Below, in pieces: positions 1-64,000 of a stretch of DNA of 64,000 nt; positions within the stretch are counted from its first letter, which is position 1; every line of letters starts with the position of its first letter. The stretch comes from Eutreptiella sp. 'Long Island Sound 2002' (taxonomy: Eukaryota; Euglenozoa; Euglenophyceae; Eutreptiales; Eutreptiaceae): positions 1 to 64,000 of the forward strand of contig CAXIWF010000910.1 of NCBI GenBank assembly GCA_964036045.1, read 5' to 3'. The notes below the pieces were generated by a model. That model saw nothing but the letters and a program-made list of their open reading frames with translations. It was not told the DNA's origin and made no database searches. Position numbers and translations under genes: made by a program.

Positions 1-241
1 GGAGCGCCTTCAATGAACGCTTTATAGATGGACCAGGGAATGAATGGGGCACAAATTTTCCTCCGAGCGATAGCAGCATGCGAAGGTATGGCGAAATTGG
101 TTGAGACAAAACGTCTCCTTGCAAGACGGTAGGCACGAAAGGCTTGAGGTGTAGTTCAATGTTGTGAAGGGCTTTGAAATCCATGTCACTTTCAGCAATT
201 TCTTTGGGGCAACGCGTCTTGTCCCACTCACGTTTTCTCAT
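1..241 (-). CDS. PLE reverse transcriptase, N-terminal part (cut by window start)
   Basis: This is the first ~80 codons of the same reverse transcriptase that is complete at 36349-38619. The start codon is complementary to 239-241 and overlaps the ORF1 stop (ATGA). The rest of the gene lies outside the window to the left. The visible part has no catalytic motif, so the identification rests on identity with the complete copy. Confidence 0.88.
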   Translation of the reverse strand, partial: MRKREWDKTRCPKEIAESDMDFKALHNIELHLKPFVPTVLQGDVLSQPISPYLRMLLSLGGKFVPHSFPGPSIKRSLKAL

Positions 242-1296
242 CTTTTGCTTCTTTGACCGCGTTTCTTTGGTGTGGGTGTTCGGAAGCGGAGTTTCTTTGA
301 CTTTGGCGATTTTGCTTGCTTCTTTCCGCGGGTTTTGCGCCCGCCGTAACTCTTGGGACTTCTTCCTCGCCTTCCATTTTGTGAGCTTCCGGTGCTGCTT
401 CGTGTCGTTGAGGTACTTGAGCTCCTTTTCGTTGAGGTACTGCTTGAGGCGGAGTCTTCTCGCCTTTTCCCTCTTTTCGAACTCGAGCGTACCCCGTTTT
501 TTGATTTTGTAGCGAGCTCCGGTCGGTTGGTCACCATTTTTTGTAGTGCACGGCGAAGGGCAAGTATTTGGTCATCCATTTCGAGTTCACTTTGAAAGCC
601 TTCACGCATAATTTCCTCAAAGACGGTTTTTTGTTCCACTTGCATAAGACGGTCCGCTTCTTTCTTTTTGATGCTCTCTTCCCACTTGGTGTATTGTTTT
701 TCACCATTATCATTGATCGATCGTAAGCTTACGACAATTTGTGTGAGTGCTTTATCACGTTCTTCAACGAGATCACGGCGTGCCGTGTTGGTGTCCATTC
801 CCCATTGCGCACATTCATCAACCATGGTAATAAAATGTGCATGCACCTTGCCACGTGCCGTGCTTGCCAAATCCCGCACACGAGCATCATCATTGGCTTT
901 TTGTTTTTTGAGGAGTTCAATTTTGGTGTTGTAGAACTCTTCGTGCACCTTCTTTTGAGACTCTTCGGCAATGACTTTCATCACTTTGTTGGTACCATCG
1001 TAAAATTGGTCCTTTTTGGCCTTGAATGTGTTGTTCCGGTAGTAAAGCATCTTTCGGATTGCAAGGTCACGATTCTTGGCTTTTTCGGCGGCCATGAGGT
1101 AGGTAACAACGTCCGAACGGATCGCATGTGGCACGGCTTGGAGTTGCCACTTTGGTTTGTGGTTTTGACGCTTGAAAGACATATCGGCGCTCGGTAACAC
1201 ACGACGTTTTTGGAATTTTTTGGGATGAGCTTTGAGCTTGTCCTCGCCGGAAAATCCTGAGAAGGGGTCCTCAATCAGAAAATCAGCGGTGGTCAC
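238..1296 (-). CDS. PLE ORF1: 352-aa basic coiled-coil protein
   Basis: This is a 352-codon frame just upstream of the reverse transcriptase and overlapping its start by 4 nt. Residues ~65-255 are rich in K, E, A, Q and L with heptad-like spacing, as expected of long helices or a coiled coil. Residues ~262-352 are disordered-looking, dominated by Ser, Arg and Lys (SSSKRGKRRE, KKRGQRSKR), and probably bind nucleic acid and direct nuclear import. I see no zinc knuckle, RRM or endonuclease. Some PLEs and many LINE-like elements carry an upstream ORF1 of this style, an RNA-binding partner for the RT. That role is inferred from context only. The frame is intact and identical in the second unit, suggesting recent activity or recent copying. 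Confidence 0.75.
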   Translation of the reverse strand: MTTADFLIEDPFSGFSGEDKLKAHPKKFQKRRVLPSADMSFKRQNHKPKWQLQAVPHAIRSDVVTYLMAAEKAKNRDLAIRKMLYYRNNTFKAKKDQFYDGTNKVMKVIAEESQKKVHEEFYNTKIELLKKQKANDDARVRDLASTARGKVHAHFITMVDECAQWGMDTNTARRDLVEERDKALTQIVVSLRSINDNGEKQYTKWEESIKKKEADRLMQVEQKTVFEEIMREGFQSELEMDDQILALRRALQKMVTNRPELATKSKNGVRSSSKRGKRREDSASSSTSTKRSSSTSTTRSSTGSSQNGRRGRSPKSYGGRKTRGKKQAKSPKSKKLRFRTPTPKKRGQRSKR

Positions 1297-1350
1297 AGGC
1301 TACTTCACACACGGCTCACATGCAAGCGTCCACAAACAAAGCCAAAAAAC

Positions 1351-1394
1351 GAGACCGGTTTCGGCCCAACACTAGGCCCTCATCAGTCTGAGCG
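1351..1394 (-). ncRNA. Hammerhead-ribozyme-like core in the PLE pseudo-LTR
   Basis: On the minus strand CTGATGA (1386-1380) is followed by a 17-nt stem-II hairpin (GGGCC, 7-nt loop, GGGCC; four of five pairs possible), GAAA (1362-1359), the palindrome CCGG and the triplet GTC. Cleavage would fall after 1353. CUGAUGA and GAAA are the invariant hammerhead boxes, and a very short, self-complementary stem III is typical of PLE hammerheads that act as dimers. The weakness is stem I: only two contiguous pairs next to the core are obvious, so this copy may be slow or degenerate. Confidence 0.6.
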
Positions 1395-1605
1395 TGAGAT
1401 AACAAAGGATATTCAAAAAGACATTCTTTATCTCACATCATTGCGTGTATCACACATGCAGACATCCGTCATTTTACTGGCGTGTTCCATCTGGTGTATT
1501 ATACATCTGGTTCACTGACTTCACTGAAAATACATGTGCATAGCGCAGGAATTGCATTCACAAATATTCAAAACACATGATATTTTGGCAGTGTGCGCGA
1601 CCTGT

Positions 1606-1779
1606 TCAGGCGACGCGGCGGCGCTTACTCTGGCTGCAATTGCCATTTTCAGCTGCTGCCCTGCAATTCAACAACAGGCTGGCATCCATAGACAAACTGT
1701 CTGCAGCTGGCTGGACATTCCCCAGATCATTCAGGGTTTTTACCAGCGCTCTGTGCCAGCGCTTCCTGAGATTTGGCTG
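1606..1779 (-). pseudogene. RT C-terminal fragment of an adjoining PLE copy
   Basis: This encodes the last ~58 residues of the reverse transcriptase, including the stop, in the same frame as 36349-36522 but with no upstream RT. It is the 5'-truncated remainder of a tandem PLE copy whose 3' UTR now forms the leader and probable promoter of the intact copy. The truncation point is a GC dinucleotide run. Confidence 0.8.
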
Positions 1780-1974
1780 CGCGCGCGCGCGACCAAAAAC
1801 TCGGTAATAACCGCCCCAACCGCCAAATCTGAGTTGATATTCGGATTCAGCGACATCAAAATAGGGGGGGGGGGTACTAGTTTACCCATGTAGGTCCCCA
1901 GGGGGTCCTGCTCTAACACCACCCCAAAAGGGGTATCCCCATTCGTGGTGAGGAACGGGCAGAGCCTACCGAGT
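1780..1974. mobile_element. Truncated TIR element (right end only)
   Basis: Positions 1951-1974 are the 24-bp right terminal inverted repeat of the element that is complete downstream of the 5S gene (21602-21996). The left ~180 bp, including the left repeat, is missing because the PLE joins at the GC run 1779-1790. An inverted copy of the gtcgctga motif family lies at 1823-1875. Confidence 0.5.
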
Positions 1975-3230
1975 CGGTAATAGTCACCCATATCCTAAAA
2001 TGAGCTATTGACACAGTAAACCCCCCCTATTTCGGGGTCGCTGAGTCCAAAACGTCACTCATTTTGCGAATCCGAGACGGTGGCGTCGAGCTATGGGGGA
2101 GGGGGGTCCTAACGAGCGGTGGGGGGTCCGAAAAACCCCCCCTCCAAAATGCGTTCGCATAAGGGCGCTGTCACAAGGACGTTATGCTACGCACATCCTT
2201 CTTGGAGGCACACTTTCTGAGTGTCTATTTTTTTTCGGTATATACTCGCTCCTTACTAGGCAGCTTTGGTGCTTTCAGCGCCACTTTGTGGAGGCCAATG
2301 GGCCAATCTCCTTCCAAAACCAAAGTCCTCTCCACTGGAGTCCGGATCATAGGCTCAAGCTCAGCACCCACCATTTACTCCGCACACATCCGCACACATG
2401 TCCCTCCCCTTTGCGTAACACCCTGCCCTTCCTTCCCTGGTGGTATCGCGGCATGCGCTGCCCCGCCCCTTCCGCCCCTCCCCCCTAGGGGAGTAGGGTT
2501 TGTCCATGTCCCTTGTGCGCAGGAGACAATGGGGTGGGGTGGGGTGGGGGGGTGCATGCGCGCAGTTGAGGCCGCGGTCACATTTTGTCGGCCCATTTGT
2601 GTGTGCTTCTTGCTTACTTGGGCCCTGGTTCCCCGTTTGCAGGGTATCTTTGTCTGATTGTGCCCCATGTGCGGCGCTTAACGGCCGAATCTGTTCGTTG
2701 CTGGCCCGTTCGGACGCGGACAATGATTTGTGCCATGTGATGTTTTTTCCAATCTGTTGCATTCGGTGACGTTGCCGATCGATGTGCACAGTGATACGCT
2801 GTATGGAGAGTGTTGTCCTGGGGACAGCTTGTTTTTTGGGCTTCTAGTCAGCTTTGCTGGGAGTTTTGTTTTGTATTCTTTGCACCATGTCGTGCTGTGA
2901 GCAATGTGTTGTGTCTTGTGCGCAGTGCTGTCTATTGCAAGCTGTATCCAAAAACTTCCATGGTGCAGAACAAAGGTCTCATTGAAGCTCATGTTTTTCG
3001 CACATGGCCGCCATGGCACCTTCTTAGGAGCTAGATCTTCCTCTGAGTGTGCTGAGACCATCCCGCCCCCCTCCTGGACAAGAATCTTAGAGATTCCAAA
3101 TGTGCACATGCCTCTACAATGCCACATACCTTCGGGAAATCCTTCTGTGTAACCCGCATAGGCCTGTACGCAAAGGCTAAAAAGGATTTCAAAAATTTGC
3201 TGAACGAGGAATCTCAACAACCCTAGCTCC
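1975..3230. other. M1 5' segment: no supported gene
   Basis: GC-rich start with a forward gtcgctga-motif copy (2021-2108), polypurine/polypyrimidine runs and a G-quadruplex motif. Short open frames exist on both strands, the longest a minus frame of 180 codons at 2678-3220. They overlap one another, have unremarkable composition and match no family I recognise. Positions 2521-2720 are related to 21190-21416 upstream of the 5S gene. Confidence 0.5.
2531..2552 (+). other. G-quadruplex-forming tract
   Basis: Three GGGGT units run directly into seven G on the plus strand. Equivalent tracts lie at 21223-21249 (upstream of 5S), 22553-22574, 40909-40930, 59601-59627 and 60931-60952. Confidence 0.6.
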
Positions 3231-3869
3231 TTGAGGGAATATATGAATGGTCCAAATGCTCGATCTAGCCATAATTCAAAGGCAGGAAATACATTCTAAA
3301 CTGTAAGCCACAAATTATCATAACTATTGCAACTTTCCTCAACCTCTTTTGTCCGCAAAAATCTTGACGCAGTGATATTGCAGGTAGTAAAGACGTATCA
3401 CTATTACTATCGCAAAAAGGAATGTCGAAGTGGTCCACTTCACGGTTCAAAAAATCCTAGTTTGTTGCGTGACGATGTTACAAATTTTGTACATACCATT
3501 GTCTGTTGGAAACAGAACACTGCATGTGTCCTGTGTGCTACAAAACCGCGGCTGCCAAAGTACTGCATGATTCGATGCTCAACAACTTACCAAAATGTCA
3601 AACCCATAGCAGATGAGGTATGGGATCAAATTGTCCTAACCAATTTTGAGAAACATCCCAGATGTCCCCAATATCCTAGTGAGTTTAAAATACAATATCA
3701 CAATCTTCTACACAACCATAGATCTATCAAGGCTGCGCATCCCGATGGCTAACCCGTACGAAATGAAAAGCGCGCCAACGAATGTCCTAAGTCGTGTTTG
3801 AGAAAACGATCCTAAGTCCGAATGCAGAAAAGATCCTAATGATTCTAATTATCATAAAAGTCCTAACCA
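3231..3869. other. AT-richer segment with one unassigned 141-codon frame
   Basis: The longest frame is plus 3327-3752 (141 codons). Its end already shows the HPRCPQYP-type residues produced by the downstream ATCCTAAAT-rich repeat, so it is more likely repeat-derived than a gene. It is intact in all four module copies, but those copies are too recent for that to be informative. Confidence 0.4.
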
Positions 3870-5590
3870 GGCGAACATGTTGCGATGAGTCATTGTCAAA
3901 GATATGGAAAAATAGGTTATCCTTATCCTAGAACCTCTGTCTAACGCGTGGAAAAAACATCCTAAGTATCCTGAACATCCCCAGCCTTTGGGACAGAACG
4001 TTAGGGCTAGGAAACATCCTAACTATGCCAAGTACTGAATATTCCTCGATAACACCAACGAATATACTACATATCCTAAGCGTGGTTACAATTACGGTTG
4101 TCATGAGTTATTTGCCATCACTACACATGCAAAATGTAAAAAGAACGATATTCTAACTCCTGTTGGAGAAAATATCCTAAATATCTTCAACTGACTGAAC
4201 ATTTGTTCTCAAAAATATCCCAAATATCCCAAGTACTTTGTGTGGCTCCGGGCATGTAATTATCCTAAACCTCCTGACCTGGCAAACATGTTGCGATGGG
4301 TCATTGTCAAAGAGATGGATAAACCGGTTAGCCTTAGCCTAAAAACACTGTCTAATTTGTGCAAAAAACATCCTAAGTATCCTAAATGTCCTCAACTTTT
4401 GGGACTGAAAGTTGGGGCTTTTTTTTGCACTGAACGGCGCCTTTTGTGGCTGGCCAGGCCCACTGAAAGTTGGGGCTAGCAAACATCTTTAATGTGCTAA
4501 GTACTCCACTTTCTTCGATAACAGCAAGGAATATCTTAAATATCCTAAGAGTGGTTACAAGTACGGTTGTGATGAGGAATTTGCCATTACTATACATGAA
4601 AAATCTAAGAATAAAAATATCATAAGTGCTGACGGAGAAAATATCCTAATTATCCTAAATATCCTAAACATCCCAATGGGCAAACAACGGGATGTTGAAA
4701 ATGTTGTGAGTCCTAATTTTGCCAAGTCAGTCATCCGAATCATCGGGAAGATCGTTAAACCTCATGCAGAAAATATCCTAAGTATCCCAAATGTTCTGAC
4801 CTGGCTCGTTTCTTTTCTCAAAAACATCCTAAATATCCTAAGTACGTAATATTGTTCGGGGCATATCATCGAACATATTGTAAGTATCCGCTATTGGTGT
4901 GATGAGTAAGTAGCGATGGCTAGAAGGAAGATATCATAAGTCCTATAGGAGACAATATTCGAATTATCCTAAATATTCTGAACCATCCAATGGGCCTACA
5001 ACAGGATGCTGAAAATGTTGTGCTCAGCACGTGTCAAATACTTCCTAATCTCGCCAGACCAAACATCCTGAATATCAGCACCATTCTCTCAGATCATGCA
5101 GAAAATATCCTAAATATCCCAAATATCCTCAATTGACTGAACGTTCTTGCTCAAAAATATCCTCAATATCCCAAGTACTTCATGTAGCTTTGGGCATAAC
5201 ACCAGAAATATTCCAAAGATTCGAAGAAGGGTTACAGCTACCATTGTGATGAGTACATTGCCAAAAATATCCTAAGTCCTGATGGAGACAATATCCTCAT
5301 TATGTGGACCATCCTCAACATCGTAATGGACAAACAAACGCAGGCTGAACATGTTGTGATAAGCAATCGTCAAAAACATCCCAACCTCGCCAGAACAAAT
5401 ATTCTAAATGCAAGAAAAGATCCTAAAACATCATGCAAAAAATATCCTAAATATCCTAAATATCCCTAGCTGACTCATCTAGACTGAAACCTCCTGCTGA
5501 AAAATGTCCAAAATATCCCAAGTACTTAATATTCTTCCAGGCAAGGACCAAAAATATCCTAACTATCCTAAAAAATGGTTACCGTTAAAG
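3870..5590 (+). repeat. Decayed ~320-470-bp tandem repeat rich in ATCCTAAAT
   Basis: A block containing GTTACA, a GGTTGTGATGAG-like core, TGATGGAGAAAATATCC and AATGGGCAAACAACAGG-like words recurs with divergence. The core occurs near 4091, 4561, 4891 and 5238. Between the cores are many ATCCTAAATATCC words, which encode KYPKYPK-like peptides in one frame. The copies are too diverged to share an open frame, so this is an old repeat rather than a gene. Confidence 0.6.
4404..4477 (-). mobile_element. 42-bp retroposon with 16-bp target-site duplication
   Basis: The insert (4420-4461) reads on the minus strand as GGGCCTGGCCAGCCACAAAA, then 15 further nt, then seven A. It is flanked by perfect copies of ACTGAAAGTTGGGGCT at 4404-4419 and 4462-4477. 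The sister module has the empty site, with a single ACTGAAAGTTGGGGCT near 24426. Poly(A) next to a long target duplication is the signature of LINE-type target-primed reverse transcription. No internal gene or Pol III box fits in 35 nt, so it must be mobilised in trans. Confidence 0.88.
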
Positions 5591-5640
5591 CTAAGGTTAA
5601 CCGTAACCCTTTTTTTTAGGATAATTAGGATATTTTCCCA
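5548..5640. repeat. Long imperfect inverted repeat (about 42-bp arms, 8-nt loop)
   Basis: The left arm (5548-5588) contains ATATCCTAACTATCCTAAAA and GGTTACCGTTAA. The right arm (5597-5640) is its near reverse complement, with TTAACCGTAACC and TTTAGGATAATTAGGATATT. It ends the ATCCTAAAT repeat region and flips its strand. Copies are at 25512-25604, 43926-44018 and 63890-63982. Confidence 0.8.
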
Positions 5641-6365
5641 AAAAAATGATCGGGTGTTTGGGATATTTTAGAACGCAAAAGTAACCTACTAGGATGCATT
5701 CTTTTGGCACTCACAAACCACCTCGCCTATGGAATGAGGCCTCAAGACAACACAAACAGCCCTGAACCAGTGCACCACACATGTGTAACGGCAGCACTGA
5801 CAGCACTCAATTATACACTGATGTGATCAGAATTTCAATGATTCTCAGATGTACATTAGTGCAGTAAATTTTCCGCTTGTTTTCATGTTTTCCGTTCGCC
5901 GCCAGATGTCGCCTGTGAGCGCGCGTCGAGTCGCATTTGTCTTTCGTGATTTCCCAATCGGATTTATTTAAATTATTTCGAATGATTTCACGTTGTGTCA
6001 TTATGTGCGATGAATGCGCATTGAGATTCTATGTCTGCTCCATTTTTGTAGACCGGGTTTTCGTACTCTTCATATTCCACCATGGAGTTCAAAGGACTTA
6101 CAAGTGCTTCGCATATGTCGCTCCCCTAAGCTGGATATGGGTCTGAAGAGGGTTATGTGGGTTCGGAGATATCAGGGGCAGTGTCGGGCGTTACGACCCC
6201 TGGGGCATCAAGGCTACAGGCTTCGCAGTTACAACAAAGATCAACCACTATGCAGCGGTTACAACATGTTCCTCACATGGCACCACACAAAAGGAAGAAA
6301 CACTACACCACATCAATCCACACCACGCTAGACCACACCACACCACCTTTCACCGCACTGCCCCA
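5641..6365. other. Segment without a recognisable gene
   Basis: This is mixed-composition DNA between the hairpin and the 12-bp minisatellite. Short open frames (up to about 105 codons, e.g. plus 6014-6331) overlap each other and show no domain I recognise. I see no repeat, RNA gene or splice-supported exon here. Confidence 0.5.
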
Positions 6366-6611
6366 GGATGTGCCCCGCAATGTGGCCCACGATGTGCCCC
6401 AGAATGTGCCCCTCAATGCTCACCAGAATGTGACCCATGATGTGCCCCACCATGTGCCCCACCATGTGCCGCACGATGTGCCCGCCAAATGCCAATTGAT
6501 GTGCCCCATGATGTGCCCCACAGTGTGCCCCACTGTGAACCCCACGATGTGCCCTGGGATGTGCCCCACCATGTGCCCCACCATGTGCCGCAGGATGTGC
6601 CCCACCATGTA
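6366..6611 (+). repeat. 12-bp minisatellite (GATGTGCCCCAC-like), about 20 units
   Basis: The units are variants of gatgtgccccac / catgtgccccac. Because 12 is a multiple of 3, each frame gives a four-residue peptide repeat (for example DVPH, MCPT, or GTWW on the minus strand), which explains the 94-151-codon open frames here. Copies are at 26330-26575 and 44744-44989. Confidence 0.85.
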
Positions 6612-6622
6612 GTAAAATACTT

Positions 6623-6827
6623 GTAAAATCGGGGTAAAAATTGGGGATGTTTTTTGCCATACAAGGAGGGTGCTGGGTATACTTTGCACTGCACCACGGC
6701 CTCCTACCACCTTCAGAATGCATACCACTTCACAAATGCCTTCCTCTCTATCATTACATCACATTCCAACCCATAGTTGCTCACCCGGGATGCTCCCCTT
6801 GCTGGTCTCTCCGCTATTTACCACAAA
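6623..6827 (+). repeat. S-element, partial direct copy
   Basis: These 205 bp are repeated at 7041-7245 (offset 418) with about 90% identity by eye. The copy lies outside the satellite array. Equivalents are at 26587-26850 (interrupted by the second retroposon) and 45001-45205. Confidence 0.8.
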
Positions 6828-6963
6828 CCATACATAAAAAAAAGGCATGTTTCTGGGTAGTTCTCCATAGGCATAGTCGGCAACCCAAGGGACCCCTTCA
6901 GGATGTATCCACGGCTTCTGTGCCCCAAGCCAATGGCGTTGGTGAGGTCTCTGGGATCAGGGC

Positions 6964-7250
6964 ATGGACATCCGAACCCGGTTTGCCAAACCAAAACATT
7001 GTCCAGCCGCCGCAGCTCCATTAAGGTCCACCGCTCACTAGTAAAATCGGGGTAAAAACTGGGGATGTTTTTCGCCATACAAGGAGGGTGGTGGGTATAC
7101 TTTGCACTGCACCACGGCCTCCTACCACCTTCAGAATGCATTCCACTTCACAAATGCCTTCGTTTCTATCATTACATCACATTCCAACCCATGGTTGCTC
7201 GACCGGGATGCTACCCTTGCTGGTCTCTCCGCTGTTTACCACAAATCCCG
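6964..7250 (+). repeat. S-element bordering satellite array A on the left
   Basis: This ~285-bp sequence is the reverse complement (~75-80% by eye) of the spacer that follows each satellite block (first one 7488-7771). Shared words include CTCCATTAAGGTCCACCGCT and CTTGCTGGTCTCTC. The array is thus bounded by inverted copies of one sequence, as in fold-back or TIR elements with internal tandem repeats. Other copies are at 26987-27273 and 45342-45628. Confidence 0.75.
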
Positions 7251-10200
7251 CCCTTTCATGTCCCAACACCCCATTCAAAAACACCCACCCCTCCCCCATC
7301 CGCATCAACACGCCATACCTACACTTTCGTGCAACCCCCCAAATGTGCTTACATTCACATTTGCATCCCACCGCACCCATCCAATTCCACACAGGCCACC
7401 GTACCCCGCCCTTTCATGTCCCAACAACCCATTCAAAAAGAACCACACACCAGCATCCGCATCAACACGCCGTACCTACACTTGTGGTAATCACCAGAGA
7501 GACCAGCAAGGGGAGCATCCCGGGTGAGCAACTATGGCTTGGAATGTGATGTAATGATCGAGGGGAGGGCAGCTGTGGAGTGCACCTCATTGCAAAGATG
7601 TTAGGAGGCCGTGGTGCAGTGCATGGTACAACCAGCACCCCCTCTGTGTAGCGAAAAACATAGCCGATTTTTACCCCAATTTTACTAGCGAGCGGTGGAC
7701 CTTAATGGAGCCACCGCGGCTGGAAATGTTTTTGCCTGGCAAAGCCAGTTCAGATGTCCATGGCAGCATCGCCCTTTCATGTTCTAACGACCCATTCAAA
7801 AACACCCACCCCCCCCCCATCCGCATCAACACGCCATACCTACACTTTCCTACAACCCCCCCAATGTGCTTACATTCACATTTGCATCCCACCGCATCCA
7901 CCCAACCCGGCACAGGCCACGGTACCCCGCCATTTCATGTTCCAACACCCCATTCAAAAACACCCACCCCTCCCCCATCCGCCTCAACGCGGCATACCTA
8001 CACTTTCGTGCAACCCCCGAAATGTGCTCACATTCACATTTGCATCCCACCGCATCCACCCAACCCCACACAGGCCACCGTACCCCGCCCTTTCATGTCC
8101 CAACACCCCATTCAAAAACACCCACCCCTCCTCCATCCGCATCAACACGCCATACCTACACTTTCGTGCGACCCCCCGTATGTGCTCACATTCACATTTG
8201 CATCCCACTGCACCCACCCAACCCCACACAGGCCACCGTACCTCGCCCTTTCGTGTTCCAACACCCCATTCAAAAACACCCACCCCTCCCCCATCCGCAT
8301 CAACACGCCATACCTGCACTTTCTTGCAACCCTCCCAATGTGCTCACATTCACATTTGCATCCCAGCGCATCCACCCAACCCGGCACAGGCCACGGTACC
8401 CCGCCATTTCATGTTCCAACACCCCATTCAAAAACACCCACCCCTCCCCCATCCGCCTCAACACGGCATACCTACACTTTCGTGCAACCCCCCAAATGTG
8501 CTCACATTCACATTTACATCCCACCGCACCCATCCAATTCCACACAGGCCACCGTACCCCGCCCTTTCATGTCCCAACAACCCATTCAAAAAGAACCACA
8601 CACCAGCATCCGCATCAACACGCCGTACCTACACTTGTGGTAATCACCAGAGAGACCAGCAAGGGGAGCATCCCGGGTGAGCAACTATGGCTTGGAATGT
8701 GATGTAATGATAGAGGGGAGGGCAGCTGTGGAGTGCACCTCATTGCAAAGATGTTAGGAGGCCGTGGTGCAGTGCATGGTACAACCAGCACCCCCTCTGT
8801 GTAGCGAAAAACATAGCCGATTTTTACCCCAATTTTACTAGCGAGCGGTGGACCTTAATGGAGCCACCGCGGCTGGAAATGTTTTTGCCTGGCAAAGCCA
8901 GTTCAGATGTCCATGGCAGCATCGCCCTTTCATGTTCCAACGACCCATTCAAAAACACCCACCCCTCCCCCATCCGCATCAACACGCCATACCTACACTT
9001 TCCTACAACCCCTCCAATGTGCTTACATTCACATTTGCATCCCACCGCATCCACCCAACCCGGCACAGGCCACGGTACCCCGCCATTTCATGTTCCAACA
9101 CCCCATTCAAAAACACCCACCCCTCCCCCATCCGCCTCAACGCGGCATACCTACACTTTCGTGCAACCCCCCAAATGTGCTCACATTCACATTTGCATCC
9201 CACCGCATCCACCCAACCCGGCACAGGCCACCGTACCCCGCCCTTTCATGTCCCAACACCCCATTCAAAAACACCCACCCCTCCTTCATCCGCATCAACA
9301 CGCCATACCTACACTTTCGTGCGACCCCCCGTATGTGCTCGCATTCACATTTGCATCCCACTGCACCCACCCAACCCCACACAGGCCACCGTACCTCGCC
9401 CTTTCATGTCCCAACACCCCATTCAAAAACACCCACCCCTCCCCCATCCGCATCAACACGCCATACCTACACTTTCCTACAACCCCCCCAATGTGCTCAC
9501 ATTCACATTTGCATCCCACCGCATCCACCCAACCCGGCACAGGCCACGGTACCCCGCCATTTCATGTTCCAACACCCCATTCAAAAACACCCACCCCTCC
9601 CCCATCCGCCTCAACACGGCATACCTACACCTTCGTGCAACCCCCCAAATGTGCTCACATTCACATTTGCATCCCACCGCATCCACCCAACCCCACACAG
9701 GCCACCGTACCCCGCCCTTTCATGTCCCAACACCCCATTCAAAAACACCCACCCCTCCCCCATCCGCCTCAACACGGCATACCTACACTTTCGTGCAACC
9801 CCCCAAATGTGCTCACATTCACATTTGCATCCCACTGCACCCACCCAACCCCACACAGGCCACCGTACCTCGCCCTTTCGTGTTCCAACACCCCATTCAA
9901 AAACACCCACCCCTCCCCCATCCGCATCAACACGCCATACCTGCACTTTCTTGCAACCCTCCCAATGTGCTCACATTCACATTTGCATCCCAGCGCATCC
10001 ACCCAACCCGGCACAGGCCACGGTACCCCGCCATTTCATGTTCCAACACCCCATTCAAAAACACCCACCCCTCCCCCATCCGCCTCAACACGGCATACCT
10101 ACACTTTCGTGCAACCCCCCAAATGTGCTCACATTCACATTTACATCCCACCGCACCCATCCAATTCCACACAGGCCACCGTACCCCGCCCTTTCATGTC

Positions 10201-13200
10201 CCAACAACCCATTCAAAAAGAACCACACACCAGCATCCGCATCAACACGCCGTACCTACACTTGCGGTAATCACCAGAGAGACCAGCAAGGGGAGCATCC
10301 CGGGTGAGCAACTATGGCTTGGAATGTGATGTAATGATAGAGGGGAGGGCAGCTGTGGAGTGCACCTCATTGCAAAGATGTTAGGAGGCCGTGGTGCAGT
10401 GCATGGTACAACCAGCACCCCCTCTGTGTAGCGAAAAACATAGCCGATTTTTACCCCAATTTTACTAGCGAGCGGTGGACCTTAATGGAGCCACCGCGGC
10501 TGGAAATGTTTTTGCCTGGCAAAGCCAGTTCAGATGTCCATGGCAGCATCGCCCTTTCATGTTCCAACGACCCATTCAAAAACACCCACCCCTCCCCCAT
10601 CCGCATCAACACGCCATACCTACACTTTCCTACAACCCCCCCAATGTGCTCACATTCACATTTGCATCCCACCGCATCCACCCAACCCGGCACAGGCCAC
10701 GGTACCCCGCCATTTCATGTTCCAACACCCCATTCAAAAACACCCACCCCTCCCCCATCCGCCTCAACACGGCATACCTACACTTTCGTGCAACCCCCCA
10801 AATGTGCTCACATTCACATTTGCATCCCACCGCATCCACCCAACCCCACACAGGCCACCGTACCCCGCCCTTTCATGTCCCAACACCCCATTCAAAAACA
10901 CCCACCCCTCCCCCATCCGCCTCAACACGGCATACCTACACTTTCGTGCAACCCCCCAAATGTGCTCGGATTCACATTTGCATCCCACCGCATCCACCCA
11001 ACCCGGCACAGGCCACGGTACCCCGCCGTTTCATGTTCCAACACCCCATTCAAAAACACCCACCCCTCCCCCATCCGCATCAACACGCCATACCTGCACT
11101 TTCTTGCAACCCTCCCAATGTGCTCACATTCACATTTGCATCCCATCGCATCCACCCAACCCGGCCCAGGCCACGGTACCCCGCCATTTCATGTTCCAAC
11201 ACCTATTCAAAAACACCCACCCCTCCCCCATCCGCCTCAACACGGCATACCTACACTTTCGTGAAACCACCCAAATGTGCTCACATTCACATTTGCATCC
11301 CACCGCATCCACCCAACCCCACACAGGCCACCGTACCCCGCCCTTTCATGTCCCAACACCCCATTCAAAAACACCCACCCATCCCTCATCCGCATCAACA
11401 CGCCATACCTACACTTTCGTGCGACCCCCCGTATGTGCTCGCATTCACATTTGCATCCCATCGCATCCACCCAACCCGGCCCAGGCCACGGTACCCCGCC
11501 ATTTCATGTTCCAACACCTATTCAAAAACACCCACCCCTCCCCCATCCGCCTCAACACGGCATACCTACACTTTCGTGAAACCACCCAAATGTGCTCACA
11601 TTCACATTTGCATCCCACCGCATCCACCCAACCCCACACAGGCCACCGTACCTCGCCCTTTCATATCCCAACACCCCATTCAAAAACACCCACCCCTCCC
11701 CCATCCGCATCAACACGCCATACCTACACTTTCTTGCAACCCCCCAAATGTGCTCACATTCACATTTGCATCCCACCGCATCCACCCAACCCCACACAGG
11801 CCACCGTACCCCGCCCTTTCATGTCCCAACACCCCATTCAAAAACACCCACCCCTCCTCCATCCGCATCAACACGCCATACCTACACTTTCGTGCGACCC
11901 CCCGTATGTGCTCACATTCACATTTGCATCCCACTGCACCCACCCAACCCCACACAGGCCACCGTACCTCGCCCTTTCGTGTTCCAACACCCCATTCAAA
12001 AACACCCAGCCCTCCCCCATCCGCATCAACACGCCATACCTACACTTTCTTGCAACCCCCCAAATGTGCTCACATTCACATTTGCATCCCACCGCATCCA
12101 CCCAACCCCACACAGGCCACCGTACCCCGCCCTTTCATGTCCCAACACCCCATTCAAAAACACCCACCCATCCCTCATCCGCATCAACACGCCATACCTA
12201 CACTTTCGTGCGACCCCCCGTATGTGCTCGCATTCACATTTGCATCCCACTGCACCCACCCAACCCCACACAGGCCACCGTACCTCGCCCTTTCATATCC
12301 CAACACCCCATTCAAAAACACCCACCCCTCCCCCATCCGCATCAACACGCCATACCTACACTTTCTTGCAACCCCCCAAATGTGCTCACATTCACATTTG
12401 CATCCCACCGCATCCACCCAACCCCACACAGGCCACCGTACCCCGCCCTTTCATGTCCCAACACCCCATTCAAAAACACCCACCCCTCCTCCATCCGCAT
12501 CAACACGCCATACCTACACTTTCGTGCGACCCCCCGTATGTGCTCACATTCACATTTGCATCCCACTGCACCCACCCAACCCCACACAGGCCACCGTACC
12601 TCGCCCTTTCGTGTTCCAACACCCCATTCAAAAACACCCACCCCTCCCCCATCCGCATCAACACGCCATACCTGCACTTTCTTGCAACCCCCGCAAGGTG
12701 CTCACATTCACATTTGCATCCCACCGCATCCACCCAACCCGGCACAGGCCACCGTACCTCGCCCTTTCGTGTCCCAACACCCCATTCAAAAACACCCACC
12801 CCTCCTCCATCCGCATCAACACGCCATACCTACACTTTCGTGCGACCCCCCGTATGTGCTCACATTCACATTTGCATCCCACTGCACCCACCCAACCCCA
12901 CACAGGCCACCGTACCTCGCCCTTTCATGTTCCAACGACCCATTCAAAAACACCCACCCCTCCCCCATCCGCATCAACACGCCATACCTACACTTTCCTA
13001 CAACCCCCCCAATGTGCTTACATTCACATTTGCATCCCACCGCATCCACCCAACCCGGCACAGGCCACGGTACCCCGCCATTTCATGTTCCAACACCCCA
13101 TTCAAAAACACCCACCCCTCCCCCATCCGCCTCAACGCGGCATACCTACACTTTCGTGCAACCCCCGAAATGTGCTCACATTCACATTTGCATCCCACCG

Positions 13201-16200
13201 CATCCACCCAACCCCACACAGGCCACCGTACCCCGCCCTTTCATGTCCCAACACCCCATTCAAAAACACCCACCCCTCCTCCATCCGCATCAACAGGCCA
13301 TACCTACACTTTCGTGCGACCCCCCGTATGTGCTCACATTCACATTTGCATCCCACTGCACCCACCCAACCCCACACAGGCCACCGTACCTCGCCCTTTC
13401 GTGTTCCAACACCCCATTCAAAAACACCCACCCCTCCCCCATCCGCATCAACACGCCATACCTGCACTTTCTTGCAACCCTCCCAATGTGCTCACATTCA
13501 CATTTGCATCCCAGCGCATCCACCCAACCCGGCCCAGGCCACGGTACCCCGCCATTTCATGTTCCAACACCCCATTCAAAAACACCCACCCCTCCCCCAT
13601 CCGCCTCAACACGGCATACCTACACTTTCGTGCAACCCCCCAAATGGGCTCACATTCACATTTACATCCCACCGCACCCATCCAATTCCACACAGGCCAC
13701 CGTACCCCGCCCTTTCATGTCCCAACAACCCATTCAAAAAGAACCACACACCAGCATCCGCATCAACACGCCGTACCTACACTTGTGGTAATCACCAGAG
13801 AGACCAGCAAGGGGAGCATCCCGGGTGAGCAACTATGGCTTGGAATGTGATGTAATGATAGAGGGGAGGGCAGCTGTGGAGTGCACCTCATTGCAAAGAT
13901 GTTAGGAGGCCGTGGTGCAGTGCATGGTACAACCAGCACCCCCTCTGTGTAGCGAAAAACATAGCCGATTTTTACCCCAATTTTACTAGCGAGCGGTGGA
14001 CCTTAATGGAGCCACCGCGGCTGGAAATGTTTTTGCCTGGCAAAGCCAGTTCAGATGTCCATGGCAGCATCGCCCTTTCATGTTCCAACGACCCATTCAA
14101 AAACACCCACCCCTCCCCCATCCGCATCAACACGCCATACCTACACTTTCCTACAACCCCTCCAATGTGCTTACATTCACATTTGCATCCCACCGCATCC
14201 ACCCAACCCGGCACAGGCCACGGTACCCCGCCATTTCATGTTCCAACACCCCATTCAAAAACACCCACCCCTCCCCCATCCGCCTCAACGCGGCATACCT
14301 ACACTTTCGTGCAACCCCCCAAATGTGCTCACATTCACATTTGCATCCCACCGCATCCACCCAACCCGGCACAGGCCACCGTACCCCGCCCTTTCATGTC
14401 CCAACACCCCATTCAAAAACACCCACCCCTCCTTCATCCGCATCAACACGCCATACCTACACTTTCGTGCGACCCCCCGTATGTGCTCGCATTCACATTT
14501 GCATCCCACTGCACCCACCCAACCCCACACAGGCCACCGTACCTCGCCCTTTCATGTCCCAACACCCCATTCAAAAACACCCACCCCTCCCCCATCCGCA
14601 TCAACACGCCATACCTACACTTTCCTACAACCCCCCCAATGTGCTCACATTCACATTTGCATCCCACCGCATCCACCCAACCCGGCACAGGCCACGGTAC
14701 CCCGCCATTTCATGTTCCAACACCCCATTCAAAAACACCCACCCCTCCCCCATCCGCCTCAACACGGCATACCTACACTTTCGTGCAACCCCCCAAATGT
14801 GCTCACATTCACATTTGCATCCCACCGCATCCACCCAACCCCACACAGGCCACCGTACCCCGCCCTTTCATGTCCCAACACCCCATTCAAAAACACCCAC
14901 CCCTCCCCCATCCGCCTCAACACGGCATACCTACACTTTCGTGCAACCCCCCAAATGTGCTCGGATTCACATTTGCATCCCACCGCATCCACCCAACCCG
15001 GCACAGGCCACGGTACCCCGCCGTTTCATGTTCCAACACCCCATTCAAAAACACCCACCCCTCCCCCATCCGCATCAACACGCCATACCTGCACTTTCTT
15101 GCAACCCTCCCAATGTGCTCACATTCACATTTGCATCCCATCGCATCCACCCAACCCGGCACAGGCCACGGTACCCCGCCATTTCATGTTCCAACCCCCA
15201 TTCAAAAACACCCACCCCTCCCCCATCCGCCTCAACACGGCATACCTACACTTTCGTGAAACCACCCAAATGTGCTCACATTCACATTTGCATCCCACCG
15301 CATCCACCCAACCCCACACAGGCCACCGTACCCCGCCCTTTCATGTCCCAACACCCCATTCAAAAACACCCACCCATCCCTCATCCGCATCAACACGCCA
15401 TACCTACACTTTCGTGCGACCCCCCGTATGTGCTCGCATTCACATTTGCATCCCACTGCACCCACCCAACCCCACACAGGCCACCGTACCTCGCCCTTTC
15501 ATATCCCAACACCCCATTCAAAAACACCCACCCCTCCCCCATCCGCATCAACACGCCATACCTACACTTTCTTGCAACCCCCCAAATGTGCTCACATTCA
15601 CATTTGCATCCCACCGCATCCACCCAACCCCACACAGGCCACCGTACCCCGCCCTTTCATGTCCCAACACCCCATTCAAAAACACCCACCCCTCCTCCAT
15701 CCGCATCAACACGCCATACCTACACTTTCGTGCGACCCCCCGTATGTGCTCACATTCACATTTGCATCCCACTGCACCCACCCAACCCCACACAGGCCAC
15801 CGTACCTCGCCCTTTCGTGTTCCAACACCCCATTCAAAAACACCCACCCCTCCCCCATCCGCATCAACACGCCATACCTGCACTTTCTTGCAACCCCCCC
15901 AATGTGCTCACATTCACATTTGCATCCCACCGCATCCACCCAACCCGGCACAGGCCACCGTACCCCGCCCTTTCATGTCCCAACACCCCATTCAAAAACA
16001 CCCACCCCTCCCCCATCCGCATCAACACGCCATACCTACACTTTCGTGCAACCCCCCAAATGTGCTCACATTCACATTTGCATCCCACCGCACCCATCCA
16101 ATTCCACACAGGCCACCGTACCCCGCCCTTTCATGTCCCAACAACCCATTCAAAAAGAACCACACACCAGCATCCGCATCAACACGCCGTACCTACACTT

Positions 16201-17545
16201 GTGGTAATCACCAGAGAGACCAGCAAGGGGAGCATCCCGGGTGAGCAACTATGGCTTGGAATGTGATGTAATGATCGAGGGGAGGGCAGCTGTGGAGTGC
16301 ACCTCATTGCAAAGATGTTAGGAGGCCGTGGTGCAGTGCATGGTACAACCAGCACCCCCTCTGTGTAGCGAAAAACATAGCCGATTTTTACCCCAATTTT
16401 ACTAGCGAGCGGTGGACCTTAATGGAGCCACCGCGGCTGGAAATGTTTTTGCCTGGCAAAGCCAGTTCAGATGTCCATGGCAGCATCGCCCTTTCATGTT
16501 CCAACGACCCATTCAAAAACACCCACCCCTCCCCCATCCGCATCAACACGCCATACCTACACTTTCCTACAACCCCCCCAATGTGCTTACATTCACATTT
16601 GCATCCCACCGCATCCACCCAACCCGGCACAGGCCACGGTACCCCGCCATTTCATGTTCCAACACCCCATTCAAAAACACCCACCCCTCCCCCATCCGCC
16701 TCAACGCGGCATACCTACACTTTCGTGCAACCCCCGAAATGTGCTCACATTCACATTTGCATCCCACCGCATCCACCCAACCCCACACAGGCCACCGTAC
16801 CCCGCCCTTTCATGTCCCAACACCCCATTCAAAAACACCCACCCCTCCTCCATCCGCATCAACACGCCATACCTACACTTTCGTGCGACCCCCCGTATGT
16901 GCTCACATTCACATTTGCATCCCACTGCACCCACCCAACCCCACACAGGCCACCGTACCTCGCCCTTTCGTGTTCCAACACCCCATTCAACAACACCCAC
17001 CCCTCCCCCATCCGCATCAACACGCCATACCTGCACTTTCTTGCAACCCTCCCAATGTGCTCACATTCACATTTGCATCCCAGCGCATCCACCCAACCCG
17101 GCACAGGCCACGGTACCCCGCCATTTCATGTTCCAACACCCCATTCAAAAACACCCACCCCTCCCCCATCCGCCTCAACACGGCATACCTACACTTTCGT
17201 GCAACCCCCCAAATGTGCTCACATTCACATTTGCATCCCACCGCATCCACCCAACCCGGCACAGGCCACCGTACCCCGCCCTTTCATGTCCCAACACCCC
17301 ATTCGAAAACACCCACCCCTCCTTCATCCGCATCAACACGCCATACCTACACTTTCGTGCGACCCCCCGTATGTGCTCGCATTCACATTTGCATCCCACT
17401 GCACCCACCCAACCCCACACAGGCCACCGTACCTCGCCCTTTCATGTCCCAACACCCCATTCAAAAACACCCACCCCTCCCCCATCCGCATCAACACGCC
17501 ATACCTACACTTTCCTACAACCCCCCCAATGTGCTCACATTCACA
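7251..17545 (+). repeat. Satellite array A: 158-bp monomers in higher-order blocks
   Basis: The monomer starts ccctttcatgtcccaacacc and is 158 bp; my hand count gives 77 C but only 13 G. Blocks are 7251-7487 (1.5 monomers), 7772-8640 (5.5), 8925-10267 (8.5), 10552-13788 (20.5), 14073-16204 (13.5) and 16489-17545 (6.7, truncated). Each complete block ends in a variant half-monomer (CAACAACCCATTCAAAAAGA) followed by a 284-bp spacer starting at 7488, 8641, 10268, 13789 or 16205. The monomer has no stop in any forward frame, so overlapping frames of hundreds of codons arise by chance. On the minus strand an ~81-codon frame recurs every 158 bp. None is treated as a gene. The array ends abruptly within a monomer at 17545. 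Confidence 0.95.
7488..7771 (-). repeat. S-element spacer between satellite blocks (type copy)
   Basis: This 284-bp spacer runs from TAATCACCAGAGAGACCAGC to TGGCAGCATCG and is an inverted copy of 6964-7231. The same spacer begins at 8641, 10268, 13789 and 16205 in array A and at 27511, 29927, 31554, 32707, 34176 and 35329 in array B. Copies differ at a diagnostic C/A in taatgatCgagg / taatgatAgagg. Confidence 0.9.
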
Positions 17546-17738
17546 ATGATCTTTCTTCTAATGGGTGGCATAGTGAGAACTCACCCAAAAATTCTGCAAT
17601 TCAGAAACAGAATAAAATTTGTGTTCAGGCATGTCATCCAACAGGCAGTGACCAGTACAGACAGCTCTAATCTGGCATTTCCCCAAAAAATCTGCTCAAT
17701 TTCGCTTTGTTCTGCCAGAAAGCCGACCGCCGCAGACA

Positions 17739-17768
17739 TTTCTGCGGATAAGCCCTTATCCGCAGAAA
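17739..17768. repeat. Perfect palindrome, 14-bp arms with 2-nt centre
   Basis: TTTCTGCGGATAAG (17739-17752) and its exact reverse complement (17755-17768). A third arm-like copy, TTTCTGCGGATAAC, follows from 17774. A second stem, TGCGACCT (17819-17826) with AGGTCGCA (17851-17858), lies just downstream. No gene adjoins, so a terminator role is unsupported. The second-unit copy is at 56117-56146. Confidence 0.8.
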
Positions 17769-19084
17769 AACGCATTTCTGCGGATAACAGTTGCTCAACT
17801 CGCGGGGCACATTGCAACTGCGACCTTTTTTTTGGACATGCCCAAAAAGTAGGTCGCAATGGACACGGTAACCCAAGAAGTGCTGAACTGGTGCGTTTGC
17901 GCAATTTGTATGCTGCAGCTGATCGCTCTTTCGTTCATCCTGCTGCCGTCAAGAAACGGGTGCCGTACATGGACGCCACAGCAAAGCAGCCGTTGGTAAT
18001 ATCAACCCCCCCCTGTCCTGTGCCTCTCCTACCCCACGGTCCGTGAATGGGTGAATCTTTTGGTCGTTGGCCACATTTCACCATTGTGGAGTCCCCGAAC
18101 ATTTTGCCTTGATTTCGAGAAAGAGTTGTGCGGTTTCCGTGTCAACCTGCATCATAACTGTTGTGTTGCACAACTGACACACACAGAGCGCGCTGACACA
18201 CAACGAACACACAGACAGCGCGAGTGGAGACATCGTATTCAAATGAACGAAGTCCTGGTTTGTTACCTTTTGTTGGAATTTGGGGAGTACAGTACAGGTC
18301 CACAAGGTGTTTGTTTCTCTCATTTTGGTGTTCTTGAAGCAATTTTGAAGTTTGAAGTTGGATTTTGATATTTTGTTGCGAATCAGAGTCCCTGTTCCCT
18401 GGCGACGCGCTCGGACAGGGTTACGGCGCTCACAACGTGACGCTCTACGCTGCGCTGACAGCGTTTGACTGTCCTGCGCCACCTGTAGCAGCTAATTCTG
18501 TTTCAATTCTTCAATTTTGCAAATTTTCAAATTTTGCTCTCTTTTTCTGTCGGCGACGCTTGTCGTAGCTTTTCGACGCGCGAGTGCGTTCGTGGCACTC
18601 GTCAACACTGGTATTGTGTGTCGACGGCTCTCTTCCAGCGTCTTGCCCAGTTTCAGGGCTTCATCCTGGCCCATTTTGGGTTTTTAGACCTTTTTGGCCT
18701 GTTTCTGGCCAAATGTGCCATTTTTGGCAGGATCGGTCGCAAGCGACAGCTGCGACGCGTGGCGACGCCCTCCGTCGTTCGCCACGGCGCTGCTGGGGCA
18801 CTCCGAGTGCGCCTGGGTGTTTTCGAGGTGAGTTTTGGGTCGATTTTGGTCATTTTTCACTCTTTGAGAGAATTTCATCTTTGTGATCATCCATCACCAT
18901 TTCAAGTCAATCAGCCTATTTTGGCTGCTCATGTGCAGTCAACTCCTTCGCCAGAGCGAACCTGAAGGACACACTTCCACACTTGCACTCATACACTTAC
19001 AGAATACACCATGTACGACCCCTATATATACCCATTTGAGTGAAGCCCATGTATCAGAGCGCCCCAAGTCAACTTAGTGAGAGT

Positions 19085-19299
19085 CTATAGAGCACTCGCT
19101 GACACACAACTGACACACAGAGCTGACACACAAATGACCACAGAGAGCGCGTGACACACAAGTGACACACACAGAGTGCGCTGACACACAAGTGACACAC
19201 AGACAGCGCGCTGACACACACAGACAGCGCGCTGACACCCAATGGACACCTATGATGCGCGCTGACACACAACGAACACACAGACAGCGCGCTGACGCT
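19085..19299 (+). repeat. Degenerate GCTGACACACA minisatellite
   Basis: About a dozen CTGACACACA / GTGACACACA units alternate with CAGACAGCGCG or CAGAGAGCGCG. A shorter related patch is at about 18172-18223. The second-unit copy is at 57463-57677. Confidence 0.8.
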
Positions 19300-20151
19300 T
19301 GTAGAAATACATCCGGGCATGGCCAATTGCTATGACATTTTCGTTGCTGCCTGCACAAGTCGGAAAATTGGTGCATTGTATTTTGGTCAATGTTTGCTGC
19401 CAGTGTTCAGCATGACTATTTTTTTCCAAAATATGTGGTGTTTTTCATGGTGAGCCTGTGTGGAATGTTCCCTATTGCTTGCTCTATTTGTGGACACTAT
19501 TGAACAATGCTTGTTTTTTCCTCCTCCTACTTTCACTGATGCCAAGACAGTCCAGTGTTGTTGGGGACATGCCATTGCAGTTTGGAGCAGAATTGATGCA
19601 ACACACTTCGCTACAACAGGACTTGGCTGGCAAAAATGATGACCAAACAACAGACACCAAAACATTTGTATGTTCAAGCCATGTCTTTTGCAGGGGCAAG
19701 CGGAAAACCTCAATTGATAAGGCATTGGTTGCAAGTTAAAAGCTTTGTGCATTGGCAAAAGCATGCGATGCAAGAACAACATGTTTGATACACAATCAGG
19801 ACGGGCATGGAATGCATGATTAGACAATTTTTGTATTGGCGAGAGTAGGGGCAGCATGTGTGTTCAACCCATTTTTGCATTTGTGAAAGCTAGGGTTTGG
19901 AACTCAATTCTGGTTGCATTTCTGAATAAATTAGTGGATTCATGTAGGAGTAGGGGTGCAAAGTGGTGCGAATTCCTACAGCAGTGCGGGTGCAATGGAA
20001 AAAGCAGGGTGCATAATCTCAGCCGATTCTGGTGGCATTGGGGATGCGAATGACCCTTTGTGAATTTTTTTTGTGGTACCTTCGTGTAATTTTTTTCCAG
20101 GAAACAGGAAGTTGACGGTTTTTTTCATTTGCTGTCCCCAAAAAAAAATAC

Positions 20152-20735
20152 ATTCACAAGGACCAGGCATTGCTGGGGTAGACATATAGGCATAAAACAA
20201 TTCCCTAAAATTTTCCAAGTTTTCGGGCACAAAAACATGGGAACACGTTCTGTGTTTGTGGCCTACACTCTGCAGCCTGACCCACCACTCTGGACTCTCC
20301 CTGAACAAGGGATCTCCAGGGGGTGGGAGCCCATTCACAAGGGCCAGGCATTGCTGGGGTAGACATATAGGCATAAAACAATTTCCTAAAATCTTCCAAG
20401 TTTTCGGGCACAAAAACATGGGAACACGTTCTGTGTTTGTGGCCTACACTCTGCAGCCTGACCCACCACTCTGGACACTCCCTGAACAAGGGATCTCCAG
20501 GGGGTGGGAGCCCATTCACAAGGGCCAGGCATTGCTGGGGTAGACGTATAGGCATAAAACAATTTCCTAAAATCTTCCAAGTTTTCGGGCACAAAAACAT
20601 GGGAACACGTTCTGTGTTTGTGGCCTACACTCTGCAGCCTGACCCACCACCCTGGACTCTCCCTGAACAAGGGATCTCCAGGGGGTGGGAGCCCATTCAC
20701 AAGGGCCAGGCATTGCTGGGGTAGACATATAGGCA
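20152..20735 (+). repeat. 181-bp tandem repeat, 3.2 copies
   Basis: Copies start at 20152, 20333 and 20514, with a partial fourth at 20695-20735. They are nearly identical and begin ATTCACAAGGNCCAGGCATT. Open frames of about 95-166 codons on both strands are by-products of the repeat. The second-unit copy is at 58530-59113. Confidence 0.92.
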
Positions 20736-20857
20736 TGCTATTGAGGTATGGAGGACAACATTCATGTGTGTTGCATGGCAATACATTCATTTGGGACGCA
20801 AACTCAGGCACATGGGACCGAACCCAAGCCCAAGGCAGCAGCCAACCCTGGCCCCAA
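20736..20857. other. Short linker without features
   Basis: Unassigned sequence between the 181-bp repeat and the 149-bp direct repeats. I see nothing coding here. Confidence 0.4.
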
Positions 20858-21209
20858 GGATGGTTGTTTTCAGTGATAGTCGGCAACTCAAGGCACCCCC
20901 CCAGGGCAACGTGGATGCATTGTCATGGAGCCTGACAGCATGAATGTGACCTCCTAGGTGTCCTCTAGAGGTTCCTGAACCTCAAGCTGAAGAGATGGCC
21001 CACAAACCTTTTTTTTGTACAAATTTCACCGTTCTACTACGTAACTTTTCGGCCTTTTCAGGATGGCTGTTTTCAGTGATAGTCGGCAACCCAAGGCACC
21101 CCCCCAGGGCAACGTCTATGCATTATCATGGAGCCTGACAGCATGAGTGTGACCTCCTAGGTCTCCTCTAGAGGTTCATAAACCTCAAGCTGAAGAGATG
21201 GCCCACAAA
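20858..21209 (+). repeat. Pair of 149-bp direct repeats upstream of the 5S gene
   Basis: 20858-21006 and 21061-21209 are near-identical (offset 203). Both run from GGATGG through AGTCGGCAAC and CCTCAAGCTGAAGAGATGGC. They are separated by a 54-bp T-rich linker. A related fragment with ATAGTCGGCAACCCAAGG lies in module M1 near 6877. The second-unit copy is at 59236-59587. Confidence 0.85.
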
Positions 21210-21467
21210 GACAGGAGACAATGGGGTGGGGTGGGGTGGGGGGGGGGGGCATGCGCGCAGTTGAGGCCGCGGTCACATTTTCTCGGCCCATTTGTGCGTG
21301 CTTCTTCATTACTTGGGCCCTGGTTCCCCGTTTGCAGGGTATCTTTGTCTGATTGTGCCCCATGTGCGGCTCTTAACGGCCGAATCTGTTCGTTGCTGGC
21401 CCGTTCGGATGCGGTCGACCCCCCCCCTTTTCCCCGCCCGCAAGCCGGGCGTCCGCGCATGACGAAT
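21210..21467 (+). other. 5S 5' flank, related to an M-module segment
   Basis: From the GGAGACAATGGGG word to about 21416 this segment matches 22541-22740 and 2519-2718 with a few substitutions. It includes a G-quadruplex tract at 21223-21249. A short hairpin (GCCCG...CGGGC, about 21436-21450) sits just upstream of the 5S gene. Protein-coding potential is not supported. Confidence 0.6.
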
Positions 21468-21585
21468 GCGTACGGCCATACTACTGGGAACACACCTAAA
21501 CCCGTCCGATTTCAGAAGTTAAGCCTAGTCAGGCCCAGTTAGTACTGAGGTGGGAGACCACTTGGGAACACTGGGTGCTGTACGC
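21468..21585 (+). rRNA. 5S ribosomal RNA
   Basis: About 118 nt in good agreement with eukaryotic 5S rRNA. The ends GCGTAC and GTACGC form helix I. Inside are TACGGCCATAC, the loop CCCGTCCGATTTCAGAAGTT, TTAGTACTGAGGTGGGAGAC and GGGTGCTGTAC. The internal Pol III control region is visible as AGAAGTTAAGCC (A box, about 21514-21525) and GAGGTGGGAGACCA (C box, 21547-21560). A six-T terminator follows. It is the large-subunit 5S component. There is one copy per 38-kb unit, not a compact 5S cluster. It differs from the second copy at 21473 and 21498. Confidence 0.95.
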
Positions 21586-21591
21586 TTTTTT
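21586..21591 (+). terminator. Pol III terminator of the 5S gene
   Basis: Six consecutive T directly after the helix-I GTACGC end, the normal eukaryotic Pol III stop. The second copy is at 59964-59969. Confidence 0.85.
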
Positions 21592-21601
21592 ATTGCCCCT
21601 G

Positions 21602-21647
21602 ACTCGGTAGGATCTGCCCGTTCCTAGACAGGCAGATCCTACCGAGT
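21602..21647. repeat. 17-bp-arm perfect inverted repeat behind 5S
   Basis: ACTCGGTAGGATCTGCC (21602-21618) and its exact reverse complement (21631-21647), with a 12-nt spacer, start 16 bp after the 5S 3' end. The Pol III T-run precedes it, so it is not needed for 5S termination. Confidence 0.85.
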
Positions 21648-21996
21648 ATACAGTCTCCCCGAAAGTACTAAAAATAGCAAATTGTACCAAATCGACGTGA
21701 AAATCTTTGTACCCCCCCTATTTCGAGGTCGCTGATTCCGAAAATGCAATTCTTTTTCGAATCTGAGACAGTGGCGTCGAGATATGAGGGGGTCCAAATG
21801 GAGCGCGCGCGCGACCAAAAACTCGGTAATAACCGCCCCAACCGCCAAATCTGAGTTGATATTCGGATTCAGCGACATCAAAATAGGGGGGGGGGGTACT
21901 AGTTTACCCATGTAGGTCCCCAGGGGGTCCTGCTCTAACACCACCCCAAAAGGGGTATCCCCATTCGTGGTGAGGAACGGGCAGAGCCTACCGAGT
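21602..21996. mobile_element. Putative 395-bp TIR element directly downstream of 5S
   Basis: Positions 21602-21625 (ACTCGGTAGG through TTCCT) and 21973-21996 are 24-bp terminal inverted repeats with one mismatch. A second inverted partner of the left end at 21631-21647 makes a perfect 17-bp-arm hairpin with 21602-21618. The interior has one forward (21712-21793) and one inverted (21845-21897) copy of a gtcgctga-motif repeat. There is no transposase and no clear target duplication, so it is a non-autonomous MITE-like element at best. The second copy is at 59980-60374. Confidence 0.55.
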
Positions 21997-24900
21997 CGGT
22001 AATAGTCACCCATATCCTAAAATGAGCTATTGACACAGTAAACCCCCCCTATTTCGGGGTCGCTGAGTCCAAAACGTCACTCATTTTGCGAATCCGAGAC
22101 GGTGGCGTCGAGCTATGGGGGAGGGGGGTCCTAACGAGCGGTGGGGGGTCCGAAAAACCCCCCTTCCAAAATGCGTTCGCATAAGGGCGCTGTCACAAGG
22201 ACGTTATGCTACGCACATCCTTCTTGGAGGCACACTTTCTGAGTGTCTATTTTTTTTCGGTATATACTCGCTCCTTACTAGGCAGCTTTGGTGCTTTCAG
22301 CGCCACTTTGTGGAGGCCAATGGGCCAATCTCCTTCCAAAACCAAAGTCCTCTCCACTGGAGTCCGGATCATAGGCTCAAGCTCAGCACCCACCATTTAC
22401 TCCGCACACATCCGCACACATGTCCCTCCCCTTTGCGTAACACCCTGCCCTTCCTTCCCTGGTGGTATCGCGGCATGCGCTGCCCCGCCCCTTCCGCCCC
22501 TCCCCCCTAGGGGAGTAGGGTTTGTCCATGTCCCTTGTGCGCAGGAGACAATGGGGTGGGGTGGGGTGGGGGGGTGCATGCGCGCAGTTGAGGCCGCGGT
22601 CACATTTTGTCGGCCCATTTGTGTGTGCTTCTTGCTTACTTGGGCCCTGGTTCCCCGTTTGCAGGGTATCTTTGTCTGATTGTGCCCCATGTGCGGCGCT
22701 TAACGGCCGAATCTGTTCGTTGCTGGCCCGTTCGGACGCGGACAATGATTTGTGCCATGTGATGTTTTTTCCAATCTGTTGCATTCGGTGACGTTGCCGA
22801 TCGATGTGCACAGTGATACGCTGTATGGAGAGTGTTGTCCTGGGGACAGCTTGTTTTTTGGGCTTCTAGTCAGCTTTGCTGGGAGTTTTGTTTTGTATTC
22901 TTTGCACCATGTCGTGCTGTGAGCAATGTGTTGTGTCTTGTGCGCAGTGCTGTCTATTGCAAGCTGTATCCAAAAACTTCCATGGTGCAGAACAAAGGTC
23001 TCATTGAAGCTCATGTTTTTCGCACATGGCCGCCATGGCACCTTCTTAGGAGCTAGATCTTCCTCTGAGTGTGCTGAGACCATCCCGCCCCCCTCCTGGA
23101 CAAGAATCTTAGAGATTCCAAATGTGCACATGCCTCTACAATGCCACATACCTTCGGGAAATCCTTCTGTGTAACCCGCATAGGCCTGTACGCAAAGGCT
23201 AAAAAGGAGTTCAAAAATTTGCTGAACGAGGAATCTCAACAACCCTAGCTCCTTGAGGGAATATATGAATGGTCCAAATGCTCGATCTAGCCATAATTCA
23301 AAGGCAGGAAATACATTCTAAACTGTAAGCCACAAATTATCATAACTATTGCAACTTTCCTCAACCTCTTTTGTCCGCAAAAATCTTGACGCAGTGATAT
23401 TGCAGGTAGTAAAGACGTATCACTATTACTATCGCAAAAAGGAATGTCGAAGTGGTCCACTTCACGGTTCAAAAAATCCTAGTTTGTTGCGTGACGATGT
23501 TACAAATTTTGTACATACCATTGTCTGTTGGAAACAGAACACTGCATGTGTCCTGTGTGCTACAAAACCGCGGCTGCCAAAGTACTGCATGATTCGATGC
23601 TCAACAACTTACCAAAATGTCAAACCCATAGCAGATGAGGTATGGGATCAAATTGTCCTAACCAATTTTGAGAAACATCCCAGATGTCCCCAATATCCTA
23701 GTGAGTTTAAAATACAATATCACAATCTTCTACACAACCATAGATCTATCAAGGCTGCGCATCCCGATGGCTAACCCGTACGAAATGAAAAGCGCGCCAA
23801 CGAATGTCCTAAGTCGTGTTTGAGAAAACGATCCTAAGTCCGAATGCAGAAAAGATCCTAATGATTCTAATTATCATAAAAGTCCTAACCAGGCGAACAT
23901 GTTGCGATGAGTCATTGTCAAAGATATGGAAAAATAGGTTATCCTTATCCTAGAACCTCTGTCTAACGCGTGGAAAAAACATCCTAAGTATCCTGAACAT
24001 CCCCAGCCTTTGGGACAGAACGTTAGGGCTAGGAAACATCCTAACTATGCCAAGTACTGAATATTCCTCGATAACACCAACGAATATACTACATATCCTA
24101 AGCGTGGTTACAATTACGGTTGTCATGAGTTATTTGCCATCACTACACATGCAAAATGTAAAAAGAACGATATTCTAACTCCTGTTGGAGAAAATATCCT
24201 AAATATCTTCAACTGACTGAACATTTGTTCTCAAAAATATCCCAAATATCCCAAGTACTTTGTGTGGCTCCGGGCATGTAATTATCCTAAACCTCCTGAC
24301 CTGGCAAACATGTTGCGATGGGTCATTGTCAAAGAGATGGATAAACCGGTTAGCCTTAGCCTAAAAACACTGTCTAATTTGTGCAAAAAACATCCTAAGT
24401 ATCCTAAATGTCCTCAACTTTTGGGACTGAAAGTTGGGGCTAGCAAACATCTTTAATGTGCTAAGTACTCCACTTTCTTCGATAACAGCAAGGAATATCT
24501 TAAATATCCTAAGAGTGGTTACAAGTACGGTTGTGATGAGGAATTTGCCATTACTATACATGAAAAATCTAAGAATAAAAATATCATAAGTGCTGACGGA
24601 GAAAATATCCTAATTATCCTAAATATCCTAAACATCCCAATGGGCAAACAACGGGATGTTGAAAATGTTGTGAGTCCTAATTTTGCCAAGTCAGTCATCC
24701 GAATCATCGGGAAGATCGTTAAACCTCATGCAGAAAATATCCTAAGTATCCCAAATGTTCTGACCTGGCTCGTTTCTTTTCTCAAAAACATCCTAAATAT
24801 CCTAAGTACGTAATATTGTTCGGGGCATATCATCGAACATATTGTAAGTATCCGCTATTGGTGTGATGAGTAAGTAGCGATGGCTAGAAGGAAGATATCA

Positions 24901-27273
24901 TAAGTCCTATAGGAGACAATATTCGAATTATCCTAAATATTCTGAACCATCCAATGGGCCTACAACAGGATGCTGAAAATGTTGTGCTCAGCACGTGTCA
25001 AATACTTCCTAATCTCGCCAGACCAAACATCCTGAATATCAGCACCATTCTCTCAGATCATGCAGAAAATATCCTAAATATCCCAAATATCCTCAATTGA
25101 CTGAACGTTCTTGCTCAAAAATATCCTCAATATCCCAAGTACTTCATGTAGCTTTGGGCATAACACCAGAAATATTCCAAAGATTCGAAGAAGGGTTACA
25201 GCTACCATTGTGATGAGTACATTGCCAAAAATATCCTAAGTCCTGATGGAGACAATATCCTCATTATGTGGACCATCCTCAACATCGTAATGGACAAACA
25301 AACGCAGGCTGAACATGTTGTGATAAGCAATCGTCAAAAACATCCCAACCTCGCCAGAACAAATATTCTAAATGCAAGAAAAGATCCTAAAACATCATGC
25401 AAAAAATATCCTAAATATCCTAAATATCCCTAGCTGACTCATCTAGACTGAAACCTCCTGCTGAAAAATGTCCAAAATATCCCAAGTACTTAATATTCTT
25501 CCAGGCAAGGACCAAAAATATCCTAACTATCCTAAAAAATGGTTACCGTTAAAGCTAAGGTTAACCGTAACCCCTTTTTTTAGGATAATTAGGATATTTT
25601 CCCAAAAAAATGATCGGGTGTTTGGGATATTTTAGAACGCAAAAGTAACCTACTAGGATGCATTCTTTTGGCACTCACAAACCACCTCGCCTATGGAATG
25701 AGGCCTCAAGACAACACAAACAGCCCTGAACCAGTGCACCACACATGTGTAACGGCAGCACTGACAGCACTCAATTATACACTGATGTGATCAGAATTTC
25801 AATGATTCTCAGATGTACATTAGTGCAGTAAATTTTCCGCTTGTTTTCATGTTTTCCGTTCGCCGCCAGATGTCGCCTGTGAGCGCGCGTCGAGTCGCAT
25901 TTGTCTTTCGTGATTTCCCAATCGGATTTATTTAAATTATTTCGAATGATTTCACGTTGTGTCATTATGTGCGATGAATGCGCATTGAGATTCTATGTCT
26001 GCTCCATTTTTGTAGACCGGGTTTTCGTACTCTTCATATTCCACCATGGAGTTCAAAGGACTTACAAGTGCTTCGCATATGTCGCTCCCCTAAGCTGGAT
26101 ATGGGTCTGAAGAGGGTTATGTGGGTTCGGAGATATCAGGGGCAGTGTCGGGCGTTACGACCCCTGGGGCATCAAGGCTACAGGCTTCGCAGTTACAACA
26201 AAGATCAACCATTATGCAGCGGTTACAACATGTTCCTCACATGGCACCACACAAAAGGAAGAAACACTACACCACATCAATCCACACCACGCTAGACCAC
26301 ACCACACCACCTTTCACCGCACTGCCCCAGGATGTGCCCCGCAATGTGGCCCACGATGTGCCCCAGAATGTGCCCCTCAATGCTCACCAGAATGTGACCC
26401 ATGATGTGCCCCACCATGTGCCCCACCATGTGCCGCACGATGTGCCCGCCAAATGCCAATTGATGTGCCCCATGATGTGCCCCACAGTGTGCCCCACTGT
26501 GAACCCCACGATGTGCCCTGGGATGTGCCCCACCATGTGCCCCACCATGTGCCGCAGGATGTGCCCCACCATGTAGTAAAATACTTGTAAAATCGGGGTA
26601 AAAATTGGGGATGTTTTTTGCCATACAAGGAGGGTGCTGGGTATACTTTGCACTGCACCACGGCCTCCTACCACCTTCAGAATGCATACCACTTCACAAA
26701 TGCCTTCCTCTCTATCATTACATCACATTCCAACCCATAGTTGCTCACCCGGGATGCTTTTTTTTTGCACTGAACGGCGCCTTTTGTGGCTGGCCAGGCC
26801 TGCTCACCCGGGATGCTCCCCTTGCTGGTCTCTCCGCTATTTACCACAAACCATACATAAAAAAAAGGCATGTTTCTGGGTAGTTCTCCATAGGCATAGT
26901 CGGCAACCCAAGGGACCCCTTCAGGATGTATCCACGGCTTCTGTGCCCCAAGCCAATGGCGTTGGTGAGGTCTCTGGGATCAGGGCATGGACATCCGAAC
27001 CCGGTTTGCCAAACCAAAACATTGTCCAGCCGCCGCAGCTCCATTAAGGTCCACCGCTCACTAGTAAAATCGGGGTAAAAACTGGGGATGTTTTTCGCCA
27101 TACAAGGAGGGTGGTGGGTATACTTTGCACTGCACCACGGCCTCCTACCACCTTCAGAATGCATTCCACTTCACAAATGCCTTCGTTTCTATCATTACAT
27201 CACATTCCAACCCATGGTTGCTCGACCGGGATGCTACCCTTGCTGGTCTCTCCGCTGTTTACCACAAATCCCG
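21802..27273. repeat. Module M2 (second copy of M1 in the unit)
   Basis: Near-identical to 1780-7250. It lacks the retroposon at the position equivalent to 4420 and carries its own at 26759. Equivalents are: gtcgctga motif 22043-22130, decayed ATCCTAAAT repeat about 23892-25554, hairpin 25512-25604, gene-free stretch 25605-26329, 12-bp minisatellite 26330-26575, S-elements 26587-26850 and 26987-27273. No supported gene. Confidence 0.92.
26742..26817 (-). mobile_element. Second copy of the 42-bp retroposon, 17-bp target-site duplication
   Basis: The insert (26759-26800) reads on the minus strand as GGCCTGGCCAGCCACAAAAG, then 14 further nt, then eight A. Its 34-nt body is identical to the first copy apart from one fewer 5' G. 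It is flanked by perfect TGCTCACCCGGGATGCT at 26742-26758 and 26801-26817. The empty site in M1 has one TGCTCACCCGGGATGCT (about 6778-6794). Two copies with the same 5' end indicate a complete small RNA rather than random truncation. Confidence 0.88.
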
Positions 27274-30200
27274 CCCTTTCATGTCCCAACACCCCATTCA
27301 AAAACACCCACCCCTCCCCCATCCGCATCAACACGCCATACCTACACTTTCGTGCAACCCCCCAAATGTGCTTACATTCACATTTGCATCCCACCGCACC
27401 CATCCAATTCCACACAGGCCACCGTACCCCGCCCTTTCATGTCCCAACAACCCATTCAAAAAGAACCACACACCAGCATCCGCATCAACACGCCGTACCT
27501 ACACTTGTGGTAATCACCAGAGAGACCAGCAAGGGGAGCATCCCGGGTGAGCAACTATGGCTTGGAATGTGATGTAATGATCGAGGGGAGGGCAGCTGTG
27601 GAGTGCACCTCATTGCAAAGATGTTAGGAGGCCGTGGTGCAGTGCATGGTACAACCAGCACCCCCTCTGTGTAGCGAAAAACATAGCCGATTTTTACCCC
27701 AATTTTACTAGCGAGCGGTGGACCTTAATGGAGCCACCGCGGCTGGAAATGTTTTTGCCTGGCAAAGCCAGTTCAGATGTCCATGGCAGCATCGCCCTTT
27801 CATGTTCCAACGACCCATTCAAAAACACCCACCCCTCCCCCATCCGCATCAACACGCCATACCTACACTTTCCTACAACCCCTCCAATGTGCTTACATTC
27901 ACATTTGCATCCCACCGCATCCACCCAACCCGGCACAGGCCACGGTACCCCGCCATTTCATGTTCCAACACCCCATTCAAAAACACCCACCCCTCCCCCA
28001 TCCGCCTCAACGCGGCATACCTACACTTTCGTGCAACCCCCCAAATGTGCTCACATTCACATTTGCATCCCACCGCATCCACCCAACCCGGCACAGGCCA
28101 CCGTACCCCGCCCTTTCATGTCCCAACACCCCATTCAAAAACACCCACCCCTCCTTCATCCGCATCAACACGCCATACCTACACTTTCGTGCGACCCCCC
28201 GTATGTGCTCGCATTCACATTTGCATCCCACTGCACCCACCCAACCCCACACAGGCCACCGTACCTCGCCCTTTCATGTCCCAACACCCCATTCAAAAAC
28301 ACCCACCCCTCCCCCATCCGCATCAACACGCCATACCTACACTTTCCTACAACCCCCCCAATGTGCTCACATTCACATTTGCATCCCACCGCATCCACCC
28401 AACCCGGCACAGGCCACGGTACCCCGCCATTTCATGTTCCAACACCCCATTCAAAAACACCCACCCCTCCCCCATCCGCCTCAACACGGCATACCTACAC
28501 TTTCGTGCAACCCCCCAAATGTGCTCACATTCACATTTGCATCCCACCGCATCCACCCAACCCCACACAGGCCACCGTACCCCGCCCTTTCATGTCCCAA
28601 CACCCCATTCAAAAACACCCACCCCTCCCCCATCCGCCTCAACACGGCATACCTACACTTTCGTGCAACCCCCCAAATGTGCTCGGATTCACATTTGCAT
28701 CCCACCGCATCCACCCAACCCGGCACAGGCCACGGTACCCCGCCGTTTCATGTTCCAACACCCCATTCAAAAACACCCACCCCTCCCCCATCCGCATCAA
28801 CACGCCATACCTGCACTTTCTTGCAACCCTCCCAATGTGCTCACATTCACATTTGCATCCCATCGCATCCACCCAACCCGGCACAGGCCACGGTACCCCG
28901 CCATTTCATGTTCCAACACCTATTCAAAAACACCCACCCCTCCCCCATCCGCCTCAACACGGCATACCTACACTTTCGTGAAACCACCCAAATGTGCTCA
29001 CATTCACATTTGCATCCCACCGCATCCACCCAACCCCACACAGGCCACCGTACCCCGCCCTTTCATGTCCCAACACCCCATTCAAAAACACCCACCCATC
29101 CCTCATCCGCATCAACACGCCATACCTACACTTTCGTGCGACCCCCCGTATGTGCTCGCATTCACATTTGCATCCCACTGCACCCACCCAACCCCACACA
29201 GGCCACCGTACCTCGCCCTTTCATATCCCAACACCCCATTCAAAAACACCCACCCCTCCCCCATCCGCATCAACACGCCATACCTACACTTTCTTGCAAC
29301 CCCCCAAATGTGCTCACATTCACATTTGCATCCCACCGCATCCACCCAACCCCACACAGGCCACCGTACCCCGCCCTTTCATGTCCCAACACCCCATTCA
29401 AAAACACCCACCCCTCCTCCATCCGCATCAACACGCCATACCTACACTTTCGTGCGACCCCCCGTATGTGCTCACATTCACATTTGCATCCCACTGCACC
29501 CACCCAACCCCACACAGGCCACCGTACCTCGCCCTTTCGTGTTCCAACACCCCATTCAAAAACACCCACCCCTCCCCCATCCGCATCAACACGCCATACC
29601 TGCACTTTCTTGCAACCCTCCCAATGTGCTCACATTCACATTTGCATCCCAGCGCATCCACCCAACCCGGCACAGGCCACGGTACCCCGCCATTTCATGT
29701 TCCAACACCCCATTCAAAAACACCCACCCCTCCCCCATCCGCCTCAACACGGCATACCTACACTTTCGTGCAACCCCCCAAATGTGCTCACATTCACATT
29801 TACATCCCACCGCACCCATCCAATTCCACACAGGCCACCGTACCCCGCCCTTTCATGTCCCAACAACCCATTCAAAAAGAACCACACACCAGCATCCGCA
29901 TCAACACGCCGTACCTACACTTGTGGTAATCACCAGAGAGACCAGCAAGGGGAGCATCCCGGGTGAGCAACTATGGCTTGGAATGTGATGTAATGATAGA
30001 GGGGAGGGCAGCTGTGGAGTGCACCTCATTGCAAAGATGTTAGGAGGCCGTGGTGCAGTGCATGGTACAACCAGCACCCCCTCTGTGTAGCGAAAAACAT
30101 AGCCGATTTTTACCCCAATTTTACTAGCGAGCGGTGGACCTTAATGGAGCCACCGCGGCTGGAAATGTTTTTGCCTGGCAAAGCCAGTTCAGATGTCCAT

Positions 30201-33200
30201 GGCAGCATCGCCCTTTCATGTTCCAACGACCCATTCAAAAACACCCACCCCTCCCCCATCCGCATCAACACGCCATACCTACACTTTCCTACAACCCCTC
30301 CAATGTGCTTACATTCACATTTGCATCCCACCGCATCCACCCAACCCGGCACAGGCCACGGTACCCCGCCATTTCATGTTCCAACACCCCATTCAAAAAC
30401 ACCCACCCCTCCCCCATCCGCCTCAACGCGGCATACCTACACTTTCGTGCAACCCCCCAAATGTGCTCACATTCACATTTGCATCCCACCGCATCCACCC
30501 AACCCGGCACAGGCCACCGTACCCCGCCCTTTCATGTCCCAACACCCCATTAAAAAACACCCACCCCTCCTTCATCCGCATCAACACGCCATACCTACAC
30601 TTTCGTGCGACCCCCCGTATGTGCTCGCATTCACATTTGCATCCCACTGCACCCACCCAACCCCACACAGGCCACCGTACCTCGCCCTTTCATGTCCCAA
30701 CACCCCATTCAAAAACACCCACCCCTCCCCCATCCGCATCAACACGCCATACCTACACTTTCCTACAACCCCCCCAATGTGCTCACATTCACATTTGCAT
30801 CCCACCGCATCCACCCAACCCGGCACAGGCCACGGTACCCCGCCATTTCATGTTCCAACACCCCATTCAAAAACACCCACCCCTCCCCCATCCGCCTCAA
30901 CGCGGCATACCTACACTTTCGTGCAACCCCCGAAATGTGCTCACATTCACATTTGCATCCCACCGCATCCACCCAACCCCACACAGGCCACCGTACCCCG
31001 CCCTTTCATGTCCCAACACCCCATTCAAAAACACCCACCCCTCCTCCATCCGCATCAACACGCCATACCTACACTTTCGTGCGACCCCCCGTATGTGCTC
31101 ACATTCACATTTGCATCCCACTGCACCCACCCAACCCCACACAGGCCACCGTACCTCGCCCTTTCGTGTTCCAACACCCCATTCAAAAACACCCACCCCT
31201 CCCCCATCCGCATCAACACGCCATACCTGCACTTTCTTGCAACCCTCCCAATGTGCTCACATTCACATTTGCATCCCAGCGCATCCACCCAACCCGGCAC
31301 AGGCCACGGTAGCCCGCCATTTCATGTTCCAACACCCCATTCAAAAACACCCACCCCTCCCCCATCCGCCTCAACACGGCATACCTACACTTTCGTGCAA
31401 CCCCCCAAATGGGCTCACATTCACATTTACATCCCACCGCACCCATCCAATTCCACACAGGCCACCGTACCCCGCCCTTTCATGTCCCAACAACCCATTC
31501 AAAAAGAACCACACACCAGCATCCGCATCAACACGCCGTACCTACACTTGTGGTAATCACCAGAGAGACCAGCAAGGGGAGCATCCCGGGTGAGCAACTA
31601 TGGCTTGGAATGTGATGTAATGATCGAGGGGAGGGCAGCTGTGGAGTGCACCTCATTGCAAAGATGTTAGGAGGCCGTGGTGCAGTGCATGGTACAACCA
31701 GCACCCCCTCTGTGTAGCGAAAAACATAGCCGATTTTTACCCCAATTTTACTAGCGAGCGGTGGACCTTAATGGAGCCACCGCGGCTGGAAATGTTTTTG
31801 CCTGGCAAAGCCAGTTCAGATGTCCATGGCAGCATCGCCCTTTCATGTTCCAACGACCCATTCAAAAACACCCACCCCTCCCCCATCCGCATCAACACGC
31901 CATACCTACACTTTCCTACAACCCCCCCAATGTGCTTACATTCACATTTGCATCCCACCGCATCCACCCAACCCGGCACAGGCCACGGTACCCCGCCATT
32001 TCATGTTCCAACACCCCATTCAAAAACACCCACCCCTCCCCCATCCGCCTCAACGCGGCATACCTACACTTTCGTGCAACCCCCGAAATGTGCTCACATT
32101 CACATTTGCATCCCACCGCATCCACCCAACCCCACACAGGCCACCGTACCCCGCCCTTTCATGTCCCAACACCCCATTCAAAAACACCCACCCCTCCTCC
32201 ATCCGCATCAACACGCCATACCTACACTTTCGTGCGACCCCCCGTATGTGCTCACATTCACATTTGCATCCCACTGCACCCACCCAACCCCACAAAGGCC
32301 ACCGTACCTCGCCCTTTCGTGTTCCAACACCCCATTCAAAAACACCCACCCCTCCCCCATCCGCATCAACACGCCATACCTGCACTTTCTTGCAACCCTC
32401 CCAATGTGCTCACATTCACATTTGCATCCCAGCGCATCCACCCAACCCGGCACAGGCCACGGTACCCCGCCATTTCATGTTCCAACACCCCATTCAAAAA
32501 CACCCACTCCTCCCCCATCCGCCTCAACACGGCATACCTACACTTTCGTGCAACCCCCCAAATGTGCTCACATTCACATTTACATCCCACCGCACCCATC
32601 CAATTCCACACAGGCCACCGTACCCCGCCCTTTCATGTCCCAACAACCCATTCAAAAAGAACCACACACCAGCATCCGCATCAACACGCCGTACCTACAC
32701 TTGTGGTAATCACCAGAGAGACCAGCAAGGGGAGCATCCCGGGTGAGCAACTATGGCTTGGAATGTGATGTAATGATAGAGGGGAGGGCAGCTGTGGAGT
32801 GCACCTCATTGCAAAGATGTTAGGAGGCCGTGGTGCAGTGCATGGTACAACCAGCACCCCCTCTGTGTAGCGAAAAACATAGCCGATTTTTACCCCAATT
32901 TTACTAGCGAGCGGTGGACCTTAATGGAGCCACCGCGGCTGGAAATGTTTTTGCCTGGCAAAGCCAGTTCAGATGTCCATGGCAGCATCGCCCTTTCATG
33001 TTCCAACGACCCATTCAAAAACACCCACCCCTCCCCCATCCGCATCAACACGCCATACCTACACTTTCCTACAACCCCTCCAATGTGCTTACATTCACAT
33101 TTGCATCCCACCGCATCCACCCAACCCGGCACAGGCCACGGTACCCCGCCATTTCATGTTCCAACACCCCATTCAAAAACACCCACCCCTCCCCCATCCG

Positions 33201-35924
33201 CCTCAACGCGGCATACCTACACTTTCGTGCAACCCCCCAAATGTGCTCACATTCACATTTGCATCCCACCGCATCCACCCAACCCGGCACAGGCCACCGT
33301 ACCCCGCCCTTTCATGTCCCAACACCCCATTCAAAAACACCCACCCCTCCTTCATCCGCATCAACACGCCATACCTACACTTTCGTGCGACCCCCCGTAT
33401 GTGCTCGCATTCACATTTGCATCCCACTGCACCCACCCAACCCCACACAGGCCACCGTACCTCGCCCTTTCATGTCCCAACACCCCATTCAAAAACACCC
33501 ACCCCTCCCCCATCCGCATCAACACGCCATACCTACACTTTCCTACAACCCCCCCAATGTGCTCACATTCACATTTGCATCCCACCGCATCCACCCAACC
33601 CGGCACAGGCCACGGTACCCCGCCATTTCATGTCCCAACACCCCATTCAAAAACACCCACCCCTCCCCCATCCGCCTCAACACGGCATACCTACACTTTC
33701 GTGCAACCCCCCAAATGTGCTCACATTCACATTTGCATCCCACCGCATCCACCCAACCCCACACAGGCCACCGTACCCCGCCCTTTCATGTCCCAACACC
33801 CCATTCAAAAACACCCACCCCTCCCCCATCCGCATCAACACGCCATACCTGCACTTTCTTGCAACCCCCCCAATGTGCTCACATTCACATTTGCATCCCA
33901 CCGCATCCACCCAACCCGGCACAGGCCACCGTACCCCGCCCTTTCATGTCCCAACACCCCATTCAAAAACACCCACCCCTCCCCCATCCGCATCAACACG
34001 CCATACCTACACTTTCGTGCAACCCCCCAAATGTGCTCACATTCACATTTGCATCCCACCGCACCCATCCAATTCCACACAGGCCACCGTACCCCGCCCT
34101 TTCATGTCCCAACAACCCATTCAAAAAGAACCACACACCAGCATCCGCATCAACACGCCGTACCTACACTTGTGGTAATCACCAGAGAGACCAGCAAGGG
34201 GAGCATCCCGGGTGAGCAACTATGGCTTGGAATGTGATGTAATGATCGAGGGGAGGGCAGCTGTGGAGTGCACCTCATTGCAAAGATGTTAGGAGGCCGT
34301 GGTGCAGTGCATGGTACAACCAGCACCCCCTCTGTGTAGCGAAAAACATAGCCGATTTTTACCCCAATTTTACTAGCGAGCGGTGGACCTTAATGGAGCC
34401 ACCGCGGCTGGAAATGTTTTTGCCTGGCAAAGCCAGTTCAGATGTCCATGGCAGCATCGCCCTTTCATGTTCCAACGACCCATTCAAAAACACCCACCCC
34501 TCCCCCATCCGCATCAACACGCCATACCTACACTTTCCTACAACCCCCCCAATGTGCTTACATTCACATTTGCATCCCACCGCATCCACCCAACCCGGCA
34601 CAGGCCACGGTACCCCGCCATTTCATGTTCCAACACCCCATTCAAAAACACCCACCCCTCCCCCATCCGCCTCAACGCGGCATACCTACACTTTCGTGCA
34701 ACCCCCGAAATGTGCTCACATTCACATTTGCATCCCACCGCATCCACCCAACCCCACACAGGCCACCGTACCCCGCCCTTTCATGTCCCAACACCCCATT
34801 CAAAAACACCCACCCCTCCTCCATCCGCATCAACACGCCATACCTACACTTTCGTGCGACCCCCCGTATGTGCTCACATTCACATTTGCATCCCACTGCA
34901 CCCACCCAACCCCACACAGGCCACCGTACCTCGCCCTTTCGTGTTCCAACACCCCATTCAAAAACACCCACCCCTCCCCCATCCGCATCAACACGCCATA
35001 CCTGCACTTTCTTGCAACCCTCCCAATGTGCTCACATTCACATTTGCATCCCAGCGCATCCACCCAACCCGGCACAGGCCACGGTACCCCGCCATTTCAT
35101 GTTCCAACACCCCATTCAAAAACACCCACCCCTCCCCCATCCGCCTCAACACGGCATACCTACACTTTCGTGCAACCCCCCAAATGGGCTCACATTCACA
35201 TTTACATCCCACCGCACCCATCCAATTCCACACAGGCCACCGTACCCCGCCCTTTCATGTCCCAACAACCCATTCAAAAAGAACCACACACCAGCATCCG
35301 CATCAACACGCCGTACCTACACTTGTGGTAATCACCAGAGAGACCAGCAAGGGGAGCATCCCGGGTGAGCAACTATGGCTTGGAATGTGATGTAATGATC
35401 GAGGGGAGGGCAGCTGTGGAGTGCACCTCATTGCAAAGATGTTAGGAGGCCGTGGTGCAGTGCATGGTACAACCAGCACCCCCTCTGTGTAGCGAAAAAC
35501 ATAGCCGATTTTTACCCCAATTTTACTAGCGAGCGGTGGACCTTAATGGAGCCACCGCGGCTGGAAATGTTTTTGCCTGGCAAAGCCAGTTCAGATGTCC
35601 ATGGCAGCATCGCCCTTTCATGTTCCAACGACCCATTCAAAAACACCCACCCCTCCCCCATCCGCATCAACACGCCATACCTACACTTTCCTACAACCCC
35701 CCCAATGTGCTTACATTCACATTTGCATCCCACCGCATCCACCCAACCCGGCACAGGCCACGGTACCCCGCCATTTCATGTTCCAACACCCCATTCAAAA
35801 ACACCCACCCCTCCCCCATCCGCCTCAACGCGGCATACCTACACTTTCGTGCAACCCCCGAAATGTGCTCACATTCACATTTGCATCCCACCGCATCCAC
35901 CCAACCCCACACAGGCCACCGTAC
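27274..35924 (+). repeat. Satellite array B: 158-bp monomers in higher-order blocks
   Basis: Same monomer and spacer family as array A. Blocks are 27274-27510 (1.5 monomers), 27795-29926 (13.5), 30211-31553 (8.5), 31838-32706 (5.5), 32991-34175 (7.5), 34460-35328 (5.5) and 35613-35924 (about 2, cut by the PLE). Block order is partly the mirror of array A (13.5, 8.5, 5.5 against 5.5, 8.5, 20.5, 13.5). Long forward open frames (for example 756 codons from 27718) are satellite by-products. Confidence 0.95.
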
Positions 35925-35965
35925 TTTTTTGGAATTTTTTTTGGAATTTTTTTTGGAATTTTTTG
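35925..35965 (-). repeat. 12-bp slippage repeat at the PLE 3' junction
   Basis: On the minus strand an AAAAAATTCC word is repeated three times with longer A-runs (AAAAAAAATTCC), then six A, then satellite DNA. The parent ORF1 sequence has the word once (39585-39599). The extra units sit exactly at the junction, as if reverse transcriptase slipped while starting or ending synthesis. Confidence 0.75.
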
Positions 35966-36039
35966 GGATGAGCTTTGAGCTTGTCCTCGCCGGAAAATCC
36001 TGAGAAGGGGTCCTCAATCAGAAAATCAGCGGTGGTCAC
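35954..36039 (-). pseudogene. ORF1 N-terminal fragment downstream of the PLE
   Basis: About 28 codons of ORF1 (starting MTTADFLIEDPF) on the minus strand, broken at the A-rich slippage repeat. It is the 5' start of a tandem PLE copy that was never completed or was lost. Confidence 0.75.
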
Positions 36040-36093
36040 AGGCTACTTCACACACGGCTCACATGCAAGCGTCCACAAACAAAGCCAAAAAAC

Positions 36094-36137
36094 GAGACCG
36101 GTTTCGGCCCAACACTAGGCCCTCATCAGTCTGAGCG
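36094..36137 (-). ncRNA. Hammerhead-ribozyme-like core (3' pseudo-LTR)
   Basis: Identical to 1351-1394: CTGATGA, stem II, GAAA, CCGG, GTC in that order on the minus strand. With the copy in the 5' pseudo-LTR it would release a unit-length RNA if both cleave. Confidence 0.6.
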
Positions 36138-36348
36138 TGAGATAACAAAGGATATTCAAAAAGACATTCTTTATCTCACATCATTGCGTGTATCACACAT
36201 GCAGACATCCGTCATTTTACTGGCGTGTTCCATCTGGTGTATTATACATCTGGTTCACTGACTTCACTGAAAATACATGTGCATAGCGCAGGAATTGCAT
36301 TCACAAATATTCAAAACACATGATATTTTGGCAGTGTGCGCGACCTGT

Positions 36349-38619
36349 TCAGGCGACGCGGCGGCGCTTACTCTGGCTGCAATTGCCATTTTCAGCTGCT
36401 GCCCTGCAATTCAACAACAGGCTGGCATCCATAGACAAACTGTCTGCAGCTGGCTGGACATTCCCCAGATCATTCAGGGTTTTTACTAGCGCTCTGTGCC
36501 AGCGCTTCCTGAGATTTGGCTGTGGACGGTTGACTGCAAACAGTTTGGTCCCAGGAATTGATTGTTTGATCTGTTGGTTCAGTCTGTGAATTGGATCTCC
36601 ATACTTCAGGGGAATACACGCCTCATATGGCACTCTCCACACATGGATGCGAAAAAATTCCAAAAAATTACCCACCCTCCTACCCTTTGTTTTGGAATTT
36701 CGTGTCATGTATCTGTCCTTCTCAGACCAACTCACAGGCAAGGAACTGCAGAGCGTTTTGGGGTACCCTAGCCTGCGGCAGGCCCCATTCATCCTCTTTA
36801 CGGCCGCCAGGAAATATCGTTCATGGGAGTTAGTACGAAGGAAACGTACCCCCTCCCCCCGTCTCCACCCGAGTTTTGTACCTCGGGGGGTATTGCTGGA
36901 CCAGGGGATGTATGTGGCACTGTTTGTAGGCTTGAAATGGGTACAGTACCTCGGTTCATGCAGGTCCAGGACATGTAGGTCCAGGAAAATGATATCCGCT
37001 GACACACCCAGAGCCAAAACCTCAAAAGGCAGGTGTGGGGGGTACCAAGAGGAAAGCATTGCAGTGATCTGCGGCGTATGGGCGCGGTGGTGAATACACG
37101 CGCCATCGTCGATAAATCTCAGCAAAATGCATGGCAGTGCCTTCTGCCCCAGACGTTCAAAACAGCGCAGCGCTAGGTTAGCCCAGGCTGGGGCGCAATT
37201 CGTCCCCATGGAGAAGCCCTGGGCCTGCCTGTAAATTCCACTGCCTGGGGCCTTAAAAATATTATGCGTAAAAATTAGGTGCAGGAAAACCTCACCCAGG
37301 GAAACCTCGGGATCGTACTGCATATTGAAAAATGGGAATGAGGTATCAATGAATCGAAACCATCGTTCACCAATCGGCTCAGTGAGCCATCGCACATATG
37401 CACGCTCATGTAATGTGATCTCAAAATTATTCAGACATGTGTTCTTCCACTCATCGCGCCAATAGCGGAACGCTTTGCTCAAATCACTGAACGTAAAATT
37501 TGTGTACAGGGCAGTGAAATCAAAGGAGGTCAGGACATACTGATCGTGGTCCCCATCCACCCAATGTTTGAAATTGTGTATGCGCTGTACAAAATCCAGT
37601 GTATCCGTGAGGGGAGTGTTCTTGGCGTCTTGCCAAGCATCGAAGCGCAAAAATATTTTCCCCAACGTGCTCAAAATGATTGATGGGGGGGTAGTGAACC
37701 AGCTTGTGAGTGCTGTGATCGGTCTGGAAGGCCACGAATTTTCACGAATGGATTTTCTCTTGTGGGTCTTCACTTGCATGTAGAAAATTGGCATTTTCAA
37801 AGGCGGCGACCTTTCAAAGAAGTTTTGCAACAACTCGGTTAGTGGTTCGTCCACGTTGTGGGATTCCAGCAGGGTGATGGCCGTTATGGCGATGTCCCGT
37901 CTCCACACCTTAGCCTGGTCAGTCCACATCAATTCTTGATCGGTTGTGAAGTCCCCAAGCTTGCGGTATACCGGGTCTCCATTTTTGTGGACCACACCCA
38001 TGTTGTTGTTTTGTTCCATGAGGTATGTCTTGAGAGACATCACAACTTGATCCCCGTCTTTGTCAGCAGCCACAATTACGTGTGTGTTTAGGAACTCATG
38101 CACGCATCCACCATGCCAAATCACACCACGAGAGGGGGGACGTTGCTCAGCAAAATCGCTGAGCGTGAACTTGAAAGTATCATGGCACTTGTTGACGAAA
38201 TTTTCGATCACGAACGACTCCGCTCCCAATTTTTGTAGCACACACGGAGGTGGGTCTCGACCGCTCTTCCGAAACAACGAAGGATGTGGGAATGACCGGT
38301 AGATGTCCACCTTTTTTGGTTCCTTTGTAAAAGCCAGCGACCATAGAAGCACACGGCGCATCTCCATAGCCTCGGATGGGAGCGCCTTCAATGAACGCTT
38401 TATAGATGGACCAGGGAATGAATGGGGCACAAATTTTCCTCCGAGCGATAGCAGCATGCGAAGGTATGGCGAAATTGGTTGAGACAAAACGTCTCCTTGC
38501 AAGACGGTAGGCACGAAAGGCTTGAGGTGTAGTTCAATGTTGTGAAGGGCTTTGAAATCCATGTCACTTTCAGCAATTTCTTTGGGGCAACGCGTCTTGT
38601 CCCACTCACGTTTTCTCAT
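36349..38619 (-). CDS. Penelope-like reverse transcriptase (756 aa)
   Basis: RNA-dependent DNA polymerase of the retroelement. An N-terminal PLE-type segment, VIVAADKDGDQVVMSLKTYL, spans ~181-200. RT begins with MPIFYMQVKTHK and WPSRPITAL (~276-304). Motif A is TSFDFTALYTNF with Asp367, motif B is QGFSMGTNCAPAWANL (~467-482), and motif C is RFIDDG with Asp504/Asp505. Then come FLDLHVL (~545) and KPTNSATYIPWSSNTP (~563-578). The NRPQPNLRKRWHRALV stretch (~697-712) resembles the conserved PLE segment that normally precedes the GIY-YIG endonuclease, but here only ~44 residues and a basic KRRR tail follow. All catalytic Asp are present and the frame is uninterrupted. The start is the ATG overlapping the ORF1 stop as ATGA, implying translation coupled to ORF1. 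Confidence 0.9.
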   Translation of the reverse strand: MRKREWDKTRCPKEIAESDMDFKALHNIELHLKPFVPTVLQGDVLSQPISPYLRMLLSLGGKFVPHSFPGPSIKRSLKALPSEAMEMRRVLLWSLAFTKEPKKVDIYRSFPHPSLFRKSGRDPPPCVLQKLGAESFVIENFVNKCHDTFKFTLSDFAEQRPPSRGVIWHGGCVHEFLNTHVIVAADKDGDQVVMSLKTYLMEQNNNMGVVHKNGDPVYRKLGDFTTDQELMWTDQAKVWRRDIAITAITLLESHNVDEPLTELLQNFFERSPPLKMPIFYMQVKTHKRKSIRENSWPSRPITALTSWFTTPPSIILSTLGKIFLRFDAWQDAKNTPLTDTLDFVQRIHNFKHWVDGDHDQYVLTSFDFTALYTNFTFSDLSKAFRYWRDEWKNTCLNNFEITLHERAYVRWLTEPIGERWFRFIDTSFPFFNMQYDPEVSLGEVFLHLIFTHNIFKAPGSGIYRQAQGFSMGTNCAPAWANLALRCFERLGQKALPCILLRFIDDGACIHHRAHTPQITAMLSSWYPPHLPFEVLALGVSADIIFLDLHVLDLHEPRYCTHFKPTNSATYIPWSSNTPRGTKLGWRRGEGVRFLRTNSHERYFLAAVKRMNGACRRLGYPKTLCSSLPVSWSEKDRYMTRNSKTKGRRVGNFLEFFRIHVWRVPYEACIPLKYGDPIHRLNQQIKQSIPGTKLFAVNRPQPNLRKRWHRALVKTLNDLGNVQPAADSLSMDASLLLNCRAAAENGNCSQSKRRRVA

Positions 38620-39674
38620 CTTTTGCTTCTTTGACCGCGTTTCTTTGGTGTGGGTGTTCGGAAGCGGAGTTTCTTTGACTTTGGCGATTTTGCTTGCTTC
38701 TTTCCGCGGGTTTTGCGCCCGCCGTAACTCTTGGGACTTCTTCCTCGCCTTCCATTTTGTGAGCTTCCGGTGCTGCTTCGTGTCGTTGAGGTACTTGAGC
38801 TCCTTTTCGTTGAGGTACTGCTTGAGGCGGAGTCTTCTCGCCTTTTCCCTCTTTTCGAACTCGAGCGTACCCCGTTTTTTGATTTTGTAGCGAGCTCCGG
38901 TCGGTTGGTCACCATTTTTTGTAGTGCACGGCGAAGGGCAAGTATTTGGTCATCCATTTCGAGTTCACTTTGAAAGCCTTCACGCATAATTTCCTCAAAG
39001 ACGGTTTTTTGTTCCACTTGCATAAGACGGTCCGCTTCTTTCTTTTTGATGCTCTCTTCCCACTTGGTGTATTGTTTTTCACCATTATCATTGATCGATC
39101 GTAAGCTTACGACAATTTGTGTGAGTGCTTTATCACGTTCTTCAACGAGATCACGGCGTGCCGTGTTGGTGTCCATTCCCCATTGCGCACATTCATCAAC
39201 CATGGTAATAAAATGTGCATGCACCTTGCCACGTGCCGTGCTTGCCAAATCCCGCACACGAGCATCATCATTGGCTTTTTGTTTTTTGAGGAGTTCAATT
39301 TTGGTGTTGTAGAACTCTTCGTGCACCTTCTTTTGAGACTCTTCGGCAATGACTTTCATCACTTTGTTGGTACCATCGTAAAATTGGTCCTTTTTGGCCT
39401 TGAATGTGTTGTTCCGGTAGTAAAGCATCTTTCGGATTGCAAGGTCACGATTCTTGGCTTTTTCGGCGGCCATGAGGTAGGTAACAACGTCCGAACGGAT
39501 CGCATGTGGCACGGCTTGGAGTTGCCACTTTGGTTTGTGGTTTTGACGCTTGAAAGACATATCGGCGCTCGGTAACACACGACGTTTTTGGAATTTTTTG
39601 GGATGAGCTTTGAGCTTGTCCTCGCCGGAAAATCCTGAGAAGGGGTCCTCAATCAGAAAATCAGCGGTGGTCAC
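38616..39674 (-). CDS. PLE ORF1: 352-aa basic coiled-coil protein (second unit)
   Basis: Identical in sequence to the copy at 238-1296. Here it is seen with its complete downstream RT. Its first ~30 codons lie inside the 573-bp pseudo-LTR, so the leader and start region are regenerated from the 3' end of a neighbouring copy. The C-terminal ~90 residues are Ser/Arg/Lys-rich. The stop codon TGA is complementary to 38616-38618 and shares TG with the RT ATG. The function, RNA binding for the retroelement particle, is inferred only. Confidence 0.75.
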   Translation of the reverse strand: MTTADFLIEDPFSGFSGEDKLKAHPKKFQKRRVLPSADMSFKRQNHKPKWQLQAVPHAIRSDVVTYLMAAEKAKNRDLAIRKMLYYRNNTFKAKKDQFYDGTNKVMKVIAEESQKKVHEEFYNTKIELLKKQKANDDARVRDLASTARGKVHAHFITMVDECAQWGMDTNTARRDLVEERDKALTQIVVSLRSINDNGEKQYTKWEESIKKKEADRLMQVEQKTVFEEIMREGFQSELEMDDQILALRRALQKMVTNRPELATKSKNGVRSSSKRGKRREDSASSSTSTKRSSSTSTTRSSTGSSQNGRRGRSPKSYGGRKTRGKKQAKSPKSKKLRFRTPTPKKRGQRSKR

Positions 39675-39728
39675 AGGCTACTTCACACACGGCTCACATG
39701 CAAGCGTCCACAAACAAAGCCAAAAAAC

Positions 39729-39772
39729 GAGACCGGTTTCGGCCCAACACTAGGCCCTCATCAGTCTGAGCG
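39729..39772 (-). ncRNA. Hammerhead-ribozyme-like core (5' pseudo-LTR, second unit)
   Basis: Third identical occurrence of the CTGATGA / GAAA / CCGG-GTC arrangement. It lies 55 bp or more upstream of the ORF1 start, so cleavage would leave a short ORF1 leader. Confidence 0.6.
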
Positions 39773-39983
39773 TGAGATAACAAAGGATATTCAAAAAGAC
39801 ATTCTTTATCTCACATCATTGCGTGTATCACACATGCAGACATCCGTCATTTTACTGGCGTGTTCCATCTGGTGTATTATACATCTGGTTCACTGACTTC
39901 ACTGAAAATACATGTGCATAGCGCAGGAATTGCATTCACAAATATTCAAAACACATGATATTTTGGCAGTGTGCGCGACCTGT

Positions 39984-40157
39984 TCAGGCGACGCGGCGGC
40001 GCTTACTCTGGCTGCAATTGCCATTTTCAGCTGCTGCCCTGCAATTCAACAACAGGCTGGCATCCATAGACAAACTGTCTGCAGCTGGCTGGACATTCCC
40101 CAGATCATTCAGGGTTTTTACCAGCGCTCTGTGCCAGCGCTTCCTGAGATTTGGCTG
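39984..40157 (-). pseudogene. RT C-terminal fragment (second unit)
   Basis: Same 58-codon RT tail as 1606-1779: the remnant of the tandem PLE copy upstream of the intact one. Confidence 0.8.
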
Positions 40158-43100
40158 CGCGCGCGCGCGACCAAAAACTCGGTAATAACCGCCCCAACCG
40201 CCAAATCTGAGTTGATATTCGGATTCAGCGACATCAAAATAGGGGGGGGGGGTACTAGTTTACCCATGTAGGTCCCCAGGGGGTCCTGCTCTAACACCAC
40301 CCCAAAAGGGGTATCCCCATTCGTGGTGAGGAACGGGCAGAGCCTACCGAGTCGGTAATAGTCACCCATATCCTAAAATGAGCTATTGACACAGTAAACC
40401 CCCCCTATTTCGGGGTCGCTGAGTCCAAAACGTCACTCATTTTGCGAATCCGAGACGGTGGCGTCGAGCTATGGGGGAGGGGGGTCCTAACGAGCGGTGG
40501 GGGGTCCGAAAAACCCCCCCTCCAAAATGCGTTCGCATAAGGGCGCTGTCACAAGGACGTTATGCTACGCACATCCTTCTTGGAGGCACACTTTCTGAGT
40601 GTCTATTTTTTTTCGGTATATACTCGCTCCTTACTAGGCAGCTTTGGTGCTTTCAGCGCCACTTTGTGGAGGCCAATGGGCCAATCTCCTTCCAAAACCA
40701 AAGTCCTCTCCACTGGAGTCCGGATCATAGGCTCAAGCTCAGCACCCACCATTTACTCCGCACACATCCGCACACATGTCCCTCCCCTTTGCGTAACACC
40801 CTGCCCTTCCTTCCCTGGTGGTATCGCGGCATGCGCTGCCCCGCCCCTTCCGCCCCTCCCCCCTAGGGGAGTAGGGTTTGTCCATGTCCCTTGTGCGCAG
40901 GAGACAATGGGGTGGGGTGGGGTGGGGGGGTGCATGCGCGCAGTTGAGGCCGCGGTCACATTTTGTCGGCCCATTTGTGTGTGCTTCTTGCTTACTTGGG
41001 CCCTGGTTCCCCGTTTGCAGGGTATCTTTGTCTGATTGTGCCCCATGTGCGGCGCTTAACGGCCGAATCTGTTCGTTGCTGGCCCGTTCGGACGCGGACA
41101 ATGATTTGTGCCATGTGATGTTTTTTCCAATCTGTTGCATTCGGTGACGTTGCCGATCGATGTGCACAGTGATACGCTGTATGGAGAGTGTTGTCCTGGG
41201 GACAGCTTGTTTTTTGGGCTTCTAGTCAGCTTTGCTGGGAGTTTTGTTTTGTATTCTTTGCACCATGTCGTGCTGTGAGCAATGTGTTGTGTCTTGTGCG
41301 CAGTGCTGTCTATTGCAAGCTGTATCCAAAAACTTCCATGGTGCAGAACAAAGGTCTCATTGAAGCTCATGTTTTTCGCACATGGCCGCCATGGCACCTT
41401 CTTAGGAGCTAGATCTTCCTCTGAGTGTGCTGAGACCATCCCGCCCCCCTCCTGGACAAGAATCTTAGAGATTCCAAATGTGCACATGCCTCTACAATGC
41501 CACATACCTTCGGGAAATCCTTCTGTGTAACCCGCATAGGCCTGTACGCAAAGGCTAAAAAGGATTTCAAAAATTTGCTGAACGAGGAATCTCAACAACC
41601 CTAGCTCCTTGAGGGAATATATGAATGGTCCAAATGCTCGATCTAGCCATAATTCAAAGGCAGGAAATACATTCTAAACTGTAAGCCACAAATTATCATA
41701 ACTATTGCAACTTTCCTCAACCTCTTTTGTCCGCAAAAATCTTGACGCAGTGATATTGCAGGTAGTAAAGACGTATCACTATTACTATCGCAAAAAGGAA
41801 TGTCGAAGTGGTCCACTTCACGGTTCAAAAAATCCTAGTTTGTTGCGTGACGATGTTACAAATTTTGTACATACCATTGTCTGTTGGAAACAGAACACTG
41901 CATGTGTCCTGTGTGCTACAAAACCGCGGCTGCCAAAGTACTGCATGATTCGATGCTCAACAACTTACCAAAATGTCAAACCCATAGCAGATGAGGTATG
42001 GGATCAAATTGTCCTAACCAATTTTGAGAAACATCCCAGATGTCCCCAATATCCTAGTGAGTTTAAAATACAATATCACAATCTTCTACACAACCATAGA
42101 TCTATCAAGGCTGCGCATCCCGATGGCTAACCCGTACGAAATGAAAAGCGCGCCAACGAATGTCCTAAGTCGTGTTTGAGAAAACGATCCTAAGTCCGAA
42201 TGCAGAAAAGATCCTAATGATTCTAATTATCATAAAAGTCCTAACCAGGCGAACATGTTGCGATGAGTCATTGTCAAAGATATGGAAAAATAGGTTATCC
42301 TTATCCTAGAACCTCTGTCTAACGCGTGGAAAAAACATCCTAAGTATCCTGAACATCCCCAGCCTTTGGGACAGAACGTTAGGGCTAGGAAACATCCTAA
42401 CTATGCCAAGTACTGAATATTCCTCGATAACACCAACGAATATACTACATATCCTAAGCGTGGTTACAATTACGGTTGTCATGAGTTATTTGCCATCACT
42501 ACACATGCAAAATGTAAAAAGAACGATATTCTAACTCCTGTTGGAGAAAATATCCTAAATATCTTCAACTGACTGAACATTTGTTCTCAAAAATATCCCA
42601 AATATCCCAAGTACTTTGTGTGGCTCCGGGCATGTAATTATCCTAAACCTCCTGACCTGGCAAACATGTTGCGATGGGTCATTGTCAAAGAGATGGATAA
42701 ACCGGTTAGCCTTAGCCTAAAAACACTGTCTAATTTGTGCAAAAAACATCCTAAGTATCCTAAATGTCCTCAACTTTTGGGACTGAAAGTTGGGGCTTTT
42801 TTTTGCACTGAACGGCGCCTTTTGTGGCTGGCCAGGCCCACTGAAAGTTGGGGCTAGCAAACATCTTTAATGTGCTAAGTACTCCACTTTCTTCGATAAC
42901 AGCAAGGAATATCTTAAATATCCTAAGAGTGGTTACAAGTACGGTTGTGATGAGGAATTTGCCATTACTATACATGAAAAATCTAAGAATAAAAATATCA
43001 TAAGTGCTGACGGAGAAAATATCCTAATTATCCTAAATATCCTAAACATCCCAATGGGCAAACAACGGGATGTTGAAAATGTTGTGAGTCCTAATTTTGC

Positions 43101-45628
43101 CAAGTCAGTCATCCGAATCATCGGGAAGATCGTTAAACCTCATGCAGAAAATATCCTAAGTATCCCAAATGTTCTGACCTGGCTCGTTTCTTTTCTCAAA
43201 AACATCCTAAATATCCTAAGTACGTAATATTGTTCGGGGCATATCATCGAACATATTGTAAGTATCCGCTATTGGTGTGATGAGTAAGTAGCGATGGCTA
43301 GAAGGAAGATATCATAAGTCCTATAGGAGACAATATTCGAATTATCCTAAATATTCTGAACCATCCAATGGGCCTACAACAGGATGCTGAAAATGTTGTG
43401 CTCAGCACGTGTCAAATACTTCCTAATCTCGCCAGACCAAACATCCTGAATATCAGCACCATTCTCTCAGATCATGCAGAAAATATCCTAAATATCCCAA
43501 ATATCCTCAATTGACTGAACGTTCTTGCTCAAAAATATCCTCAATATCCCAAGTACTTCATGTAGCTTTGGGCATAACACCAGAAATATTCCAAAGATTC
43601 GAAGAAGGGCTACAGCTACCATTGTGATGAGTACATTGCCAAAAATATCCTAAGTCCTGATGGAGACAATATCCTCATTATGTGGACCATCCTCAACATC
43701 GTAATGGACAAACAAACGCAGGCTGAACATGTTGTGATAAGCAATCGTCAAAAACATCCCAACCTCGCCAGAACAAATATTCTAAATGCAAGAAAAGATC
43801 CTAAAACATCATGCAAAAAATATCCTAAATATCCTAAATATCCCTAGCTGACTCATCTAGACTGAAACCTCCTGCTGAAAAATGTCCAAAATATCCCAAG
43901 TACTTAATATTCTTCCAGGCAAGGACCAAAAATATCCTAACTATCCTAAAAAATGGTTACCGTTAAAGCTAAGGTTAACCGTAACCCTTTTTTTTAGGAT
44001 AATTAGGATATTTTCCCAAAAAAATGATCGGGTGTTTGGGATATTTTAGAACGCAAAAGTAACCTACTAGGATGCATTCTTTTGGCACTCACAAACCACC
44101 TCGCCTATGGAATGAGGCCTCAAGACAACACAAACAGCCCTGAACCAGTGCACCACACATGTGTAACGGCAGCACTGACAGCACTCAATTATACACTGAT
44201 GTGATCAGAATTTCAATGATTCTCAGATGTACATTAGTGCAGTAAATTTTCCGCTTGTTTTCATGTTTTCCGTTCGCCGCCAGATGTCGCCTGTGAGCGC
44301 GCGTCGAGTCGCATTTGTCTTTCGTGATTTCCCAATCGGATTTATTTAAATTATTTCGAATGATTTCACGTTGTGTCATTATGTGCGATGAATGCGCATT
44401 GAGATTCTATGTCTGCTCCATTTTTGTAGACCGGGTTTTCGTACTCTTCATATTCCACCATGGAGTTCAAAGGACTTACAAGTGCTTCGCATATGTCGCT
44501 CCCCTAAGCTGGATATGGGTCTGAAGAGGGTTATGTGGGTTCGGAGATATCAGGGGCAGTGTCGGGCGTTACGACCCCTGGGGCATCAAGGCTACAGGCT
44601 TCGCAGTTACAACAAAGATCAACCACTATGCAGCGGTTACAACATGTTCCTCACATGGCACCACACAAAAGGAAGAAACACTACACCACATCAATCCACA
44701 CCACGCTAGACCACACCACACCACCTTTCACCGCACTGCCCCAGGATGTGCCCCGCAATGTGGCCCACGATGTGCCCCAGAATGTGCCCCTCAATGCTCA
44801 CCAGAATGTGACCCATGATGTGCCCCACCATGTGCCCCACCATGTGCCGCACGATGTGCCCGCCAAATGCCAATTGATGTGCCCCATGATGTGCCCCACA
44901 GTGTGCCCCACTGTGAACCCCACGATGTGCCCTGGGATGTGCCCCACCATGTGCCCCACCATGTGCCGCAGGATGTGCCCCACCATGTAGTAAAATACTT
45001 GTAAAATCGGGGTAAAAATTGGGGATGTTTTTTGCCATACAAGGAGGGTGCTGGGTATACTTTGCACTGCACCACGGCCTCCTACCACCTTCAGAATGCA
45101 TACCACTTCACAAATGCCTTCCTCTCTATCATTACATCACATTCCAACCCATAGTTGCTCACCCGGGATGCTCCCCTTGCTGGTCTCTCCGCTATTTACC
45201 ACAAACCATACATAAAAAAAAGGCATGTTTCTGGGTAGTTCTCCATAGGCATAGTCGGCAACCCAAGGGACCCCTTCAGGATGTATCCACGGCTTCTGTG
45301 CCCCAAGCCAATGGCGTTGGTGAGGTCTCTGGGATCAGGGCATGGACATCCGAACCCGGTTTGCCAAACCAAAACATTGTCCAGCCGCCGCAGCTCCATT
45401 AAGGTCCACCGCTCACTAGTAAAATCGGGGTAAAAACTGGGGATGTTTTTCGCCATACAAGGAGGGTGGTGGGTATACTTTGCACTGCACCACGGCCTCC
45501 TACCACCTTCAGAATGCATTCCACTTCACAAATGCCTTCGTTTCTATCATTACATCACATTCCAACCCATGGTTGCTCGACCGGGATGCTACCCTTGCTG
45601 GTCTCTCCGCTGTTTACCACAAATCCCG
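40158..45628. repeat. Module M1 of the second unit
   Basis: Copy of 1780-7250; one substitution noticed (5232/43610, T/C). It holds the truncated TIR element (40158-40352), G-tract 40909-40930, decayed ATCCTAAAT repeat 42248-43968, hairpin 43926-44018, a gene-free stretch 44019-44743, minisatellite 44744-44989 and S-elements 45001-45205 and 45342-45628. No supported gene. Confidence 0.92.
42782..42855 (-). mobile_element. 42-bp retroposon, second-unit copy of the M1 insertion
   Basis: Insert 42798-42839 with target duplications 42782-42797 and 42840-42855, identical to 4404-4477. It was copied with the 38-kb unit and is not a new insertion. Confidence 0.88.
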
Positions 45629-48600
45629 CCCTTTCATGTCCCAACACCCCATTCAAAAACACCCACCCCTCCCCCATCCGCATCAACACGCCATACCTAC
45701 ACTTTCGTGCAACCCCCCAAATGTGCTTACATTCACATTTGCATCCCACCGCACCCATCCAATTCCACACAGGCCACCGTACCCCGCCCTTTCATGTCCC
45801 AACAACCCATTCAAAAAGAACCACACACCAGCATCCGCATCAACACGCCGTACCTACACTTGTGGTAATCACCAGAGAGACCAGCAAGGGGAGCATCCCG
45901 GGTGAGCAACTATGGCTTGGAATGTGATGTAATGATCGAGGGGAGGGCAGCTGTGGAGTGCACCTCATTGCAAAGATGTTAGGAGGCCGTGGTGCAGTGC
46001 ATGGTACAACCAGCACCCCCTCTGTGTAGCGAAAAACATAGCCGATTTTTACCCCAATTTTACTAGCGAGCGGTGGACCTTAATGGAGCCACCGCGGCTG
46101 GAAATGTTTTTGCCTGGCAAAGCCAGTTCAGATGTCCATGGCAGCATCGCCCTTTCATGTTCTAACGACCCATTCAAAAACACCCACCCCCCCCCCATCC
46201 GCATCAACACGCCATACCTACACTTTCCTACAACCCCCCCAATGTGCTTACATTCACATTTGCATCCCACCGCATCCACCCAACCCGGCACAGGCCACGG
46301 TACCCCGCCATTTCATGTTCCAACACCCCATTCAAAAACACCCACCCCTCCCCCATCCGCCTCAACGCGGCATACCTACACTTTCGTGCAACCCCCGAAA
46401 TGTGCTCACATTCACATTTGCATCCCACCGCATCCACCCAACCCCACACAGGCCACCGTACCCCGCCCTTTCATGTCCCAACACCCCATTCAAAAACACC
46501 CACCCCTCCTCCATCCGCATCAACACGCCATACCTACACTTTCGTGCGACCCCCCGTATGTGCTCACATTCACATTTGCATCCCACTGCACCCACCCAAC
46601 CCCACACAGGCCACCGTACCTCGCCCTTTCGTGTTCCAACACCCCATTCAAAAACACCCACCCCTCCCCCATCCGCATCAACACGCCATACCTGCACTTT
46701 CTTGCAACCCTCCCAATGTGCTCACATTCACATTTGCATCCCAGCGCATCCACCCAACCCGGCACAGGCCACGGTACCCCGCCATTTCATGTTCCAACAC
46801 CCCATTCAAAAACACCCACCCCTCCCCCATCCGCCTCAACACGGCATACCTACACTTTCGTGCAACCCCCCAAATGTGCTCACATTCACATTTACATCCC
46901 ACCGCACCCATCCAATTCCACACAGGCCACCGTACCCCGCCCTTTCATGTCCCAACAACCCATTCAAAAAGAACCACACACCAGCATCCGCATCAACACG
47001 CCGTACCTACACTTGTGGTAATCACCAGAGAGACCAGCAAGGGGAGCATCCCGGGTGAGCAACTATGGCTTGGAATGTGATGTAATGATAGAGGGGAGGG
47101 CAGCTGTGGAGTGCACCTCATTGCAAAGATGTTAGGAGGCCGTGGTGCAGTGCATGGTACAACCAGCACCCCCTCTGTGTAGCGAAAAACATAGCCGATT
47201 TTTACCCCAATTTTACTAGCGAGCGGTGGACCTTAATGGAGCCACCGCGGCTGGAAATGTTTTTGCCTGGCAAAGCCAGTTCAGATGTCCATGGCAGCAT
47301 CGCCCTTTCATGTTCCAACGACCCATTCAAAAACACCCACCCCTCCCCCATCCGCATCAACACGCCATACCTACACTTTCCTACAACCCCTCCAATGTGC
47401 TTACATTCACATTTGCATCCCACCGCATCCACCCAACCCGGCACAGGCCACGGTACCCCGCCATTTCATGTTCCAACACCCCATTCAAAAACACCCACCC
47501 CTCCCCCATCCGCCTCAACGCGGCATACCTACACTTTCGTGCAACCCCCCAAATGTGCTCACATTCACATTTGCATCCCACCGCATCCACCCAACCCGGC
47601 ACAGGCCACCGTACCCCGCCCTTTCATGTCCCAACACCCCATTCAAAAACACCCACCCCTCCTTCATCCGCATCAACACGCCATACCTACACTTTCGTGC
47701 GACCCCCCGTATGTGCTCGCATTCACATTTGCATCCCACTGCACCCACCCAACCCCACACAGGCCACCGTACCTCGCCCTTTCATGTCCCAACACCCCAT
47801 TCAAAAACACCCACCCCTCCCCCATCCGCATCAACACGCCATACCTACACTTTCCTACAACCCCCCCAATGTGCTCACATTCACATTTGCATCCCACCGC
47901 ATCCACCCAACCCGGCACAGGCCACGGTACCCCGCCATTTCATGTTCCAACACCCCATTCAAAAACACCCACCCCTCCCCCATCCGCCTCAACACGGCAT
48001 ACCTACACCTTCGTGCAACCCCCCAAATGTGCTCACATTCACATTTGCATCCCACCGCATCCACCCAACCCCACACAGGCCACCGTACCCCGCCCTTTCA
48101 TGTCCCAACACCCCATTCAAAAACACCCACCCCTCCCCCATCCGCCTCAACACGGCATACCTACACTTTCGTGCAACCCCCCAAATGTGCTCACATTCAC
48201 ATTTGCATCCCACTGCACCCACCCAACCCCACACAGGCCACCGTACCTCGCCCTTTCGTGTTCCAACACCCCATTCAAAAACACCCACCCCTCCCCCATC
48301 CGCATCAACACGCCATACCTGCACTTTCTTGCAACCCTCCCAATGTGCTCACATTCACATTTGCATCCCAGCGCATCCACCCAACCCGGCACAGGCCACG
48401 GTACCCCGCCATTTCATGTTCCAACACCCCATTCAAAAACACCCACCCCTCCCCCATCCGCCTCAACACGGCATACCTACACTTTCGTGCAACCCCCCAA
48501 ATGTGCTCACATTCACATTTACATCCCACCGCACCCATCCAATTCCACACAGGCCACCGTACCCCGCCCTTTCATGTCCCAACAACCCATTCAAAAAGAA

Positions 48601-51600
48601 CCACACACCAGCATCCGCATCAACACGCCGTACCTACACTTGTGGTAATCACCAGAGAGACCAGCAAGGGGAGCATCCCGGGTGAGCAACTATGGCTTGG
48701 AATGTGATGTAATGATAGAGGGGAGGGCAGCTGTGGAGTGCACCTCATTGCAAAGATGTTAGGAGGCCGTGGTGCAGTGCATGGTACAACCAGCACCCCC
48801 TCTGTGTAGCGAAAAACATAGCCGATTTTTACCCCAATTTTACTAGCGAGCGGTGGACCTTAATGGAGCCACCGCGGCTGGAAATGTTTTTGCCTGGCAA
48901 AGCCAGTTCAGATGTCCATGGCAGCATCGCCCTTTCATGTTCCAACGACCCATTCAAAAACACCCACCCCTCCCCCATCCGCATCAACACGCCATACCTA
49001 CACTTTCCTACAACCCCCCCAATGTGCTCACATTCACATTTGCATCCCACCGCATCCACCCAACCCGGCACAGGCCACGGTACCCCGCCATTTCATGTTC
49101 CAACACCCCATTCAAAAACACCCACCCCTCCCCCATCCGCCTCAACACGGCATACCTACACTTTCGTGCAACCCCCCAAATGTGCTCACATTCACATTTG
49201 CATCCCACCGCATCCACCCAACCCCACACAGGCCACCGTACCCCGCCCTTTCATGTCCCAACACCCCATTCAAAAACACCCACCCCTCCCCCATCCGCCT
49301 CAACACGGCATACCTACACTTTCGTGCAACCCCCCAAATGTGCTCGGATTCACATTTGCATCCCACCGCATCCACCCAACCCGGCACAGGCCACGGTACC
49401 CCGCCGTTTCATGTTCCAACACCCCATTCAAAAACACCCACCCCTCCCCCATCCGCATCAACACGCCATACCTGCACTTTCTTGCAACCCTCCCAATGTG
49501 CTCACATTCACATTTGCATCCCATCGCATCCACCCAACCCGGCCCAGGCCACGGTACCCCGCCATTTCATGTTCCAACACCTATTCAAAAACACCCACCC
49601 CTCCCCCATCCGCCTCAACACGGCATACCTACACTTTCGTGAAACCACCCAAATGTGCTCACATTCACATTTGCATCCCACCGCATCCACCCAACCCCAC
49701 ACAGGCCACCGTACCCCGCCCTTTCATGTCCCAACACCCCATTCAAAAACACCCACCCATCCCTCATCCGCATCAACACGCCATACCTACACTTTCGTGC
49801 GACCCCCCGTATGTGCTCGCATTCACATTTGCATCCCATCGCATCCACCCAACCCGGCCCAGGCCACGGTACCCCGCCATTTCATGTTCCAACACCTATT
49901 CAAAAACACCCACCCCTCCCCCATCCGCCTCAACACGGCATACCTACACTTTCGTGAAACCACCCAAATGTGCTCACATTCACATTTGCATCCCACCGCA
50001 TCCACCCAACCCCACACAGGCCACCGTACCTCGCCCTTTCATATCCCAACACCCCATTCAAAAACACCCACCCCTCCCCCATCCGCATCAACACGCCATA
50101 CCTACACTTTCTTGCAACCCCCCAAATGTGCTCACATTCACATTTGCATCCCACCGCATCCACCCAACCCCACACAGGCCACCGTACCCCGCCCTTTCAT
50201 GTCCCAACACCCCATTCAAAAACACCCACCCCTCCTCCATCCGCATCAACACGCCATACCTACACTTTCGTGCGACCCCCCGTATGTGCTCACATTCACA
50301 TTTGCATCCCACTGCACCCACCCAACCCCACACAGGCCACCGTACCTCGCCCTTTCGTGTTCCAACACCCCATTCAAAAACACCCAGCCCTCCCCCATCC
50401 GCATCAACACGCCATACCTACACTTTCTTGCAACCCCCCAAATGTGCTCACATTCACATTTGCATCCCACCGCATCCACCCAACCCCACACAGGCCACCG
50501 TACCCCGCCCTTTCATGTCCCAACACCCCATTCAAAAACACCCACCCATCCCTCATCCGCATCAACACGCCATACCTACACTTTCGTGCGACCCCCCGTA
50601 TGTGCTCGCATTCACATTTGCATCCCACTGCACCCACCCAACCCCACACAGGCCACCGTACCTCGCCCTTTCATATCCCAACACCCCATTCAAAAACACC
50701 CACCCCTCCCCCATCCGCATCAACACGCCATACCTACACTTTCTTGCAACCCCCCAAATGTGCTCACATTCACATTTGCATCCCACCGCATCCACCCAAC
50801 CCCACACAGGCCACCGTACCCCGCCCTTTCATGTCCCAACACCCCATTCAAAAACACGCACCCCTCCTCCATCCGCATCAACACGCCATACCTACACTTT
50901 CGTGCGACCCCCCGTATGTGCTCACATTCACATTTGCATCCCACTGCACCCACCCAACCCCACACAGGCCACCGTACCTCGCCCTTTCGTGTTCCAACAC
51001 CCCATTCAAAAACACCCACCCCTCCCCCATCCGCATCAACACGCCATACCTGCACTTTCTTGCAACCCCCGCAAGGTGCTCACATTCACATTTGCATCCC
51101 ACCGCATCCACCCAACCCGGCACAGGCCACCGTACCTCGCCCTTTCGTGTCCCAACACCCCATTCAAAAACACCCACCCCTCCTCCATCCGCATCAACAC
51201 GCCATACCTACACTTTCGTGCGACCCCCCGTATGTGCTCACATTCACATTTGCATCCCACTGCACCCACCCAACCCCACACAGGCCACCGTACCTCGCCC
51301 TTTCATGTTCCAACGACCCATTCAAAAACACCCACCCCTCCCCCATCCGCATCAACACGCCATACCTACACTTTCCTACAACCCCCCCAATGTGCTTACA
51401 TTCACATTTGCATCCCACCGCATCCACCCAACCCGGCACAGGCCACGGTACCCCGCCATTTCATGTTCCAACACCCCATTCAAAAACACCCACCCCTCCC
51501 CCATCCGCCTCAACGCGGCATACCTACACTTTCGTGCAACCCCCGAAATGTGCTCACATTCACATTTGCATCCCACCGCATCCACCCAACCCCACACAGG

Positions 51601-54600
51601 CCACCGTACCCCGCCCTTTCATGTCCCAACACCCCATTCAAAAACACCCACCCCTCCTCCATCCGCATCAACAGGCCATACCTACACTTTCGTGCGACCC
51701 CCCGTATGTGCTCACATTCACATTTGCATCCCACTGCACCCACCCAACCCCACACAGGCCACCGTACCTCGCCCTTTCGTGTTCCAACACCCCATTCAAA
51801 AACACCCACCCCTCCCCCATCCGCATCAACACGCCATACCTGCACTTTCTTGCAACCCTCCCAATGTGCTCACATTCACATTTGCATCCCAGCGCATCCA
51901 CCCAACCCGGCACAGGCCACGGTACCCCGCCATTTCATGTTCCAACACCCCATTCAAAAACACCCACCCCTCCCCCATCCGCCTCAACACGGCATACCTA
52001 CACTTTCGTGCAACCCCCCAAATGGGCTCACATTCACATTTACATCCCACCGCACCCATCCAATTCCACACAGGCCACCGTACCCCGCCCTTTCATGTCC
52101 CAACAACCCATTCAAAAAGAACCACACACCAGCATCCGCATCAACACGCCGTACCTACACTTGTGGTAATCACCAGAGAGACCAGCAAGGGGAGCATCCC
52201 GGGTGAGCAACTATGGCTTGGAATGTGATGTAATGATAGAGGGGAGGGCAGCTGTGGAGTGCACCTCATTGCAAAGATGTTAGGAGGCCGTGGTGCAGTG
52301 CATGGTACAACCAGCACCCCCTCTGTGTAGCGAAAAACATAGCCGATTTTTACCCCAATTTTACTAGCGAGCGGTGGACCTTAATGGAGCCACCGCGGCT
52401 GGAAATGTTTTTGCCTGGCAAAGCCAGTTCAGATGTCCATGGCAGCATCGCCCTTTCATGTTCCAACGACCCATTCAAAAACACCCACCCCTCCCCCATC
52501 CGCATCAACACGCCATACCTACACTTTCCTACAACCCCTCCAATGTGCTTACATTCACATTTGCATCCCACCGCATCCACCCAACCCGGCACAGGCCACG
52601 GTACCCCGCCATTTCATGTTCCAACACCCCATTCAAAAACACCCACCCCTCCCCCATCCGCCTCAACGCGGCATACCTACACTTTCGTGCAACCCCCCAA
52701 ATGTGCTCACATTCACATTTGCATCCCACCGCATCCACCCAACCCGGCACAGGCCACCGTACCCCGCCCTTTCATGTCCCAACACCCCATTCAAAAACAC
52801 CCACCCCTCCTTCATCCGCATCAACACGCCATACCTACACTTTCGTGCGACCCCCCGTATGTGCTCGCATTCACATTTGCATCCCACTGCACCCACCCAA
52901 CCCCACACAGGCCACCGTACCTCGCCCTTTCATGTCCCAACACCCCATTCAAAAACACCCACCCCTCCCCCATCCGCATCAACACGCCATACCTACACTT
53001 TCCTACAACCCCCCCAATGTGCTCACATTCACATTTGCATCCCACCGCATCCACCCAACCCGGCACAGGCCACGGTACCCCGCCATTTCATGTTCCAACA
53101 CCCCATTCAAAAACACCCACCCCTCCCCCATCCGCCTCAACACGGCATACCTACACTTTCGTGCAACCCCCCAAATGTGCTCACATTCACATTTGCATCC
53201 CACCGCATCCACCCAACCCCACACAGGCCACCGTACCCCGCCCTTTCATGTCCCAACACCCCATTCAAAAACACCCACCCCTCCCCCATCCGCCTCAACA
53301 CGGCATACCTACACTTTCGTGCAACCCCCCAAATGTGCTCGGATTCACATTTGCATCCCACCGCATCCACCCAACCCGGCACAGGCCACGGTACCCCGCC
53401 GTTTCATGTTCCAACACCCCATTCAAAAACACCCACCCCTCCCCCATCCGCATCAACACGCCATACCTGCACTTTCTTGCAACCCTCCCAATGTGCTCAC
53501 ATTCACATTTGCATCCCATCGCATCCACCCAACCCGGCACAGGCCACGGTACCCCGCCATTTCATGTTCCAACACCTATTCAAAAACACCCACCCCTCCC
53601 CCATCCGCCTCAACACGGCATACCTACACTTTCGTGAAACCACCCAAATGTGCTCACATTCACATTTGCATCCCACCGCATCCACCCAACCCCACACAGG
53701 CCACCGTACCCCGCCCTTTCATGTCCCAACACCCCATTCAAAAACACCCACCCATCCCTCATCCGCATCAACACGCCATACCTACACTTTCGTGCGACCC
53801 CCCGTATGTGCTCGCATTCACATTTGCATCCCACTGCACCCACCCAACCCCACACAGGCCACCGTACCTCGCCCTTTCATATCCCAACACCCCATTCAAA
53901 AACACCCACCCCTCCCCCATCCGCATCAACACGCCATACCTACACTTTCTTGCAACCCCCCAAATGTGCTCACATTCACATTTGCATCCCACCGCATCCA
54001 CCCAACCCCACACAGGCCACCGTACCCCGCCCTTTCATGTCCCAACACCCCATTCAAAAACACCCACCCCTCCTCCATCCGCATCAACACGCCATACCTA
54101 CACTTTCGTGCGACCCCCCGTATGTGCTCACATTCACATTTGCATCCCACTGCACCCACCCAACCCCACACAGGCCACCGTACCTCGCCCTTTCGTGTTC
54201 CAACACCCCATTCAAAAACACCCACCCCTCCCCCATCCGCATCAACACGCCATACCTGCACTTTCTTGCAACCCCCCCAATGTGCTCACATTCACATTTG
54301 CATCCCACCGCATCCACCCAACCCGGCACAGGCCACCGTACCCCGCCCTTTCATGTCCCAACACCCCATTCAAAAACACCCACCCCTCCCCCATCCGCAT
54401 CAACACGCCATACCTACACTTTCGTGCAACCCCCCAAATGTGCTCACATTCACATTTGCATCCCACCGCACCCATCCAATTCCACACAGGCCACCGTACC
54501 CCGCCCTTTCATGTCCCAACAACCCATTCAAAAAGAACCACACACCAGCATCCGCATCAACACGCCGTACCTACACTTGTGGTAATCACCAGAGAGACCA

Positions 54601-55923
54601 GCAAGGGGAGCATCCCGGGTGAGCAACTATGGCTTGGAATGTGATGTAATGATCGAGGGGAGGGCAGCTGTGGAGTGCACCTCATTGCAAAGATGTTAGG
54701 AGGCCGTGGTGCAGTGCATGGTACAACCAGCACCCCCTCTGTGTAGCGAAAAACATAGCCGATTTTTACCCCAATTTTACTAGCGAGCGGTGGACCTTAA
54801 TGGAGCCACCGCGGCTGGAAATGTTTTTGCCTGGCAAAGCCAGTTCAGATGTCCATGGCAGCATCGCCCTTTCATGTTCCAACGACCCATTCAAAAACAC
54901 CCACCCCTCCCCCATCCGCATCAACACGCCATACCTACACTTTCCTACAACCCCCCCAATGTGCTTACATTCACATTTGCATCCCACCGCATCCACCCAA
55001 CCCGGCACAGGCCACGGTACCCCGCCATTTCATGTTCCAACACCCCATTCAAAAACACCCACCCCTCCCCCATCCGCCTCAACGCGGCATACCTACACTT
55101 TCGTGCAACCCCCGAAATGTGCTCACATTCACATTTGCATCCCACCGCATCCACCCAACCCCACACAGGCCACCGTACCCCGCCCTTTCATGTCCCAACA
55201 CCCCATTCAAAAACACCCACCCCTCCTCCATCCGCATCAACACGCCATACCTACACTTTCGTGCGACCCCCCGTATGTGCTCACATTCACATTTGCATCC
55301 CACTGCACCCACCCAACCCCACACAGGCCACCGTACCTCGCCCTTTCGTGTTCCAACACCCCATTCAACAACACCCACCCCTCCCCCATCCGCATCAACA
55401 CGCCATACCTGCACTTTCTTGCAACCCCCGCAAGGTGCTCACATTCACATTTGCATCCCAGCGCATCCACCCAACCCGGCACAGGCCACGGTACCCCGCC
55501 ATTTCATGTTCCAACACCCCATTCAAAAACACCCACCCCTCCCCCATCCGCCTCAACACGGCATACCTACACTTTCGTGCAACCCCCCAAATGTGCTCAC
55601 ATTCACATTTGCATCCCACCGCATCCACCCAACCCGGCACAGGCCACCGTACCCCGCCCTTTCATGTCCCAACACCCCATTCGAAAACACCCACCCCTCC
55701 TTCATCCGCATCAACACGCCATACCTACACTTTCGTGCGACCCCCCGTATGTGCTCGCATTCACATTTGCATCCCACTGCACCCACCCAACCCCACACAG
55801 GCCACCGTACCTCGCCCTTTCATGTCCCAACACCCCATTCAAAAACACCCACCCCTCCCCCATCCGCATCAACACGCCATACCTACACTTTCCTACAACC
55901 CCCCCAATGTGCTCACATTCACA
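45629..55923 (+). repeat. Satellite array A of the second unit
   Basis: Same block structure as 7251-17545. Blocks are 45629-45865, 46150-47018, 47303-48645, 48930-52166, 52451-54582 and 54867-55923, with 284-bp spacers between them. One monomer (55428-55434) has switched to the variant otherwise seen at 12689-12695 and 51067-51073, which points to gene conversion. Open frames of up to 1,117 codons are not genes. Confidence 0.95.
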
Positions 55924-58529
55924 ATGATCTTTCTTCTAATGGGTGGCATAGTGAGAACTCACCCAAAAATTCTGCAATTCAGAAACAGAATAAAATTTGT
56001 GTTCAGGCATGTCATCCAACAGGCAGTGACCAGTACAGACAGCTCTAATCTGGCATTTCCCCAAAAAATCTGCTCAATTTCGCTTTGTTCTGCCAGAAAG
56101 CCGACCGCCGCAGACATTTCTGCGGATAAGCCCTTATCCGCAGAAAAACGCATTTCTGCGGATAACAGTTGCTCAACTCGCGGGGCACATTGCAACTGCG
56201 ACCTTTTTTTTGGACATGCCCAAAAAGTAGGTCGCAATGGACACGGTAACCCAAGAAGTGCTGAACTGGTGCGTTTGCGCAATTTGTATGCTGCAGCTGA
56301 TCGCTCTTTCGTTCATCCTGCTGCCGTCAAGAAACGGGTGCCGTACATGGACGCCACAGCAAAGCAGCCGTTGGTAATATCAACCCCCCCCTGTCCTGTG
56401 CCTCTCCTACCCCACGGTCCGTGAATGGGTGAATCTTTTGGTCGTTGGCCACATTTCACCATTGTGGAGTCCCCGAACATTTTGCCTTGATTTCGAGAAA
56501 GAGTTGTGCGGTTTCCGTGTCAACCTGCATCATAACTGTTGTGTTGCACAACTGACACACACAGAGCGCGCTGACACACAACGAACACACAGACAGCGCG
56601 AGTGGAGACATCGTATTCAAATGAACGAAGTCCTGGTTTGTTACCTTTTGTTGGAATTTGGGGAGTACAGTACAGGTCCACAAGGTGTTTGTTTCTCTCA
56701 TTTTGGTGTTCTTGAAGCAATTTTGAAGTTTGAAGTTGGATTTTGATATTTTGTTGCGAATCAGAGTCCCTGTTCCCTGGCGACGCGCTCGGACAGGGTT
56801 ACGGCGCTCACAACGTGACGCTCTACGCTGCGCTGACAGCGTTTGACTGTCCTGCGCCACCTGTAGCAGCTAATTCTGTTTCAATTCTTCAATTTTGCAA
56901 ATTTTCAAATTTTGCTCTCTTTTTCTGTCGGCGACGCTTGTCGTAGCTTTTCGACGCGCGAGTGCGTTCGTGGCACTCGTCAACACTGGTATTGTGTGTC
57001 GACGGCTCTCTTCCAGCGTCTTGCCCAGTTTCAGGGCTTCATCCTGGCCCATTTTGGGTTTTTAGACCTTTTTGGCCTGTTTCTGGCCAAATGTGCCATT
57101 TTTGGCAGGATCGGTCGCAAGCGACAGCTGCGACGCGTGGCGACGCCCTCCGTCGTTCGCCACGGCGCTGCTGGGGCACTCCGAGTGCGCCTGGGTGTTT
57201 TCGAGGTGAGTTTTGGGTCGATTTTGGTCATTTTTCACTCTTTGAGAGAATTTCATCTTTGTGATCATCCATCACCATTTCAAGTCAATCAGCCTATTTT
57301 GGCTGCTCATGTGCAGTCAACTCCTTCGCCAGAGCGAACCTGAAGGACACACTTCCACACTTGCACTCATACACTTACAGAATACACCATGTACGACCCC
57401 TATATATACCCATTTGAGTGAAGCCCATGTATCAGAGCGCCCCAAGTCAACTTAGTGAGAGTCTATAGAGCACTCGCTGACACACAACTGACACACAGAG
57501 CTGACACACAAATGACCACAGAGAGCGCGTGACACACAAGTGACACACACAGAGTGCGCTGACACACAAGTGACACACAGACAGCGCGCTGACACACACA
57601 GACAGCGCGCTGACACCCAATGGACACCTATGATGCGCGCTGACACACAACGAACACACAGACAGCGCGCTGACGCTTGTAGAAATACATCCGGGCATGG
57701 CCAATTGCTATGACATTTTCGTTGCTGCCTGCACAAGTCGGAAAATTGGTGCATTGTATTTTGGTCAATGTTTGCTGCCAGTGTTCAGCATGACTATTTT
57801 TTTCCAAAATATGTGGTGTTTTTCATGGTGAGCCTGTGTGGAATGTTCCCTATTGCTTGCTCTATTTGTGGACACTATTGAACAATGCTTGTTTTTTCCT
57901 CCTCCTACTTTCACTGATGCCAAGACAGTCCAGTGTTGTTGGGGACATGCCATTGCAGTTTGGAGCAGAATTGATGCAACACACTTCGCTACAACAGGAC
58001 TTGGCTGGCAAAAATGATGACCAAACAACAGACACCAAAACATTTGTATGTTCAAGCCATGTCTTTTGCAGGGGCAAGCGGAAAACCTCAATTGATAAGG
58101 CATTGGTTGCAAGTTAAAAGCTTTGTGCATTGGCAAAAGCATGCGATGCAAGAACAACATGTTTGATACACAATCAGGACGGGCATGGAATGCATGATTA
58201 GACAATTTTTGTATTGGCGAGAGTAGGGGCAGCATGTGTGTTCAACCCATTTTTGCATTTGTGAAAGCTAGGGTTTGGAACTCAATTCTGGTTGCATTTC
58301 TGAATAAATTAGTGGATTCATGTAGGAGTAGGGGTGCAAAGTGGTGCGAATTCCTACAGCAGTGCGGGTGCAATGGAAAAAGCAGGGTGCATAATCTCAG
58401 CCGATTCTGGTGGCATTGGGGATGCGAATGACCCTTTGTGAATTTTTTTTGTGGTACCTTCGTGTAATTTTTTTCCAGGAAACAGGAAGTTGACGGTTTT
58501 TTTCATTTGCTGTCCCCAAAAAAAAATAC
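55924..58529. other. Single-copy segment, second unit; no confident gene
   Basis: Copy of 17546-20151 with no difference noticed. Palindrome at 56117-56146 and GACACACA minisatellite at 57463-57677. Short frames only. Confidence 0.5.
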
Positions 58530-59113
58530 ATTCACAAGGACCAGGCATTGCTGGGGTAGACATATAGGCATAAAACAATTCCCTAAAATTTTCCAAGTTT
58601 TCGGGCACAAAAACATGGGAACACGTTCTGTGTTTGTGGCCTACACTCTGCAGCCTGACCCACCACTCTGGACTCTCCCTGAACAAGGGATCTCCAGGGG
58701 GTGGGAGCCCATTCACAAGGGCCAGGCATTGCTGGGGTAGACATATAGGCATAAAACAATTTCCTAAAATCTTCCAAGTTTTCGGGCACAAAAACATGGG
58801 AACACGTTCTGTGTTTGTGGCCTACACTCTGCAGCCTGACCCACCACTCTGGACACTCCCTGAACAAGGGATCTCCAGGGGGTGGGAGCCCATTCACAAG
58901 GGCCAGGCATTGCTGGGGTAGACGTATAGGCATAAAACAATTTCCTAAAATCTTCCAAGTTTTCGGGCACAAAAACATGGGAACACGTTCTGTGTTTGTG
59001 GCCTACACTCTGCAGCCTGACCCACCACCCTGGACTCTCCCTGAACAAGGGATCTCCAGGGGGTGGGAGCCCATTCACAAGGGCCAGGCATTGCTGGGGT
59101 AGACATATAGGCA
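58530..59113 (+). repeat. 181-bp tandem repeat, second unit
   Basis: Copy of 20152-20735; copies start at 58530, 58711, 58892 and 59073 (partial). Confidence 0.92.
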
Positions 59114-59235
59114 TGCTATTGAGGTATGGAGGACAACATTCATGTGTGTTGCATGGCAATACATTCATTTGGGACGCAAACTCAGGCACATGGGACCGAA
59201 CCCAAGCCCAAGGCAGCAGCCAACCCTGGCCCCAA

Positions 59236-59587
59236 GGATGGTTGTTTTCAGTGATAGTCGGCAACTCAAGGCACCCCCCCAGGGCAACGTGGATGCATTG
59301 TCATGGAGCCTGACAGCATGAATGTGACCTCCTAGGTGTCCTCTAGAGGTTCCTGAACCTCAAGCTGAAGAGATGGCCCACAAACCTTTTTTTTGTACAA
59401 ATTTCACCGTTCTACTACGTAACTTTTCGGCCTTTTCAGGATGGCTGTTTTCAGTGATAGTCGGCAACCCAAGGCACCCCCCCAGGGCAACGTCTATGCA
59501 TTATCATGGAGCCTGACAGCATGAGTGTGACCTCCTAGGTCTCCTCTAGAGGTTCATAAACCTCAAGCTGAAGAGATGGCCCACAAA
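59236..59587 (+). repeat. 149-bp direct-repeat pair upstream of 5S, second unit
   Basis: Copy of 20858-21209 (repeats 59236-59384 and 59439-59587). Confidence 0.85.
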
Positions 59588-59845
59588 GACAGGAGACAAT
59601 GGGGTGGGGTGGGGTGGGGGGGGGGGGCATGCGCGCAGTTGAGGCCGCGGTCACATTTTCTCGGCCCATTTGTGCGTGCTTCTTCATTACTTGGGCCCTG
59701 GTTCCCCGTTTGCAGGGTATCTTTGTCTGATTGTGCCCCATGTGCGGCTCTTAACGGCCGAATCTGTTCGTTGCTGGCCCGTTCGGATGCGGTCGACCCC
59801 CCCCCTTTTCCCTGCCCGCAAGCCGGGCGTCCGCGCATGACGAAT
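59588..59845 (+). other. 5S 5' flank, second unit
   Basis: Copy of 21210-21467 with a G-tract at 59601-59627 and one substitution (59813 T where the first unit has C at 21435). Confidence 0.6.
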
Positions 59846-59963
59846 GCGTATGGCCATACTACTGGGAACACACCTGAACCCGTCCGATTTCAGAAGTTAA
59901 GCCTAGTCAGGCCCAGTTAGTACTGAGGTGGGAGACCACTTGGGAACACTGGGTGCTGTACGC
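59846..59963 (+). rRNA. 5S ribosomal RNA, second unit
   Basis: Same 118-nt gene as 21468-21585 with two substitutions. Position 59851 is T (C in the first unit), turning a helix-I C-G pair into U-G. Position 59876 is G (A in the first unit), giving ACCTGAACCCG, which is closer to common eukaryotic 5S sequences. The A box, C box and T6 terminator are unchanged, so both copies look transcribable. Confidence 0.95.
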
Positions 59964-59969
59964 TTTTTT
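59964..59969 (+). terminator. Pol III terminator of the second 5S gene
   Basis: Six T directly after the helix-I end. Confidence 0.85.
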
Positions 59970-59979
59970 ATTGCCCCTG

Positions 59980-60374
59980 ACTCGGTAGGATCTGCCCGTT
60001 CCTAGACAGGCAGATCCTACCGAGTATACAGTCTCCCCGAAAGTACTAAAAATAGCAAATTGTACCAAATCGACGTGAAAATCTTTGTACCCCCCCTATT
60101 TCGAGGTCGCTGATTCCGAAAATGCAATTCTTTTTCGAATCTGAGACAGTGGCGTCGAGATATGAGGGGGTCCAAATGGAGCGCGCGCGCGACCAAAAAC
60201 TCGGTAATAACCGCCCCAACCGCCAAATCTGAGTTGATATTCGGATTCAGCGACATCAAAATAGGGGGGGGGGGTACTAGTTTACCCATGTAGGTCCCCA
60301 GGGGGTCCTGCTCTAACACCACCCCAAAAGGGGTATCCCCATTCGTGGTGAGGAACGGGCAGAGCCTACCGAGT
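59980..60374. mobile_element. Putative 395-bp TIR element downstream of 5S, second unit
   Basis: Copy of 21602-21996 with 24-bp inverted ends at 59980-60003 and 60351-60374 and the 17-bp-arm hairpin 59980-60025. Confidence 0.55.
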
Positions 60375-63300
60375 CGGTAATAGTCACCCATATCCTAAAA
60401 TGAGCTATTGACACAGTAAACCCCCCCTATTTCGGGGTCGCTGAGTCCAAAACGTCACTCATTTTGCGAATCCGAGACGGTGGCGTCGAGCTATGGGGGA
60501 GGGGGGTCCTAACGAGCGGTGGGGGGTCCGAAAAACCCCCCTTCCAAAATGCGTTCGCATAAGGGCGCTGTCACAAGGACGTTATGCTACGCACATCCTT
60601 CTTGGAGGCACACTTTCTGAGTGTCTATTTTTTTTCGGTATATACTCGCTCCTTACTAGGCAGCTTTGGTGCTTTCAGCGCCACTTTGTGGAGGCCAATG
60701 GGCCAATCTCCTTCCAAAACCAAAGTCCTCTCCACTGGAGTCCGGATCATAGGCTCAAGCTCAGCACCCACCATTTACTCCGCACACATCCGCACACATG
60801 TCCCTCCCCTTTGCGTAACACCCTGCCCTTCCTTCCCTGGTGGTATCGCGGCATGCGCTGCCCCGCCCCTTCCGCCCCTCCCCCCTAGGGGAGTAGGGTT
60901 TGTCCATGTCCCTTGTGCGCAGGAGACAATGGGGTGGGGTGGGGTGGGGGGGTGCATGCGCGCAGTTGAGGCCGCGGTCACATTTTGTCGGCCCATTTGT
61001 GTGTGCTTCTTGCTTACTTGGGCCCTGGTTCCCCGTTTGCAGGGTATCTTTGTCTGATTGTGCCCCATGTGCGGCGCTTAACGGCCGAATCTGTTCGTTG
61101 CTGGCCCGTTCGGACGCGGACAATGATTTGTGCCATGTGATGTTTTTTCCAATCTGTTGCATTCGGTGACGTTGCCGATCGATGTGCACAGTGATACGCT
61201 GTATGGAGAGTGTTGTCCTGGGGACAGCTTGTTTTTTGGGCTTCTAGTCAGCTTTGCTGGGAGTTTTGTTTTGTATTCTTTGCACCATGTCGTGCTGTGA
61301 GCAATGTGTTGTGTCTTGTGCGCAGTGCTGTCTATTGCAAGCTGTATCCAAAAACTTCCATGGTGCAGAACAAAGGTCTCATTGAAGCTCATGTTTTTCG
61401 CACATGGCCGCCATGGCACCTTCTTAGGAGCTAGATCTTCCTCTGAGTGTGCTGAGACCATCCCGCCCCCCTCCTGGACAAGAATCTTAGAGATTCCAAA
61501 TGTGCACATGCCTCTACAATGCCACATACCTTCGGGAAATCCTTCTGTGTAACCCGCATAGGCCTGTACGCAAAGGCTAAAAAGGAGTTCAAAAATTTGC
61601 TGAACGAGGAATCTCAACAACCCTAGCTCCTTGAGGGAATATATGAATGGTCCAAATGCTCGATCTAGCCATAATTCAAAGGCAGGAAATACATTCTAAA
61701 CTGTAAGCCACAAATTATCATAACTATTGCAACTTTCCTCAACCTCTTTTGTCCGCAAAAATCTTGACGCAGTGATATTGCAGGTAGTAAAGACGTATCA
61801 CTATTACTATCGCAAAAAGGAATGTCGAAGTGGTCCACTTCACGGTTCAAAAAATCCTAGTTTGTTGCGTGACGATGTTACAAATTTTGTACATACCATT
61901 GTCTGTTGGAAACAGAACACTGCATGTGTCCTGTGTGCTACAAAACCGCGGCTGCCAAAGTACTGCATGATTCGATGCTCAACAACTTACCAAAATGTCA
62001 AACCCATAGCAGATGAGGTATGGGATCAAATTGTCCTAACCAATTTTGAGAAACATCCCAGATGTCCCCAATATCCTAGTGAGTTTAAAATACAATATCA
62101 CAATCTTCTACACAACCATAGATCTATCAAGGCTGCGCATCCCGATGGCTAACCCGTACGAAATGAAAAGCGCGCCAACGAATGTCCTAAGTCGTGTTTG
62201 AGAAAACGATCCTAAGTCCGAATGCAGAAAAGATCCTAATGATTCTAATTATCATAAAAGTCCTAACCAGGCGAACATGTTGCGATGAGTCATTGTCAAA
62301 GATATGGAAAAATAGGTTATCCTTATCCTAGAACCTCTGTCTAACGCGTGGAAAAAACATCCTAAGTATCCTGAACATCCCCAGCCTTTGGGACAGAACG
62401 TTAGGGCTAGGAAACATCCTAACTATGCCAAGTACTGAATATTCCTCGATAACACCAACGAATATACTACATATCCTAAGCGTGGTTACAATTACGGTTG
62501 TCATGAGTTATTTGCCATCACTACACATGCAAAATGTAAAAAGAACGATATTCTAACTCCTGTTGGAGAAAATATCCTAAATATCTTCAACTGACTGAAC
62601 ATTTGTTCTCAAAAATATCCCAAATATCCCAAGTACTTTGTGTGGCTCCGGGCATGTAATTATCCTAAACCTCCTGACCTGGCAAACATGTTGCGATGGG
62701 TCATTGTCAAAGAGATGGATAAACCGGTTAGCCTTAGCCTAAAAACACTGTCTAATTTGTGCAAAAAACATCCTAAGTATCCTAAATGTCCTCAACTTTT
62801 GGGACTGAAAGTTGGGGCTAGCAAACATCTTTAATGTGCTAAGTACTCCACTTTCTTCGATAACAGCAAGGAATATCTTAAATATCCTAAGAGTGGTTAC
62901 AAGTACGGTTGTGATGAGGAATTTGCCATTACTATACATGAAAAATCTAAGAATAAAAATATCATAAGTGCTGACGGAGAAAATATCCTAATTATCCTAA
63001 ATATCCTAAACATCCCAATGGGCAAACAACGGGATGTTGAAAATGTTGTGAGTCCTAATTTTGCCAAGTCAGTCATCCGAATCATCGGGAAGATCGTTAA
63101 ACCTCATGCAGAAAATATCCTAAGTATCCCAAATGTTCTGACCTGGCTCGTTTCTTTTCTCAAAAACATCCTAAATATCCTAAGTACGTAATATTGTTCG
63201 GGGCATATCATCGAACATATTGTAAGTATCCGCTATTGGTGTGATGAGTAAGTAGCGATGGCTAGAAGGAAGATATCATAAGTCCTATAGGAGACAATAT

Positions 63301-64000
63301 TCGAATTATCCTAAATATTCTGAACCATCCAATGGGCCTACAACAGGATGCTGAAAATGTTGTGCTCAGCACGTGTCAAATACTTCCTAATCTCGCCAGA
63401 CCAAACATCCTGAATATCAGCACCATTCTCTCAGATCATGCAGAAAATATCCTAAATATCCCAAATATCCTCAATTGACTGAACGTTCTTGCTCAAAAAT
63501 ATCCTCAATATCCCAAGTACTTCATGTAGCTTTGGGCATAACACCAGAAATATTCCAAAGATTCGAAGAAGGGTTACAGCTACCATTGTGATGAGTACAT
63601 TGCCAAAAATATCCTAAGTCCTGATGGAGACAATATCCTCATTATGTGGACCATCCTCAACATCGTAATGGACAAACAAACGCAGGCTGAACATGTTGTG
63701 ATAAGCAATCGTCAAAAACATCCCAACCTCGCCAGAACAAATATTCTAAATGCAAGAAAAGATCCTAAAACATCATGCAAAAAATATCCTAAATATCCTA
63801 AATATCCCTAGCTGACTCATCTAGACTGAAACCTCCTGCTGAAAAATGTCCAAAATATCCCAAGTACTTAATATTCTTCCAGGCAAGGACCAAAAATATC
63901 CTAACTATCCTAAAAAATGGTTACCGTTAAAGCTAAGGTTAACCGTAACCCCTTTTTTTAGGATAATTAGGATATTTTCCCAAAAAAATGATCGGGTGTT
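60180..64000. repeat. Module M2 of the second unit (cut by window end)
   Basis: Copy of 21802-25622: gtcgctga motif 60421-60508, G-tract 60931-60952, decayed ATCCTAAAT repeat from about 62270, hairpin 63890-63982. The site equivalent to the first retroposon is empty here too (around 62804-62819). The position of the second retroposon lies beyond the window. Confidence 0.92.

Follow-up and report, generated by a model that had tools for sequence, protein, structure and literature searches.

A 34-nucleotide sequence with an A-run, recently inserted at two sites of a large tandem array

The question raised by this locus is how one and the same 34-nt sequence, followed by a short A-run and enclosed by direct repeats, came to lie at two positions of a 64,000-nt stretch of DNA (here called the window, meaning the whole stretch that was analyzed). 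The window is made of a 38,378-bp tandem repeat, of which it contains 1.67 units. Positions 1-25622 and 38379-64000 are 99.953% identical, with 12 substitutions and 0 indels in 25,622 bases. Within each unit there are two paralogous modules, M1 (from 1781) and M2 (from 21803), which share ∼5.9 kb and then pass into 158-bp tandem arrays.

Filled and empty sites in paralogous modules

Once the two inserts were removed, M1 and M2 could be aligned without a gap over 5,946 bases, differing by 4 substitutions; the two inserts carrying the 34-nt body are the sole length differences between the modules in these compared bases. The 7-bp gaps at 1714-1720 and 21778-21784 belong to an alignment begun 81 bases ahead of the module, in the unrelated sequence that precedes 1781 and 21803. 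The features of the two insertions, including their target site duplications (TSDs), are as follows.

4404..4419, unstranded: left TSD of site 1, 16 bp
4419..4426, minus strand: T-run on the plus strand, equal to the oligo(A) of the element at site 1 (8 T, one of them in the TSD)
4427..4460, minus strand: body copy 1, 34 nt, 0 mismatches
4461..4461, minus strand: single extra base (G when read in element sense) at the 5' end of body copy 1
4462..4477, unstranded: right TSD of site 1, 16 bp
24426..24441, unstranded: empty site 1 in M2, with the duplicated word once
62804..62819, unstranded: second-unit copy of empty site 1
26742..26758, unstranded: left TSD of site 2, 17 bp
26758..26766, minus strand: T-run on the plus strand, equal to the oligo(A) of the element at site 2 (9 T, one of them in the TSD)
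26767..26800, minus strand: body copy 2, 34 nt, 0 mismatches
26801..26817, unstranded: right TSD of site 2, 17 bp
6778..6794, unstranded: empty site 2 in M1
45156..45172, unstranded: second-unit copy of empty site 2, with the word once there on that strand
42782..42855, minus strand: site 1 insertion repeated in the second 38,378-bp unit, with the body at 42805-42838

Read in element sense, i.e., on the minus strand, the body is GGCCTGGCCAGCCACAAAAGGCGCCGTTCAGTGC (34 nt), and it is followed by A8 or A9, with one A common to the duplication. Both TSDs are perfect, and their sequences are unrelated to each other. When 58 or 59 bp (the insert plus one repeat) was excised, the exact sequence of the empty sister site was obtained, with flanks of at least 60 bp, in all three filled/empty pairs tested. 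This exact restoration bears out the original prediction of an A-tailed 34-nt insert with perfect 16-bp TSDs opposite an empty sister site, and equally that of a second insertion having the same body, its own 17-bp duplication, and its own empty site in M1. At up to 3 mismatches the body was found three times in the window, whereas 100 shuffles averaged 0, the third occurrence (42805-42838) being the site 1 insertion in the next unit and no separate event.

Scanning one unit for similar structures (direct repeats of at least 11 bases, separated by 25 to 600 bp, where the junction has at least 6 A or 6 T in a row) yielded 9 pairs. These included the two inserts; six others lay in ATCCTAAAT-rich repeats, three per module, and the pair at 20978/21181 was a piece of a longer imperfect repeat.

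The direction of the change could be read at site 2. Its 17-bp word recurs 16 times in the window on the opposite strand, and the 209-bp stretch around the site has 13 more copies per unit, all with equal aligned spans and none with the insert. Each of these 13 copies contains the target word once, exactly in 11 and with 2 mismatches in 2, so that the empty state is the ancestral one at site 2 and the change was an insertion. We thus conclude that the 34-nt sequence was inserted recently at two sites of the window. The 209-bp repeat itself (6619-6827) is present in 2 direct copies (94%) and 11 inverted copies (83%) per unit, beside the 158-bp arrays. These arrays (7770-17545 and 27793-35924) contain long open reading frames (ORFs) in all three plus-strand frames and are organized in higher-order blocks.

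Copies encoded in predicted ORFs on other contigs

Further copies were sought in a protein collection, as peptides that the body encodes by accident where it lies inside a predicted ORF. A first query, made of five frames, returned 1 protein (P0007) at E ≤ 10 among 3 candidates; its calibration indicated that a lone copy would score an E value of 57 to 400 and would thus be missed. A second query, a single frame preceded by FFF, retrieved all 4 of its candidates (P0008 to P0011). The FFF favors ORF copies with T-runs, and this query missed P0007 even though 13 of its 14 residues occur there, so that its sensitivity is incomplete and copy number is not inferable from it. The five body-encoding proteins lie on five other contigs of 3.34, 0.43, 1.82, 1.51, and 4.08 Mb, respectively, which may represent more than one species.

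All 34 nt of the body were compatible with the codons of P0007 (which has two copies in opposite orientation), P0008, P0009, and P0010, and none of 2000 shuffled bodies fitted P0007. P0011 showed 2 mismatches, both within the 5'-terminal six bases of the body, and may be 5' truncated instead of mutated. The antisense copy of P0007 and the copy of P0010 have the right flank RGE.LLRAKLFQGGAGA.NQV in common and were counted as one site, giving five ORF sites and, with the two in the window, seven in total. The common flank reflects either an insertion that was duplicated together with its surroundings or a longer repeat that contains the body. As the idea of an independent mobile sequence had implied, the copies are dispersed, with different flanks among the seven sites, P0007 and P0010 alone having a common flank beside the body. 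The two bodies in P0007 stand with their tails face to face, 30 nt apart and with no clear duplications, possibly as a nested or twin insertion.

The 5' boundary was nearly constant. At six of the seven sites the complete body extended to the same 5' base (at codon resolution for the ORF copies), P0011 being altered near that end. The base preceding GGCC in element sense was G (the extra base) in M1 and A in M2; from codon constraints, it was T in the sense copy of P0007, C in the antisense copy of P0007 and P0010, A in P0008, C in P0009, and C in P0011. Since all four letters occur at this position, there is no longer sequence common to all sites, although at the three sites with a preceding C the boundary may be displaced outward by one or more bases. 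The additional G in front of copy 1 had originally been taken as a possible cap-copied nucleotide. It is a single base at one site, with A, T, C, A, C, and C at the other six, and copy 1 therefore provides no argument for a cap.

At the other end, the longest A-run compatible with the codons was 3 for the sense and 6 for the antisense copy of P0007, 13 for P0008, 10 for P0009, 12 for P0010, and 10 for P0011, all these figures being upper limits because phenylalanine codons can be TTT or TTC.

Target duplications at the ORF sites were assessed by a codon-compatible comparison of the flanks, taking the best result over all allowed tail lengths, with random right flanks drawn from the 3,309 residues of P0001 to P0006. 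P0008 had a duplication of 20 nt with 0 mismatches, matched by 0 of 3000 random flanks (21 nt with 1 mismatch, 10 of 3000). For P0011, a duplication of 17 nt with 1 mismatch was equaled by 70 of 3000 random flanks, and no mismatch-free duplication of at least 8 nt was found in its flanks. P0009, where the start of the ORF cuts the left flank, had 12 nt (58 of 3000 as good) or 14 nt with 1 mismatch (352 of 3000). The sense copy of P0007 reached at best 12 nt with 1 mismatch; its antisense copy showed no duplication of at least 10 nt at up to 1 mismatch, and the pair treated as a single insertion showed none of at least 8 nt. In P0010 the left flank lies outside the ORF. The signal among the five ORF sites was thus strong at one, moderate at one, weak at one, and absent at two. 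Overall, target duplications are shown at two sites and are well supported at a third and moderately supported at a fourth, as judged from DNA at the first two and from codons otherwise.

Origin of the inserts

An A-run, target duplications, and a constant 5' end are together the signature of LINE-type target-primed insertion. The inserts have perfect target duplications that differ in length (16 bp at one window site and 17 bp at the other), and their 3' A-tails differ as well, with 8 A in one copy and 9 in the other. They therefore probably arose when a single, very short polyadenylated RNA was copied by target-primed reverse transcription. The template would be a polyadenylated RNA consisting of the 34-nt body with a fixed 5' end and an oligo(A) tail. 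A LINE-kind endonuclease/reverse transcriptase (RT), provided in trans, would nick the target, prime on the oligo(A), and copy the RNA through to its 5' end, and integration would leave the 16- and 17-bp duplications seen in the window. The target-primed mechanism, the full length of the RNA template, and the provision of the enzyme in trans are all inferred. The original proposal of independent retroposition of a very short body is supported by two clean filled/empty pairs and by five further sites with different flanks.

The constant 5' end could also have another cause. The 34 nt may have come from a longer retroelement or mRNA as its 3' end, copying having ended at the same base each time through an RT stop or because the template ended there. 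It is well established that LINE-type insertions frequently suffer 5' truncation, and a parent could lie in the genome beyond the examined sequence; moreover, P0007 and P0010 have a flank beside the body in common, and P0011 may be shorter at its 5' end. However, the complete body is present at six of seven sites, with all four letters preceding GGCC. The fold predicted for the body plus the extra G (35 nt) is also no stabler than that of shuffled sequences (z = 0.43; 124 of 200 shuffles equally stable), and in this fold an RT starting from the tail would meet the stem ahead of the 5' end. With so unremarkable a fold, a structure-induced stop explains the constant 5' end poorly and the end of the template explains it better. 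We therefore regard a longer parent as improbable, even though the ambiguity at the 5' end of P0011 and the flank common to P0007 and P0010 strengthen it and weaken the retroposition of a short RNA.

Another possibility is that the sequence propagates itself as a minute SINE, some of its copies being transcribed and serving as masters. The bodies are identical and activity was recent, the two modules differing by 2 insertions and 4 substitutions, and the body contains a weak B-box-like match, GTTCAGTGC, at 8 of 9 positions. Nevertheless, when consensus patterns of the two boxes were applied, 193 of 2000 shuffles scored as well as this B-box match and 1486 of 2000 as well as the best A-box match, and 34 nt is generally short for a type-2 polymerase III (Pol III) promoter; we consider this explanation very unlikely. 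The earlier argument that so short an element has no room for a Pol III promoter is accordingly plausible but falls short of proof, given the loose match of 8 of 9 (193 of 2000 shuffles). In the absence of a convincing Pol III promoter in the 34 nt, the copies are probably dead and derived from one or a few donor genes.

Explanations at the DNA level, i.e., filler DNA at double-strand breaks, a MITE, or another DNA transposon, are highly implausible. A few filler insertions are known to create short duplications, but here the same body, with the A-run at the same end, lies between duplications of 16 and 17 bp at two unrelated targets, and its ends have no inverted arms, with only short overlapping palindromes reported in the filled sites. 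The chance of an assembly or library artefact is negligible: large near-identical tandem repeats such as the one in the window are hard to assemble, but matched target duplications do not arise from an adapter or chimera, the site 1 insertion is present again in a unit differing by 12 substitutions in 25,622 bases, and the body is present in five ORFs on other contigs.

Returning to retroposition of a short RNA, the donor is most likely a small host RNA or a processed fragment. The original prediction had named a small capped RNA, a spliced-leader-like RNA, or a processed fragment as possible sources and had suggested comparison with spliced-leader, small nuclear, and small nucleolar RNA genes; the comparisons made here supported none of the proposed donors. 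Set against the Rhabdomonas costata leader (PMC8219788), the sole leader compared with it, the body was no more similar than shuffles were, and it does not have the T-rich, CG-terminated end of the euglenid leader type; a dinoflagellate leader did not occur in the window even when 3 mismatches were allowed. A spliced-leader origin is thus disfavored. The wider comparison with small RNAs identified no Rfam family above chance level: at E ≤ 10 there were 9 matches, all far under the gathering scores, with a best E value of 0.099 outside the body and of 0.72 overlapping it.

Candidates from the window itself were rejected as well, neither the 5S rRNA nor the 3' end of the Penelope-like element described below aligning to the body above shuffles. 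No 10- to 13-mers of the body occurred elsewhere in one unit. Exact body patterns gave 0 matches in the viral_contigs collection (29, 21, and 20 nt) and 0 in genome_contigs, a collection of prokaryotic DNA (28 nt), and six 15-mers of the body were absent from the searched literature.

Going one step further, the donor might represent a distinct and abundant class of polyadenylated RNA, ∼34 nt long, whose 5' end is fixed and may be capped and which is retroposed at a high rate in this lineage. We put this forward tentatively, as a doubtful extension.

Relation to known retroposons and neighboring elements

The inserts are best read as a small-RNA-retropseudogene- or SINE-like retroposon that is unusual by its size and by a donor not matched to a known RNA. 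Like SINEs, they are dispersed, short, apparently nonautonomous, and A-tailed, with flanking target duplications; unlike SINEs, they have no demonstrable Pol III promoter. SINEs usually measure at least ∼70 to 80 bp, and the 34-nt body is about half of that or less.

The small-RNA retropseudogenes mobilized by LINE-1 derive from tRNA, Y RNA, snRNA, snoRNA, and rRNA (PMC13174262). They resemble the inserts in having a short RNA body, target duplications, an A-tail, and dispersal. The differences from these mammalian copies are the 34-nt body, the lack of a matched parent RNA, and the probable euglenid host. Mammalian tailless retropseudogenes (PMC5322556) are 5'-complete copies of small RNAs with duplications, recorded in a screen with a lower limit of 30 nt. 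They are similarly very short, 5' complete, and flanked by duplications, but they have no oligo(A) and are 3' truncated, whereas an A-run of 8 or 9 follows both bodies in the window. The tRNA halves fused to LINE-1 are RNA fragments of comparable size (30 to 40 nt) that lie, mostly antisense, within chimeric LINE-1 insertions (PMC13174262); in contrast, the body described here stands alone.

Literature searches, for example for "shortest SINE," retrieved no such element, judging by titles and the starts of abstracts. Nothing was found that joined spliced leader, retroposition, and SINE (at least four of five terms), and none of the matches listed for Euglena SINEs contained the word Euglena. 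For the E. gracilis assembly, PMC11252322 gives SINEs as 0.11% of the genome and unclassified repeats as 32.7%.

If target-primed reverse transcription is the correct reading, it would lower the known size of an RNA that can be copied and fixed as a family by this route, and it would point to a small polyadenylated RNA not described so far, in organisms for which the record of retroelements is poor. The ratio of 2 insertions to 4 substitutions between the modules would further imply either very high recent activity or strong homogenization of the array. Inserts so short are probably missed by standard repeat finders. Should the abundant class of ∼34-nt RNA be real, its copies would be the smallest known family of retroposons and would record an undescribed RNA throughout the genome.

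The sole RT noticed in the window belongs to a Penelope-like element, for which we saw no link to the inserts.

36349-39674, minus strand: Penelope-like element, recognized by eye and from its relatives, with flanking repeats at 35950-36522 and 1207-1779

Its flanking direct repeats of 573 bp are 99.8% identical, AATTCCAAAAAA units form its 3' tail, and an upstream ORF overlaps the RT ORF by 4 bases. Five relatives show 34 to 88% identity, and two of these contain PF26215 (Pfam). Pfam gave only a weak RVT_1 match here and no endonuclease domain; the RT protein had 0 matches in viral_contigs and 0 among solved structures at E ≤ 1. The flanking repeat also contains a CTGATGAG...GAAAC motif (36101-36129 and 1358-1386, both on the minus strand) that looks by eye like a hammerhead core, with no Rfam match at E ≤ 1. 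For the cluster of RT proteins encoded in the 38,378-bp repeat, 76 member sequences are listed together with a single 1.38-Mb contig, and the array may therefore be long.

Each unit also carries a 5S rRNA gene, located with Rfam at 21468-21586 and 59846-59964. Three of the 12 substitutions between units fall within 64 bp (21435-21498 and 59813-59876) at and just upstream of the 5S start, a cluster that looks as if it arose by gene conversion. The 5S sequence appears to resemble Euglena 5S rRNA closely, and a euglenid is on this basis the probable host. Directly downstream of the gene, at 21602-21647, lies an inverted repeat with perfect 17-bp arms.
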